From Pyropia yezoensis (Eukaryota; Rhodophyta; Bangiophyceae; Bangiales; Bangiaceae): a DNA stretch of 64,000 bases. Positions within the stretch are counted from its first letter, which is position 1. Each line of letters begins with the position of its first letter. Below are positions 1-64,000 of this stretch, in pieces. A program made the translations under genes and the position numbers. The notes under the pieces were generated by a model. It was given only the letters and a program-made list of their open reading frames with translations. It searched no databases and was not told the DNA's origin. The DNA is taken from assembly GCA_009829735.1 (NCBI GenBank), contig CM020620.1:20496020-20560019 (forward strand), given 5' to 3'.

Positions 1-7
1 TCAGGAG

Positions 8-455
8 TGTGGCAAAAACCACTCGCGCACGCAGCACCCAAGTTGGGGCCGTGCACAAGGGCTGCCTCCCGTGTCGGGGGAAACGGAAGAAGTGCGAGTT
101 GCACACACGCTATCTCTTTCGTGAGGTACTCCACCCACGCCATCACAGGATGATGGCGTCTGGGCCAACAGTTTCTTGGTCGGGACGGGAAAGCGAGGCG
201 AAGCCCCGCTGTCTCTTCCCTTATCCCTCCAGGGTCCTCTCAGAATCTCGCCACTCAGAAGTTTTCACCCCAGAGCCTGCCCACCGGGCCAGACAAAACA
301 TCAAGACGATAAAATGCAGAAAATCTTCAAAATCATGTTAGAATCACTATCAAGCAAAGTATCTCTGACTTAGGAAAATTGGAGATCAAATGCAAAGGGA
401 GAAACTGGTCAGCGCGTGCGCACGTGGGCGTGTGCCCCCACTTCCTGGCCCGCCT
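8..455 (-). mobile_element. Decayed family A LTR fragment
   Basis: The stretch reads as a diverged, reverse-oriented copy of the 469-bp LTR that is intact at 23802, 57184 and 59772. It starts with the same terminus (TGTGGCAAAAACC) and keeps the CCCAAGTTGGGG and TGCCTCCCGTGTCGGGG blocks. It drifts after about position 300 and is only weakly alignable near 380-455. No gag or PPT flanks it, so it is an old solo LTR or truncated element. The right boundary is approximate. Confidence 0.75.
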
Positions 456-2499
456 TCACCGCCGAGCCTGCCCTCACACGCCCTCCGCACGCCCTTTTTC
501 CCATCCCTCGACCCCCCCGCAGATCCACTCTTCTTCAAGTATGCTTGCACTTGCGTACTAGCCGGGCACTATAAGGCGACAGACCGCTTCCACTGTTTGT
601 TTTCGGGTGGAGGCGTGGAGGAACATTGTTGGTGTGTATTCTGTTTCGCTCGCCAGAGAGCTCGCGGAGAGAGTTTCCCTGAGAGGGTTTTCTTTTTCTT
701 TCTCACATTGTCTTGCTTCTCTCTTATTTGCTTGCCCGTTTAGAGACGGATACAATGGGCAAAAGAGCTGGAAACACACATCCGGAGGTGTTCCAGTTTT
801 TGAGCGGTGTTCCATCTTTTGAACAGCGTAGATAGAATGAGAGTTCTATAGTAAGCCGCCTCACATGCGTATGAACAATATGTTGAGCCAATCGCGTGCC
901 AGTATCTGGGAAGAAACGAATAGCGTGCTGTGGCGCTCAGATCCCTGGAAGCATTTCATTGGCTGCGGCCACCGTGAGTCTTGAACTGAACGCTGATTGG
1001 TAAAAACTCTGTTGTCTTCTCGTCCGATCTCGGTCGTATCTCCTCCATTACATGCGGCGCCGCCAGAAGGTCTCAAGAGATCAGTTGTGCTGTTGGCAAC
1101 TGGTGCTGATGTGGTCGGGAAATCCCCTGGAAATCTTGTATCCTTCGTTTGCTTCTCAACGGACCCCCTTGCGGAGCTTTCATTTGTCGGAGGAGCACCA
1201 GCTGTCGTCAGAGGGGCCTCATCTGAGGCATGCCATTGGTCATCTGCAGTTGGTTTGTGTTCCTGTCCGGATCGGCCAGAATTGGGCAACAGAATTAGAG
1301 TTCTATAGTAAGCCGCCACATAGCCAGTAGGTGCCAAATGTCGACCAGTGCCGGAAATGTCGACCCGCCTGACGGCCCGAAGAAGGCCGATTCTTGAAGG
1401 ATGTATTCTTCTCCGCTGCTTGCTTCCAACAGCACGAGAAGCACGCATGACCTGGGCATGAGACCTTCCACCAGCAGATGGACATAGACGTTGTCCACTT
1501 TCTGGTCCAGCATCAACACCTGGGGGTCGACGCCCTCCACGCTGTGCTGCTTTATCTACTTCAGAGTGTTTTTCTGACGGCGTCAAATAGCACACAGGTG
1601 GCCCCATGTGGGTGGTCGTGCTACACTCAGCATGACTGATTCGCTGACCATGCACCGCGGACACAGATTGATCGCAGATCCGGGTGTTTCCACTGGCTTA
1701 CTGGACTGGTCGACATTCCCGGAGCGACACTTACAGTCCGTTGGGCTTCTCTCGCTCGTAGCTCAGAGAGAACAGAAGCACTTAGAAAAAAAACAAAAAA
1801 CGTTTTACTCGCCACGGTCTCCTCTACAAGCGCGTGTGTTGTGCTTTTATTGTAGTCCACAAGAACCTTGGATCTGAGCGCGAGTGGTCGACATTTGACA
1901 CACACTAGCTATGTCAACGTTGGGCCTGCGCGTGACATCCACCCCATGTGCTCATTGGACCCGATTGGTCCGCCTTGAGGTACCAGCACGTCATTGGCTC
2001 ATGGACCTGTTGTTACGCTGTAACAGTCAATCCTCGACCTTGTACCACCCCCGTATAAGCCCTGGTGGGCCTACAACGAAGTGGCCGACAGTCTTCCACG
2101 GTCATTCACAGCAGCGAGAGAGGTGCGGGCGGCTTTTCTGGAGCGATTGATTGGCGAGCACGCACCTGGGGTCACGGTGCCGGCAGCTGTAATGCTTGCC
2201 AATAGGGGTGGGACATCATCGGGGAATGACTGTACTCTTGCCTCCACGAGACGAAATTCGGTAACTGCAGTAGATATCACCACGAAACCCCTCACGGGGT
2301 GCGGTTCACGGGAACTCGGGCGGAGATCGCGAACGTGTCATACGTGGCGTGGGAGATAGCGGTGATCGATCCGCCACGTAACTGTCAAAAACACCCCATC
2401 AGGTATTTGGACTAACCAACGTGAAGCACCGCGTCGATCTGCTCCTGGCCAGATATGTGTATCAAGCTGGGATTCATGACTATACAGTAACCGCGCGAC
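456..2499. other. Intergenic region, no supported gene
   Basis: No reading frame here has recognisable protein features. A 20-bp direct repeat (GAGTTCTATAGTAAGCCGCC) occurs at 841-860 and 1298-1317. A TATA-like string (GTATAAGCC) lies near 2052. A short minus-strand frame at 1295-1540 is hydrophobic and might be a remnant, but I do not recognise it. I see no RNA gene. Confidence 0.5.
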
Positions 2500-2504
2500 A
2501 TACT

Positions 2505-2640
2505 TACAGTAAGCCAGTCAGATGCTCAGACGGTCAGCCAGACAGATACCTAATCAGGCAGTCAGATGCTCAGATTATCAGCCATGCAGACACTCAGTTA
2601 CAGATACGTAGCTATCTAGGTATCTATCTAGTCAGCCAGT
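2505..2640. repeat. Degenerate CAGNCAG-type short tandem repeat
   Basis: Imperfect repeats of CAGTCAGA/CAGCCAG-like words fill this stretch. The 16-mer CAGTCAGATGCTCAGA occurs twice, at 2515-2530 and 2559-2574. It is followed by GCTATCTAGGTATCTATCTAG simple sequence. It lies about 170 bp upstream of the GH13 reading frame. I assign no function. Confidence 0.7.
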
Positions 2641-2805
2641 TAGATCACCGCAAGACCCCGATCTGGCGAAAAATTGAGGGTACGTAGCATGGGTCTCGCG
2701 GCTTTTTGACCGAGTTGAGGCCCGCTTGCATCCTCGCTGCGTCAGCAACGGCTGCTCCTCTTTCCCCTTCCCTCCCTTTCCCGTCCTCTCCTCTTCCTCT
2801 TTGCA

Positions 2806-3761
2806 TTGCTCTCTTCCGCTCTACTCGCTGATTTTCTGTCAAAGTGTTCCCCGAGGGACCATCTGCCCCCCTCCCGCACTCCAACCTCTCCCCTTTCTCC
2901 CAAGGGGGAGCCGTCTACCTCTCCCCCCAGCGCCCCCTCGTCTCTGTCCCCCAGCTGCCGCCCCCGTATGCCCTCCCCGGCGGGCGGCGTCGGCCGGCCT
3001 CTGAGTACATCCCCCCCGGCTGTTGACGGTGACGACGGTGGCGGCGGCGGGGGCAGAGGCGGCGGCCGTGGGGGCGGCGGGGGCGGCAAGGGCGTCGCCG
3101 ACGCGCCCCCCCCCCCTCAAGCAGCGTCCCCACCGGCAGCGGCGCCAGCACCTCCATCCCCCCCGCTTGTGTCGCTGCCACCACCGTCATCGCCAAGGCT
3201 GGCGGCCACTGCCGCCACCGTTGCCGCTGCCGCTGCTGTCGTTGCCGCGTCGCCACCAGGCGACGATAGCGGTGACGGCGGCGTGGAGGATGAACTCACC
3301 CGCCTGCGGGGCCTCCTCATCGCGCAGGCGGCGGAGCTGGCGGTGGAGCGGTCGCGGGTGGCGGCGCTGACTACTGCGCTCGCGGGCGCGACGGTTACCG
3401 CCGCCGCACCGCCGCCGGTGCCTTCTGCGCCACTTTTGGGGGGCGGGGGGGGGAAGGGGGGGGGGGCGGGAGGTGGACGCCGCCACCCGTCGTCACCACT
3501 GCCGCGCTTACCCCTTGTGGAACTCCCGTCGCTTTCCTTGCCGCGGGCGGCCGATTCCGGCGATGGGGGCGGCAGTGTGGGCGGTGGTGGTGGCGGTAGC
3601 GGTGGCGGTGGGCGCGGCGGAGGCGGCGGTGGTGGTGGCGGCGGCGGCGCGTCGCTGATGCGGAGCCCCTTGGGCGACGCCTCGCCCAGCCTCTTTACAA
3701 CAACTCGTCGGCGGCGGGTACCACCACCGTCGCTGACGCCCCCGCGGACGCCATTGCATCA

Positions 3762-3805
<44 letters not shown>

Positions 3806-6456
3806 GCGGGGTGCCGCCCATTGCGTTGGGCGGGATGGTGTGGGAAGCGCGGGGCGAGGGGGTGGCCGGGGGAGCCGGGGGGATGGGCGCGACCGGCGCC
3901 TCCTTAGGCGTCCCGCCGGCGGCCGCAAAGGCAACCGAGGCGGCGGCGGCGGCGGCGCGAGCACAGGCGGCGGCGCACCGGCTGGCGCGGCCCGTTTCCC
4001 CCCTGTACCGTGCCAAGGTGGCGCGTGCCCTCAAGGCCGTTGCCCCTGACCCGTCGGTGACACTCTCCTTTGACGCCCTCCTCAACGGCTACACCACCCC
4101 CAAGGACATCAACGACGTGCGGGATATGGCTAAGCGCACCAACCCCGACTCCTGGCGGGAGATTTTTGGCGCGTTCTTTTCCGAGCTCGTGGTCGCCCGC
4201 GACGCGCGGCCGCCCGCCCTTGACGCCCGCGACGCGGCGCTCCCGGCCGACTGGCACACCGCCCCGTGGTACTGTGTGTACCCGCACCTATTTGGGGTGC
4301 CAGGGGATGACGGCAAGCCGGGCGCGACGGGCACTTATGACGACCTCATTGGCGCGCTGCCCTACTGGACGGACCTCGGCTTCCGGAACTTGCTGCTGCT
4401 TCCGCATTACGTGTCGTCGGGCGGCGACGGTGGGTATGACGTGGTTGACTATACGGTGGACCCAGCACTGGGGGGGGAGGCCGCCTGGGCACGCTTCATG
4501 GCCGCCGCCGTGGCTGCGGGCTTCCGCGTCGCCACCGATGCAGTGTTTAACCACACGAGCACCGAACACCCGTGGTTTCAGGCCGCCCTCGGCGGGTCGG
4601 CTGAGCACATTAACTACTACATCACGCGCAACGGGCGGGAAAAGGTGGGCGAATACGATCGCGGAGGGGACATCCTGTGTCGCTACCGGGACCCTGACGG
4701 CACCGTCACGGAGCGGGTGTGTGTGTTTCCCGACGTGGACCGCACGCACGGCCTGTGGGTGGATATCGGCGGGCGGACGGTCACGTTTTACCGCTCCTTC
4801 TACCCGTTTCAGGTGGACCTGAACCTCCACAACCCGGCCGTCCTCCGCGCCCTCTTCCGGCTGCTGGGAAAGGAGCTTAATGCGGGCATTCTTGGCAAGC
4901 GGGCCGACGCGGTGGCGCACTGGACCAAAGTTGCGGGCGGCTCGGACGACGGGCGCCCGCAGACGCACACGCTCCTCGCACTCGTCAAGTCGTTTATGCG
5001 GCACGTGTGCGCGGCGGCGGTGGTGCTGCCCGAGGTGGTCCGCTCCGCGCAGACAGCTGCCCGCTACGCGGGCGTGCCCACCGCCGTGTGCGCAGTGGGC
5101 TGTCCCTCTGAGGGGGACCTGCCGCTCGCATTTGAGATGCAGGCCGCCCTCCGCGAGATGACCTACTTCCAGACAGTTGCCCCGTTTTGGCGGCGTGTCT
5201 TTCACACGCCTCGCCTGCCGGCGGGCGCAGCCTTCCTCAACCTCCTCGAGCACCACGACGAAACTTACATGGGTTTTTTTGCCCCGGACGTGCGCCCGTG
5301 GTTGCGAGAGTACATTACTGCACACGGGGGGGTGGTGTACAAGAATGGGATGAGCGCCGGCGCACGGGTCGCTGACTGTCTCGACCGGGACCCGGCGCGT
5401 CTCGCCACCGCCCTCTTTGCATTGTACGTGACCCCCGGGGTGCCCCTATTGTATGCGGGCACCGAACTTGGCGCCCGCAACCGGTACGATGTTGCGTCGC
5501 GTGCGATGCGGGCGCGACACACTACCTTTGGGCGGCTGGGCGTGTACGTTGCGCAGTCGGCGTGCTACGACCCGCGGGACCTGCAGCGGGGGCCCATTGG
5601 CGCCGCCACCCTCGCCGCCGCCGCTGATGCGGGGGGGCTCCCGCATGCGACACTCCGGTGTTTGAACCGGCTGCGCGAGGCCCACCCTGCGCTGCGGGTA
5701 CCGCGCGTACACCCTGTTGACAGTGGGGACATTGGGGTGCTTTGCTTGGTGCGGGACGGCCGAGACGCTGTGGGGGGGGCTGGCGGCAGCACCGGCGGCG
5801 GCACCGGCGGCGGCAGCAGTGGGCCGACATCCCCCGCCTGCAGCCGCCCGTCGCCGTCGCCCTTAGCCCCTGTCAGTGGGCATACCTTGGCGGCGGCGGC
5901 CGCCGCCGCCGCCGACGCTGCGTCGGCGACCGCCATCCTGTGCGTGGCCAACCTGACGCCGTTTGACAAGACCGCCGTCATGCCCGTCTGGCAGCTTGTC
6001 CAGCGGCTGCGGCTTGACGAGGCGGGCGGACGGACTGCCGCCGCTGCCACCACCGCCCCGTTGGCGGCGAGTGCTGTCGCCGTCGCTCGGGCCGCTGCCG
6101 CGGGTGCGGACGCCAGGGACAGGGACGGCGTGGACGCGGCGGCCGCGGCAGTGGTGGCCGCGGCCGCCGCGGTGGCAAAAGATGGCGGAGGCGACAGCGG
6201 CGATGACGGCGGAGGCGGTGGCGGCGGAGGCGGTGGTGGTGGTGGCGGCGGCGGCGGCGGCAGTGGGGGCGGCGCGTCGTCACCGGCGCCCGTGCCCGGC
6301 GCTGACGCGCTACGGCTGACCGACCTGCTGACGGGCGGAGCGGTGGTGGCGGAGCGCCGCGAGACGGCCTACCTCCTCCCGCTGCCGCCATTTGCGCGCC
6401 ACGCCCTCGTCGTTGGGTGGGCAGATGGGGGGGACGCAGACGGGCTGGTGAGGTGA
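2806..6456 (+). CDS. GH13 alpha-amylase-superfamily protein, amylosucrase/sucrose-phosphorylase-like
   Basis: A 1216-residue frame whose residues from about 400 to the C-terminus match the GH13 fold. The order is an N-terminal helical region, a (beta/alpha)8 barrel, then a beta-sandwich domain. Visible signatures are DAVFNHTS (about residue 578), RADAVAH with the likely nucleophile Asp (about 701), LPEVV with the likely acid/base Glu (about 743), and EHHDE with the transition-state Asp (about 818). GVPLLYAGTELGARNRY follows. The motif spacing and the WYCVYPHLFG/GTYDDLIGALPYW start resemble amylosucrases and sucrose phosphorylases, which act on sucrose or alpha-glucans. Bacterial members are roughly 500-650 residues, so this protein is nearly double. 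The excess is about 400 N-terminal Pro/Ala/Gly-rich residues and Ala/Gly tracts in the C-terminal domain. No intron is needed. The start is uncertain: Met at 2806 is the first in frame, and Met at 2968 also precedes the low-complexity region. Substrate cannot be assigned from sequence. Confidence 0.88.
3762..3804 (+). repeat. In-frame GCG triplet run (poly-Ala)
   Basis: An uninterrupted GCG run within the GH13 gene encodes a block of about 14 alanines in the N-terminal extension. It is adjacent to Gly-rich GGC/GGT blocks at about 3575-3650. Such runs are prone to slippage, so length polymorphism is likely. Confidence 0.9.
6199..6270 (+). repeat. In-frame GGC/GGT triplet run (poly-Gly)
   Basis: A Gly-rich block of about 20 codons near the C-terminus of the GH13 protein. 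It is inserted between two strands of what should be the C-terminal beta-sandwich. It probably forms a disordered surface loop. Confidence 0.85.
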
Positions 6457-7683
6457 CGGTAGCTTGCGTGCGGGGGGGGGACCAGGGGTTTGGCAAAGCG
6501 TATTTTGAGGGACTTGAGCGGTTAGCGTTTGCATCTACGTGCCTATCATATGTAGATCCATCCCCAATGCTTTTCCCGCATGAAGACGTCCGGTCTCTCG
6601 TGCACCTCGACGGTCTAGGTACACTTGCAATTAGTGTTTTCTCATCGAAGTTCCCGCTACTTTAGCTGAGTCTTGAGAAAAAGCGCGTCTGGCCACACCT
6701 TGTTTCCACGGCCAAAAAAAAAAGGACACACCCCACAGACCCAAAGTAAATTAAGGCGCTGAAAGCGGATTGCACTGGGTTCGTGCATTTGGCATGCCAC
6801 TTCAGTTCTGATTCCAAAAATTCTCGCGTCGGGGTGCACCGACTGGCGCAGTGGGGCTGGTGCCTATGTACATACTGAAAGCGCGTTCGTAAAAACACCC
6901 TGGCCATTTCATCATCTGGGCCTCACTGGGAGGCTACGTCAGGCGCCTGCTCTATCGGGTTCGGTGGGTGCGCTACAGCTGACGTACCAGTGGGTCGGCG
7001 GGCCGCCAGCGTCGCACAAAGAGCGTCAAGGTCGCAGCCGCCGCCGCCGCCGCCGCCGACACGCCCACGTCCATTGTCAACCTTCCAGCCGCCATCGGCG
7101 GCGGCCGCGGCGGCAGTGGCGCGACGGCGGTGGCGGTCGGCGCTGCTGGGCGCGTGCGCGACGAGGGTACCCCAGCCACCACCCACGCCGGGAGTGGTCG
7201 ACGAGTGGGCGACGCCAGCCTCCCCTGTACGGACGCGGAGTCAGGCCGCCCACACGCACATAAGCCACCACCATCACCGCGACCCCCGCCACCGCCGCTG
7301 GCGTGGGGCGGCACCGGCGTGGCACCGCATTCCGCGGCAACGGCCGCCGCAGTCCGCCGTGGGCTGCGCATAAGCGCAGTGCGGCTAGGCGCCGGCCCAT
7401 ACACCGGCGCGCGGGGGGCTCAGCCAGCCGCCGAGCCGCCGGGGTCGCTGCCGTCGCTGCCGTCGCCGTCGACCAGTACGGATGGCCTCACAGCGCCGCG
7501 GTGAGGGTCGTCACCGTCAACGGGCGTGGCGCCACTGACGCTGCCGCCCCCGTGGCGGGCGCCTGAGAGCCAGGTTCCTTCCCCGGTGGCAGTAACGGCA
7601 GCAGTGGCGGTGGCTTGGCCGGCGTGACAGACACGCCCATGCCCACCATGGGCATCCACCCTCGCCCACCCCCCCCACCACCC
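6457..7683. other. GC-rich flank between GH13 gene and CACTA element
   Basis: The first 450 bases are less GC-rich and contain no supported gene. From about 6970 to 7560 the plus strand has overlapping open frames in all phases, rich in Ala, Pro, Gly and Arg, as expected for unselected GC-rich DNA. The frame around 7030-7504 has high third-position GC and could be host coding sequence, but it has no recognisable domain. I do not call a gene. Confidence 0.4.
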
Positions 7684-7710
7684 CCCTACAACAAAAATAA
7701 CCCCGATATC
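7684..7710 (+). repeat. Left TIR of CACTA element
   Basis: Starts CCCTACAACAAAAATA and ends CCCCGATATC. It pairs with 13436-13462 in inverse orientation with one mismatch (A against C at position 17). Confidence 0.9.
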
Positions 7711-7938
7711 CGGGTCCTGGGCACCATAATCGGAGTTTTTTCCGGGATTACCGCCACTCCCTCACGGGGGCCCCGCCCAGATGAGTTTTTCAGCGGGGTG
7801 GTTGCGCCCCCACTTTATTCCGGAATTTTCAACCGGACGTCCTGGGCTGCTGGGGGTGGGTCGCCGAGTCAGCCCCCCACTCCGCCGACCGCCCCCCCCC
7901 CGTGGCCGTCCTGGTTCGCCACCTCGCGGCCCAACCGC

Positions 7939-8661
7939 GCTGAGCAACCGTGCTGGACGTTCGGCCACTGCCCCCCCCTGCGCCCCCACCCCCGCACTTT
8001 TCCGCACGCCCCCCCTTCCGCGCCTCGCCGCGCGCGCCCCCCCCAGGCAGTCGCCCGCCCCCCCCCCGTGGCGGTCCCGGCACGCCACCGTGCTGCGCAA
8101 CCGCGCCAGCCACATGACCGCTGCCCCCCGCCGCGCCACGCCGCCGCTATCTTCCACACGCCCCCCCCTCGCGCGCCGCGCCGCCACTGCGCCCGCATTC
8201 TCCCCTCCGCTCGCCCCCGCCTTTTGGAGGGTGCTGCGCAACCGTGCTGGCCGCACGGCCGCTGCCCCCCGCTGCGCCCCACCGACGCATTTTTTTCCAA
8301 ATGACCCCCCCCCCCAGCACCGCGCCGCCACCGCGCCTGCATCCTCCCACCTCGCCGCCTGCCCCCCCCTTTTGCAAGGTGCTTCGCAGCCGCGCTGGCC
8401 GCAAGGCCGCTGCCCCCCGCCGCGCCCTGCCGCCGCATTATTTTCCAAATGCCCCCCCCCCCAGCGCCGCGCCGCCACCGCGCCCGCACTCTCCCCTCCG
8501 CTCGCCCCCCCCTTCTGGACGGTGCTGCGCAACCGTGCTGCCTGCACGGCCGCTGGCCTATGGCACGCCCCACCCCTCCACTCTTGCCGCTTTCAGTGGG
8601 GCCCCGCCGCCAAGCCTGGCCCCCACACTTCGCCGCAAGCCCTTCCCCTTCCACGCTATCC
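7939..8661. repeat. C-rich minisatellite, about 140-150-bp unit, about five copies
   Basis: Units begin with GTGCTGCGCAACCGTGCTGG-like sequence at 8090, 8231, 8379 and 8522, a spacing of 141-148 bp. A more diverged first unit starts near 7939. Each unit ends in C-homopolymers and a CGCCCCCGCC-like tract. The long open frames that cross it on both strands are a by-product of the composition. It lies between the left TIR and the transposase promoter. Confidence 0.85.
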
Positions 8662-8844
8662 ATTGGCTACCGCAGAGCTTGTGGAACCTTCCAGGCTGCA
8701 TTTTTTAGAAGTCTCTGGAGGCAACGAGAAACTCTCACTGACGTGGCCACCTCTGCGCTAAGCCACCTCCACAACAGCTCGTCCAAAACGCGAGCCCTTC
8801 GCGGGCTAGCTCCAGAAGAGACGCAGCACGTCCGTGCACCAGGC

Positions 8845-8853
8845 TATAAAAGG
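8845..8853 (+). promoter_or_regulatory. TATA box of CACTA transposase
   Basis: TATAAAAGG in a CAGGCTATAAAAGGACCG context, about 240 bp upstream of the transposase ATG at 9090. It is followed by a pyrimidine-rich leader typical of a transcription start region. Orientation and spacing suit the transposase gene. Confidence 0.6.
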
Positions 8854-9089
8854 ACCGACCCCACCACCTCCAATCCCTTTTTCATGATCCCATCTCAGCA
8901 CAGACCGCGACATCCCGCCCGTCACCCCCCATCCCTCCCCCACCCCTTCACACCATCCCCTGCCCTTCGCTCGGCAGCCTCCTTCCCCAGCGTCACGGCC
9001 TCCCCTCCCTCTCCAGCTGTGCTCCCTCCTCGGCACCCCCGCTTCGTAACCCCCCCCCTCCCCCCCTTCCGTCCGTCAGACGGGCCAAA

Positions 9090-11965
9090 ATGTCGGGAAA
9101 CACCGACTCGTACCAAGAATGCCATTGTCATCAGTGTGGCGGCAAGAAGATTCCGAGATCTACATGGTTCCGCCACAACAAAGGAAAGCGCCCACGGCTG
9201 ACGGGTCCTGAAGCAGGGGCGAGGAGCCAGTGGCGCGCCCCCGGCTCAGCTAGTCCTTCCCAGGCCCCCCCGGTGGCAGGCGGCGCCGACATTGTCGACA
9301 ATGATCCGGCGGGTGCGCCAGATGTTAGCGCGTCGGACAGTTCGAACGACTCGGATTCGGCAAGCGACTCTAATGACGGAGTTTGGATTGCGAACGATGA
9401 TCTACCAGACGAAGAAGTCGTGGAAGAAGCCGACGGCATCAACTTTGACGCGCTTCCAGGCGCACCCATTGATCCAGTTTTCCAGGAAACGGCTCCAGCC
9501 AATGGCGTGCTCGTCCCAGTCGAAGAGTTCATCCAAAAGATTAAAGACTTGGCGTGCTTCACGTATCGTGAAGAGTTTCGCGTCACGGTGAAAGGTGCTG
9601 CAAAGATGCTGAAACAGCGGTCCGACCTGATCAGCCGCACCCCCGCCACCCACGACAGCCTGGTCTGCGGTGTCGTGGACTTGCACACCACGAAGGTGGA
9701 CGCGTGCGTAAACGGCTGCGTGGCTTTTACGGCGCTCAGGACGACCAGCACAGTTTGTGACGTGTGCCAAACAAGCCGGCAAAACTTCAACGGCGGGCCA
9801 AGAAAGCAAGTCACGTACTGGTCCCTTATCCCTTGGCTTGTGTCCCTGCTGGCAGCCCCTGCGACTGCGAAGGAGATGATTGGAACGATGGCGACTGCGC
9901 TGGCCGACGCGAGAAAAGCAACACAAGATCTACCTGAAATTTGCGACTGGTACCATGGAACAGTTTTTCGCCAAATGGTGCTACAAGGCCACTTCACAGC
10001 TGATACGGACATTGCGCTCAGTCTTTCAACCGACGGTTTTGAGGCGTGGCGCCAGCAGGGCTTCTATTCCTGGCCTTTCGTCTTCACCGTCCTCAACTTT
10101 GGGCCGGCACGTCGGTATCAGAATACTGCTCAGTGGATTGCGTGCATCACGCCGGGTCCCAGTCAACCAGTGGACTAAGAGTCTTTCATGCACCCGTTGT
10201 GGGACGAGCTTAACCAGCTTTCGAAAGGAATTCCGGGAGTGAAAGTACTGGTTTTCCAGGCGAAGTCGTCCTGCGCGCAAACCTTCTGCAAGTCACGACT
10301 GACATGCCAGCTGGCAACAAGATGTTGAGCACTACTGGCAGCAATGGCTTGACGCCAAACCGCTTCAGGGACTTCCAGGGCGTACGGCACGTCGCCACCT
10401 ACTACTACCCCCCCGTGCATCCCACCAGCGGCGCGTCCATGTTCTCCATAACCAGGCCGTCCGATGACAGGTGGTCGGCAGCCAAGTCTTTAGCGGACGC
10501 CACCAATGTCGAAAGAGCTCGCGCCGGTTCCGCCCCGCGCTACGCCGTCGAGGACATGGTCAAAAACTGTGGCATCAAAGGCTACTCCCTGCTGGTATGT
10601 CCAAGTCCCGATGACCGGGCGCGGTATCCTCATCTTCAGTACTTGCAGCAGATTGGCCCCGACATTGCCCCGTACGACACCATGCACCTCATCCTAAGCA
10701 ACGTCGTGCCCCAGATTTGGGCCTTGGTTACCGCTGCATGGACTGCACCCGGCTCCGGCGACGACGACTACGTACTTTCATCCGACAACATCTAAAAAAT
10801 CGGACGCGAAATGCGGCTTTCGCGTTCAACGATTCCAGCTTCCCAAGCGAGAAGTCTCCGAGACATCAAGGTTCACCACAAGTCGTTCAAGGCAGCAAAT
10901 TGGATGTACTTTATCCTCAGCATAGCCAAAGCTGCTTTCACAGGGCGCCTTCCGGACCGTCACTGCAAGATGATTATGGCATTAAGTAAGGCATGTCGAG
11001 TGATCTTCCGACCGACTCCACTCAGCAAGTCGGACATTATTGTCGTGCGAGGACATTTTCGGGACTTTTGCACGGCTTTCTACGCCAACGTGTACGCTGG
11101 CAAGTTTGACCGGCTGCCTTTCTGGCGACTTCCTATCGCCTCGTTCCTGGACGTGACCTTAAACATCGTTTCGAGCGGACCTGTTTGGGCGTCTTCGCAA
11201 TTTCCCGTCGAAAGAGCCATCGGAACCTTGACTCCTATGATTCGGTCACACTCAAGGCCGCATGAGGCGCTCACCTCAGCAATTACGCGAAAGTACGAGT
11301 CTCATCTTTTGTCAACATTTGGCGAATCCTTCTGTCGAGCTCACTGGAGGCTCGCATCGGGCGAGTCCACGGGCGAACGTGGAGCCGCACCCATTGGAAG
11401 TTTGGCTTTTCCGGCAAAAAATGACGAGCAAGTGCGACTCTTGCGGCCTTCCAGTCCGACCGGGGAGCTAGTCGGACATGAACTCACGCAAATGCGAATC
11501 GCGGTGAGGCTCGACGGCGTACCGAATGTGCCACTGTCCGTTCTGGCCAAAAAGTACTTCCGGTTCCGGCTCGCTGGAGGCGTCATTGGTGGATCCGTCT
11601 ACACGAATGGTCCAGGGCGTCGGCGAAACAACCTCTTGAAGATTGACTCTGAAGATTTTCATGAAATGCGGACTGGCGCGGTCCGACGTGTGGCTGTCAC
11701 TACCTACGGGCTCGCGCACCACTATGCCTTGGTACACGTCGGGGAGCCGCGAGCTTTCGCCTACGTTGAGTGTGTTCGCTCGGCGGCTGATCGTCAGGGA
11801 AAATACGGACTCCCTGAAAGACGGCTGGACATGGACTGTTTTTCCTTCATCGACGGACGTATGAAATATATTCCCCTTCTTGCCGTGAGCGGAGTGGTTG
11901 GGACTCTATGCCGTGATGGTCGGCACTTCGTTTTGTTTGCTCGTGAGCCGCTCTCTTCGTTGTGA
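9090..11965 (+). pseudogene. Tnp2-like CACTA transposase, broken
   Basis: The frame starts with a Cys/His-rich segment (CHCHQCGGKK...STWFRHNK) typical of Tnp2/CACTA transposases, then an acidic linker. It continues with the CDVCQTSR segment, the DIALSLSTDGFEAW block (an Asp-containing signature of this superfamily), and PGPSQP. Later conserved pieces are DMPAGNK, APYDTMHL and PVERAIGTL. Three breaks separate these: an in-frame TAA at 10176-10178, a one-base frameshift near 10255-10265, and an in-frame TAA at 10793-10795. Otherwise the flanking segments remain in one phase, so inactivation is fairly recent. The protein would bind the TIRs and subterminal repeats and cut the element out in the nucleus. 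It may alternatively belong to the fungal Plavaka branch; the TIR favours CACTA. Confidence 0.85.
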
Positions 11966-12905
11966 GATTCATTAATATCTGTGCACGGGGGGGGAAAGGG
12001 GTGCCTGAGGACCCTCGATTCGGGTCCGTACGTAGGGGCCGTGCTCACCCGGCCGGAGACGGAAGATTCTGCAGGATCCAATGAACAGCACCTTCGCCAG
12101 GCAGCACACAGTTTGTGGTGGGCTGGAAGGCTGCTCTAGAAAGATATTTTGGGCCTTACATCCCAGCCCTAGACTGCTCGACGAGTGCGGCGCTGGCGCG
12201 GCTGCCCACCACACCCTGCGGCGTCGACGGGAGGCGCAGCGGGGGGCCACAAGTTTTTCGAGGCTTTTTCAGGCGGGCATTCGGGAGATACAGCCGCTGC
12301 ACGACGACTCTGGGACGGGGGAGGCGGCACTGTGTGGCGCACAAACGGCGGCGGGCCGGAGATCATAGGACGCAAAACGCTCCAGCGAGGCGGGAGAGGG
12401 GTTTATTGGGGGTGCTACATTTCTCGGGAGGCGTATTTGGGGGGCCCTGGATGAGATATACCCCCTTGAGGAGTGGTCTCAGAGAGGGGTAGGCGAGCGT
12501 GTGGCCCAGGGACGTGCCGCGCCTGGCCGCCGCATTGTGGCCTTCCAAAAACAATGCCAAATTTTGACTTGGAAAGTGTGGTTCGCTCTCGAGTGGCGGG
12601 GAACAGGGAGACGGGAGAGCCGATACCGCGTGCAGGGAGTGCATTCGGTGGGAATGGCGAGCATAGAGTTCCGCCACCACCATCGGGGCCACTGGATGGA
12701 GAAGCAGAATATTTTAGAAATATAATGTAAAACAACGAATGTAACACATCAATAGCCTCTCTAGATACGGTTCACATTCTAAAATAACACTATTTGGGAT
12801 ATCCAATTATGCCCTCAATAAGGTAAATGACGCATGATTGTGCGAGGTCGCTGTTTGAACATTTGCTGGGTATTATGGTCGGCTTTATAGCCTCACACAT
12901 ACATT
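11966..12905. other. 3' part of CACTA element, no supported gene
   Basis: Open frames at 12081-12492 and 12363-12747 have no recognisable motif and overlap on both strands. Composition falls towards AT after 12700. No TnpA-like gene is evident, although the position would suit one. Confidence 0.5.
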
Positions 12906-12961
12906 AGATCACGCTGCAATATTGCGACATATGTATATATCGCAATATTGCAGCGTGATCT
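12906..12961. repeat. Perfect 22-bp stem hairpin, 12-nt loop
   Basis: Left arm 12906-12927 and right arm 12940-12961 are exact reverse complements, with an AT-rich 12-nt loop between. The arms carry GCAATATTGC, itself a palindrome. It sits in the AT-rich 3' part of the CACTA element, so it could be a transcript terminator, a transposase-binding site, or a tiny nested foldback element. Confidence 0.95.
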
Positions 12962-13049
12962 GTTTCACGTGCGCAGGCATCCTGGGCGGGGATGGCGCTT
13001 GATCTCGAGAGCGGTCCCGTGAGACGCTGAGGATGATCCGTAGCCAATC

Positions 13050-13165
13050 AAAGTCCCACATAATCGGGGTTTCTGAACCCGGATATCTGGGTTCTGTCAT
13101 GGAGAAACCCGGATGTCCGGGTTTCTCCATGGAGAAACCCGGATGTACGGATTCTAAGGTGCAGG
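13050..13165. repeat. Subterminal palindromic repeats of CACTA element
   Basis: A cluster of AACCCGGAT[A/G]TC-type motifs. It includes a perfect hairpin at 13098-13131 (16-bp stems, 2-nt loop) and further copies near 13074, 13136 and 13430. Related motifs (CCGATATCCGGGT, ATAATCGGAGTTTT) lie inside the left TIR at 7701-7740. CACTA elements typically carry repeated subterminal binding motifs for their own proteins, which is the likely role. Confidence 0.75.
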
Positions 13166-13435
13166 AACCGGGTCTGCTCTTCGAGTGACCGCACAACATT
13201 AGGCCATTAGAGCGGCCCGTATGCACGCCCTGAGCGCTCTCTCGATCGCACCGCACGTCGTAGCCGCACCTGTGATGAGTGCCCAGGTCCACGACTCGGG
13301 GTCTGCGGCACGGCGAGCATGGCGGTTGCGACTCCGTCTTGTGGGTGACTGTGCTCTCCGGTCATGGCTGGAAAAATCATATGGAGGGTTTTCGACCAGT
13401 CCCAGAGGTGTCCGCCTGTGGGTACAGAAAACCCA

Positions 13436-13462
13436 GATATCGGGGGTATTTTTGTTGTAGGG
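13436..13462 (-). repeat. Right TIR of CACTA element
   Basis: The inverse of 7684-7710 with one mismatch, ending TTGTTGTAGGG. The flanking CCC at 13463-13465 mirrors CCC at 7681-7683. Confidence 0.9.
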
Positions 13463-16380
13463 CCCCCTTCAAGCTCCAGACTATCCCGCCGCTCAACCAA
13501 CAGGACCGCGACCGACACGCAGCGGCCCAACGCCGACGCGCAGCGGCTGCCAGACACCGTCAGTGTGCCGCAGCCCGCACCTACCGCCGCCGCGGAGGGT
13601 GTCCGTGGTGGCCTCACGGCCGCCGGCGCTGCCGCCCGCAGCCGCCCGCCGCCCCCGGACCGCCGCCGCCGCCGACGACGACGACGTCGCTGCGCTGCCC
13701 GACCGCGGCCTCCACAGACGGGCGGCCGAGCGCGCCGCTGCCGGCGGGGAGGATGCGCGACGAAGTCGCGGCCGCCGCGGCCCGCGCCGGCGACCGCGGG
13801 GGCGCCGCCGCCGCTGATGATGGGGCCGCCGCCGCGGGGGCGCCGACGCTGACGAGCCCCAAAACAGCCGGCGGGCGACGGTGCCGCCGCGGCCGCATAC
13901 AGCGCCGCTTCCGCAGCGCCGGTGGCGTGTCGGCGGGCAGGGCGGCGGAGGCGTGCAGAATAAGCTTGGAGGTCGGGGCGGTCGTAGCCAGCGGCCGCCG
14001 CCGGTGCCTCGCCGCCGAAGCTGCGGTCCGGTGGTCCGAACGCGTTCTCTGCCACCGCCGACGGCAAGCCGTGGGCACCGGTGGTCGTCGCAGCAACCGC
14101 CTCGACGGTGCTGCGGTCCGTCAAGCTGCGTCAAGGGGGATGCGGGGGGGTGTGACCAATAGTAACGGGGAGGTGGGCTACCAGAAGAAGGCCCCCAGCG
14201 CCTTTGGGCATACGCCCCCGCCGCTGTCGCCCCCCGCCAGCACAACCCACCAGCGGCGGCCGTCCGCTACATTCCGCCCGTTCACCGCTGCCACAGCGCT
14301 GCGTCAAACACCCTGCGGCACACAGGTGGTTGCCCGCCGTCTTTGCCGCCGCCCCGCCGCTGCAGACGCCATCTGCAATGCCGGCTTCGTTGTGCAAGGT
14401 GGGGGAGTCGGCTGTGGAGGGGGGACAGGCGGCCAGGAGTCGCTCTGTCACTCGGTCAGAGCCCTTTCGTCGTCGCCGTCAGTGCCCCCCACTTCACCCC
14501 CGTCAGAGTCTCCCCGTCCGCGGCCGCCAGCCCGTCCGCAAAAGGCTCGACGCCTGCCCGCCCCTGGCAACGGCACGAACCAACCCCCCCGAGGTTCCCT
14601 TCCAATGGCCACCCCCCTCTCCCGTCACTCCGTCAAACGCGGACCGAGCTCTTTGCATCTTTACCGACCGGCCTACAGTGCCCTCTGAGGGAGGTTCACA
14701 GGACTGCATCCCATTCGTCCCGCATGTACAGTACATGTGGGACTTCCAACAATCCGGCCCGACGCATGCGGGATCGATGCATCGTTTACGACCCCTCAGA
14801 CCGATGTTTTTGCGCTTTGCCTCCGTATGGAAAGGGATATCATTCAGGGTGGTTGTTGTCCCGGGTTCAGACCCTGTCTTAACGCGTGTGCTTGGAACGT
14901 GCTTGGAGAACATCACGCTCGCTGATTGGTCAGATGGCCCAGGGTGTGATTCAAGCACGGGCACGTCAACCTTCGCGCTCGACAACTTATCCAAGCTCAG
15001 GCAGCGGTGCGGTCGATAGATTTTTGAGAGGGGAAGAGGGGACTGTAGAGGGAGCGGGGAACAGAAGGGCGGGGGGTGGCCGCCGGAGGGGGGGGAGCGG
15101 CGCGGGGAACAGCGGCGCAGAAGAACAGGGGGAGGCAATCCGCCACGTCAAAGGCGGCGCCGGCAGCCCGCTACATACATGCGGAAAAACAGCAGCAGCA
15201 GCCTGATTGCCTCGACCATCATCCCCGTCGGTCTCTATGGTAGCTCTCACCCGCGCAAGCAATGCCCTCTCCGCACAGCGCAGTGCCCCTCAGACCGCCG
15301 TCTCGGAAATCGTGCGGGTCCGATGAAATCGTGTTGCGCGGATCGTTGCGGCCCCTTTCGCATCATCATCGAGCACCGATTTTTCCCCTTTTTTTTTACG
15401 CAAGCGTGTGCGGACAAAAAGGGGCGTCCGTTGCCGACGACCATGAGTGGTGGTGAAGCGCAACGGCCTGCGCTTCACGACGCTACCGTTGCCACGCGTA
15501 ACGTCCATCCTGAAGATGGAACACAAGCGCTTCAACAAGGTCAGGGGGCAGAAGCGCGCAAGCGCTTGCTGGATTGCCTGCTAAGATCAACAAATGTTGC
15601 TGAAAGGGGTGAGCTGCTGCGAAGCCCTAGTCGAGTCACGGAACACTTCCTTGGTACATAGGACGGCAGAGAGTGTATGCGGGATGCAAGAGTATTGGCG
15701 CGGATGAAAGCCGCTGCCGCCGCCATGGCGACAAGGCTGGGGCAGTGAGAAAACGTAGGAATCGAACAGCGGCGGCAGGGGTGGCAGGCGACGGGGCTGG
15801 GAGTAGAACAGCGGCACAGGTCGCCGCAGCGTCGGCCAAAGTGGCGACGGGGGTGGAAGTGGAGGTGGACTAGACACGCGCTGGCCGACCTTAGCGGCGG
15901 CCTCGTGTCGCGGCTGCGCGTTTCCCCCTCGGCGCCAGCGCTGAGTGTGAGCCGGTGTTGCACGAGGGGGTCGCGACCCTGAGAGCAGCGGGGTGCCCCA
16001 ACGCGGTCCGGACCGCGGCCACGTTGCGGCGCCTGGACGGCCGTGTTCTCCTCGTTGTCCACGAGCAGGAGACCCCATAGGGGCCGGAAGCCTTTCATCT
16101 CGCTCATGGTGTGGGGTTATGCCCTTGTTCCCGCTGCCCCTCGTTATCCGCGACGTACGCAGGTACGTGTGGCGTTCTGAGCCCTTGGGACCGTTGGAAC
16201 CCGGGAGACTGACTCGGGAACCGGCTGGCAGCGTTACGTGGAACCAGGCGCTGGCCGAGGATCCCTGCATCGGTGGCCCGGGGCGGTGGCGACACGCCCG
16301 GTGCCCTGATTGGTCACCCGGAGCGGTGGACTTGCCGGGTTGGGGCATACTGACCTTCGGGTTATTTATTTGATTTTTCG
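13463..16380. other. GC-rich host-like DNA, no confident gene
   Basis: From 13490 to 14690 all phases on both strands are widely open with Ala/Arg/Pro/Gly-rich translations. The plus frame near 13490-13850 has high third-position GC but no domain. A 27-nt near-palindrome (one wobble pair, 1-nt centre) lies at 14717-14743. The stretch 15000-16380 shows no supported gene, tRNA or repeat. Its right part may already be upstream LTR sequence of family C, whose left edge I could not find. Confidence 0.4.
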
Positions 16381-16811
16381 CATTTGTTTTCCTTGCGTGA
16401 TTTCGTGTCTTTCCCCTTTTTCGCACTGCATTTTTTTCGGGGATTGACATTTGTGTGTGGGGGGATTTCGCTTGCTTTTTGTGTGTTGGCCCGGTGAGCG
16501 GCCGGTGCCTTACTGGCACTTGGCCCGCTGGGGGCGCCCTCTGGGGGCCTCGCTCAGAGCCCCTGGAGGGGCCAGGGGGGAAGGTTCTTGAGGCGTGCTC
16601 CGGGGTTCTCCCCGGGGCCATCTTGTAAAGTCAACAGTACTTTGGGTTCCTTCTCCCTCGGGCTTCTATGCTGTTTACCTTTGCCTCGTATCGTGGCGAG
16701 CGCGTGGATCAGCAAGGGATCTTACCTGGTCCTTCCTGTGCTTCGGACTGTGGTCTATGTGTGTGTGGTTGTGGCTTCTGGGTCCGGGAATCTGGGTCCC
16801 ATTACGCTACA
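16381..16811 (+). repeat. 5' LTR end of family C (left edge not located)
   Basis: The right edge is set by ...ACGCTACA at 16811 followed by a TGGTGGAGCAGCAGGGGA primer site, the same junction structure as in families A and D. A T-rich stretch with TTATTTATTT near 16362 could be a promoter. With no second LTR copy the left edge is arbitrary here. Confidence 0.5.
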
Positions 16812-16815
16812 TTTA

Positions 16816-16833
16816 TGGTGGAGCAGCAGGGGA
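16816..16833 (+). other. Primer binding site, family C
   Basis: TGGTGGAGCAGCAGGGGA, four bases after the LTR end. It is the same sequence as in family A and, apart from one base, family D. It would pair with a tRNA ending ...GCTGCTCCACCA, which I cannot name. Confidence 0.75.
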
Positions 16834-16952
16834 AGGCTTCTCTCTTCTCCCGTATCGGGACAGCCCTCTTCTTTCTCTGCGGCGTTTGGTTCCTTGGTTC
16901 CCGTTTCTGGTAACGAGATCGTTTGGTTCAGATCGAGTGCCGCACGGCCAAC

Positions 16953-18661
16953 ATGACGGACCCTGTCCCTTTGGGCGGTCGGGTTTGTGGTGCGCCGTCG
17001 GACGTTTCAATGGTTACTCCCGCTGGCCGTGGCCGCGGCGGTCCCTCGGGTCCGTCGAACCGTTGCGGAGGCGGGCAGACAGGGATTCCTTGTCGGGGGA
17101 CAGCGCCCCCGGGGTGGGATCCGGGATACAATGGGTCCGGATTTATGCGGAGACGCGGGTTCCGAGTCAGGGACCCGAGTTCAACCTTCGGCTACTGTTA
17201 CTGGGTCCCCGGACATTGTGTCCACACTGGAAACGTTTCGAGATGAGATTTTAGCTACTGTTTCCCAGGCCGTGAGCCAGAGTCCTGCTGGCCAGGGTGG
17301 GTCCCGTGATACCAGTCGTTCCGATCGTTCTCGTTCCCGCCGTCGCCGGCGTCGTCATCATTCTAGTGGCTTCTCTTCCTCTTCTTCTTTTGGTACCACA
17401 TTTTCATCCCTCTTTAACGAGGACGACCTGGAACCCATTCAAAACCCACGAACCGAGTCCCAGGTAATCAAGTGTTCCGACGATCGTTTTGCTCGGGTCC
17501 TGGAGTATCGTACGTATCGCCTACGGAACAAGAGATCGACCTATGGAACGCGAGAAGCACGTAAGATGGGACGGGTTGCTCGTGACATGAAACACTCTTT
17601 TGCTGGGTGCCCTAATTTTTTCTGGGAAAGAGGCCCTCATGGTGTTCACGTGGCTCCGCAAACTGGTTAAGGCATGGAACGATAATGGGGTTTCTGAGGG
17701 CATGGCACTGTACGCGATCCCTCATTTCCTGTCTGGGTACGCGGAACTGCGGTACACTCGGGCCCTTCCGGACTCCTTAAGCGCGTCAGGTGGTGCTTCG
17801 ATCACAAGTTACCCCGAGGCTATTAACTGGTTCCTTGAAGCGTACGCTGATCCCCGTGCGTTGGCACTGGCGCAGGATGAGTTCAGTCGGGCCGCCAAGG
17901 AACCAGATAAGGGTATCGAGGCCTTTGCGGTACGCTTACGAGATCTGACTGAACTATGCGGTAACATCCACATCGAAGGCACCATGAAACAGCAGCTGAT
18001 TCAAGGGCTCGCTGAGTACCGACGTACGGACGCATTTGTTTACAATATCCCTGACCGTGCGTACCAGCAGCTGGTAAAGTTTACTGCGGGCAAGAACAAG
18101 GCTGCTACTGAGGTTATCAAGATGGCCCGAGGGTCTTCTGTGACCAAGGCTGGCCCCTCTACCACCGTCCGCAGACCCAGTGAACCGAGGCCCAATCGTT
18201 CGTTGGACTCGTCCCCGTTGATGGCCGTTAATTTTATGGGCCCCTCTACGATCCTCAAGGGCCCCCTCGAGAAGAAAACGGAGAAGAACGGGTCGGGTCA
18301 AGTGTTTGGGTTCAAGGGACCGACACCCCAGTTCGTGGGCGTACGGACCATGGACAGTCGACGCCCGTGCAATTGCTACCTTTGTGGGGAACCGGGTCAT
18401 ACGGCCCATCAATGTTCCAAGTTTTCTGAGGTCCAACGGAAAGCGGTTCTCCAGGCCCAGGACTCTTTCCTTGCGGCCACTTGTGGACGGAGTCAGAGTA
18501 CCGATGTAAAGCCGAACGCGGACCGCCAGTTCCATCGTCAGATCCGGGTTGCTATGGTTCAGGCCCTTTGTGAAGGGATGAACCTCTCGGATGACGAGGC
18601 GGACCAAGGGTACCAAGTGAACGACGGTTCCCAGGAGCCGGGACCCTCGGGAAAAGAGTAA
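16953..18661 (+). pseudogene. Gag, family C, frameshifted
   Basis: Starts at the ATG at 16953. Reading moves phase twice: once around 17160-17246, and once at the T-run near 17618, where one extra T is likely. It encodes a low-complexity N-terminus with an Arg/Ser-rich stretch (SRSRRRRRRHHSS). A capsid-like region (FSGKEALMVFTWLRKLVKAWNDN) corresponds to that of the family D Gag. A CX2CX4HX4C knuckle (CYLCGEPGHTAHQC) lies near 18374-18415. Gag forms the cytoplasmic particle that packages element RNA. This copy cannot make full-length protein. Confidence 0.85.
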
Positions 18662-18726
18662 CGGGGGGCGGACCGAAACGGTCCCCTCCCCATCGTCGGG
18701 ATAGTGCCTGCTCGTTTGCAGCTGCG

Positions 18727-21700
18727 TTGGGGTTCTCCAAGATCTGTATGGGATCCGTTATACCTGTATGTTCTGAGTCTCTTATTACTTTGACCACCCC
18801 TTGTTCCTGTTTGCCCTCTCTGGTACGACGATCCAAGTCAGGGCTCCGACGTCGGATGGGGATGAAGAAGCCCTATGGGTTCAAGGGTACCTTGCTTGTA
18901 CTGCGTAAGAGAAACTTTGCTTTGAATGCTTTGGTTCGACGGGACAAGGAGGAACCGAAGGACACCACTGCTATCCTGGACACTGGTGCTGGGCCAAGCG
19001 TGGTACGCGGGGACATCCTTCCTGACGGGTGGCGACGACTGGCGCGGAGAGCCCCCAAGTCGACGCATGTGTGTGACGCCTCGGGTCAGCTGATACGGGC
19101 CCGTGGGATCGTGGAACTATCGGTTATTGTGAACGGGAAGCCGATGGAGTTCGAGTTCCTCGTGGTCAGGGCCCTCTCGGTACCGTTGATCCTCGGGATG
19201 GACTTTCAGAAGAAACTTGTTAAGGCGATCTACCCTGGAACAGAGTCTGTGCTTTGGAACCCGGGCTTCCTGACGTACGCCAAAAGAACGTGGGACGAAA
19301 AGACCCAGAACGCTTTTCCTGTGAAGGGTAACCCCGTACGAAAAGATACTCCTGCCCTGTAGCCCTCTAAGGGTGTAACTTTGGCACCCCGATTCCTCCA
19401 AGCGGTCTACGTCAAGTGCGGAACGAATGGACGTTGTTTCCTTTATGAACGACCGCACAAGATGGCTAAGAAAGGGCTCCGTCTGCATAACGCCCCGGCT
19501 AACGTACGGACCCGGCGGGACTTCCGGATCCACATCATGAATATCTCGAACCCGGCGGCCAACTTGCCCAAGAACTTCGCCGTAGGCCTCGCTATCTCGT
19601 ACGACGGACCCGTGTTGCTTACCGGCCCCTAGTGAGGGGGCCGACCCTATTGTTACGCTGGGAACCGAGCGAGGGCGGACGTCGGGTCAAGCGTCGTCAC
19701 CGGGGGGCGAGACCGCTGAGGGATCCGATGGAACCACGGTACATGAGCCGGATACAAAGTGAAAGACGTCAGACGGAACCGCGGTCAAGATGCCTGGGGC
19801 ACGTACGCTACCTGGGTAGCATACGAGCTGATCCCGGCTGAACTTCACCAGGCTCTACGTGCACTTTTGAGACGCTGCAAGGGTCTGTGGGACGGACAAC
19901 GGGGATGTATTGACGTGACACCCCACCGGATTACTTTGAAGGAGGGTGCCAAGCCTGCTCGTTCCGATCCGTACCGTACCGGGCTCCATCATCGGGATTT
20001 GATCAAGGAACCAGTGGAATAGCAGACCAAGCTCTGGGTTATTGAACGGTTTCAGGCTGAGTGGTCGTTCCCGGTTGTCTTGGTCCCCAAGCTCGATGGT
20101 ACCCCGCGGTTCTGTGTTGACTACCGCAGACTGAACGATGTGACGGTTAAGGACACGTACCCGTTACAGAGGTTGGACGATTGTATCGACTTTCTGGGAG
20201 GAACGACCGTGTTTTCGATGTTGGACACAAACTGTGGTTACTGGAAGATCCCTGTTTCTGCCGAGGACCAGGATGAGACGACGTTCACGTGTCACGAAGG
20301 AGCCCATCGGTACATCAGGCTCTCCTTTGGGCTCACGAACGCTCCGGCTACGTTTCAACGGGCCATTGACATGATCCTGTCCGGGGTTAAGTGGAAGACG
20401 TGCCTCGTGTACCTGGACGACATTATTGTTTTCTCTAAGAACCCTACGGAACACCTGGAACAACCGGAAGAGATCGTTGGGCTACTCGCTAAGGCCGGTG
20501 TTTCCCAAAAGGCCATGAAGTGCTGTTTTTTTCATGACGAGGTTGAGTACCTTGGCCATACGGTCGGCGAGGGCCAGCTCCGCGTGAACGAGAAGAACCT
20601 AGTTGGGCAACGGGAAGCCAAGACACTGAGAATTAAGAAGGACCAACGCAGTCTCCATGGGATGTGTAGCGTTTACCGTCGCTTTGTTATGGACTATGCT
20701 CCGGTGGCCCGCTCTCTGTTGGCTATGACAAGTACGAAGGTACCCGACCCTCTGCCTCCTTTCACTCCGGCTCAGACGGACGCGTTCGAGGAAATCAAGT
20801 ACCGTCCAACCCACACGCCGATGCTGGCGCTTCCGCGACGCCCGGACCAGTCTATTGTGGATACCGACGCGAGCGCTTCCCAGATTGGATGCGTTCTGCT
20901 GCAGGAACAAAAGGACGGGGCCTACAAGCCCGTGGGTTACTGGAGCAGGGTCCTGACACAAGCGGAACGGAACTATTGTACCACGGAACCCGAGTGTCTT
21001 GCCGTTGTCTGGGCTCTCTTTTTGTCACGAACGTACCTAGAGGGGACAAGCTTCGTTGTACGCACGGACCACAACGCTTTGAAAGGGATGTTACACATGG
21101 ACGGAGCCCATGGACGCTTGGCCCGTTGGCGACTCCGGTGAGCCGAGTACAATGGTACCGTTGAGTTCCGTCCTGGTCAGCACCACCATGCTGCAGACTT
21201 TTTGTCAAGGCTAGAAACTACGAGACACGACCGAGGACCTATACCTGAGGAGATACCTTCCCTGTTGACCATGGCCAACTTTGTTTCCGGATGGGTCCGT
21301 CCGAACTTCAAGACACACAAGAGGTACCCACAGTTGTCGGTTGACTGGATCCTCAAGGCTCAGGGGAACGATAAGCGTTGCAAGGAACTTCAGGAAGAGA
21401 TGAAACGGAACGCTAACTCGCGGTACGGGGAAACACCTGAAGGGTTTCTTGTACGACTGGCTCCTCTGGACCGAGCCTTTCAGATTGTGGTCCCCAAGGA
21501 ACAACAGCAGGAGGGACTGACCTTGGAGCATGAACCAGGCCAAGCGGGACACCCAGGGATCAATAAAATGTATACCTCTATGAGACGAACGTTCTACTGG
21601 GAAGCTATGGTGGCCGACGTGCACGCTTTTGTTACTAACTGCACCGCTTGTTCCAAAGATAAGGTTAAAGGACGGCGACGTACCAATCCGTTGAAGTTGT

Positions 21701-22911
21701 TCCCCGCCACGGATCCCTTCAAGGACGGATGCCTTGACCTGTTGGGACCCTTGCCCGAGACAGTGAACGGGAACAAGTACCTCTTGGTTGTCGTGGACAT
21801 GTTTACCAAGCTGACCAGAGTGGTACCCATTAGCAGTCAGGACGCGGAAGTGGTGGCCTCGGCCTTTTTGGATACATGGGTCGCTTCTTACGGGCCCCCG
21901 GAAACGTTACTGACTGAGAACGGGCCCCAGCTGGTGTCCACGCACTTCCGTGGCGTCTCAAGTATGCTTAATATCGGACATGTAACGTCTACCACGTACC
22001 ATCCGCAGACACAGAGGCAAGTGAAACGCTTTAACCGTACTATTTTGGCCCATCTACGTACGTACATTGAGGACCATCAGGACCAGTGGGACGAATTGGT
22101 TTCCATGCTTACCGTGGCGTACAACACAAGGCCACAACAGACTACCGGCGTGGCCCCGTTTGAGTTCGTTATCCTTGAACGCGTGCGTACCTTTGCACTG
22201 GACCGGCTCCCAGGGTCCCCGTATCCCAAGGGGTTTAGTGGCAACGCACGCCAGGTACGCGAGATGAGACTGGCCCACCTGAGGAACCTAGCCTTCACGG
22301 TACGCAAGAACCTTGACCTGGACCAGCGTCGGTACAAGAGGGGTAACGATAAGCGGGTTACGCCTGTGAACGAGACCCTTCGCGCGAGAGACTGGGTGTA
22401 CGTGGATACCAACGACGACAGTCGGAAGAAACTGGACGAGCGGGTCAAGGGTCCCTATCGGATCGTGGACCGGGATGCACACGTTTGCACGGTACTGGTT
22501 GAAGGGATCCGTGTCCGGGTTAGCAGTGACCGTGTGGCCCGTGCATCCACACCCTCTGGCCAGGCAGACTCTACGTCCATGTTGCATGGTCCACAAAAAC
22601 CGGTTGTACCCCTGGACCACGAGGACTCTGGTACCCTACTTGTTGAAGAACGTTTCTTGAGGCACGACAGGGACCAGGAAGGGAACCTTTGGCTCTTGGT
22701 ACGCTGGTGGGGTTACGCCGAGTCCGAGGATACCTGGGAACCTTACTACAAGTTCGACAGGGCCAGGGGTATCCAGTACTGTGAACGCGTTGGGACCGAA
22801 CCTCCACTGCGGGAGGAGGAGGCCATCGTACTACTGGAACCCTTCAAGGCTATTTATGCTGTGTGGCCCTGGAGCCTTGAACCGGGTGCGGATATGTGGC
22901 CCCGATGCTAA
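18727..22911 (+). pseudogene. Pol, family C: protease-RT-RNase H-integrase-chromodomain with stops
   Basis: All segments lie in one phase, interrupted by stops at 19360 (TAG), 19630 (TAG), 19633, about 19714 and about 19750 (TGA), 20020 (TAG) and 21139 (TGA). Protease LDTGAGPS is near 18976. RT has FCVDYRRLN and YLDD near 20410. RNase H has DTDASASQIG and a conserved Glu (EPECLAVVWA). Integrase has an HHCC zinc region near 21550. A chromodomain (LLVRWWGYAESEDTWEPYY) is near 22690-22755. Two integrase catalytic positions are changed: TENGPQ has Glu for Asp, and QVKRFNRT has Lys for Glu. So even without the stops the integrase should be dead. Confidence 0.9.
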
Positions 22912-22914
22912 CCC

Positions 22915-23801
22915 TGAGCCACGCACCCTTGACCTGGTCGGTCGGACCCCACCGAGGTTCAGTGCCATTCGAGAGGCCCATGTGCATGGGAAGGTCACGG
23001 GTTCAACAAAGGATCCTTAAAGTGGATCTCACGCATTAAGATCGATGGGAACGTCCCACCTTTGACGGCAGTACTGATGAACTTGTGCCCCCCGCACAGA
23101 CCCGCTTGGCACACCATTCGAAAGAGGAACTCACGGGCGTGTTTCTTAATGTATGTTCCGCCCACGTACGCTTCCAACTTACTTCAGCCGTACGTCGAGG
23201 AAGATCATCAGGGTATCGTTTTCGTCGTCATTCCGGACTCAGTGTTCAATAAAATCTCGATGTTCTGCAAAAACCAAGTTCTGACGATGTCGAAAGGGCG
23301 CACTATGGGCTACGAAGCTCGTGTCGAAGTTGCCGCGTCAATGTTGCTCGGGAACCATGCCCAGTGCGGCACTTCAGGCAGTGAAGCGTCAGTCTGTGCG
23401 GCATTTATCTCGCCCCAGATCAGGCGGACAAAAAGTGCAGAAGATCGATGGGGGGCTGCATTTCCAACCAGTTGCGCGCCTCTTCCTTTTTTTTGAAGAT
23501 TTCTGGTCGCCCGTCAGGCGGTTCTGTTGCCCGCCCAAACTGTCCCTCGGCTGCCACAGATCTGCTCCACGTCACTGACCGGCGCTTCAACCTGACGGGC
23601 CTGCCAGCGTGGTCGCGGAACGCCCTCGCGTGACCGGGGCCTGTGCGGCAACCTGTCAGGATGCCGCATGGTCGCGCGATCGCCGCACTGGTAGGGGGTA
23701 AGAGGGCTCGGGCACTGCGCAGCATACACGCTGGAACTGCCGCCGTGGTGCTCAGTGTGCGTGCGTTTTTCGAGCGGGAGATGCGCAACTGACGTGCGGA
23801 G
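22915..23801. other. Unassigned DNA between family C and family A
   Basis: A plus-strand frame at 23062-23496 (144 residues) and a minus-strand frame at 23420-23890 overlap, and neither shows a known domain. The minus frame enters the LTR. Where family C should continue with an accessory gene and 3' LTR there is no similarity, so a deletion or rearrangement joined these sequences. Confidence 0.4.
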
Positions 23802-24270
23802 TGTGGCAGTATTGACCCCCAGGTAGGGGGGCAACACGTGCCATGCAAGGGGCGGCTGGCCACTAGCCTGATCCGTTCCTCCCCCTGCATTTGGGTCCAT
23901 ATTCCCTAAGTTTGGGATAGTTAGCTTAGTAGTAAATCCAACTTGGATTTGAGGGTTTTCTGCATTTATCGTCTTGAATTTTCGTGTGGCCCGGTGGGCA
24001 GGTGCTGGGGTGGGAGATTCTGAGTGGCGAGATTCTGAGGGGACCCTGGGGGGATAAGGGAAGGGACAGCGGGGCTTGGCCCTGCGTCCCCGTCCCGACC
24101 AAGAAACTGTTGGACCACACACCATCCTCTTGTTTGTCCGTGGGGGGTTTGCCCCACAACAGGGACAGAGTGTGTGCGACTTGCACTCCTTCCGGTTCCT
24201 CCGACACGGGAGGCAGCCCTTGCACACCGCCCCAACTTGGGTGCCGTGTGTGCTAGTGGTTTTTGCCACA
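23802..24270 (+). repeat. Family A 5' LTR, copy 1 (469 bp)
   Basis: Bounded by TGTGGCAG...TTGCCACA inverted termini. It is the same length as the copies at 57184 and 59772. By eye about five substitutions separate it from the 59772 copy. It contains a 17-nt odd palindrome at 23934-23950 centred on CAACTTG. Confidence 0.95.
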
Positions 24271-24272
24271 TT

Positions 24273-24290
24273 TGGTGGAGCAGCAGGGGA
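24273..24290 (+). other. Primer binding site, family A copy 1
   Basis: TGGTGGAGCAGCAGGGGA, two bases after the LTR. Identical to that of family C and of family A copy 2. Confidence 0.8.
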
Positions 24291-24389
24291 CAGAGGTAAA
24301 CTTTACCTCCGGGTGCACCCGGGTGTGGGGGGCCCTCTGTCTCAGAGGAACGGTGGACTTCGACCGTGTCATACGGATCGTTAGCCAAC

Positions 24390-25898
24390 ATGGCTCGCTC
24401 GGACCCCCCGTCGTCCGGGGAGTACACGGGTGACGCACGTACTTCAGTGCCTTTGAGTACTGGTGAGACACAGGCGGGTTTACCTGGGGTCGCAGAGGGA
24501 CTGGAGGTCCCTCAAGCCAGCAGGACTGGAAGTGCGGGCGGGCAACAGGCCACCCCGACTCAGTCGGGAGTTCACTCGGGTGACACTTCTGATGTGGGTG
24601 GGCCGAAGTCTGGCCACCGTGTGGTATACTCAACGGGAACGTCCCAAGGGGTGAGGACTGTCCCCGCGGGTTCCACTCGGGTTGGAGCCAACTTTGGCTT
24701 GGAGACGTCGCCAACTACGCTTTCGGAGGACGGCGGACCTCCGTTGGTCGGCGATGGGCTCGCGCCCATGCCCCCGGCTGAGACCCCTGAGGAACGTGGT
24801 TACCCCTCAGGTGGACTCCCGGAGGCGGACCGAGACTCAACTGGAGTCGTCAATCCACTCCTCGCGGAAACTGTCCGTCGGCAGGCGACCAATGTGTTGC
24901 CGCAGACTTTGCCGGACCTGGTGGTCACGATGACGAATACTATTCTGAATCAGATTGTGGCGAGTTTGCCAGATGGCCTTGATGTCCAGACCGGATCGGG
25001 GCTTTCGAGCCCGCGAGCGCCGGGGGAATCTCTCCTCACGCCTACCTCTGGTCGCCCCGAACAGGAGGCGACACCTGTGACTCCCAACGAGGGAGCCACA
25101 CCATACTCGGTGGGGCGTACGCCCTTCACGGGGGAGTTCCCCCCGGCAACGCCGGCGGCGACACCAAGCTCGCCGCACCAGACTACAGGCGCTGAGGATC
25201 AACTTACCCCAGTGCCACAGCGGCTGTTCCCTCAACGTGAGGTGCCGCCAAAGATCCAGGTAGCCAACCCGGTCTACCAGGGGATCTTTGACTGTGAGAC
25301 CTACGCCCTCCACAACAAGTCGGTGGTGTATGGTCCTGACCAGGCCCGAGCCATGGGTCGTGCCAAGAAGAATGCACTTCATTCTTTTGGGCACAAAGCC
25401 GAGTGGGATGGAACTCCCCCGCTCCGTGTCTTTGAGTTTCTACGTCGTTTCACAAAAGCCTGTGACGACAATGCCATAAGTGAAGGCATGGCTTTTCACA
25501 TGCTACAGGAGTTTACAAAGGGCGACCTGCGGACAGAACTTATGTCCGTCATGCCCAGCTCCTCACGTGGAGGCGCTGGGGAGGTGACGTCCTATTTGGA
25601 GCTCGTCAACTGGTTGTTGAGAGCCACGGTTTGATGAGGCAGCGTTGGCTTCTCAAGTCGAGGAGTTTACGCAAGCCCATCAGGAGAAGGCGGAGGACGA
25701 GTTGTCCTTTGCGGAGCGAGTCCGTTTGCTCAACAATCTTTGTGGGTTTCTTCATCCACAAGCTGTGGTGAAGAGTCGGTTTGTGGAGGGACTCCATTAG
25801 TCAGTCAGGATAGAGACCCGGGAGCATAACACTGCCCGGGCGACCCTGGCCGAGTTGGCCAGGTTCGCCTATCGCAGAGGCGAGGCCTACCGCAAGTT
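24390..25898 (+). pseudogene. Gag, family A copy 1, broken and truncated
   Basis: The likely start is the ATG at 24390 (MARSDPP). A long Pro/Thr/Ser/Gly-rich N-terminal region is followed by a capsid-like part with VFEFLRRFTKACDDNAISEGMAF, the family-wide capsid motif. The phase changes near 25620 and a TAG stops it at 25798-25800. Reading could otherwise continue to the truncation at 25898, before the zinc knuckle. Copy 2 lacks a segment that this copy keeps (about 25555-25828). Confidence 0.85.
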
Positions 25899-26261
25899 TG
25901 TAGCACAATAGGAATCCGTCGCACGTCCACTCTCAGGGAACACTCACCAAGGGGGATCGGCACCAACGTCACCGGGAGGCCAAGGTTGCTGTCCTTGGAG
26001 CGCAAGCCACGGGACCAAGATGGGAGCCCAAATGGGAGGGGTTTGTTGTTCTACCTTGGCCGGCGGTGGATTCGCCACCGGCCCCCTCGTTATAAACCCT
26101 CGGAGACACTACTAACTACCCTCCACCCCAAGATGCAAGTCCCTCTTGTCATACGTAACTTATAGGTACCGTGACCAGTACGGACTCTCAAATTGAAAGT
26201 TAAGGATTAGAAGTAGCCCCCCTAGTATTAGGGTCACAATACGGACAACCATATTGCTACA
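25899..26261 (-). repeat. Family B 3' LTR, left copy
   Basis: 363 bp, reverse complement of 40719-41080, with TGTAGCA/TGCTACA-type termini. Its inner flank (TATCCCCCCCTTAG on the plus strand) is the complement of a polypurine tract, which marks it as a 3' LTR of a minus-strand element. Confidence 0.85.
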
Positions 26262-26848
26262 TATCCCCCCCTTAGATTCGGCCCGTCCTCGGGTCGAGTT
26301 GCATTCGGGTTACCGAATGTAAGTGGGTCGCGTGACCGTTTACCCGTCGGGTGGGGCTTTGCGCCCCGTCGCGACAGACACCCCTTTTCGAGGTTGTCTC
26401 AGGGGGGTGCCCCCCTTTGTGTGGTACACACACACGATCCGTTTTCCGGACCGTTAAATTCCCGATGCGGGTTGCTGTTCACGCCCCCCCTTTCCGAGGG
26501 GTGGTGCAAGCGGATCCGCCACCAGGTGCCTTGTGGTAGGGGGGCCCCTCTCGTGTGGACGATTGAGTGGGGGGCGGGGGCTGCCCGCGTTGCGTGGGGG
26601 CGGTTGGGGGTGACCCCCCTTACTTACCCCGTGTGTGGGTGTGGCCCCGTCCCGCCCAGGTGCCTGGGTGGAGCGCGGTCGTAGCCCCGTGGGGCGCGGG
26701 TCGACCCGCGTGCCTGCGGCGCTTCTCGTGGCCGTTTGTGGTCATAAGCGCGGGTGTCCGCGCTTCCCTGGCTCGTCCCGGTTATCCCACCGTACCGGGT
26801 TGTAGCCGTCGACGGCTTGTGGGCGCGGGGGATTCCGCACCCGTTATC
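26262..26848. other. Spacer between family B 3' LTR and accessory gene, left copy
   Basis: GC-rich, G/C-run-rich leader of the accessory gene. The upstream open frame from 26567 is probably untranslated, because the parallel ATG in the other copy (40133) is preceded by a different, frame-disrupted region. Confidence 0.5.
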
Positions 26849-29296
26849 ATGTCCTATCCCCAGGTGCTTGAAGAGGAGGAAGACCTCCTGATCGGGGAGG
26901 AGATGGAGGACGACGCGCCTGTCGGTCCCGACGCCGCGCGTTACGGGGTGAGCTCGTCTGACGACGACGGGCCTGCGGTGTCCGTCCGTCTGTCGGCCGG
27001 AGGACTGTCGTCCGTGTGCAGCGGCACGACGGTGCCGTCGGCCGGAGGTCAACCCGGCGGTCAACCGCGCGCGGCGGCTTCTACCCCCTCCCTGCCGGCT
27101 GCCCGGATGGGGCCTGGTGCCGGTGCCGGCTCACCGCAGGTACCTCAAGATGGTCCGCCCTGCGGCGGAGGTGGCGACCCGCAGCCGACTCCGGCTGGTC
27201 AAGGTGGTCCGGGGGTCCGGGCTGTGACTCCTCGAGGCGGTCCCGACGTTTACGCGGGTGGTTGTGGCGGTGCGACACCCGGTGCGGTGGGTCAAGACGG
27301 TGCGGGTGTCCGCACGGCCGGGGCTCCGGCTCCGGAGGCTGTCCAAGTGCCTTCCACTTCCGAGGCGGGGGCTACGCCGACGGGTGGTGCCGGCGCCGGT
27401 ACCATACCTGCGGTGCCGCGGGTGTCGAGCGGTCAAGACGCTCCTTCTCCCATGGCGGTTGACACCGGGAGTTACTCCGGGCGGGCGCCCGCCCTTCTTC
27501 TTCCTCCTCGGCCTCGTCCATCTCCGACGTCGGCCCCTCTGCCGGTGGTGCGTCCCCCGGCGCCCCCGATTCTTCCTGGTCCTGCCCGGGTTGCCCCGTT
27601 GGGTGGCGGCGTCGCCGTGGCGGCGGGTCAACCCGCCATGTCGGTGTCCGACTTGGTGGCTCGGGTTCGAGGCCTCACGGTGCAAGAGTCGATGGAGTCC
27701 GATGGGCGTATGCGGGTGGACTTCCACCTGGTGCATCCCCGTGGATAATCCTCCCGGCGCGTCAAGGTGGACCCGTGCTGGGAGCGGGAGTTGGTGCGGC
27801 TGGTCAACCAGCCGAACGCGGTCCGGGTGGAACACCATTGGATCCTGAGTCAGCCGGACGACCGGCATGCGCAGCTCTGGCGCACCCGGGTGGGACGGGG
27901 TGAGGTCTACCTCGACCCCAACTTCGGGGTCTGCGACTTGATTGCCCCCGCGTTGCCGCGGGAGATTGACTACCCGGCTAGTGCTCGGGGGGTTGCGGCG
28001 GCGGCGGAGCCGGTTGCGTTTGGGGAGACGGTGAGCCGTACCGGTCGGTATCCCGACTTTGACTACTACCCGGGGGTATCCCCGTATCTGTCGTTGACGG
28101 CTCCCTACCCGCCCATGGCGGGGTTGAAGTCGGCGTCGAGTTGGCGACGTAACCATGGTGTCATGGCGGATGCGTTCCGCACGGATATAACGTGTGCGTT
28201 GCAGACCGGCAACGGTCGTGCTCCGGTATACACTCCCGTGCGCCCGCCGCTATGGCAGGAGGGGTGGGAACCCGCCCCTGCTTTCCGGTTTGACACCGGC
28301 TCCTGCCTCCGATACTTCGGGAGTGTGTTGGCCTCCCGGCCGGTCCACCCGTTGCAGGGTACCTTCACCCTTGAGGTTACCCTCGGGCAGGCTTCATCCT
28401 TCTTGCTGTCCGTCCGCCGGCAGGGTCGTCTGTTTCATCTTCCGACGGGTGTCCGTCGGCACATCGCGCAGTTGGGCGTGGATCTGATAGCCGCCAAGAC
28501 CGGGTTGGCCCGGGAGTTCGAAGCCCTGCTGGCTGTTCACGATGCCGTGAACTGGGCTGGGGTGTTGGCCCTTCCCCCGTACCGGGACCCGCAGGCTGGG
28601 GCTTCCCCCTTGCCTCGTCACTCGTTGCGTGTCCGGCGTACTCAGCCGGGTGAGCCTAGTTGCCATGGGTGGGCGTCCACCGAGGCCGTTCCTGACCTGG
28701 GTATTCCCATGGTTATCCATGACCCTCTTCAGGTCCTTGCTCCGTGGTTCGGTAACCCGATGCCTGCGGCGGTTGGCCGTCGTCCCCGAGAGTGGGGCTC
28801 TGCGGGTGGGGAGCGTGAGGTGTCCCGTCGTCGGGCGGAGTACCGCCGTGGTTACGGTGGAGCCCCTTCGGTAGGGTCCTACCGGGCCTCGTATCAGGTG
28901 CCACCGGCTCCGGTGGTAGCCGTGTCGGCTCCTGTGGCTCCTCTGGCTGCGCCAGTGTCACCTCCCGCCCCTGTCCTACATGACGGGGGTCCCCGTCTCT
29001 GGTATGAAGGCGTTGACGCCCTTGTTACCCGCGCAATGCGTGGGGGTCTCTCTGTTAGCTGGGGGGATATCCCCCCAGGTGCTGCGCTGGTTGGGTCAGC
29101 GCGTTGCTTTGGTGGCGTGCTGGACCGCCTCCAGAAAGCTCTGGAGGACGTGGAGGCTGGCCGCAGCACCCTCGTCCAGCTATGCACCGAGGTAACTCGG
29201 GTGGTCGACCGTCGTGACATTGCCGACCGGTGGAGCACGGAGGTATACGCGCTTACGCGTGAGTGGCCTCCCTCGGGCAGTGGGTCTACCCACTGA
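26849..29296 (+). pseudogene. Antisense accessory gene, family B left copy (one nonsense codon)
   Basis: Same gene as 37686-40133. Starts at the ATG at 26849 (MSYPQVLEEEEDLLIGEEMEDD) and stays in one phase to 29296. It is broken by a TAA at 27746-27748 where the other copy has a Glu codon. It has 815 sense positions if that stop is ignored, the same length as the intact copy. It lies opposite in sense to its own pol and converges with it. Confidence 0.9.
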
Positions 29297-29753
29297 GGAG
29301 TGCTATTTGTTTGTGAGGGAGAGGGCCCCGGCAACCCTTATGGTCGCCGGGTAGTAGTGAGTATAAACTCATCCCCCGCTGGGGGCATTGCTTGCCTCTG
29401 TTTGCTGCCCTGGGGAGTACCCCTTCTGGCTCAGTGGTGCCTTGCCTCCCGCCCAACTTCTTCCGGTTGGTTCATGCTTGGGGAGGTTATCCTCCCTCAC
29501 TTTGTGTGTTAGCTTGGGGAGGTCATCCTCCCGTGTAAGCTCCCTAGTTACTTCGATATTATCGGAGTTAGCCTTTACCTTTAAGTTAACTTATTAAGGT
29601 TCAGGTTTTTACTTAGTTACCTAAGCTTAGCTCTACTTAGTTACCTAAGCTTGGTTCGACTTAGAAACCTAAGTCTGCCGTAACCATGTCACACCCTACT
29701 TAGTAGGTATAAGCCTCACCCCCCAACAGCCGAAGTCGGTGTCGGTTGGGTTG
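29297..29753. other. Convergent 3' regions of accessory gene and pol, left copy
   Basis: Mirror of 37232-37685. Contains repeated short hairpins (ACTTAG/CTAAGT and GGAGG/CCTCC types). Probably carries the transcript ends of both convergent genes. Confidence 0.5.
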
Positions 29754-32208
29754 TTACAGTAGGCGTCGTCGCCTCATGTACGGCATGAGGAGTTGGCGGG
29801 GTATATTTGCCGCCTGTTCCCAGGTGGGTGAGTCGCATCCGACCCACATAACCTTGACGTACCAGGGTCCTGGTAGGTCCGGGTCGGCGTGTCCGACCAC
29901 GCTCTCTACTTGGTATGGAATCCCATCCGGTCCCACCGGGTCATCTGACCGGTGGGTTGTAAGAGCTTCATGTAGCAACCCAGCCGGTACCGGCTGAGGC
30001 TGTTCCGGCATCGGAGCAGGTGTGACGTCATTCATGCTGATGCGTTGAATCTCCGTATCGGAGTGTAAGATAACAGAGTGGTTATCTCTGTGGAGGATCT
30101 GGTACGGTCCCTTGACCGGTTGCATAAGCTTGTTCCCTCGGAACTTCTGGTGTCTGATATAGACCCAGTCACCTGTTACCAGGGTTGCGTTGCGCACCCG
30201 TAGTCGGGCGTCGAAGTTCTTCTTGTATCGAAGTTGTGTTCTGTCAAGGGCACCCTTGAGCTTAGGAATCATCCACGATAGCTTGGCCAACCAAGCTAGG
30301 TGGATGCGTTCGGCGGGTCGGCCCTTCGGTGTATCATACCGAGTGCACCTGCCTGGCGGCAGCGTCAGATTACCGACGCCTAGTGGCATGACCCACTCCA
30401 GCGGAGCAATGTTTGTGCTCCGATGTGGCCTGGCATTGTATGCCAGGGTGAGTACGGACAGAAGCCTGTCCCAAGTGTTCGTGTGCTCGGCCACGTAGCA
30501 CTGTAGCATCTTTACGATGGTGCGGTTGAACCGCTCCACCTGCCCGTTGGACTGCGGGTGGTAGTCGGATGCCCGACGTGGTTCGATACCGAACATGCCC
30601 AGGACCTTAGTGCAGAATGCCGACGTAAGGTTTGCTCCGTTATCGGAGAGGAGTTGCTTCATGACTCCGTATGCACTGATCCAGTGGCCAACCACTGCGT
30701 TCATGATCGTGTATGCCGTATCATTCGGGATGGCTGCCGCTCGTGACAGCTTGGTGAATCGGTCAGACATGACCAGGATGTACCTGTTCCCTTCTTCCGT
30801 TACCGGAAGTGGCCCGAGTATGTCGATAGCGACTTGCTCGTTGGGCCCATCGGGTGGGAATAGCTTCATGGCAGACGCCTGCCTATGTAGACTCATGCGG
30901 TTACGCGCACAGGGGTGGCATCCCCTTACGTGGTCGACCACGTCGACGGCCATTGCTGGCCAGTAGAAGAACCTTCGCATTGCTGCGAACATACGTGAAC
31001 CCCCCGGGTGTCCGGCTGTAGGGTTCTCATGTTCTCGTTCCATGACGGCTTGCCGTGAGGACACGGGAACCACGACTTGATGTCGTCCATCGGCGGGTGC
31101 CCGCCGGTATATGAGTCCGTCTTCGTTCTCGGAGAAGATGCCGGCCGTACCGGCCAGGAGGTTAGCACGATGACGTCTACAGTCATCGTCGTTGGCCTGT
31201 GCCTCGCGGAAGTCCGCGAGGGTCAATGGGCACGCAAGGTGTGCCATGGTATGGTCAGCCATACCCTGGGTAGCATTACCCACCATGCACACCGGTACTA
31301 CCGGGATGTCCTCGTCCACCGGGCGGGTATCCCCGCTCGGGGTGTCGAGTCGAGACAACGCGTCTCCGAGGTGGTGGGTTGACCCAGCCTTATACACCGT
31401 GCGGTAGTCGTGCTCGGCCATCTTCAGCCTCCATCGGGCTAGCCTCCCATGGCTATCGGAATCCTTGTCACCAAGGTTGAGGAGCCATCGTAGGGGTTCG
31501 TGGTCGGACCTCACGATGAACCTGGAGCCCTCCAGGTATGGACGGAGCAGTTGCACTGCCCATATAACTCCGAGGCATTCACGCTCGGTGGCACTATAGT
31601 TCCGCTCAGCCGGGTTGAGTGTCCGGCTGAAGTACCCTACCGGACGTAGGTCCGGGATAACGTTATCGGTACCGATCAACGTCTCTCCCTGTAACAGGGT
31701 GCATCCCACTTGTGTATCACACGCATCGACATCGATGACGAAGGTACCCCGTCTATGCGGTAACGCAAGGACGGGTGGGGCTAGTAGGGCTCGCTTCAGC
31801 GACTCGAATGCCTCCTCTTCGCTAGGCGAAGGGGGTTGGAGTACCTTGGGTAAGGTACTGCTCGTAAGAACCGTTAACGGTTTAGCTATCCGAGCGAAGT
31901 CCTTGACGAACCGTCGGTATACATTGCACATTCCCAGAAGCTCTTGAGCTGTGTCTGGGTGTTAGGGAACCGGGCATCCCGGAGTGCCCGGGTATTGGCT
32001 TCGAGTACCCCTAGTTTACCAGGGGTTATCTGGTGGCCCAGATATTCGACCGTCTGTTGGAAGAAGGCGCACTTCTTCAGACGCAGGGTTACCCCGGCGT
32101 TCCTCAAGAGGGTGAGTACCTCGTCACATGTTGTACATGGTCATCCATGTTACGCGAGAAGACGATGACGTCATCGAGGTACACTAGGCAGTTACGCCAC
32201 TTCACCCC
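29754..32208 (-). pseudogene. Pol, family B left copy, 5' end in gap, frameshifted
   Basis: Minus-strand pol from the RT core (YLDD region near the gap) through RNase H and integrase to a chromodomain-like end. Relative to the right copy a base is missing near 31937 (in LKSFLGMCNVYRRF) and another near 32125. The long remaining frame (29754-31931, 725 residues) keeps RNase H (DVDACDTQVG), integrase Asp (AIDILGPLP), SDNGANL and QVERFNRT, so only the RT part is disrupted. The N-terminal part is lost in the assembly gap. Confidence 0.88.
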
Positions 32209-32708
32209 NNNNNNNNNNNNNNNNNNNNNNNNNNNNNNNNNNNNNNNNNNNNNNNNNNNNNNNNNNNNNNNNNNNNNNNNNNNNNNNNNNNNNNNNNNNN
32301 NNNNNNNNNNNNNNNNNNNNNNNNNNNNNNNNNNNNNNNNNNNNNNNNNNNNNNNNNNNNNNNNNNNNNNNNNNNNNNNNNNNNNNNNNNNNNNNNNNNN
32401 NNNNNNNNNNNNNNNNNNNNNNNNNNNNNNNNNNNNNNNNNNNNNNNNNNNNNNNNNNNNNNNNNNNNNNNNNNNNNNNNNNNNNNNNNNNNNNNNNNNN
32501 NNNNNNNNNNNNNNNNNNNNNNNNNNNNNNNNNNNNNNNNNNNNNNNNNNNNNNNNNNNNNNNNNNNNNNNNNNNNNNNNNNNNNNNNNNNNNNNNNNNN
32601 NNNNNNNNNNNNNNNNNNNNNNNNNNNNNNNNNNNNNNNNNNNNNNNNNNNNNNNNNNNNNNNNNNNNNNNNNNNNNNNNNNNNNNNNNNNNNNNNNNNN
32701 NNNNNNNN
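32209..32708. other. Assembly gap, exactly 500 N
   Basis: A run of 500 N, most likely a fixed-size placeholder, so the real distance is unknown. It hides the 5' LTR, primer site and most of gag of the right family B element, and the gag and pol start of the left one if present. Confidence 0.95.
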
Positions 32709-33055
32709 GACCCAAGGACCCAAGGCCTACCAGGGAGCAGGCACTCGGGCGCCCGAGGGGAGGCAACCGTAGCTACGGGGCTACCCCTATGCGAACTCAA
32801 GGGGGGACCGGCACGTCCGGGTGTATGTTGTGTGGGGATCCCCAGCACTGGGTGTCTTCCTGCCCACTCATCCCCGAGGAGTCTCGGCGGGCAGCGGCGC
32901 AACGCAAGGCATCCACCGGGGGGTATCCCGCCCGAGCACCCGGACCCGCACCGGGTAGGCAGCCAGCTCCAGGTGGAGTACTGGCCATCGAGGGGGCACC
33001 TCCTCAGCCGGATGTCCCGGCGGACAGCACCCTACCAAGGGCGGGAAACGAGTAA
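32709..33055 (+). CDS. Gag C-terminal part, family B
   Basis: The visible 115 codons carry a knuckle (CMLCGDPQHWVSSC, CX2CX4HX4C, 32822-32863). A Pro/Ala-rich tail then ends in AGNE and TAA. The knuckle binds element RNA during packaging. The 5' part lies in the gap. The family D Gag and the A copy 2 Gag frame also end in GNE, a shared terminus across families. Confidence 0.85.
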
Positions 33056-33223
33056 GAGGAAGGATGACCGGGGGGCGCTGGGGTTACCCAAGCAAGCCAC
33101 CCCGGAGTACCGCGGGGAAAGCCCCACGGAGAGCGCGGTTGAGCCGACGCCGCATCAACCCCCGGGTACACCTTCCGGCCCCGACGACACGGGCGTCAGG
33201 GGATTGATGACCAACCTCCAAGG

Positions 33224-36200
33224 TTGGGAGGAGAGGACGGGAAGCCCCGTCACGTTGAACCAGACAAGGGCCCTATTCAGGATGCCCGAGCTACACCGGA
33301 TATCGGTGTAGGACATGTGTTGTTTACCTTGGAGAACTTCAAGGTATCAGCCACACTGGGGGTTGACCCCCAGTCGACACGATCGTACTACCCTGTACTG
33401 GACACAGGGGCTGGACCCAACCTTATCCGGAAGGATACCCTCCCGGACAAGTGGCTTCCACGAGTCAGAGTGACTCGGGGACCCACCATCAAGGACGCAA
33501 ATGGTCGACTCATTCGTACGACCGCAGCGATGTCGCTGCAGGTTACCATCGGGGATCTCACCACGGAAGTTGACTTCCTGGTATGTGAAACGCTATCGGT
33601 GCCCTGCATACTGGGGTGCACCTTCATCAACGTTCACGTTGATGCAATCCGGCCAGGCCGGAGGACCGTCGAGCTTCAAGAAGCCGACGGGACGAAGCGA
33701 GGACACACGGCTATCGTCAGGGACCTGACGCTACAAGGAAGCCACGTTAACGTGGCTGAGGTGTACGCAAGCGTCGAGCCGAAGACACTTCGGTTGGCCA
33801 AGCGAACTCGCTTTGAGCCGTTGTCAGAGACAGTCCTCCCGGTTAACTGCGACCTCGCAGGCATCTGCAGAGTCCAGTCCAACCTACGGACGTACAAGCG
33901 CCATGGGTTGACCATGGCCAACGGTCTCATAGACCTCCCAGCAGGAGGGTCGTCCCTCCTAGTGATGGCGAACTATCGCCGTAAGGCAGTCACCCTCCCG
34001 AAGGGAACTATCCTCGGGATTGCCGAACTCTACGAAGGAGATATCCTTACCCCTGATAAGGAAGGTCAAGTGGAACCACTTGAAGTACTGGCGGTCGCCG
34101 AGACCACCGAGCGACAGCAACCCGATGACGGGAAGCCTAACCCATCGGCGGCTCCGGCGGACCTGCCGCCAAAGGACCAAGAGGCCTTGAAGGCACTGGC
34201 CGAGGCTGACCTCGACCACCTTCCCCCTTCGGTAGCCGAAGGGGTACGACGGATGCTAAGAAAGCATGACGTTATGTGGACAGGCGGGGCCTTGGGGACC
34301 ATTGGGGCAACCCAACATCGTATAGACCTGGTACCAGGCGCACGACCCGCCCGCTCACAACCGCACCGAGCGGGACCTATGCAACGAGAGATCGTTGATG
34401 GAGAAGTGAAGAGGATGAGTGAAGCTAAGGTGATCCGACCTTCGATGTCGGAATGGGGTGCCCCAGTCGTTATTGTGCCGAAGAAGGATCAAACCCCTCG
34501 GTTTTGCATCGATTATCGACGCCTCAACTTGGTTACCAAGAAGGACTCATACCCTTTACCAAGGATGGATGAATGCATCGACTCCCTGGGGGAGGCTACG
34601 GTGTTTACCACCATCGACTGCAATGCCGGATACTGGCAGATCCCGGTGGCGGACGAGGATATCCCCAAGACGGCATTCGTCTGTCACAGTGGAGTGTACG
34701 AGTTCCTAAGGATGCCCTTCGGATTGTCCAACGCCCCCGCTACATTCCAGCGGGCTATCGACATCATACTGTCGGGGGTGAAGTGGCGTAACTGCCTAGT
34801 GTACCTCGATGACGTCATCGTCTTCTCGCGTAACATGGATGACCATGTACAACATGTTGACGAGGTACTCACCCTCTTGAGGAACGCCGGGGTAACCCTG
34901 CGTCTGAAGAAGTGCGCCTTCTTCCAACAGACGGTCGAGTATCTGGGCCACCAGATAACCCCTGGTAAACTAGGGGTACTCGAAGCCAATACCCGGGCAC
35001 TCCGGGATGCCCGGTTCCCTAACACCAAGACGCAGCTCAAGAGCTTCCTGGGAATGTGCAATGTATACCGACGGTTCGTCAAGGACTTCGCTCGGATAGC
35101 TAAACCGTTAACGGTTCTTACGAGCAGTACCTTACCCAAGGTACTCCAACCCCCTTCGCCTAGCGAAGAGGAGGCATTCGAGTGGCTGAAGCGAGCCCTA
35201 CTAGCCCCACCCGTCCTTGCGTTACCGCATAGACGGGGTACCTTCGTCATCGATGTCGATGCGTGTGATACACAAGTGGGATGCACCCTGTTACAGGGAG
35301 AGACGTTGATAGGTACCGACAACGTTATCCCGGACCTACGTCCGGTAGGGTACTTCAGCCGGACACTCAACCCGGCTGAGCGGAACTATAGTGCCACCGA
35401 GCGTGAATGCCTCGGAGTTATATGGGCAGTGCAACTGCTCCGTCCATACCTGGAGGGCTCCAGGTTCATCGTGGGGTCCGACCACGAACCCCTACGATGG
35501 CTCCTCAACCTTGGTGACAAGGATTCCGATAGCCATGGGAGGCTAGCCCGATGGAGGCTGAAGATGGCCGAGCACGACTACCGCACGGTGTATAAGGCTG
35601 GGTCAACCCACCACCTCGGAGACGCATTGTCTCGACTCGACACCCCGAGCGGGGATACCCGCCCGGTGGACGAGGACATCCCGGTAGTACCGGTGTGCAT
35701 GGTGGGTAATGCTACCCAGGGTATGGCTGACCATACCATGGCACACCTTGCGTGCCCATTGACCCTCGCGGACTTCCGCGAGGCACAGGCCAACGACGAT
35801 GACTGTAGACGTCATCGTGCTAACCTCCTGGCCGGTACGGCCGGCATCTTCTCCGAGAACGAAGACGGACTCATATACCGGCGGGCACCCGCCGATGGAC
35901 GACATCAAGTCGTGGTTCCCGTGTCCTTACGGCAAGCCGTCATGAAACGAGAACATGAGAACCCTACAGCCGGACACCCGGGGGGTTCACGTATGTTCGC
36001 AGCAATGCGAAGGTTCTTCTACTGGCCAGCAATGGCCGTCGACGTGATCGACCACGTAAGGGGATGCCACCCCTGTGCACGTAACCGCATTGGTCTACAT
36101 AGGCGGGCGTCTGCCATGAAGCTATTCCCACCTGATGGGCCCAACGAGCAAGTCGCTATCGACATACTCGGGCCACTTCCGATAACGGAAGAAGGGAACA

Positions 36201-37231
36201 GGTACATCCTGGTCATGTCTGACCGCTTCACTAAGCTGTCAAGAGCGGCAGCCATCCCGAATGATACGGCATACACGATCATGAACGCAGTGGTTGACCA
36301 CTGGATCAGTGCATACGGAGTCATGAAGCAACTCCTCTCCGATAAAGGAGCAAACCTTACGTCGGCATTCTGCACTAAGGTCCTGGGCATGTTCGGTATC
36401 GAACCACGTCGGGCATCCGACTACCACCCGCAGTCCAACGGGCAGGTGGAGCGGTTCAACCGCACCATCGTAAAGATGCTACAGTGCTACGTGGCCGAGC
36501 ACACGAACACTTGGGACAGGCTTCTGTCCGTACTCACCCTGGCATACAATGCCAGGCCACATCGGAGCACAAACATTGCTCCGCTGGAGTGGGTCATGCC
36601 ACTAGGCGTCGGTAACTTGACGCTGCCACCCGGCAGGTGCACTCGGTATGATACACCGAAGGGCCGACCCGCCGAACGCATCCACCTAGCTTGGTTGGCC
36701 AAGCTATCGTGGATGATTCCTAAGCTCAAGGGTGCCCTTGACAGAACACAACTTCGGTATGAGAAGAACTTCAACGCCCGACTACGGGTGCGCAACGCAA
36801 CCCTGGTAACAGGTGGCTGGGTCTATATCAGACACCAGAAGTTCCGAGGGAACAAGCTTATGCAACCGGTCAAGGGACCGTACCAGATCCTCCACAGAGA
36901 TGACCACTCTGTTATCTTACACTCCGATACCGAGATTCAACGCATCAGCATGAATGACGTCACACCTGCTCCGATGCCGGAACAGCCTCAGCCGGTACCG
37001 GCTGGGTTGCTACATGAAGCTCTTACAACCCACCGGTCAGATGACCCGGTGGGACCGGATGGGATTCCATACCAAGTAGAGAGCGTGGTCGGACACACCG
37101 ACCCGGACCTACCAGGACCCTGGTACGTCAAGGTTATGTGGGTCGGATACGACTCACCCACCTGGGAACAGGCGGCAAATATACCCCGCCAACTCCTCAT
37201 GCCGTACATGAGGCGACGACGCCTACTGTAA
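33224..37231 (+). CDS. Pol polyprotein, family B, intact (1335 aa)
   Basis: Domains in order: aspartic protease (LDTGAGPN, about residue 59); reverse transcriptase with FCIDYRRLN and LVYLDDVIVF (about 527); RNase H (DVDACDTQVG, ERECLGVIWA, GSDHEPL); integrase zinc region (HPGGSRMFAAMRR...CHPCAR); catalytic triad in AIDILGPLP (about 979), SDKGANL (about 1040) and QVERFNRT (about 1075); chromodomain-like end (PWYVKVMWVGYDSPTWEQ). SDNGANL in the left copy is SDKGANL here; the Asp itself is kept. It lies in the same phase as gag, but stops at 33053, 33065 and 33140 intervene. Pol therefore needs its own initiation: the first ATG is 33224, and the open phase begins at 33143. The DNA is saturated with short perfect hairpins (see findings). 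Confidence 0.95.
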   Translation: MGGEDGKPRHVEPDKGPIQDARATPDIGVGHVLFTLENFKVSATLGVDPQSTRSYYPVLDTGAGPNLIRKDTLPDKWLPRVRVTRGPTIKDANGRLIRTTAAMSLQVTIGDLTTEVDFLVCETLSVPCILGCTFINVHVDAIRPGRRTVELQEADGTKRGHTAIVRDLTLQGSHVNVAEVYASVEPKTLRLAKRTRFEPLSETVLPVNCDLAGICRVQSNLRTYKRHGLTMANGLIDLPAGGSSLLVMANYRRKAVTLPKGTILGIAELYEGDILTPDKEGQVEPLEVLAVAETTERQQPDDGKPNPSAAPADLPPKDQEALKALAEADLDHLPPSVAEGVRRMLRKHDVMWTGGALGTIGATQHRIDLVPGARPARSQPHRAGPMQREIVDGEVKRMSEAKVIRPSMSEWGAPVVIVPKKDQTPRFCIDYRRLNLVTKKDSYPLPRMDECIDSLGEATVFTTIDCNAGYWQIPVADEDIPKTAFVCHSGVYEFLRMPFGLSNAPATFQRAIDIILSGVKWRNCLVYLDDVIVFSRNMDDHVQHVDEVLTLLRNAGVTLRLKKCAFFQQTVEYLGHQITPGKLGVLEANTRALRDARFPNTKTQLKSFLGMCNVYRRFVKDFARIAKPLTVLTSSTLPKVLQPPSPSEEEAFEWLKRALLAPPVLALPHRRGTFVIDVDACDTQVGCTLLQGETLIGTDNVIPDLRPVGYFSRTLNPAERNYSATERECLGVIWAVQLLRPYLEGSRFIVGSDHEPLRWLLNLGDKDSDSHGRLARWRLKMAEHDYRTVYKAGSTHHLGDALSRLDTPSGDTRPVDEDIPVVPVCMVGNATQGMADHTMAHLACPLTLADFREAQANDDDCRRHRANLLAGTAGIFSENEDGLIYRRAPADGRHQVVVPVSLRQAVMKREHENPTAGHPGGSRMFAAMRRFFYWPAMAVDVIDHVRGCHPCARNRIGLHRRASAMKLFPPDGPNEQVAIDILGPLPITEEGNRYILVMSDRFTKLSRAAAIPNDTAYTIMNAVVDHWISAYGVMKQLLSDKGANLTSAFCTKVLGMFGIEPRRASDYHPQSNGQVERFNRTIVKMLQCYVAEHTNTWDRLLSVLTLAYNARPHRSTNIAPLEWVMPLGVGNLTLPPGRCTRYDTPKGRPAERIHLAWLAKLSWMIPKLKGALDRTQLRYEKNFNARLRVRNATLVTGGWVYIRHQKFRGNKLMQPVKGPYQILHRDDHSVILHSDTEIQRISMNDVTPAPMPEQPQPVPAGLLHEALTTHRSDDPVGPDGIPYQVESVVGHTDPDLPGPWYVKVMWVGYDSPTWEQAANIPRQLLMPYMRRRRLL

Positions 37232-37309
37232 CAACCCAACCGACACCGACTTCGGCTGTTGGGGGGTGAGGCTTATACCTACTAAGTAGGGTGTGACGTG
37301 GTTACGGCA

Positions 37310-37351
37310 GACTTAGGTTTCTAAGTCAAATCAGACTTAGGTTTCTAAGTC
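37310..37351. repeat. Tandem short hairpins between pol and accessory gene
   Basis: Two perfect copies of GACTTAGGTTTCTAAGTC (7-bp stem, 4-nt loop) at 37310-37327 and 37334-37351. A third, weaker one follows 24 bases on. Further hairpins of GGGAGGATGACCTCCC type lie at about 37454 and 37488. They occupy the 454-bp region where the pol and accessory transcripts must end. Confidence 0.85.
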
Positions 37352-37685
37352 GAACCAAGCTTAGGTAACTAAGTAAAACCTGAACCTTAATAAGTTAACT
37401 TAAAGGTAAAGGCTAACTCCGATAATATCGAAGTAACTAGGGAGCTTACACGGGAGGATGACCTCCCCAAGCCAAGACACCAAGTGAGGGAGGATGACCT
37501 CCCCAAGCATGAACCTACCGGAAGAAGTTGGACGGGAGGCAAGGCACCACTGAGCCAGAAGGGGTACTCCCCAGGGCAGCAAACAGAGGCAAGCAATGCC
37601 CCCAAAGGGGATGAGTTTATACTCACTACTACCCGGCTACCATAAGGGTTGCCGGGGCCCTCTCCCGCACAAACAATAGCACTCC

Positions 37686-40133
37686 TCAGTGGGTAGACCC
37701 ACTGCCCGAGGGAGGCCACTCACGCGTAAGCGCGTAGACCTCCGTGCTCCACCGGTCGGCAACGTCACGACGGTCGACCACCCGAGTTACCTCGGTGCAT
37801 AGCTGGACGAGGGTGCTGCGGCCAGCCTCCACGTCTTCCAGAGCTTTCTGGAGGCGGTCCAGCACGCCACCGAAGCAACGCGCTGACCCAACCAGCGCAG
37901 CACCTGGGGGGATATCCCCCCAGCTAACAGAGAGACCCCCACGCATTGCGCGGGTAACAAGGGCGTCAACGCCCTCATACCAGAGACGGGGACCCCCGTC
38001 ATGTAGGACAGGGGCGGGAGGTGACACTGGCGCAGCCAGAGGAGCCACAGGAGCCGACACGGCTACCACCGGAGCCGGTGGCACCTGATACGAGGCCCGG
38101 TAGGACCCTACCGAAGGGGCTCCACCGTAACCACGGCGGTACTCCGCCCGACGACGGGACACCTCACGCTCCCCACCCACAGAGCCCCACTCTCGGGGAC
38201 GACGGCCAACCGCCGCCGGCATCGGGTTACCGAACCACGGAGCAAGGACCTGAAGAGGGTCATGGATAACCATGGGAATATCCAGGTCAGCAACAGCCTC
38301 GGTGGATGTCCACCCATGGCAACTGGGCTCACCCGGCTGAGTACGCCGGACACGCAACGAGTGACGAGGCAAGGGGGAAGCCCCAGCCTGCGGGTCCCGG
38401 TACGGGGGAAGGGCCAACACCCCAGCCCAGTTCACGGCATCGTGAACAGCCAGCAGGGCTTCGAACTCCCGGGCCAACCCGGTCTTGGCGGCTATCAGAT
38501 CCACGCCCAACTGCGCGATGTGCCGACGGACACCCGTCGGAAGATGAAACAGACGACCCTGCCGGCGGACGGACAGCAAGAAGGATGAAGCCTGCCCGAG
38601 GGTAACCTCAAGGGTGAAGGTACCCTGCAACGGGTGGACCGGTCGCGAGGCCAACACACTCCCGAAGTAGCGAAGACAGGAGCCGGTGTCAAACCGGAAA
38701 GCAGGGGCGGGTTCCCACCCCTCCTGCCATAGCGGCGGGCGCACGGGAGTGTATACCGGAGCACGACCGTTGCCGGTCTGCAACGCACACGTTATATCCG
38801 TGCGGAACGCATCCGCCATGACACCATGGTTACGTCGCCAACTCGACGCCGACTTCAACCCCGCCATGGGCGGGTAGGGAGCCGTCAACGACAGATACGG
38901 GGGTACCCCCGGGTAGTAGTCAAAGTCGGGATACCGACCGGTACTGCCCACCGTCTCCCCAAACGCAACCGGCTCCGCCGCCGCCGCAATCCCCCGAGCA
39001 CTAGCCGGGTAGTCAATCTCCCGCGGCAACGCGGGGGCAATCAGGTCGCAGACCCCGAAGTTGGGGTCGAGGTAGACCTCACCCCGTCCCACCCGGGTGC
39101 GCCAGAGCTGCGCATGCCGGTCGTCCGGCTGACTCAGGATCCAATGATGTTCCACCCGGACCGCGTTCGGCTGGTTGACCAGCCGCACCAACTCCCGCTC
39201 CCAGCTCGGGTCCACCTTAACGCGGCGGGAGGACTCTCCACGGGGATGCACCAGGTGAGAGTCCACCCGCATACGCCCATCGGACTCCATCGACTCTTGC
39301 ACCGTGAGGCCTCGAACCCGAGCCACCAAGTCGGACACCGACATGGCGGGTTGACCCGCCGCCACGGCGACGCCGCCACCCAACGGGGCAACCCGGGCAG
39401 GACCAGGAAGAATCGGGGGCGCCGGGGGACGCACCACCGGCAGAGGGGCCGACGTCGGAGATGGACGAGGCCGAGGAGGAAGAAGAAGGGCGGGCGCCCG
39501 CCCGGAGTAACTCCCGGTGTCAACCGCCATGGGAGAAGGAGCGTCTTGACCGCTCGACACCCGCGGCACCGCAGGTATGGTACCGGCGCCGGCACCACCC
39601 GTCGGCGTAGCCCCCGCCTCGGAAGGGGAAGGCACTTGGACAGCCTCCGGAGCCGGAGCCCCGGCCGTGCGGACACCCGCACCGTCTTGACCCGCCACAC
39701 CGGGTGTCGCACCGCCACCACCACCCGCGTCAACGTCGGGACCGCCTCGAGGAGTCACCGCCCGGACACCCGGACCACCATGACCAGCCGGAGTCGGCTG
39801 CGGGTCGCCACCTCCGCCGCAGGGCGGACCATCTTGAGGTAGCTGCGGTGAGCCGGCACCGGCACCAGGCTCCATCCGGGCAGCCGGCAGAGAGGGGGTA
39901 GAAGCCGCCACGCGCGGTTGACCGCCGGGTTGACCGCCGGCCGACGGCACCGTCGTGCCGCTGCACACGGACGACAGTCCTCCGGCCGACAGACGGACGG
40001 ACACCGCAGGCCCGTCGTCGTCAGACGAGCTCACCCCGTAACGTGCGGCGTCGGGACCGACAGGCGCGTCGTCCTCCATCTCCTCCCCGATCAGGAGGTC
40101 TTCCTCCTCTCCAAGCACCTGGGGATAGGACAT
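37686..40133 (-). CDS. Antisense accessory protein, family B, intact (815 aa)
   Basis: Encoded opposite to gag-pol, between pol and the 3' LTR. The start is taken at the ATG at 40133 (MSYPQVLGEEEDLLIGEEMEDD), where acidic, non-repetitive sequence begins. Layout: acidic N-terminus; about 250 residues rich in Pro, Gly, Ala and Ser; a folded region (from about SDLVARVRGLTVQES) including HHWILSQP and LRYFGSVLASRP; a segment with LEVTLGQASSFLLSVRRQGRLFHLPTGVRRH; a basic/Pro linker; and a C-terminal domain (WGDIPPGAALVGSARCFGGVLDRL). No signal peptide, clear membrane span or known enzyme motif is visible. Its layout matches the accessory proteins of families D and A and fragments of C. The position corresponds to that of env-like or antisense extra ORFs reported in plant LTR elements. 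The function is unknown; a Gag/Pol partner or a regulator of transposition is possible. Confidence 0.85.
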   Translation of the reverse strand: MSYPQVLGEEEDLLIGEEMEDDAPVGPDAARYGVSSSDDDGPAVSVRLSAGGLSSVCSGTTVPSAGGQPGGQPRVAASTPSLPAARMEPGAGAGSPQLPQDGPPCGGGGDPQPTPAGHGGPGVRAVTPRGGPDVDAGGGGGATPGVAGQDGAGVRTAGAPAPEAVQVPSPSEAGATPTGGAGAGTIPAVPRVSSGQDAPSPMAVDTGSYSGRAPALLLPPRPRPSPTSAPLPVVRPPAPPILPGPARVAPLGGGVAVAAGQPAMSVSDLVARVRGLTVQESMESDGRMRVDSHLVHPRGESSRRVKVDPSWERELVRLVNQPNAVRVEHHWILSQPDDRHAQLWRTRVGRGEVYLDPNFGVCDLIAPALPREIDYPASARGIAAAAEPVAFGETVGSTGRYPDFDYYPGVPPYLSLTAPYPPMAGLKSASSWRRNHGVMADAFRTDITCALQTGNGRAPVYTPVRPPLWQEGWEPAPAFRFDTGSCLRYFGSVLASRPVHPLQGTFTLEVTLGQASSFLLSVRRQGRLFHLPTGVRRHIAQLGVDLIAAKTGLAREFEALLAVHDAVNWAGVLALPPYRDPQAGASPLPRHSLRVRRTQPGEPSCHGWTSTEAVADLDIPMVIHDPLQVLAPWFGNPMPAAVGRRPREWGSVGGEREVSRRRAEYRRGYGGAPSVGSYRASYQVPPAPVVAVSAPVAPLAAPVSPPAPVLHDGGPRLWYEGVDALVTRAMRGGLSVSWGDIPPGAALVGSARCFGGVLDRLQKALEDVEAGRSTLVQLCTEVTRVVDRRDVADRWSTEVYALTREWPPSGSGSTH

Positions 40134-40706
40134 GATAACGGGTGCAGAGTCCCCCGCGCCCACAAGCCGTCGACGGCTACGACCCGGTACGGTGGGATAA
40201 CCGGGACGAGCCAGGGAAGCGCAGGCACCCGCGCTTATGACCACAAACGGCCACGAGCAGCGCCGCAAACACGCGGGTCGACCCACGCCGCACGGGGCTA
40301 CGAACGCGCCCCACCCAGGCACCTGGGCGGGACGGGGCCACCCCCACACATGGGGTAAGCAAGGGGGGTCACCCCCAACCGCCCCCACGCAACGCGGGCA
40401 GCCCTCGCCCCCCACTCAATCGTCCACACGAGAGGGACCCCCCTACCACCAGGCACCTGGTGGCGGATCCGCTTGCACCACCCCTCGGAAAGGGGGGTCG
40501 TGAACAAAAACCCGCATCGGGAAATTAACGGTCCGGAAAACGGATCGTGTGTGTACCACACAAAGTGGGGCACCCCCCTCGGACAACCTCGAAAAGGGGT
40601 GTCTGTCGCGACGGGGCGCAAAGCCCCACCCGACGGGTAAACAGTCACGCGACCCACTTACATTCGGTAACCCGAATGCAACTCGACCCGAGGACGGGCC
40701 GAATCT
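40134..40706. other. Leader of accessory gene, family B right copy
   Basis: G/C-run-rich region between the accessory ATG and the polypurine tract, mirrored at 26276-26848. It would hold the accessory gene's promoter or 5' UTR if transcription starts in or near the 3' LTR. No clear TATA box is seen. Confidence 0.4.
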
Positions 40707-40716
40707 AAGGGGGGGA
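40707..40716 (+). other. Polypurine tract, family B
   Basis: AAGGGGGGGA immediately before TAT and the LTR start at 40719. It is the expected primer site for plus-strand DNA synthesis, and it supports the 3' LTR boundary. Confidence 0.8.
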
Positions 40717-40718
40717 TA

Positions 40719-41080
40719 TGTAGCAATATGGTTGTCCGTATTGTGACCCTAATATTAGGGGGGCTACTTCTAATCCTTAACTTCAATTTGAGAGTCCGAG
40801 CTGGTCACGGTATCTATAAGTTACGTATGTCCAGAGGGACTTGCATCTTGGGGTGGAGGGTAGTTAGTAGTGTCTCCGAGGGTTTATAACGAGGGGGCCG
40901 GTGGCGAATCCACCGCCGGCCAAGGTAGAACAACAAACCCCTCCCATTTGGGCTCCCATCTTGGTCCCGTGGCTTGCGCTCCAAGGACAGCAACCTTGGC
41001 CTCCCGGTGACGTTGGTGCCGATCCCCCTTGGTGAGTGTTCCCTGAGAGTGGACGTGCGACGGATTCCTATTGTGCTACA
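40719..41080 (+). repeat. Family B 3' LTR, right copy (362 bp)
   Basis: Begins TGTAGCAATATGG and ends CCTATTGTGCTACA, imperfect inverted termini like those of families A and D. A TTATAAACCC-type TATA sequence occurs within it in reverse (GGGTTTATAA near 40880). Confidence 0.85.
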
Positions 41081-42670
41081 CACCCTCCCTCTCTCCCTCT
41101 TGGGCATGGTGACACTCACTGGCTGTTCCTTCCCGCCATCCCCTCACACCGCTGACTGGGGAGGGGTGGTATTTTACGGAGGGGTGGGGTGGTGCCCGTG
41201 AAGAGGGGGAGAGAGCGGTTCATGGGGTCGCTCATTTGCTGTGGACGGGCGGGCCGGAGTAGCTCGTTGGATGGCGACGAACACGGCCGACGACGGGCAG
41301 CGGAAAGAGATGGTGTAGTCGACCGCTGGTGTATGATGCGTGGGAGGAGGGAGGCGGCGGTGGGGAGGGCCGACGGGGAACTAGACGCCGTGTGTCAGCG
41401 AACAAGGCGATGTGTGGGGCGGGAGGGGACTTTAACTGTTCATGTTGCTTGATTGACGCGTCGTATTGGTGTGGCTGATGCGTCCGGGAGGTAGCTAGTA
41501 GGCGAGGGGTAGCATTGGAGCGATGGGGCTGAAGATGGGAGGTTAAGGGGAAAGGCAGGACGTCAATGAGGCGCAGCGAAGGGGGAGGTGGAGGGTAGGC
41601 GACGGAGGGGGGGGGAGGATTAGGGTTAGACAACATTTCTAGACCAAACCTAAGAACAAAGTATCAGTGACCATAGGCAGGGAGTTGCTTGCGCTCCGCG
41701 AGTTGCCACACAGCGAGAAGGACTGTCTCAGGGCACAGCGAAATCGCAACATACTAGCTGCTAATCGCACGACCAGACCATGACAATTGATCAGGGGCGA
41801 ACCCACCTACATAGCGGTGCTCGAATCGCACCTGGGGCGAACAGCGATTTCACCAGTGCAAACGAAGGGCGAACTCGAACTTGTTTAATCACTCTCCGGG
41901 TGGCACAGTGGTGCTGGCGGGACCCAGGCGGTGTGTGGTCACCACGTCAAAGCCAGTCGCGCGTGTTCTGGGCTCCAAGGTGCCCCCTGCGACGTGCCAG
42001 AGGCGCGCATTGCGCGTATCCGTCTGACACCAGTCTTTCACAAGTGACACCAGTTCTTCATAACTTCCAGTTATATAGAAAACACACAGTGTTTACATAG
42101 CAAAATCGATGTGGGCACGGGAAGAAAACAAGCACCAGCTGCGCATCGACTCGCGCCAAAAATTGAAGCGGGCATAAACGCAAACGGTGAGTCACACGGA
42201 TGGACGCACCAACTCATGGGCTCTCCAGTGATGTAAAGAAGGCCCAAAGAGGCGGGCTTTTTGCCGCGCCACGGCCCGCTGAATACAAGAAAGGCGGGTA
42301 TCCCAGAGAGAAAAACAATCCAAATACCTCGTCTGGGGGCCCATCTGACTGATTGAGCGGCGCGCCCCGCGCTTCCCGCCGGCGCATACGCCCAGTTCCC
42401 TGCCTACTCTCCGTCTTCCCCCCCTCCCCTGGATGCACCGTTCTTCTCCACTACCCTGCAGGGGCAGGGATGGCTCCTCGGCCCCTATGCAAAGCTGCGG
42501 CCGCGTCAGAGACGCCGCTGCCGCGCTGACGCCTCGCACCAGGCAGGTAACAGGGAGAAGTTCTGCCCGGTGCGACCCCCACCGCCCCCTTCCTGCCTGG
42601 TATAAGCACTTCATGTCCTCCCTACCTGGCCGCGAACCTTCTTAGTCGGGCACCCGCCGCCCGTCCCTTG
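41081..42670. other. Unassigned DNA right of the family B dimer
   Basis: No supported gene. Sequence is unrelated to the family A gag found left of the dimer. A pair of near-identical 20-mers (TGACACCAGT...) sits at about 42024-42063, followed by a TATATAG string near 42072. A minus-strand frame at 42192-42614 has no known domain. Confidence 0.4.
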
Positions 42671-43290
42671 TTGGGTCGAGGTACTCCTTCTCCTCCCCCC
42701 CTTGCTGCGGTCCTCCTGGGTCGGACGGCCGCCCCCCTCCCCTTTTGGGTCGGGGTACCCCGTCCCATCCTCCTTGGCCGCGGTCCTTCTCTGTCAGACG
42801 GCCTCCCTCCTCCCCTGTTTGGTCGGGGTACCCCCCCCCCTGCCTCCTGGCTGCGGTCCTGCTCGGTCGAACCACGGCCCCTTTCCCCTGTTGAGTCCGG
42901 GAACCCCCCCCCCCTGCCCCCTGGCTACGGTACTGCTCGGTCGGACCGCGGCCGCTTTCCCCTGTTGGGTCGGGGTACCCCCCGCCCCTGCCTCCTGGCT
43001 GCGGTCCTGCTCGGTCGGACCACGGCCCCTTTCCCCTGTTGAGTCCGGGAACCCCCCCCCCCTTCCCCCTGGCTAGGGTACTGCTCGGTCGGACCACGGC
43101 CGCTTTCCCCTGTTGGGTCGGGGTACCCCAAACCCTCCCCCCCTAGCTTCGGCCCTGCTCGGTCGGACCGCCGCCCCCCTCCTCTATTGGGTCGGGGAAC
43201 CCCATCCTTCCCCCTCTTGCCGTGCTCCTGCCTGGACGGAGCCTTCAACCCCCACCCCGATTGGTCGGGGCACCCCATCCCGTCCTGCTC
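42671..43290 (+). repeat. 73-74-bp tandem repeat, about 8.5 units
   Basis: Units start with TTG(G/A)GTC(G/C)GGG at 42671, 42745, 42818, 42891, 42964, 43039, 43113, 43187 and 43261. Each has a GGGGTACCCC-like or GGGAACCCC block, a C-run, and CTGGCTGCGGTCCTGCTCGG. The array ends about 275 bp before the family C accessory gene and may be part of that element's LTR or leader. Confidence 0.9.
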
Positions 43291-43565
43291 CGTCGCCAGG
43301 GCGGGGTGAGGCGGTGTAGGGTCACAAACATGGGCCAGCGGAACGTAGGCGCAGCCCTGGTACCAATTGGAACGTTGGGGGCCAGTGGATAAGAGCACCC
43401 TCACGGGTTCCCTCGTCCCTAGCACCTGGGTCCCATTGTACCATCGTCCCCGCGGCGCTTCCCCTGGGCACCTCGTTCCCCCCCGTTACCTCGTTCCCTT
43501 TCTCGGTTTTCGTGCCCACGGACCCCACCACACGTACCACCACGTTCCTCTCGACCCGGGCCCCC

Positions 43566-44513
43566 ATGGATACCGGCTGCGCTGCGGCGGCCTCGCCTGC
43601 TAGCGCGGGCCCTGTGGTCTCCGACCGTCAAGGTGACCGAGCTGTTCAAGGTGGCCCCGCTACTGGGCCAGACGCTCTCTCAATGGACTTAGAGGAAGCC
43701 GGGGCGGGCCAGTCGTACGCGGCCAAAGCTGGCGTGGTTCCTGAAGACTTTGGACCCGAGACAGTTACGGCGTGGCGTCAGGAGGAGGCGCGGGGTTGGG
43801 TCCCTAGTACCCGGGCTCATGGGATCCTTCGTGCCGTGGACGGGAGCTGTCCGGGTATCTCGTTTCGCAAGCAGATGGCAGTGATGCCGGAAGCTCGGAT
43901 CCCTGTCCTTTCGGACCGTTCCCAATCGATCACGGTTGTGCGGCACGCGGACGAGGTCGGGTACGTCGAACGGTTCAAGGCGGTCCGCATGGAACGCACC
44001 CAAGGGACCCTTCCTGCCGCGCCTTAAACTTGTTACCTGATTGGGTCTCCTCCGTACCTGAACCGTTCCGGGTACCAAGTGACCCAACCTAGCCTGGTGA
44101 TCAGTCGGCACCATCGTGACAAGAGTCGGTTCCTTGTCGGGTAGCACCAACAAGAGTTCCTAGGCTGTTCAGCGGCTACCCGCGGACTCCATTACGTTCG
44201 GGTTCCACACTGGTTCGAGAACGTGGAACTACCATTTGGGGCCCTTGTGGAGCTTCCTGCGGTCCAGTGTTACTTCACGGAACTTCTTCGTTCGTCGGAC
44301 GCGTTCGCTTAGTACGTGTTTCGGACGGAATGGGCTACAAACTGTGCTGTGTACCTGCTCGAGTTCACCCGGCGGCAGGGTTACCTGTGTATCTTCCCTC
44401 CGCCCCTTCGTACGTGGATCCAGCGCGTCGGTACCCGTGCTATCTGTCAGAGTCCCGGTGGCGTGGACGAGGCCGCAGCGCGGGACCTGGACGCCCTTCT
44501 GATTCTTAGTGAC
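43566..44513 (+). pseudogene. Antisense-type accessory gene, family C, 5' part
   Basis: Starts at the ATG at 43566 and reads to 44027, then changes phase in the decayed part up to the family D insertion at 44513. The LTEWATNCAVYLLEFTRRQGYLCIFPPPLRTWI-type region (written here from two adjacent short pieces near 44320-44420) corresponds to the family D segment with HEVFVSNRLWFLPDLLMVWI. GTAC is frequent in the DNA, as in the family C pol. The gene resumes at 54164, so it was split by family D. Its gag-pol partner is not nearby. Confidence 0.75.
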
Positions 44514-45084
44514 TGTGGTATAAAACTCGATCCTCTCAGACACGTGTCAATATCCCTCGGGGGAAAGGGACAGGTGACACAGAAAGGGGAACTACGAGAA
44601 TGGTATGCCTGTTGCCTCACGTGCCTGCTCGCAGAGCAAACAGATACGCACGGTAGTGCACACGGGGAAGAGGAAAGCAAACGCGCAGTTGTCTTTTTCC
44701 TGAGAACGCGGGCCAAGGGCGCCTCGCTGTCCCTCCTAACGCGCATCTGGGGGAGCCTCGGCACGTTGGCCAGGTAGCCCCCCCATAACCCCGAGTGGCC
44801 CCGACCCGAGTCTAACCTCGTCAGGTCGGGGGCCACTATCACTACTAATTCTATTCCCACCCACTAATCTCACACTCAAGTTCTCTCAAATCAAGTCCCT
44901 CACAAGTATGCAAAAACCCATCAGATATCCCTCTCTCACGTGTGGATAGCGTAGTCCGCCGCATCCCAGTGCCGGGCACGGGCCACGGCCGCCAACCATC
45001 ACCACACGGCGGGCGTGTTCTGGCACCTGGTGCCCTCTGGTTGTAGTCCCGGGTCGGCGCCAAGTCGGGGCCAGGGATGCCACA
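44514..45084 (-). repeat. Family D 3' LTR
   Basis: In element orientation it starts TGTGGCATCCCTGG and ends TTTTATACCACA. It is the partner of 53593-54163. It carries a change at base 2 from the outer terminus compared with the other LTR (TGTAGC). Confidence 0.95.
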
Positions 45085-45098
45085 TAGCTCCCTCCCTA
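45085..45098 (-). other. Polypurine tract, family D
   Basis: TAGGGAGGGAGCTA in element orientation, immediately before the 3' LTR. It confirms the minus-strand orientation. Confidence 0.75.
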
Positions 45099-45268
45099 GT
45101 CCGGCACGTCCTCGGGCCGAACCAGGTGCCACCGTGCACAGCCTCGAGCACGTCCACACCGGTGCCGAGGTCGAGCGTCTTCACCCTGGTCACGATCACC
45201 TGCTCCGGTTCTCTGCCCCCCTTCTCTCCTTCACCTTGGCCCTCTCGTTCCCCCGGAGTCTGGACGTC

Positions 45269-47386
45269 ATGTCCAGTTCCGAGATCCAATCTGGGCCCGT
45301 GGTTCCGGCGGCGAGTGTTGCGGAGGTGAACTCGGGTAGTCGCGCTCCTCTCCTGCCTCCGGTTCCTCGGGTGTCGATGTCGGCGCCGGTCGCCACGGCG
45401 GGGACGGATCGGGTTCCCCCGGCTTCTGTGATGCACCCGGTCGAGACCCCCACGGTGGGTCTCCCGGAAATGCTTCTTGGGCAGGACCCTCTGGCGGGCC
45501 GGCGCTACTCCACGGTGGTCGGCAACGCCGGCGCGGCCCAGTGCCAGCAGGATTGCTTGGACCTCTGGCGCAAGGCACTCCAGCGCGGGGTCTTGACAGA
45601 GATGGATAAGGCTCGTCTTCACACGGCGGACCAGATGCGCCTGGCACAAGACCGCTCCCAGAGCTTCTCGGGTTCCTCTTGGGTTGCTCGTCTGGAGGAT
45701 CTCCCCTTCGCGCTGGTGCTGGATCTGCCCTTGACCGAGCGTCGCGTGTCCGCGTCCGTTCTCCGGTGGCCGGAGGAGGAAGGGTACGTCCACCGGGCGC
45801 TCAAGGTCTGGGACGAGGCGCTCAAGGGGTCGGGGAGCCTGAACTGCGACCCCCGTCCGAGCATGGTCGCTCTGGAGCCGCCTTTCCTGACCCGGAAGTA
45901 CTCCAAGTTGTCACCGGCACGGGAGCAAGGCGAGCGACGCGGCCGTCAGCGTGACTTCCTCGTGAGCTGCAACCATCAGGAGTTCTGGAAGCTGGATAAG
46001 GCTAACCGGGCGGCGTACTACCCCAAGGTCATCCCACAGCAGCAGAAAGTCGAGATCCCGGTTGGGTTTGCTCCTTCCAGCATCCCCTTCACCTGGTACT
46101 TCTTGGACGCCTTGACTCAGGCGTCGATCAAGGGCTTCTTCCACTCGATCCTGTACATGATGTACACGTCCGAGATGACAGTCTTGGCGGCCAACCACTG
46201 GCTTCACGAGGTCTTCGTGTCCAACCGGCTTTGGTTTCTCCCTGACCTCCTGATGGTCTGGATTGTCGACAAGTTGACCGTCGACTTCCTGTGCAGCCAG
46301 GACGAAGAGTACAAGGGGCTCTTCCAGGCGATGATTGACTTCCGGCGTCTGGTGCCGGTGCATGACCGGAACTTCATGAACGCGATTGCCGACCAGAACC
46401 GCCCGCGTCGGGATGGCTTCGGTTGGGCGCAGGTGGTCTACCAGTCTTCTCCGGCCAAGGTGCAGCTGGCGACGCCGCTTCCGGCGTGGCCGCAGCTAGG
46501 TAGCTTTCCTGCCCCGGCCGCCCTTGATCTTCTGCCAGTTGGGCCGCCGGTGCAGGAGTCGGGATGGGCCGCGGCGGTCGGTCAGGCGTCTGCGGCGGCT
46601 CCGCTTCCTCCTGTTGCACCTATCGCCCCGGTGGCCTCGCCTGAACCGTCGCCGGCGCGTTCACGCCCTGTTCCGGCTGTACCGGTACTTCAAGCTCCTC
46701 CGGCACCGCGCCTGTCTGCGGCGAGGCTGGGGGTGACCGTGCGGTCGCCTACCACTCCGGCCGCTCCGCCTCGGACGCCTTCTTCCAACGCCGGCGGCGC
46801 TGTGCCTCCGCTGGAGTTGGGTACTCCGGTTTCGGGGGCCGTTGTGGACCGTCCGGTGGTGTCGTCCTCGGGGCGGCTCGAGATTCCGGCGCCGACTCTG
46901 CGCCCTTCCCGCTTCCGGGTGCCTGACTGGTACCTGAACCAAGGTGGCCCGACATGCGACCAGTACGACGTCGGTATGGTTGAAGACCAGCTGGGTCGTC
47001 TTCCGGTGCAGGTTGAGGGCGTCGGGTCTTACCTGGTGCTGGGCACTTACGCCAGCGTCTTGAACAACGTGGTTGACCGGGTGTTTGCTTGCGCGGACAG
47101 CGGCCAGATGTCGAACAGCCCGGTGGTTGGCGAACTTCTGGCGACCTTGACGCGGCATGGCTTGGCCCAGCAGTGGTCAGAAACCTTCACTGGCTTCCAG
47201 GGGCGCCGACGGGCATATCTGGATGAGCGGGAGCCCCCGGCAACTACCGGTACTACTCCGATGGCGTCATACCGGGATGCACCGCGTCCACCGCACTACG
47301 TCATCCCGTCTTCCTCCGGTTCCCGTCGTGCCGCGGAGGCAGCGCTGGAGGACACTCCCGCGGCTCAGCGTCCGCGCTGGGAGTAG
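45269..47386 (+). CDS. Antisense accessory protein, family D (705 aa)
   Basis: Opposite strand to gag-pol. The ATG at 45269 (MSSSEIQSGPVVPA) lies 184 bp from the 3' LTR and the stop lies 145 bp from the end of pol, so the genes converge. Layout: Ser/Pro-rich N-terminus; a helical region (CQQDCLDLWRKALQRG...); LPFALVLDLP; a conserved central block from VEIPVGFAPSSIPFTWYFLDAL through HEVFVSNRLWFLPDLLMVWIVDKL; a Pro/Ala-rich linker of about 150 residues; then a C-terminal domain (PVQVEGVGSYLVLGTYASVLNNVV). The central block has aromatic-rich helices but no convincing membrane span. No known domain is recognised. Intactness in an element with diverged LTRs suggests the product has been useful to the element. 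Function is unknown. Confidence 0.88.
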   Translation: MSSSEIQSGPVVPAASVAEVNSGSRAPLLPPVPRVSMSAPVATAGTDRVPPASVMHPVETPTVGLPEMLLGQDPLAGRRYSTVVGNAGAAQCQQDCLDLWRKALQRGVLTEMDKARLHTADQMRLAQDRSQSFSGSSWVARLEDLPFALVLDLPLTERRVSASVLRWPEEEGYVHRALKVWDEALKGSGSLNCDPRPSMVALEPPFLTRKYSKLSPAREQGERRGRQRDFLVSCNHQEFWKLDKANRAAYYPKVIPQQQKVEIPVGFAPSSIPFTWYFLDALTQASIKGFFHSILYMMYTSEMTVLAANHWLHEVFVSNRLWFLPDLLMVWIVDKLTVDFLCSQDEEYKGLFQAMIDFRRLVPVHDRNFMNAIADQNRPRRDGFGWAQVVYQSSPAKVQLATPLPAWPQLGSFPAPAALDLLPVGPPVQESGWAAAVGQASAAAPLPPVAPIAPVASPEPSPARSRPVPAVPVLQAPPAPRLSAARLGVTVRSPTTPAAPPRTPSSNAGGAVPPLELGTPVSGAVVDRPVVSSSGRLEIPAPTLRPSRFRVPDWYLNQGGPTCDQYDVGMVEDQLGRLPVQVEGVGSYLVLGTYASVLNNVVDRVFACADSGQMSNSPVVGELLATLTRHGLAQQWSETFTGFQGRRRAYLDEREPPATTGTTPMASYRDAPRPPHYVIPSSSGSRRAAEAALEDTPAAQRPRWE

Positions 47387-47531
47387 TAGTTGGAGGCAAG
47401 GAGGGTGAGGGTCTTGGGAGATGCGAGGAGGAAAGAGGCGGAGAGAAGGGTTGCCCGAGCGGGTGCTTGTTTTCCTTGATTGTTCCATGCTTGTATTGCG
47501 TGTTCTCCTTGATATACCCGTTCTCTTCTTC

Positions 47532-50500
47532 TCAATCCTCTTGTTCCGCATCCGTTGCGGATGAACTCGGCTCGTCCCGAGGGTCTTGGTTGGCCCCATC
47601 CTCTTGGTCCTCCTCCGAGTCCGACTCCAGAATCTTGCCGGCTCTGGCCACTGGAGTGCCCTCTATCCCGTTCCGTCGCGTGTAGGCACAGACATCCGCG
47701 ATGGGTCGCTGGTTTGAGGGTTCCCAGGTATCATCTGCCGGGTTAAATCCGAACCAGCGTACTCGCAGGTACAGGCGTCCGTCTCTCCAGGCATGGTCCA
47801 CAAACTTGACGTAGACATATTCCCGACCTTCTTCTTGGGATAGCCAGGGTACTGCGGCCCGCTTGCGCCGGGTCAAGTCCCGTTGGCTTGGCGGTGGAGC
47901 TCGGGTGACATGGTCGCTGCTCACCCGGTACGGGGAGCCATCCACGTCTAGGAGGAAGGTCCAACCGTCCGTATTCAGGATCTCATAAGGTCCATCCGTC
48001 TTCGAGTCCAGCTTCCCCCGGGTCTTGCTATGGTTGTCCACAAAAATCCAGTCGCCACCACCCAGTTCCTTGTTCTTTTCCCGAACGCCCTTGTCATAGC
48101 CCCGCTTGTATCGCTCCTGGGTCTTCGAGATTGACTCCTTGACTCTTGGGAGCAGGAGCTTCAGTTGTTCCAGGAACTCATCCTTTGCCTTGGGACCTGA
48201 CTTCAGTGCAGGCTGGAGACCGTCTGGTATTCTTTCCAGGGAGAAGTTGTTCAGCCGCCTTGGGGTGACAAAGTCGAGTGGAGCGACCCCCGTTGTCCGG
48301 TGAACTCGGGAATTGTAGGCTAGAGGGAGGACAGCCAGGAGCTCGTCCCAGTCTTCTTGGTGCTCCTCCACGTAGTGCCGTAGCATGTCTACTAGGGTCC
48401 GGTTGAATCGTTCCACCTGGCCGTTCCTTTGAGGGTGGTACGTCGTAGTGTACAAGTTCTTGATGCCCATCAGGTCACAGACTCCTTGGAAGAACAGGGA
48501 TGCGAACTGGGGACCGTTGTCGGTTAAGACGGAGTCTGGAGGGCCATAGGCAGCTATCCAGTACTCGCAGAAGGCTGACGTGACATCCAGAGCCGTGATG
48601 GTCCTCAGCGGGATTGCTCGAGTGAACTTGGAGAACCGGTCACATATGATGAGCAGGTATATGTTGCCACTGGATGTTTCAGGTAGGGGCCCCAGGATGT
48701 CCATGCTTAAGCTTGCAAAGGGCTCCGCCGCAGGGAATAGGCGTAGCTTAGAAGTCTTCTTCCTCTGGGACAACCGGTTCCTTGCACACGAACCACAAGC
48801 CTCCAGGTACTTATGGACGTCACTGGCCATGGTTTCCCAGTAATAGTGTCGTCTCATGGAAGCATACATCCGATTGATACCAGGATGTCCGGCCTGGGGA
48901 GACGAGTGCTCCAGGCGTAGGATGTCAGCTCGTAGGCCCCGGGGTACGTAGACTTCAGTGGCCCCATCGAAGGGTGACACCCGTACTAGGAGTCCGTCCG
49001 TAGACTGGAAGAAACGCCTGTTCCGGTTAAGGTCCATTTGGTGGCGAAGCTCCAAGCATTGAGGATCCGTCAGTTGTGCCTCCAGCATCCGGTGAATGGT
49101 CACCGGTTGATGAGCTTCAGGTGTCTCATACAGGGGAGCGTGCCAGCCACGTCTGACATTTGGGAGGATGAAGCAAGGTATTTCCTCCGGGATAGGACCA
49201 GTATCGGCTGCAGGAGTCTCCAGCCGGGACATGGTGTCGGCGCAGTGGTGCTCCCTCCCTGCTCTGGTGCACACCTTGTACTTGAACTCCGAAAGGCGTA
49301 GGCGCCACCGGGCGACCCTTCCTTGACTGCTGTCCATGCATAGCAGCCACCTTAGACTGGCGTGATCCGTCCGGATGAGGAACTCTTGTCCTTCAAGATA
49401 TGGCCGTAACAGGAAGCAAGCCCAGACGACTGCCAAGCACTCGCGCTCCGTCGTGGAATAGTTCTTCTCGGCTGGAGTCAAGACGCGACTGTAGTAGCCT
49501 ATCGGGAGGAAGTGCCCATCAGGTTGCTGCTGGAGTAGTGAGCACCCCACCTGGACGCCACAGGCATCAGTCTCCAGAACAAACTGGCCCTCCCGCTTGG
49601 GTAACGCCAGTACTGGAGTGGTGGTCAGGCGCTTCTTGAGCTCTTCGAAGGCCGCGGTCTGCTTCTCGTCGAACACCGGGAGTTGTGCGGGAAGCTTCTT
49701 GCTGGTAAGCTTGGTCAATGGCCGGGCAATCAGAGCATAGTCCCGTACGAACCGGCGATAGACGTTGCACATACCCAGGAAGCTCTTGAGTTCCGTCTGG
49801 GTTTTGGGTTGCCGTGCATGCCAGAGGGCCTTGATGTTCTTCTCATTGACTCGGAGCTCCCCTGGACTCAGCACGTGCCCCAGATACTCCACCTCAGTCT
49901 CAAACAGGTGGCACTTCTCGGCCTTGAAGGTAACTCCAGCCTTGGACAGGAGGGCCAGGACCTCCCGAAGGTGCTCCAGGTGTTCCGCTGGGGTCTTGGA
50001 GAAAACGATAATGTCGTCCAGGTAGACCAAACATGTTCTCCTCCCTAGCCCGGACAGGATGATGTCGATGGCTCTTTGGAAGGTTGCCGGAGCATTGGTG
50101 AGACCAAAAGGAAGACGCTTGCACCGGAATAGTCCCAGGTGGCACGTGAAGGTGGTCTTGTCCTTGTCCTCGTCAGCCAGAGGGATCTGCCAGTAACCGG
50201 CATTACAATCCAGCGTCGAGAAGAGGGTGGCATCACCAAGAAAGTCGAGGCAATCATCCATCCGGGGTATCGGGTATACGTCCTTGACTGTCATCTCGTT
50301 CAGGCGCCGGTAGTCAACGCAGAAACGGAAGTGACCGCCGGTTTTCGGGACGACTACCACCGGGAAAGCCCACTCGCCATCAGACGGCTCGATAACATCC
50401 ATCTTGAGCATCTTGTTAACCTGCTTCTCAATCTCATCCCGGCGATGAGGTCCGGCCCGATATGGTTGCATGTGCACTGGCTTAGCTTCCGGCTTGAGTT

Positions 50501-51491
50501 GAATCCGGTGTAGAGTGGCGTCTATCTTGCCCAGCTCTCCCGACCACAGGTGCCGATATTCCTGGAGAAGCTTCTCCAGTGCCTCCTTCAAGTCGGGAGG
50601 GACATTTTCTTGCTTGACCTTCGGCATCCCGGGTGGTGCTTGTTCGGGTTTCGGAGTAGCGCTGCCAGCTTGCTCTTGCTTCGGAGGTACGTCTAAGGCC
50701 GTCAAGTTGGATGCCAGTTCTTGTTCCAGGTTCAGGAGGTCTTCCTTGCTCATAGCACGGGCGGATCCCCGGTAAGGCTCTGCTGTACCAACTCGGGTGC
50801 CCTTGGCGAGGGTTATTGGCTTCCGGCTCACGTTGACGATTAGCACCGAGAACGGGGTGTGCCTTTCTACCTTCTTGTGATGTCCGTGGGCCAAGTATAA
50901 CCGGTGTTTCGCCAGAAATTCCTTACGTCCGTAGATCAGGCATTGGCCTGCAATCCGGGTCGTTACTTGAACCTTGGTCTCCGAGCGAGGAGGTAGGAGC
51001 ACCGGTTTGAAGAGAGTCAAGGTAGAGGGTGGGATGCGTTCCCTCTTGCTCTTGGCTACACGAACCTTGGCGTCCAGATGTTCCAATACCGGTGACACAA
51101 ACCCATGGTTGAACTGGACCTTCCCTTCTCCGGGTAGGATGCTCTTGACATGCTGCTTCTGGAAGTCCCAGCCTAGGATGAGGGGGACTGATAGGGTCTT
51201 GACTACTAGAAAGGGAAAAAGCATTGGTTCATTGTTGACATAGATGGCGACAGGAAGACGGCCAAGCGGTCGTAGGGATTGACCCGAAGCGTCGACGATA
51301 TGGGTCCGGGTAGGCGCTCTCCAGGCATGTCGACGCCAGCCCGGAGGTAACAGGTTCTCAGTGATGACGCTTGGTCCGGCTCCCGTGTCAACCACCGGCG
51401 TAACAGCTTGGGGGAGGCTATCCCCCACACGCATACGAGCATTAATCTTGAGGTTTTCTTTACGCAGGACGAGTAATGTCCCCTTGAACAA
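47532..51491 (-). CDS. Pol polyprotein, family D, intact (1319 aa)
   Basis: Protease VVDTGAGPS (Asp about residue 35). RT with FCVDYRRLN, FGLTNAPATFQRA and YLDD (about 490). RNase H with ETDACGVQVG, ERECLAVVWA and RTDHASL. Integrase zinc region (HPGINRMYASMRRHYYW...CGSCAR) and triad in MDILGPLP (about 930), TDNGPQF (about 988) and QVERFNRT (about 1024). Chromodomain (VYVKFVDHAWRDGRLYLRVRWFGFNPADDTWEP, given here only to locate it, about 1220-1265) and an acidic tail. The first ATG is 130 bases after the gag stop in another phase, so pol needs separate initiation or a recoding event. The chromodomain would steer integration to marked chromatin. Confidence 0.96.
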   Translation of the reverse strand: MFKGTLLVLRKENLKINARMRVGDSLPQAVTPVVDTGAGPSVITENLLPPGWRRHAWRAPTRTHIVDASGQSLRPLGRLPVAIYVNNEPMLFPFLVVKTLSVPLILGWDFQKQHVKSILPGEGKVQFNHGFVSPVLEHLDAKVRVAKSKRERIPPSTLTLFKPVLLPPRSETKVQVTTRIAGQCLIYGRKEFLAKHRLYLAHGHHKKVERHTPFSVLIVNVSRKPITLAKGTRVGTAEPYRGSARAMSKEDLLNLEQELASNLTALDVPPKQEQAGSATPKPEQAPPGMPKVKQENVPPDLKEALEKLLQEYRHLWSGELGKIDATLHRIQLKPEAKPVHMQPYRAGPHRRDEIEKQVNKMLKMDVIEPSDGEWAFPVVVVPKTGGHFRFCVDYRRLNEMTVKDVYPIPRMDDCLDFLGDATLFSTLDCNAGYWQIPLADEDKDKTTFTCHLGLFRCKRLPFGLTNAPATFQRAIDIILSGLGRRTCLVYLDDIIVFSKTPAEHLEHLREVLALLSKAGVTFKAEKCHLFETEVEYLGHVLSPGELRVNEKNIKALWHARQPKTQTELKSFLGMCNVYRRFVRDYALIARPLTKLTSKKLPAQLPVFDEKQTAAFEELKKRLTTTPVLALPKREGQFVLETDACGVQVGCSLLQQQPDGHFLPIGYYSRVLTPAEKNYSTTERECLAVVWACFLLRPYLEGQEFLIRTDHASLRWLLCMDSSQGRVARWRLRLSEFKYKVCTRAGREHHCADTMSRLETPAADTGPIPEEIPCFILPNVRRGWHAPLYETPEAHQPVTIHRMLEAQLTDPQCLELRHQMDLNRNRRFFQSTDGLLVRVSPFDGATEVYVPRGLRADILRLEHSSPQAGHPGINRMYASMRRHYYWETMASDVHKYLEACGSCARNRLSQRKKTSKLRLFPAAEPFASLSMDILGPLPETSSGNIYLLIICDRFSKFTRAIPLRTITALDVTSAFCEYWIAAYGPPDSVLTDNGPQFASLFFQGVCDLMGIKNLYTTTYHPQRNGQVERFNRTLVDMLRHYVEEHQEDWDELLAVLPLAYNSRVHRTTGVAPLDFVTPRRLNNFSLERIPDGLQPALKSGPKAKDEFLEQLKLLLPRVKESISKTQERYKRGYDKGVREKNKELGGGDWIFVDNHSKTRGKLDSKTDGPYEILNTDGWTFLLDVDGSPYRVSSDHVTRAPPPSQRDLTRRKRAAVPWLSQEEGREYVYVKFVDHAWRDGRLYLRVRWFGFNPADDTWEPSNQRPIADVCAYTRRNGIEGTPVARAGKILESDSEEDQEDGANQDPRDEPSSSATDAEQED

Positions 51492-51619
51492 ACAGGGTGT
51501 CCAGGCGGCTACCGGTTGAGCGGGTAACCGCCGTCCTTTCTCCCGGTACGCAAGGGGAGAACGGGTAGAAGTACCCTGCCGTCGGAGATTGGGGAAGACA
51601 CTTAGGGAGAGCGCCTGCC

Positions 51620-53380
51620 CTACTCGTTTCCCGGGTCCGAGGAGTCCTTAGAGGTTTCGGTCTCCAGGTCGAAGTCCGTAGGAGCTTCCCTTGCCAGAGC
51701 CTCCGTGATGCTCTGTAAGGTTGCCACTCGGATTGCATGTACCTGTGCCTTGTCCATCTTGGAGGGTGCCCGCCGGTCAGCCCAGTTGACCGCCTTTGCA
51801 AACACCAGTCCTTGACGCTTAAGTTTCTCCTGGAGGTCCTTGGGAATGGTCGGGCACTGGTAGGACATGTGATCCTCCTTCTGGCACAGCCAACAAGACC
51901 GGAACCGCTGGTTCTTGACTTGCTTGGGGGCGACCAGGGATGGTTGCTCCTTAGAAACGAAGCCGCCCCACTTGTCCCCTGACCCCATGGGTGAGGCCTC
52001 GCCAACTGCGAGTACCGGTACAGGGCTATCACCTCCCTTATACTTGTCGGGTCCGGGTCGAGCTCGCCACAACGGCTTGGGAGCTGATACCATGGGAGCT
52101 TGGAGGGCCCTGGCTTGCCGGTGCTTGCCCTGGGTGTAGGCCATGAACTGCTGGAAGGTATGTTCTTGATGTTCCTGGTTGTAGTTCTCCGCATCCACTT
52201 GAAGATATTCAGGAAGCCCTTCCGAGAAGATCATCTTGAGCCTGTCCTCAGGGTAAACGTTGCCACAAGCATCGCTCATCTCCCGGACACGACGGGCGAA
52301 CGCCTCTGAAGTCTCTTGTCTTTCCATGGTTGCCCGGTTCAGCCTGCCGACTGCTTTACGCAGAGAGTCCGCGTCAGCGTAGTTGGACAGGAGCCAGTTG
52401 ACCGCCTCCGGATAACTCGCGACGGTACGTCCGACAATGTGTCCGGCAGAGTCTGGTAGAACCTGTGCAAACCGCTGTTCCGCTTCTCCGGTCATGAAGT
52501 TAACCAGGAGGTAGAGAGCCTTGCCCTCGGACACATCGTTGTCATTGCATGCCTTGACAAACCGGCGCTGGAAGGCAAAGATAAGCGCCGGTCTCTTCCC
52601 GGAAAACTTAGGATGTCCCCCGAAGCTCGGCTGCATTCGCCGGTTCAGGGACGCCATCTTCTTGGCCATCTTCCGGGTGTAACCTTGGTCTTGATTCTCC
52701 AGCCGGTAGTTACCCCAATATGTGACCTTGTTCAGGGTGGCATCTCCCACTTGGTGGGCAGGGAAGTCAAACTCGACTAGCCTGCGCCGGGTGGGACCGG
52801 GAGATGCATCCCAATCATATCCCTCCTCAGAGCTGGAGGAACTGGTCTCGCTGGTGCTAGAGCGAGGGCGACGACGCCGACGCCTACGGCTGCTCCGGTT
52901 ACCGGTCTTGGAGCTCCCCGCCCCATAGGATGCAAGGGGAGGAAAAGCTTGGCCGGTCCCAGGAGTCGAGGTCTCAGGGAGACCCGTAGAACCAGTCACA
53001 ACGGTGCCTCTGGCATCGCTAGTGCCCACAGGAAGAGGTGTATACACCCAGCTGCCATGTGTGGGTCCAGGAGTAAACACACCAGGGGCTATCCCTGGAG
53101 GTTGAGGAATAGAACCGACAGGGGGGAGACGTCTGCTGCGAGCGGACTCAAACGCCGTTGACCCCGGGGTGGCTCCCACAGGAGGAACAGCCGGAGGAAC
53201 GGGAGCAGGTGGTGCTTGGCCGCCTGTGGACTCCAGTCCGCTACCGGATGTCACACCCAGGTCTGCTTCACCCGTAGGGAAATCGCCGGGTTGGGCACCG
53301 TCCCCCGCGGTGACCAGGGATGCGTCAAGGGACGCGGGGTCTACCCCTCCGGGCACCGTCGTGCCAGGGAGGGTAGCCAT
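51620..53380 (-). CDS. Gag, family D, intact (586 aa)
   Basis: The start is taken at the ATG at 53380 (MATLPGTTVPGG), where a Pro/Gly/Thr-rich region begins. The frame is open upstream to 53503, but that part reads like leader. It has a Pro/Gly-rich N-terminus of about 160 residues, an Arg/Ser-rich block (RSSRRRRRRRPRSS), a capsid-like region (HPKFSGKRPALIFAFQRRFVKACNDND), and a knuckle CWLCQKEDHMSYQC (CX2CX4HX4C). It ends in SSDPGNE. It forms the packaging particle. Confidence 0.93.
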   Translation of the reverse strand: MATLPGTTVPGGVDPASLDASLVTAGDGAQPGDFPTGEADLGVTSGSGLESTGGQAPPAPVPPAVPPVGATPGSTAFESARSRRLPPVGSIPQPPGIAPGVFTPGPTHGSWVYTPLPVGTSDARGTVVTGSTGLPETSTPGTGQAFPPLASYGAGSSKTGNRSSRRRRRRRPRSSTSETSSSSSEEGYDWDASPGPTRRRLVEFDFPAHQVGDATLNKVTYWGNYRLENQDQGYTRKMAKKMASLNRRMQPSFGGHPKFSGKRPALIFAFQRRFVKACNDNDVSEGKALYLLVNFMTGEAEQRFAQVLPDSAGHIVGRTVASYPEAVNWLLSNYADADSLRKAVGRLNRATMERQETSEAFARRVREMSDACGNVYPEDRLKMIFSEGLPEYLQVDAENYNQEHQEHTFQQFMAYTQGKHRQARALQAPMVSAPKPLWRARPGPDKYKGGDSPVPVLAVGEASPMGSGDKWGGFVSKEQPSLVAPKQVKNQRFRSCWLCQKEDHMSYQCPTIPKDLQEKLKRQGLVFAKAVNWADRRAPSKMDKAQVHAIRVATLQSITEALAREAPTDFDLETETSKDSSDPGNE

Positions 53381-53570
53381 GTTGGTCTCTTGACAGCCAC
53401 AGTCCAGTTGCCTGCGTGTCCAAAGATCGCCAGACCACAAGAGAGGGGTTGGAGAGCCAGGAATGGGATTCCCGTGAACGGGTGCAAATAATTCCCAAAC
53501 CACAGAAAAAGACAGAACAGGAACAACCCAACCGCTGCTCCCAAATGTCTCTTCTCAAACACTCCAATCA

Positions 53571-53588
53571 TCCCCGGCTGCTCCACCA
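53571..53588 (-). other. Primer binding site, family D
   Basis: TGGTGGAGCAGCCGGGGA in element orientation, four bases after the 5' LTR. It differs from families A and C at one base. Confidence 0.8.
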
Positions 53589-53592
53589 AATA

Positions 53593-54163
53593 TGTGGTAT
53601 AAAACTCGATCCTCTCAGACACGTGTCAATATCCCTCGGGGGAAATTGACAGGTAACACAGAAAGGGGAACTACGAGAATGGTATGCCTGTTGCCTCACG
53701 TGCCTGCTCGCAGAGCAAACAGATACGCACGGTAGTGCACACGGGGAAGAGGAAAGCAAACGCGCAGTTGTCTTTTTCCTGAGGGCGCGGGCCAAGGGCG
53801 CCTCGCTGTCCCTCTTAACGTGCATCTGGGGGAGCCTCGGCACGTTGGCCAGGTAGCCCCCCCAAAACCCCGCGTGGCCCCGACCCGAGTCTAACCTCGT
53901 CAGGTCGGGGGCCACTATCACTACTAATTCTATTCCCACTCACTAATCTCACACTCAAGTTCTCTCAAATCAAGTCCCTCACAAGTATGCAAAAACCCAT
54001 CAGCAATCCCTCTCTCACGTATGGATAGCGTAGTCCACCGCATCCCAGTGCCGGGCACGGGCCACGGCCGCCAACCATCACCACACGGCGGGCGTGTTCT
54101 GGCACCTGGTGCCCTCTGGTTGTAGTCCCGGGTCGGCGCCAAGTCGGGGCCAGGGATGCTACA
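53593..54163 (-). repeat. Family D 5' LTR
   Basis: 571 bp, starting TGTAGCATCCCTGG and ending TTTTATACCACA in element orientation. Its inner edge abuts the primer site and gag, so it is the promoter LTR. Confidence 0.95.
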
Positions 54164-54564
54164 GGGACGTGCCCGACGCGAAACTTCTGGACCCGGAGGG
54201 AAACCTGACTACCACGCCGGTTCTTGGGCTACGGAGATTCTGTGGGGGTCCCGCGGACGTTCTTGCTAACGCTCATGTCGGGCTCCTGTTGTCGGCTTCC
54301 CTCCACGCGACGGTTAACCTTTGGGCCCGTGTAGCCGAGCGGACCCGTGCTCAAGGGGGATCCAGTAACCCAGACTACAAAGGGCTACTGAACCTGGTTG
54401 ACCGTAACGGGATCCGTGGGGACGTTAGTGCCGAGTTGGATAACGCCGAGGCGGCCGCGCGACGTGCATGGACGGGGACCCAGGAAGGTTCTCGGGTCCG
54501 TGGCCGGGACGACATGGACGTGGAAGAGTCTGTTCGTCCCGACAGTCGTTTCCGTAGGTACTAG
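54164..54564 (+). pseudogene. Accessory gene, family C, 3' part
   Basis: Continuation of the gene interrupted at 44513. The fragment is open from the LTR edge to TAG at 54562. The region SASLHATVNLWARVAERTR occupies the place of the C-terminal domain in family D (TYASVLNNVVDRVFACAD). GTAC/GGGTCC-rich codon use matches 43566-44513. It cannot be expressed as part of the original gene while family D sits inside it. Confidence 0.75.
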
Positions 54565-55298
54565 GTTAGCGAGGGTGTATGGGTTCTGCGGGCGTGTTCC
54601 ATGTGTTGACCCCACGTCTTGTTGCTTTGAGGGTCATAAAGCTTCCGCTGCTTCTCAGCATCCTCTTGGTAGTCCTGCCCCCTTTTCATAATCACCTTTT
54701 CTTGTAATCCCTGTACCCAGTGAAAGAGAGGGAGCTGAGAGTAACGGGGTGGCGGGGGAAAGAACGAAACCAAGTTCGTAAGCAAGAATCAGAATTCCAA
54801 GTAGCCCTCCTTTCAACGAAAAACTATCTATTTCTCGCCACATACATGTTGACTAAAGGTATATATCACGCAATAAGATTTTCGTTGAAAACTTTGCTAC
54901 AGTGGATGGGCGTCCGACTGAGACTCAAAACTTCGCAGAAAAATAAACGTACGCGCTCCGGTGCTGTATAAAAAAAAAAAGGAGCGACGACGTCTCGAGG
55001 TAGCCGGAGTCAGCGTTCGTAGCGATCTCGAGGGGCGCTTCGCTCCACGTCTCTCCCCACTTCACGACACATGTGATCCGAGTGAGGTCGACAAAATGGG
55101 GGCTACTTTATTCCGGCGAATATCCGTCAAAAGCTGTCGAGTCTGACGGCCTGGGTGGGCGGACGCCCGTAGTGATTGCGCGGGGTGACTGACTGCGGGT
55201 GTCGCGTTGGGTGGCATCCGTTCTGCCTCGGTGGCGGGCGTTTCCCCCCCCCCATGACGTGCCCCCCCTGCTGCGACGCCCCCCGAGGGGGCAGCCGG
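54565..55298. other. Unassigned DNA right of family C accessory gene
   Basis: AT-richer sequence with an A-run near 54970 and an ATACATGTTGACTAAAGGTATATATC stretch whose first part is near 54841. No gene or LTR boundary is recognised. The expected family C polyadenylation region would fall here. Confidence 0.4.
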
Positions 55299-55727
55299 AT
55301 GCGCCCTCCGTCGCGCCCTCCCCCCCGCCCGCCACCCCCCGCCGCTGCCCTGCGCTCCCTCCTCTTCCTGGCCACCCTGTACGCAGGCGCGTGGCTGCCG
55401 CCGCTTGCGCTGCTTGGCGGCCTGCGCCATGCCGCGCTGCTGCCCAGCACGCCCGGGGCGCTCCCCCCCGCCCCCCCCGCGCCCGTTGGCGGTCTGACGA
55501 CGTTTGTGCACGTCACGGACGTGCACTCGTCCGCCCCCGACGGCGGGGCGTCGGGTTGTGCCGGCGACGACACCCGCTGTGAGCGGCCGGTGTTGGACGA
55601 CGTGGTGGCCGTGCGGGACGTGCCCTCCCGCTCGTTGCCCCCCACCTCCTCTGGCACGCTGCCCCTCCTTTCCACGACACTCGCGCCGCCCCATTTTCCG
55701 TCGCCGCTGCGGCGCGCGCTGCGGTAG
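55299..55727 (+). pseudogene. Metallophosphoesterase-like N-terminal fragment (host gene remnant)
   Basis: Starting at the ATG at 55299 (MRPPSRPPPR), a Pro-rich start precedes a hydrophobic segment (LRSLLFLATLYAGAWLPPLALLGG) that could be a signal anchor. Then comes TTFVHVTDVHSSAPD, resembling the first metal-binding motif (DxH) of calcineurin-like phosphoesterases of the TMEM62 type. The frame ends at 55727, long before a full catalytic domain (GNHD and later motifs are missing). Truncation by the mobile elements to the right, or an unseen intron, would explain this. The evidence is one motif plus layout, so the call is tentative. Confidence 0.35.
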
Positions 55728-55882
55728 CCCCTTCCAATCGCGCGACGGTGCATTGGTGCGTCCGTCTGTTTTGGCCGCGATGGAACTGTCGTCGTCACGA
55801 TGCAGGACGGAGGATGCAAACGATAGCCGGAAGGCACATTTGACCAATCGCTTGGTACCTGACAGACTCACGGTAGATCACT

Positions 55883-57183
55883 CTAGCTCTCCCCCTCCTC
55901 GCTGCCCTCATCTAAAGAAATCCCTACCTCAATCTCATCCACGTCCCCACCCTCGATGAATGCCGCCTCAACCTCGGCACTCACCCCTTCCACACTTCGG
56001 TAGTACCCCTCCACTCGGATTTCATGGTCTTCATATCTCGCCCACACCTCAGGCGTAGTCTTCGCGAGCGCTTCCTCCGCTAACTCTCGGAGCGATACGA
56101 GGGAGAAGTCAGTATTCGCCCGCTTCAGGGACATCTTGGTGCTTCCCCATACCATTTCAATAGGGTTGAGCTCGGGGTGCGCGACGGGCGAAATCAAGAC
56201 TGCAACGTCAAAGTGAGCAGCCAGGTCCTGGACCAGATACCGCGGGGCCGGTCGGTTGCCGTCCGCCTGCTTCTTCAGCTGCGCCCTCGTGCACGTGGTC
56301 CGTCAGTGAGGTCCCCAGTCTTCCCGGACCAGACCGTGCCGCTCCAGCCAATCGGCGTACTCCGCCTTGCGGAAGTAAGACAGGGCAGGGCGCGTGGCCT
56401 CGTTCCTGACCATCTGGTAGGGCGCTCGGTCGATCACGAGACTACCGCCACGGATCTTGGGTAGGACAGACTCCTCCAACCACCTCAGCCACGAGGCCCA
56501 GTTCATCTCGGAATGGTAGTCCCCGCCGTTCTTTTTGCCCACTAACACCCACGCGGCACCGTCCACCAGCCCAGTCTCGCGAGAGCCCTCGTGGGCCACA
56601 ATTATGCGAGCGCCCTTCCCAGACGGCACGTTCAGGCGGGAGCGCGTGTCGCCATCGTTCCAGCTGCGATAGGTAGTCATGTTCTTGTTCAGCCACGTCT
56701 CGTCCGTGTAGTAGATCGTCCGCCCCTCCGCCCGGTACTTCCGCACTGTGTCGATGAAGTCGTTCCGCTGCCGCCGCACCGACGGGCTCTCGCGTGCGAC
56801 GTCGTAGTGATTGGGCCCACGGCTAAAAGAGAGGCCAATGTCCTGGAGCGCTCGGTGCACTGTAGCACATGTCCAAATATAGCGCTCGCCACCACTGCCC
56901 TCGGCGCCGCCGGCCGCATCAGGGCCGGTCTCCTCAGCACCCGAGAGGACTTCGAGAGTGCTGTCAAGAGTCGGGAGAGTGCGGTTGTGGTACTGCGAAT
57001 AGATCGCCTCCCGCAAACACGCTAGCTCCTCGGCTGGCACCCGCCGCGCAGACCGACGGGTCTCCGTGGCACCCTCCCCAGGCAGGGCCGCTCGGTGAAC
57101 GTCATTGCACACGCGACTCACAGAAGCGGTGCTCAGCCCCGTGGCAAGAGCGGTACGGTCAGCCGGCCGGTCGCGCAGCTCCG
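55883..57183 (-). pseudogene. Tc1/mariner (IS630-type, DDE_3) transposase, one nonsense codon, 5' truncated
   Basis: Minus-strand gene running into the LTR edge at 57183. An N-terminal helix-turn-helix (LATGLSTASVSRVCNDV) is cut close to its start. The catalytic residues appear as YYTDETWLNK (first Asp), VIDRAPYQM (second Asp) and HPELNPIEMVWG (Glu). A TGA at 56303-56305 interrupts the frame between the second Asp and the Glu; the same phase continues on both sides. The C-terminal tail is acidic. The protein would excise and insert its own element in the nucleus. No terminal inverted repeats were found by eye. The 5' end appears to have been removed at the family A junction. Confidence 0.85.
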
Positions 57184-57652
57184 TGTGGCAAAATCCACTT
57201 GCACACACGGCACCCAAGTTGGGGCGGTGTACAAGGGCTGCCTCCCGTGTCGGGGGAACCGGAAGAAGTGCAAGTCGCACACACTCTGTCCCTGTTGTGG
57301 GGCAAACCCCCCACGGACAATCAAGAGGATGGTGTGTGGTCCCACAGTTTCTTGGTCGGGACGGGGACGCAGGGCCAAGCCCCGCTGTCCCTCCCCTTAT
57401 CCCCCCAGGGTCCCCTCAGAATCTCGCCACTCAGAATCTCCCACCCCAGCACCTGCCCACCGGGCCACACGAAAATTCAAGACGATAAATGCAGAAAACC
57501 CTCAAATCCAAGTTGGATTTACTACTAAGCTAACTATCCCAAACTTAGGGAATATGGACCCAAATGCAGGGGGAGGAACGGATCAGGCTAGTGGCCTGCC
57601 GCCCCTTGCATGGCACGTGTTGCCCCCCTACCTGGGGGTCAATACTGCCACA
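57184..57652 (-). repeat. Family A 3' LTR (469 bp)
   Basis: Reverse complement of the LTRs at 23802 and 59772, nearly identical, with TGTGGCA/TGCCACA termini. It is flanked on its inner side by a purine tract in element orientation, which marks it as a 3' LTR. Confidence 0.95.
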
Positions 57653-57668
57653 CTCCCCTCTCCTCACT
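57653..57668 (-). other. Polypurine tract, family A
   Basis: AGTGAGGAGAGGGGAG in element orientation, directly before the LTR. Confidence 0.8.
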
Positions 57669-57990
57669 TCCGACCGACCCGGTCGGCCCTGTGAGGGGGT
57701 GCGTAAACGCACGTCTCGGCGTTGGGGGCGCGACTTGCTGTCCCCCATCGAGTACGTAACACGGATGTGGAGGCGGTCACGTTGGCCGCCCCTCTCCTCA
57801 AGCTTGCCCACTCGGCAGCTTGCTCTCCTCAGTTCACACTTCACCATCACCACCACCTCCCCTTCACCTTCCACTGGGCCGCCCCACGCTGGGGAGGCCA
57901 CCCGTCTACCCACGATCCGAGTCCCCCTCAACTCGAGGCGGGTCTCGTGCCGCTGCAGCCAGGGCGTCTCTCCACAACTTGGGGAGAGCC

Positions 57991-59771
57991 ATGGCGACCC
58001 CGGGAGTGGAGACGGACTCTCTTGACGAGCGTATGGAGGACCCCACCTACGGTGCAGCACCCGCCGGGACTTCCGGCGGGGGCCGCGCGATCGCTCCGGG
58101 GGACGGGACTCCCGCGTCACCCGGCTTTGGGTTGACGGCGGGATCTCCCCCGGAGGCGGGACAAGTTGTCCCGCGTGAGGCCTTGGGGCGGTGGTTTTAC
58201 CCCGCTTGGCCTCTCTATGAGGAGGGGTTGACTGTTCTTCGCTGTGGCCGACTTGGCGCAGCGATGGGTCGGGTATGGGACCGCCTACGGGAGAAGTATC
58301 CCCGTAGAATCGGGTTCCCTGCCGGCTTCAGGACGGACCAGTTTGCCTTCCTGGACGACGAAGAGGTCGAAGATGTACAGCGTGCCAAGGCCATGGTGGA
58401 CCGCGGGGGAACTATCCCGGGTGCCGGCGACTTGCCGACCTTTACTTGGGACGCGGTGGCAACTCGCCCCCCGTACCTTCACGAGGCCGATCCACACACT
58501 CATCACTTTGATGTGCGGATGGAGAAGGACTTCCGGCGAGGTCCCTACTTGGTGACCTCCGCTCAACTTGAGTTCCCTCAGCAGTGTGCTGCCAGTAAGG
58601 AGCAATACTATCCGAAGAAGCCCGAGTGGTGGCCTCAAGTTGAGGTCCCCTACGGATTCCCGGCGTTGCTGCCACGGTTGCTTGACCACTTCGGCGCCGT
58701 CATGTTGACGGCTGGCCCTGATCACCTGGTGTGGGCCATGTTGGCCACCCCGTGGCTCCTCGAGGTCATGTCGACCTGGGTGTCTTGTGTTCAGCGGCGT
58801 GGGATGCTCTGGCACCTCCCCCTCTGGCTTATCCAAGGTCTGGAACAGCTCACCCCTCAGCTAGTTGCTGAGGGGTGCTCATCAGGACAACTCACTCTAC
58901 GTGAGGAGATGCTCCGCCTTCACAAGTTTATCGAGTGGGAGAGCATTGAGCACAAGTTGCGCCGCCCCACTCGTGGTCCCAAGGACGATGGCGCACTTCG
59001 CCTGTTCGTGTGGGTCGCTCGTGAACTTCACGACGGCCGTGTGGTCCTACGAGAGGGATTGGGCATCGGGGACTACCCGTATGCCCCGGGGGTGGATCGC
59101 CACACTGCGCCACCCCCGGACAAGGCCAGGGTTATGGCCGTGCCGTCCTATGATGACCACATGACTCAACCCACTGCGGGAGCCCCAAGTCGGGGTCGCA
59201 GTTACACCCGGGTACCGCCACCTCGGCGGGCCCCTCCGCTTCCTCCTGTTCCTTTCCAACCTCACGGGAACATCCCGACTAGCGTGGCCGTTGAGTCGTC
59301 CACCCCGGTGTCCCCCAACTTGGGGGCCACCCTCCTGACGGTATACCCCAAGTTGGTGTTACCGCCCACGCCTCTAACCTCAGAGATGATGATCACCACG
59401 TTGGTGCGCACCATTTCCTAGTTGGCCGCGTCGACCGCAACCCTCCAAAGTTCCGAGACTCCTCAACTTGAGGAGCGCGTTCGTACTGCAGTGGCGACCG
59501 TGAGTTGCGAGTCGGTGGCGGAGTTTATGACGGCCGAGTTGGCTCGCATTGGGGCTATTATGCCCCGGCCAGCCCCACTTGGGCGTGGCAAACGTCGCGC
59601 GAGCCGGGCATACTCACCTCCTCGCCGTCGTCGCCGACACTCGCGGCGCTCTCCCTCCGTGTCGAAAGACAAGTTGTCGTACTCCGTCTCGGAGTCCTCG
59701 ACTCCGTCAGAGTCGGAGTCGGTCCGGCGTCTGCGTCGCCAACTTGCGCGCAAGAATAATCAGAAGGATAG
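57991..59771 (+). pseudogene. Antisense accessory gene, family A, in-frame TAG near 3' end
   Basis: The ATG at 57991 (MATPGVETDSLDERMEDP) is 338 bp from the LTR, and the gene runs opposite to its element. The 477 residues to TAG at 59419-59421 include a folded region with FYPAWPLYEEGLTVLRCGRLG. Then comes a central block VEVPYGFPALLPRLLDHFG...LLEVMSTWVSCVQRRGMLWHLPLWLI (two pieces) parallel to families B and D. A Pro-rich linker follows. The same phase stays open after the TAG up to the next LTR, adding an Arg/Ser-rich tail (RRRRHSRRSPSVSKD). The TAG may be a mutation or the true end. The DNA contains many palindromes centred on CAASTTG. Confidence 0.8.
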
Positions 59772-60240
59772 TGTGGCAGTATTGACCCCCAGGTAGGGGG
59801 GCAACACGTGTCATGCAAGGGGCGGCTGGCCACTAGCCTGATCCGTTCCTCCCCCTGCATTTGGGTCCATATTCCCTAAGTTTGGGATAGTTAGCTTAGT
59901 AGTAAATCCAACTTGGATTTGAGGGTTTTCTGCATTTATCGTCTTGAATTTTCGTGTGGCCCGGTGTGCAGGTGCTGGGGTGGGAGATTCTGAGTGGCGA
60001 GATTCTGAGGGGACCTTGAGGGGATAAGGGAAGGGACAGCGGGGCTTGGCCCTGCGTCCCCGTCCCGACCAAGAAACTGTTGGACCACACACCATCCTCT
60101 TGATTGTCCGTGGGGGGTTTGCCCCACAACAGGGACAGAGTGTGTGCGACTTGCACTCCTTCCGGTTCCTCCGACACGGGAGGCAGCCCTTGCACACCGC
60201 CCCAACTTGGGTGCCGTGTGTGCTAGTGGTTTTTGCCACA
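59772..60240 (+). repeat. Family A 5' LTR, copy 2 (469 bp)
   Basis: TGTGGCAG...TTGCCACA, almost identical to 23802-24270. The odd palindrome centred on CAACTTG recurs at 59904-59920. Confidence 0.95.
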
Positions 60241-60242
60241 TT

Positions 60243-60260
60243 TGGTGGAGCAGCAGGGGA
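60243..60260 (+). other. Primer binding site, family A copy 2
   Basis: TGGTGGAGCAGCAGGGGA, two bases after the LTR, identical to copy 1. Confidence 0.8.
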
Positions 60261-60359
60261 CAGAGGTAAACTTTACCTCCGGGTGCACCCGGGTGTGGGG
60301 GGCCCTCTGTCTCAGAGGAACGGTGGACTTGGACCGTGTCATACGGATCGTTAGCCAAC

Positions 60360-62063
60360 ATGGCTCGCTCGGACCCCCCGTCGTCCGGGGAGTACACGGG
60401 TGACGCACGTACTTCAGTGCCTTTGAATACTGGTGAGACACAGGCGGGTTTACCTGGGGTCGCAGAGGGACTGGAGGTCCCTCCAGCCAGCAGGACTGGA
60501 AGTGCGGGCGGGCAACAGGCCACCCCGACTCAGTCGGGAGTTCACTCGGGTGACACTTCTGATGTGGGTGGGCCGAAGTCTGGCCACCGTGTGGTATACA
60601 CAACGGGAGCGTCCCAAGGGGTGAGGACTGTCCCCGCGGGTTCCACTCGGGTTGGAGCCAACTTTGGCTTGGAGACGTCGCCAACTACGCTTTCGGAGGA
60701 CGGCGGACCTCCGTTGGACGGCGATGGGCTCGCGACCATGCCCCCGGTTGAGACCCCTGAGGAACGTGGTTACCCCTCAGGTGGACTCCCGGAGGCGGAC
60801 CGAGACTCAACTGGAGTCGTCAATCCACTCCTCGCGGGAACTGTCCGTCGGCAGGCGACCAATGTGTTGCGGCAGACTTTGCCGGACCTGGTGGTCACGA
60901 TGACGAATACTATTCTGAATCAGATTGTGGCGAGTTTGCCAGATGGCCTTGATGTCCAGACCGGATCGGGGCTTTCGAGCCCGCGAGCGCCGGGGGAATC
61001 TCTCCTCACGCCTACCTCTGGTCGCCCCGAACAGGAGGCGACACCTGTGACTCCCAACGAGGGAGCCACACCATACTCGGTGGAGCATACGCCCTTTATG
61101 GGGGAGTTCCCCCCGGCAACGCCGGCGGCAACACCAAGCTCGCCGCACCAGACTACAGGCGCTGAGGATCAACTTGTTCCAGTGCCACAGCGGCTGTTCC
61201 CTCAACGTGAGGTGCCGCCAAAGATCCAGGTAGCCAACCCGGTCTACCAGGGGATCTTTGACTGTGAGACCTACGCCCTCCACAACAAGTCGGTGGTGTA
61301 TGGTCCTGACCAGGCCCGAGCCATGGGCCGTGCCAAGAAGAATGCACTTCATTCTTTTGGGCACAAAGCGGAGTGGGATGGAACCCCCCCCCTCCGTGTC
61401 TTTGAGTTCCTACGTCGTTTCACAAAAGCCTGTGACGACATTGCCATAAGTGAAGGCATGGCTTTTTACATGCTACAGGAGTTTACAAAGGGCGACCTGC
61501 GGACAGAACTTATGTCCGTCATGCCCGAAAGCATAACACTGCCCGGGCGACCCTGGCCGAGTTGGCCATGTTCGCCTATCGCAGAGGCGAGGCCTACCGC
61601 AAGTTGCGGGAGGACCAACGCCAGGAGCGTCAGGCCGAGTTGGCCAAGGAACGAGAGGAGGCGCGCCAGGCCAGAGAGTTGAGAGAGGCACGCCGAATCC
61701 GCAAGGAGAGGGTGGTAGCTGCCGTGGGAACTTCCCAGGGTATCTTTCCCTTCGTCTTCCCCAGTTGGGAAGACCCCTCCCGGAACAGACCATCGGTGTT
61801 GGAACTGCAACTCCGATGGACACTGGGCATATGATTGCCCCAAGTTGAGTAAACGCATCCAACAACTTGTTAGGAATGCGAGTAAGAAGTCGGCTACGAA
61901 CGAAGTACGTTCACGCCGCGAGGGTGGGTCTCGACCGGTCGTCGCGGTCGCCACACCCTCGGCGGAGGAGGCAGACACGTCGTCTTCGGACTCGTCGTCT
62001 TCGGACTCGTCGTCTTCCTCCCCGCCCTCAGATTCGGACGCCAAGTCGGCGGGAAACGAATGA
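60360..62063 (+). pseudogene. Gag, family A copy 2, internal deletion and frameshifts
   Basis: The ATG at 60360 starts the same Pro/Thr-rich N-terminus as copy 1. After LRTELMSVMP (about 61528) roughly 275 bases present in copy 1 are missing, the junction lying at a shared CCCG. The phase then changes. The distal part is found in two other phases: an Arg/Glu-rich coiled-coil-like stretch (REDQRQERQAELAKEREEAR) from 61562, and a CX2CX4HX4C knuckle at 61797-61838 with an SSSDSSSS tail ending in GNE. The stop TGA at 62061-62063 overlaps the pol ATG. Confidence 0.88.
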
Positions 62064-64000
62064 CCGTTGGGGCTGGTCGTCCGAAGCTCACAACGGCAGC
62101 CTCGGCCAAGTGGGCCAAGAGGACGGACCAACCGTGCCGGATACTGCGGCGACCCAAGGGAGTCCGCCCACCTCCGGTAGGACTCCCCAAGAACGTAAAC
62201 CCACGTCGGGTCATCGCGGTGCTGACGGGTGAGAACTTCCAGGTGGCTGGACGGGTGCAACTTGCCCCCGGCCGCGCCTGTTGTGCCCGTATCGTACTTG
62301 ATACCGGGTCAGGAGCCTCCTTGATACGCAAGTCGCTATTACCAAAGGAGGTGAAGCTCCAACGCTGGAGGTCCAAAGCTGACCATATGATTGACATCAA
62401 TGGTGGGGTACTTCCCATCGTTGGTGCCGTGACCCTACCAACTAGGTTGGGGACCCATGAGGTCGACGTGACCTATGGTGTAGTTGAGAATATATCGGTA
62501 CCCCTGCTTCTGGGTACCCCTTATGTTGTTACACAAGTGCCTTTGATTTGTGGCCCTGAGTACTGGGTCAAGTTGATGAATGGGGAGACTATCCCCATCC
62601 TTGGTAAGGGAAAGTCTGTGGCTCCTGTGACAGTCTCACAGTCGAAGCCTGTTTGCTCTGTGAGGGAAGGGTTTACTGCTACCCTGCGTTTAGCCCGTAA
62701 AGTCACGTTGCCCCCCAACTCGGTGGCGCACGTTGACGTTGTAACTGATTATACGGGGAACGGGTTGGTGCACCCTTACCCCCGTCTTGCTCGCAAGCAC
62801 CAAGTGCATGTTGCCCTTGGCACGATCGAATCCAAAGCCGGAGTCCCGTGGAGGATACAGGTGATGAACCTGAGCTCGTCGCCCCAGTACTTCAAGTCGG
62901 GAGCCAAGTTCGGCTATATCGACCAACACGAGGGACCGGTAGTAGCGGTCACCCTCAACGCGGGCGCAAGTAGCGACCCGAAGTCCGGAAAGGAGAAGCA
63001 TCAAGCCAAGTCGGCCGCCTCTCCTCGGCCCCATGTGAACATGGAGGGTGTTCCCCCCAGGTTGAGGGTTCAAGTTGAACGCCTCTTGGACCAATATCAC
63101 AAGTTGTGGGATGGTCAATTGGGACTCATGAGAGCTACCCAACACCGGATCGAGTTGAAGCCCGGTGCACCCCCTATACGCCAACAACCGTATAGGGGAG
63201 GACCTCGTTCAAGGGCCCTCGTTAAGGAGCAAGTTGCTCGCATGGAGGCCCTCGATGTGATCGAGGCCAGCAACGCCGAGTGGGCGAGTCCAGTGGTTAT
63301 CGTCCCCAAAGTTGATGGGACCTTCCGGTTCTGTATCGACTACCGTAAGCTCACCGAGAGCACGGTGAAAGACAGTTATCCCTTACCTAGGATGGACGAT
63401 TGTCTGGACTCTCTGGGGGAGGCAAACGTGTTCTCTACCCTGGACTGGAACGCGGGGTACTGGCAAATTCCCATTGTCCCGGAGGACAGGCATAAAACTA
63501 CCTTTACCTGTCACTGTGGTACCTACCAGTGCAAGCGTCTACCGTTTGGTCTGTGTAACGCGCCGGCAACTTTCCAGCGCGCTATGGACATGATTCTGGC
63601 CGGAGTACGGTGGCAGATCTGTCTTGTGTACCTAGACGATATCATTGTGTTCTCCCGAAGTCCGGAGGAACACATTGGCCATCTTGGCCAGGTGTTCAAG
63701 CTACTTGCTGACGCCGGTGTGTCACTGAAGGCGAGTAAGTGCCACCTCTTCACTCAAGAGGTGGAGTACTTGGGACATGTTGTCCGTCCGGGGCGTCTCA
63801 GTGTTAACGAGAAGAACTTGAGGGCCATCCGCAAGGCTCAGTACCCCCGGACCCAGACCCAGATGAGGAGCTTCCTCGGGATGTGTAACGTGTACCGACG
63901 TTTCACCAAGGGCTTCGCCAAGGTGGCGAAGCCGTTGAGTGAGTTCGTGAGCTCAACGCTCCTGAAGAACCTGCCTCCCCCAAGTCGGGTGGAGCAGGAA
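62060..64000 (+). CDS. Pol, family A copy 2, partial (open at window edge)
   Basis: Starts at the ATG at 62060, overlapping the gag stop by four bases (ATGA), which suggests termination-reinitiation. Protease LDTGSGAS is at about residue 81. RT has FCIDYRKLTES, YPLPRMDDC, FGLCNAPATFQRA and LVYLDDIIVF (about 524). The RT connection FLGMCNVYRRF is near 63875. I see no stop up to 64000. RNase H, integrase and any chromodomain lie beyond the window. Palindromes centred on CAAGTTG recur in the coding DNA (63068-63080, 63227-63239). Confidence 0.92.
   Translation, partial: MTVGAGRPKLTTAASAKWAKRTDQPCRILRRPKGVRPPPVGLPKNVNPRRVIAVLTGENFQVAGRVQLAPGRACCARIVLDTGSGASLIRKSLLPKEVKLQRWRSKADHMIDINGGVLPIVGAVTLPTRLGTHEVDVTYGVVENISVPLLLGTPYVVTQVPLICGPEYWVKLMNGETIPILGKGKSVAPVTVSQSKPVCSVREGFTATLRLARKVTLPPNSVAHVDVVTDYTGNGLVHPYPRLARKHQVHVALGTIESKAGVPWRIQVMNLSSSPQYFKSGAKFGYIDQHEGPVVAVTLNAGASSDPKSGKEKHQAKSAASPRPHVNMEGVPPRLRVQVERLLDQYHKLWDGQLGLMRATQHRIELKPGAPPIRQQPYRGGPRSRALVKEQVARMEALDVIEASNAEWASPVVIVPKVDGTFRFCIDYRKLTESTVKDSYPLPRMDDCLDSLGEANVFSTLDWNAGYWQIPIVPEDRHKTTFTCHCGTYQCKRLPFGLCNAPATFQRAMDMILAGVRWQICLVYLDDIIVFSRSPEEHIGHLGQVFKLLADAGVSLKASKCHLFTQEVEYLGHVVRPGRLSVNEKNLRAIRKAQYPRTQTQMRSFLGMCNVYRRFTKGFAKVAKPLSEFVSSTLLKNLPPPSRVEQE

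What the first reader, a model, noticed from the sequence alone, without database searches (positions are those of the whole stretch)
37686..47386. A conserved antisense accessory gene shared by four chromovirus families
Families B (37686-40133 and 26849-29296), D (45269-47386), A (57991-59771) and C (43566-44513 plus 54164-54564) each carry a long gene. In B and D it clearly lies between pol and the 3' LTR on the strand opposite to gag-pol. The proteins differ greatly in sequence but share a layout: disordered N-terminus, a V-E-x-P-x-G block followed by a leucine/aromatic-rich segment ending in RxGxLxxLPxxLxxW-like sequence, a Pro-rich linker, and a C-terminal domain with a G-x-x-L-V-x-G-like start. 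Antisense extra ORFs are known in some plant LTR elements, but a shared family in chromoviruses of this kind is, as far as I know, undescribed. Intact copies in B and D imply selection. This is my best candidate for an undescribed system.
Basis: partly seen in the sequence, partly recalled or inferred. Interest (0 to 1): 0.9.

Follow-up and report, generated by a model that had tools for sequence, protein, structure and literature searches.

The report
Antisense gene shared by algal retrotransposons
Several families of virus-like jumping elements in a red seaweed genome carry, on the strand opposite to their replication genes, a related and actively preserved protein gene of unknown function, which gives a concrete case for asking what such backward genes do.

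Summary
Families A-D each carry a long gene antisense to pol. Their central cores are linked by profile comparison above shuffled controls. Two further families, E and F, were found downstream of related pol genes. Copies are numerous (at least 81 A, 58 D, 55 B listed, mostly open) and under purifying selection: among variants shared by two or more copies, dN/dS-like ratios are 0.06 (A), 0.06 (D) and 0.19 (B); C families give omega 0.24-0.34. Carriers with a read reverse transcriptase (A, B, D, E, F) group together by identity (no tree built); none of seven sampled places of a second group showed the gene. F has relatives in Pyropia vietnamensis and unnamed assemblies. No Pfam match passes its cut-off; no relation to Gag, Pol or plant TRP28 was found; structure prediction failed. 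Antisense ORFs between pol and the 3' LTR are a known kind in flowering plants and one fungus; this is a new protein family of that kind in red algal Ty3/gypsy elements. Function is inferred only: a nuclear regulator of the element's own RNA or chromatin is my best guess, with moderate to low confidence.

The parts
45269..47386 (+). Family D antisense gene (705 aa), open
   Evidence: profile homology to A and C
47532..51491 (-). Family D pol (RT, RNase H, integrase; protease and chromodomain matches below cut-off)
51620..53503 (-). Family D gag-like ORF, zinc-knuckle match below cut-off
   Evidence: related to the A gag-like ORF (hhalign score 87.5)
44514..45084 (-). Family D 3' LTR; purine tract just inside it (45085 onwards)
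53593..54163 (-). Family D 5' LTR
37686..40133 (-). Family B antisense gene (815 aa), open copy
33224..37231 (+). Family B pol
40719..41080 (+). Family B 3' LTR (TGTAGCA...TGCTACA), preceded by a purine tract; boundaries read by eye
   Evidence: sequence; 12 of 41 genome matches of 40600-41080 lie 466-468 nt from a listed B antisense gene, opposite strand (read off)
26849..29296 (+). Family B antisense gene, second copy, in-frame stop at 27746-27748
29754..31931 (-). Family B pol remnant of the second copy
57991..59771 (+). Family A antisense gene, one stop (59419-59421), cut off by the neighbouring element at 59770
57184..57652 (-). Family A 3' LTR beside the gene (inner end read by eye)
43566..44513 (+). 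Family C antisense gene, 5' part, decayed; core pieces at 44145-44309 and from 44313 found by a profile made without C
54164..54564 (+). Family C antisense gene, 3' part, beyond the D insertion

Best explanation
Shown: a group of related Ty3/gypsy elements in this red alga carries a protein gene on the antisense strand between pol and the 3' LTR. The gene is homologous across families A-F and kept by purifying selection where tested (A, B, C, D). Inferred: it is an element-encoded accessory protein, transcribed from a promoter in or beside the 3' LTR, towards pol and stopping against it. It most likely acts in the nucleus on the element's own RNA, DNA or chromatin, as a regulator of expression, export or integration, like the nuclear antisense protein reported for maize Grande. 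The core looks helical and non-enzymatic, with long low-complexity arms.
For: Homology: hhalign scores C-D 99.2, A-C 63.8, A-B 53.7, A-D 46.2, A-FE 43.0, B-C 42.2, C-FE 34.3 and E-F 90.8; controls: 48 column shuffles max 26.1, 120 sequence shuffles max 27.1. Position: of 27 RTs matching profile positions 1-205, 20 have an E or F gene downstream, all 20 antisense (F, E read off); 29 of 30 A loci have the A LTR beside the gene, one of them in part. Selection. RT grouping. Other species. Non-enzymatic: no Pfam match over cut-off. Nuclear idea: basic or RS-like stretches in A, E and F relatives, plus Grande gene23 as reported in PMC7264820 (passages).
Against: No expression, localisation or binding data. 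B has no basic cluster or RS-like stretch, D one weak match outside its tail, C one KRRK in C1 only, so a common nuclear role is not uniform in sequence. Both structure models are poor (mean pLDDT 33.6 and 37.0) and no fold match was found. B-D, B-FE and D-FE do not match directly; their link is through A and C.
Confidence: 0.42

Rival explanations
1. The protein is a counter-defence factor: it blocks a host silencing or restriction pathway. Fast divergence between families, against strong constraint within each, would reflect an arms race.
For: Identity of the antisense proteins of D to A and B is about 25% while RTs of carrier families are 56-80% identical; within families shared dN/dS-like ratios are 0.06-0.19.
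Against: Positive selection between close families was not tested for by site; omega among C1-C3 is 0.24-0.34, ordinary for a fast protein. No known domain over cut-off.
Confidence: 0.22
2. It is a structural or particle protein (envelope-like, matrix-like or for cell-to-cell spread) made from an antisense transcript.
For: Long, with hydrophobic core segments; one F segment reaches mean hydropathy 1.83 over 19 residues.
Against: A, B, D and E peak at 1.23-1.49, and there is no relation to Gag or Pol. Antisense expression would uncouple it from particle proteins.
Confidence: 0.15
3. The antisense transcript, not the protein, does the work, as copy-number control by double-stranded RNA.
For: Antisense transcripts of other retroelements are discussed as a source of silencing RNA (PMC7264820, passages).
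Against: Constraint follows the codon frame: third positions vary most and non-synonymous changes are depleted.
Confidence: 0.05
4. It is a captured host gene or a separate transposon gene nested in the elements.
For: The opposite strand and separate reading direction would fit an insertion.
Against: Same strand and side of pol in every family examined, no Pfam relative, and a divergence pattern that fits long descent with pol. Copies away from such elements, or a single-copy host gene, were not searched for systematically.
Confidence: 0.08
5. Chance open frame on the antisense strand of a GC-rich region.
For: Long antisense ORFs are common in GC-rich DNA.
Against: Homology between families, frame-specific constraint, and stops in all five other frames of A, B and D.
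Confidence: 0.01

Closest known systems
Antisense ORFs between pol and 3' LTR (aORF-3R) of plant LTR retrotransposons: maize Grande gene23, rice RIRE2, PvRetro13; fungal Boty (PMC7264820, passages seen)
   Same: Position, antisense strand, presence in many copies, no database relatives outside elements found, conservation like another element protein.
   Different: Red algal elements; a different protein family; homology traced here across six families.
Retand antisense ORFs with the TRP28 domain PF04195 (PMC11963269, passages seen)
   Same: Frequent antisense gene in one element lineage, likely ancient.
   Different: PF04195 has no match in this genome at E <= 10. Retand is a non-chromovirus lineage of flowering plants, per that paper.
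Antisense genes of deltaretroviruses (HBZ, APH-2), named in PMC11963269 passages
   Same: Antisense gene read from the 3' end of the provirus (recalled).
   Different: No bZIP or other Pfam domain over cut-off; the algal proteins are longer (HBZ size recalled); no relation shown.

Membership tests
aORF-3R of LTR retrotransposons | Lies between pol and the 3' LTR | tested here: met
   D complete in window; B; A 29 of 30 loci beside the LTR, one in part
aORF-3R of LTR retrotransposons | Antisense to gag-pol | tested here: met
   B, D in window, A 6 of 7 loci printed, C in L076; E and F: 20 of 27 RTs with the gene, all antisense
aORF-3R of LTR retrotransposons | Conserved like other element proteins | tested here: met
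   A only: shared dN/dS-like 0.04 for the antisense gene, 0.11 for the last 290 pol codons, 21 of 24 copies
aORF-3R of LTR retrotransposons | Own antisense promoter and transcript | not testable with these tools
   no RNA data held
Retand TRP28 proteins | PF04195 domain | tested here: not met
   no match; 0 matches in the genome at E <= 10
Retroviral envelope-like (sense aORF) | Sense orientation | tested here: not met
   genes whose pol neighbour was seen are antisense
Retroviral envelope-like (sense aORF) | Transmembrane segments | tested here: inconclusive
   best 19-residue hydropathy 1.23-1.49 in A, B, D, E and 1.83 in F; no topology predictor was at hand
HBZ-type antisense proteins | bZIP domain (recalled) | tested here: not met
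   no such Pfam match
Chromovirus host element | C-terminal chromodomain in integrase | tested here: inconclusive
   PF00385 at E 0.0011 in D, below the curated cut-off; no match for B

The most novel reading that the evidence does not exclude
An ancient, lineage-defining antisense protein superfamily of algal Ty3/gypsy elements. It was gained once before the carrier families split, and each family kept it under strong constraint while diverging almost beyond recognition between families, acting as a dedicated weapon against, or controller of, host silencing.
Probability: 0.22. Interest if true: 0.75.

Novelty: new variant of a known kind. Interest (0 to 1): 0.55.

Why it matters
What antisense genes of LTR retrotransposons do is an open question; the review seen here cites plant examples from 1997 on and gives no determined role (PMC7264820, passages). 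Here is an independent lineage in which six families share the gene, it looks old, it has many near-identical open copies, and a second group of elements in the same genome showed none in seven sampled places. That contrast makes gain-and-loss, localisation and binding tests possible. It also shows that position and strand can be conserved far longer than sequence.

Tried and rejected

Protein searches: D found one protein (96%) and the A/B/D alignment the same one; F found 19. No solved structure matched the F profile by sequence. One viral-contig scan gave 26 pattern matches and no confirmed relative. Weak Pfam hits below cut-off (DUF6214 on B, best E 0.03; DUF6525 on D, 0.4) are taken as chance.

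An alignment of C with D shows suggestive shared residues there, left open.

Origin from Gag or Pol: no signal; best score 24.3 over 11 columns for Gag, 20.3 for Pol. TRP28: rejected.

Own errors: one A locus (L027) was laid in the wrong orientation and inflated private changes; one search dropped L025, L027 and L035 and kept 21 of 24. The Poisson value printed uses a rate of 0.09; the measured silent rate there is 0.079.

Full report
Setting. The window lies in a 107.5 Mb genome of 11 contigs, three of 29-44 Mb. No name is given. From size, three large contigs and a 48% relative in Pyropia vietnamensis I infer a Pyropia-like red alga, probably P. yezoensis (recalled).

Anatomy in the window. 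Element D has LTRs 44514-45084 and 53593-54163 (15 differences in 571), TG..CA ends, flanking GTGAC / GGGAC (4 of 5 equal), a purine tract GGGAGGGAG inside the 3' LTR, a gag-like ORF 51620-53503 and pol 47532-51491 on the minus strand, and the antisense gene 45269-47386 on the plus strand, 184 nt from the LTR and 145 nt from the pol stop. The primer site was not identified. B has pol 33224-37231 (+), antisense gene 37686-40133 (-), and a 3' LTR 40719-41080, read by eye. It lies head to head with a second copy, 97.8% identical over 25899-32208 against 34775-41080; no 5' LTR of B was found in the window. A is cut at 59770 by another A-type LTR in the opposite direction. C is split by D.

Copies. 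For A, B and D the genome search scored only the best candidates, so counts are lower bounds. A: 81 places, 77 without a stop in the matched part. D: 58 places, 43 without. B: 55 places, 50 without. F: 84 places at 42-100% identity. C: 139 places, in groups near 80, 64, 52 and 40%. E: 57 places, 6 of them at 83-100%; the other 51 are at 29-36%, mostly places also listed for F, best E 3e-12. Of 30 A loci fetched, 29 carry the A LTR (L025 only in part; L035 not). In the 7 loci printed, 6 show an open frame on the other strand where pol ends; the window's own copy does not. In one search the pol end aligns in 23 of 24 copies, the exception being the locus my script laid the wrong way round. For B, 12 of 41 LTR places lie 466-468 nt from a listed B antisense gene, opposite strand (read off). 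For E and F, the 27 RTs whose match spans profile positions 1-205 were compared: 14 have an F gene 3187-3367 nt downstream and 6 have the start part of an E gene about 5.1 kb downstream (read off). All 20 are antisense, none sense; 7 have neither.

Homology. Single-sequence hhalign gave E-F 90.8, B-A 50.6, D-A 48.9, A-E 37.6, A-F 33.2. 120 shuffles of E and F against A reached at most 27.1. With C and F/E as profiles: C-D 99.2 over 311 columns, A-C 63.8, A-B 53.7, A-D 46.2, A-FE 43.0, B-C 42.2, C-FE 34.3; 48 column shuffles reached 26.1. B-D (26.6), B-FE (18.1) and D-FE (16.8) are at or near noise level, so those links are by transitivity. A profile of A, B, D, E and F cores, made without C, found the decayed C core in the window at E 9.4e-5 and 0.051. 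The C-terminal regions do not support a common domain.

Selection. For each codon column I counted changes from the commonest codon, separating those in one copy (private) from those in two or more (shared). A, 24 copies (those of 30 with frames of 700 codons or more): shared 55 S / 10 N, ratio 0.06; private 72 S / 71 N, 0.34. D, 9 copies without stops: shared 11 S / 2 N, 0.06; private 34 / 56, 0.58. B, 9 copies without stops: shared 18 / 9, 0.19; private 24 / 35, 0.55. The five other frames hold many stops, and all but the complementary one with the same third positions (0.11-0.27) show ratios of 0.90 or more for shared changes. Binomial tests of the shared changes against neutral site counts give 3e-23 (A), 2e-5 (D), 3e-5 (B); they ignore transition bias and relatedness. 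Copies were chosen among best-scoring, open ones, which biases against non-synonymous changes. In 21 A copies (3 of 24 dropped) the antisense gene gives 0.04 and the last 290 pol codons 0.11. Between C1, C2 and C3 (51-66% identical) NG86 omega is 0.24-0.34 with dS 1.1-1.6, less open to that bias but near saturation. In A the 114-nt gap between the convergent stops has 1 shared change, against about 9 expected at the silent rate of 0.079, though private changes there (14) are not reduced: perhaps a shared transcription end.

Phylogeny. RT fragments of A, B, D, E and F are 56-80% identical between families; a second group (L001-L008) is 39-44% identical to them. The A fragment is assigned by its place upstream of the pol end of L015. 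No tree was built. Downstream 2.6-5.1 kb of seven RTs of the second type, no homologue was found (best E 2.9, in L054). Only four of these seven RTs were themselves read, the fixed distance could miss a gene, and one stretch (L048) looks by eye as if it runs into an A-type element. So gain in one clade is likely, not proven. An RT for C was not read; a pol end is seen on the other strand beside the gene in L076. About 25% identity between the D protein and those of A and B, against 56-80% in RT, shows that the antisense protein diverges much faster.

Other organisms. F has 19 database relatives: two named, both Pyropia vietnamensis hypothetical proteins (48% and 44%), the first standing for 74 member sequences; the rest from unnamed assemblies at 39-95%. 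Whether these lie beside pol was not checked.

Function. No domain passes a Pfam cut-off, there is no relation to Gag or Pol, and no useful structure. A, E, P. vietnamensis F and some other F members have basic or RS-like stretches; B has none, D one weak match outside its tail, C one KRRK in C1. From this, and from the reported nuclear location of Grande gene23 (PMC7264820, passages), I infer a nuclear accessory regulator; counter-defence is the main rival.

Literature. Searches: antisense, LTR retrotransposon, additional ORF: 13 papers; Pyropia yezoensis with LTR retrotransposons and gypsy: 1; red algae, LTR retrotransposon, chromovirus: 7; Pyropia, transposable elements, retrotransposon, genome assembly: 10; gene23 with Grande: 1; Porphyra, LTR, retrotransposons, antisense: 5; chromoviruses, antisense, extra ORF, two of three: 24. 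I saw passages of PMC7264820, PMC11963269, PMC12477816 and PMC4007536, and listings only of the others; no passage describes this gene. PMC12477816 mentions accessory genes in red algal DNA transposons, not this case. Most subscription journals and preprints are not covered.

Verdict. Real, conserved, and an undescribed protein family as far as searched; the kind of gene is known. Interest 0.55.

Noticed in passing
2806-6456 (+): 1216-aa ORF with an alpha-amylase catalytic domain (PF00128, E 8e-26), likely a host gene beside the repeats.
   Followed up: no
25899-41080: Two B copies head to head, 97.8% identical as a 6.3 kb inverted repeat, with no 5' LTR found; an odd rearrangement.
   Followed up: partly
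42611-43280 (+): Tandem array of about 74-bp units beside the C gene; plant Retand elements also carry tandem repeats between pol and 3' LTR (PMC11963269, passages).
   Followed up: no
55883-57280 (-): ORFs that look by eye like a DDE transposase; the longer one has no Pfam match.
   Followed up: no
9090-11965 (+): Weak matches to Transposase_21 and DUF4218, below cut-off; perhaps a CACTA-type DNA transposon.
   Followed up: no
20080-22911 (+): Another Ty3/gypsy pol split over two ORFs, with a chromodomain match below cut-off.
   Followed up: no
L015 871-987: The short gap between the convergent stops of pol and the A antisense gene has fewer shared changes than silent sites in 21 copies (1 against about 9 expected), but as many private ones; possibly a two-way transcription end.
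   Followed up: partly
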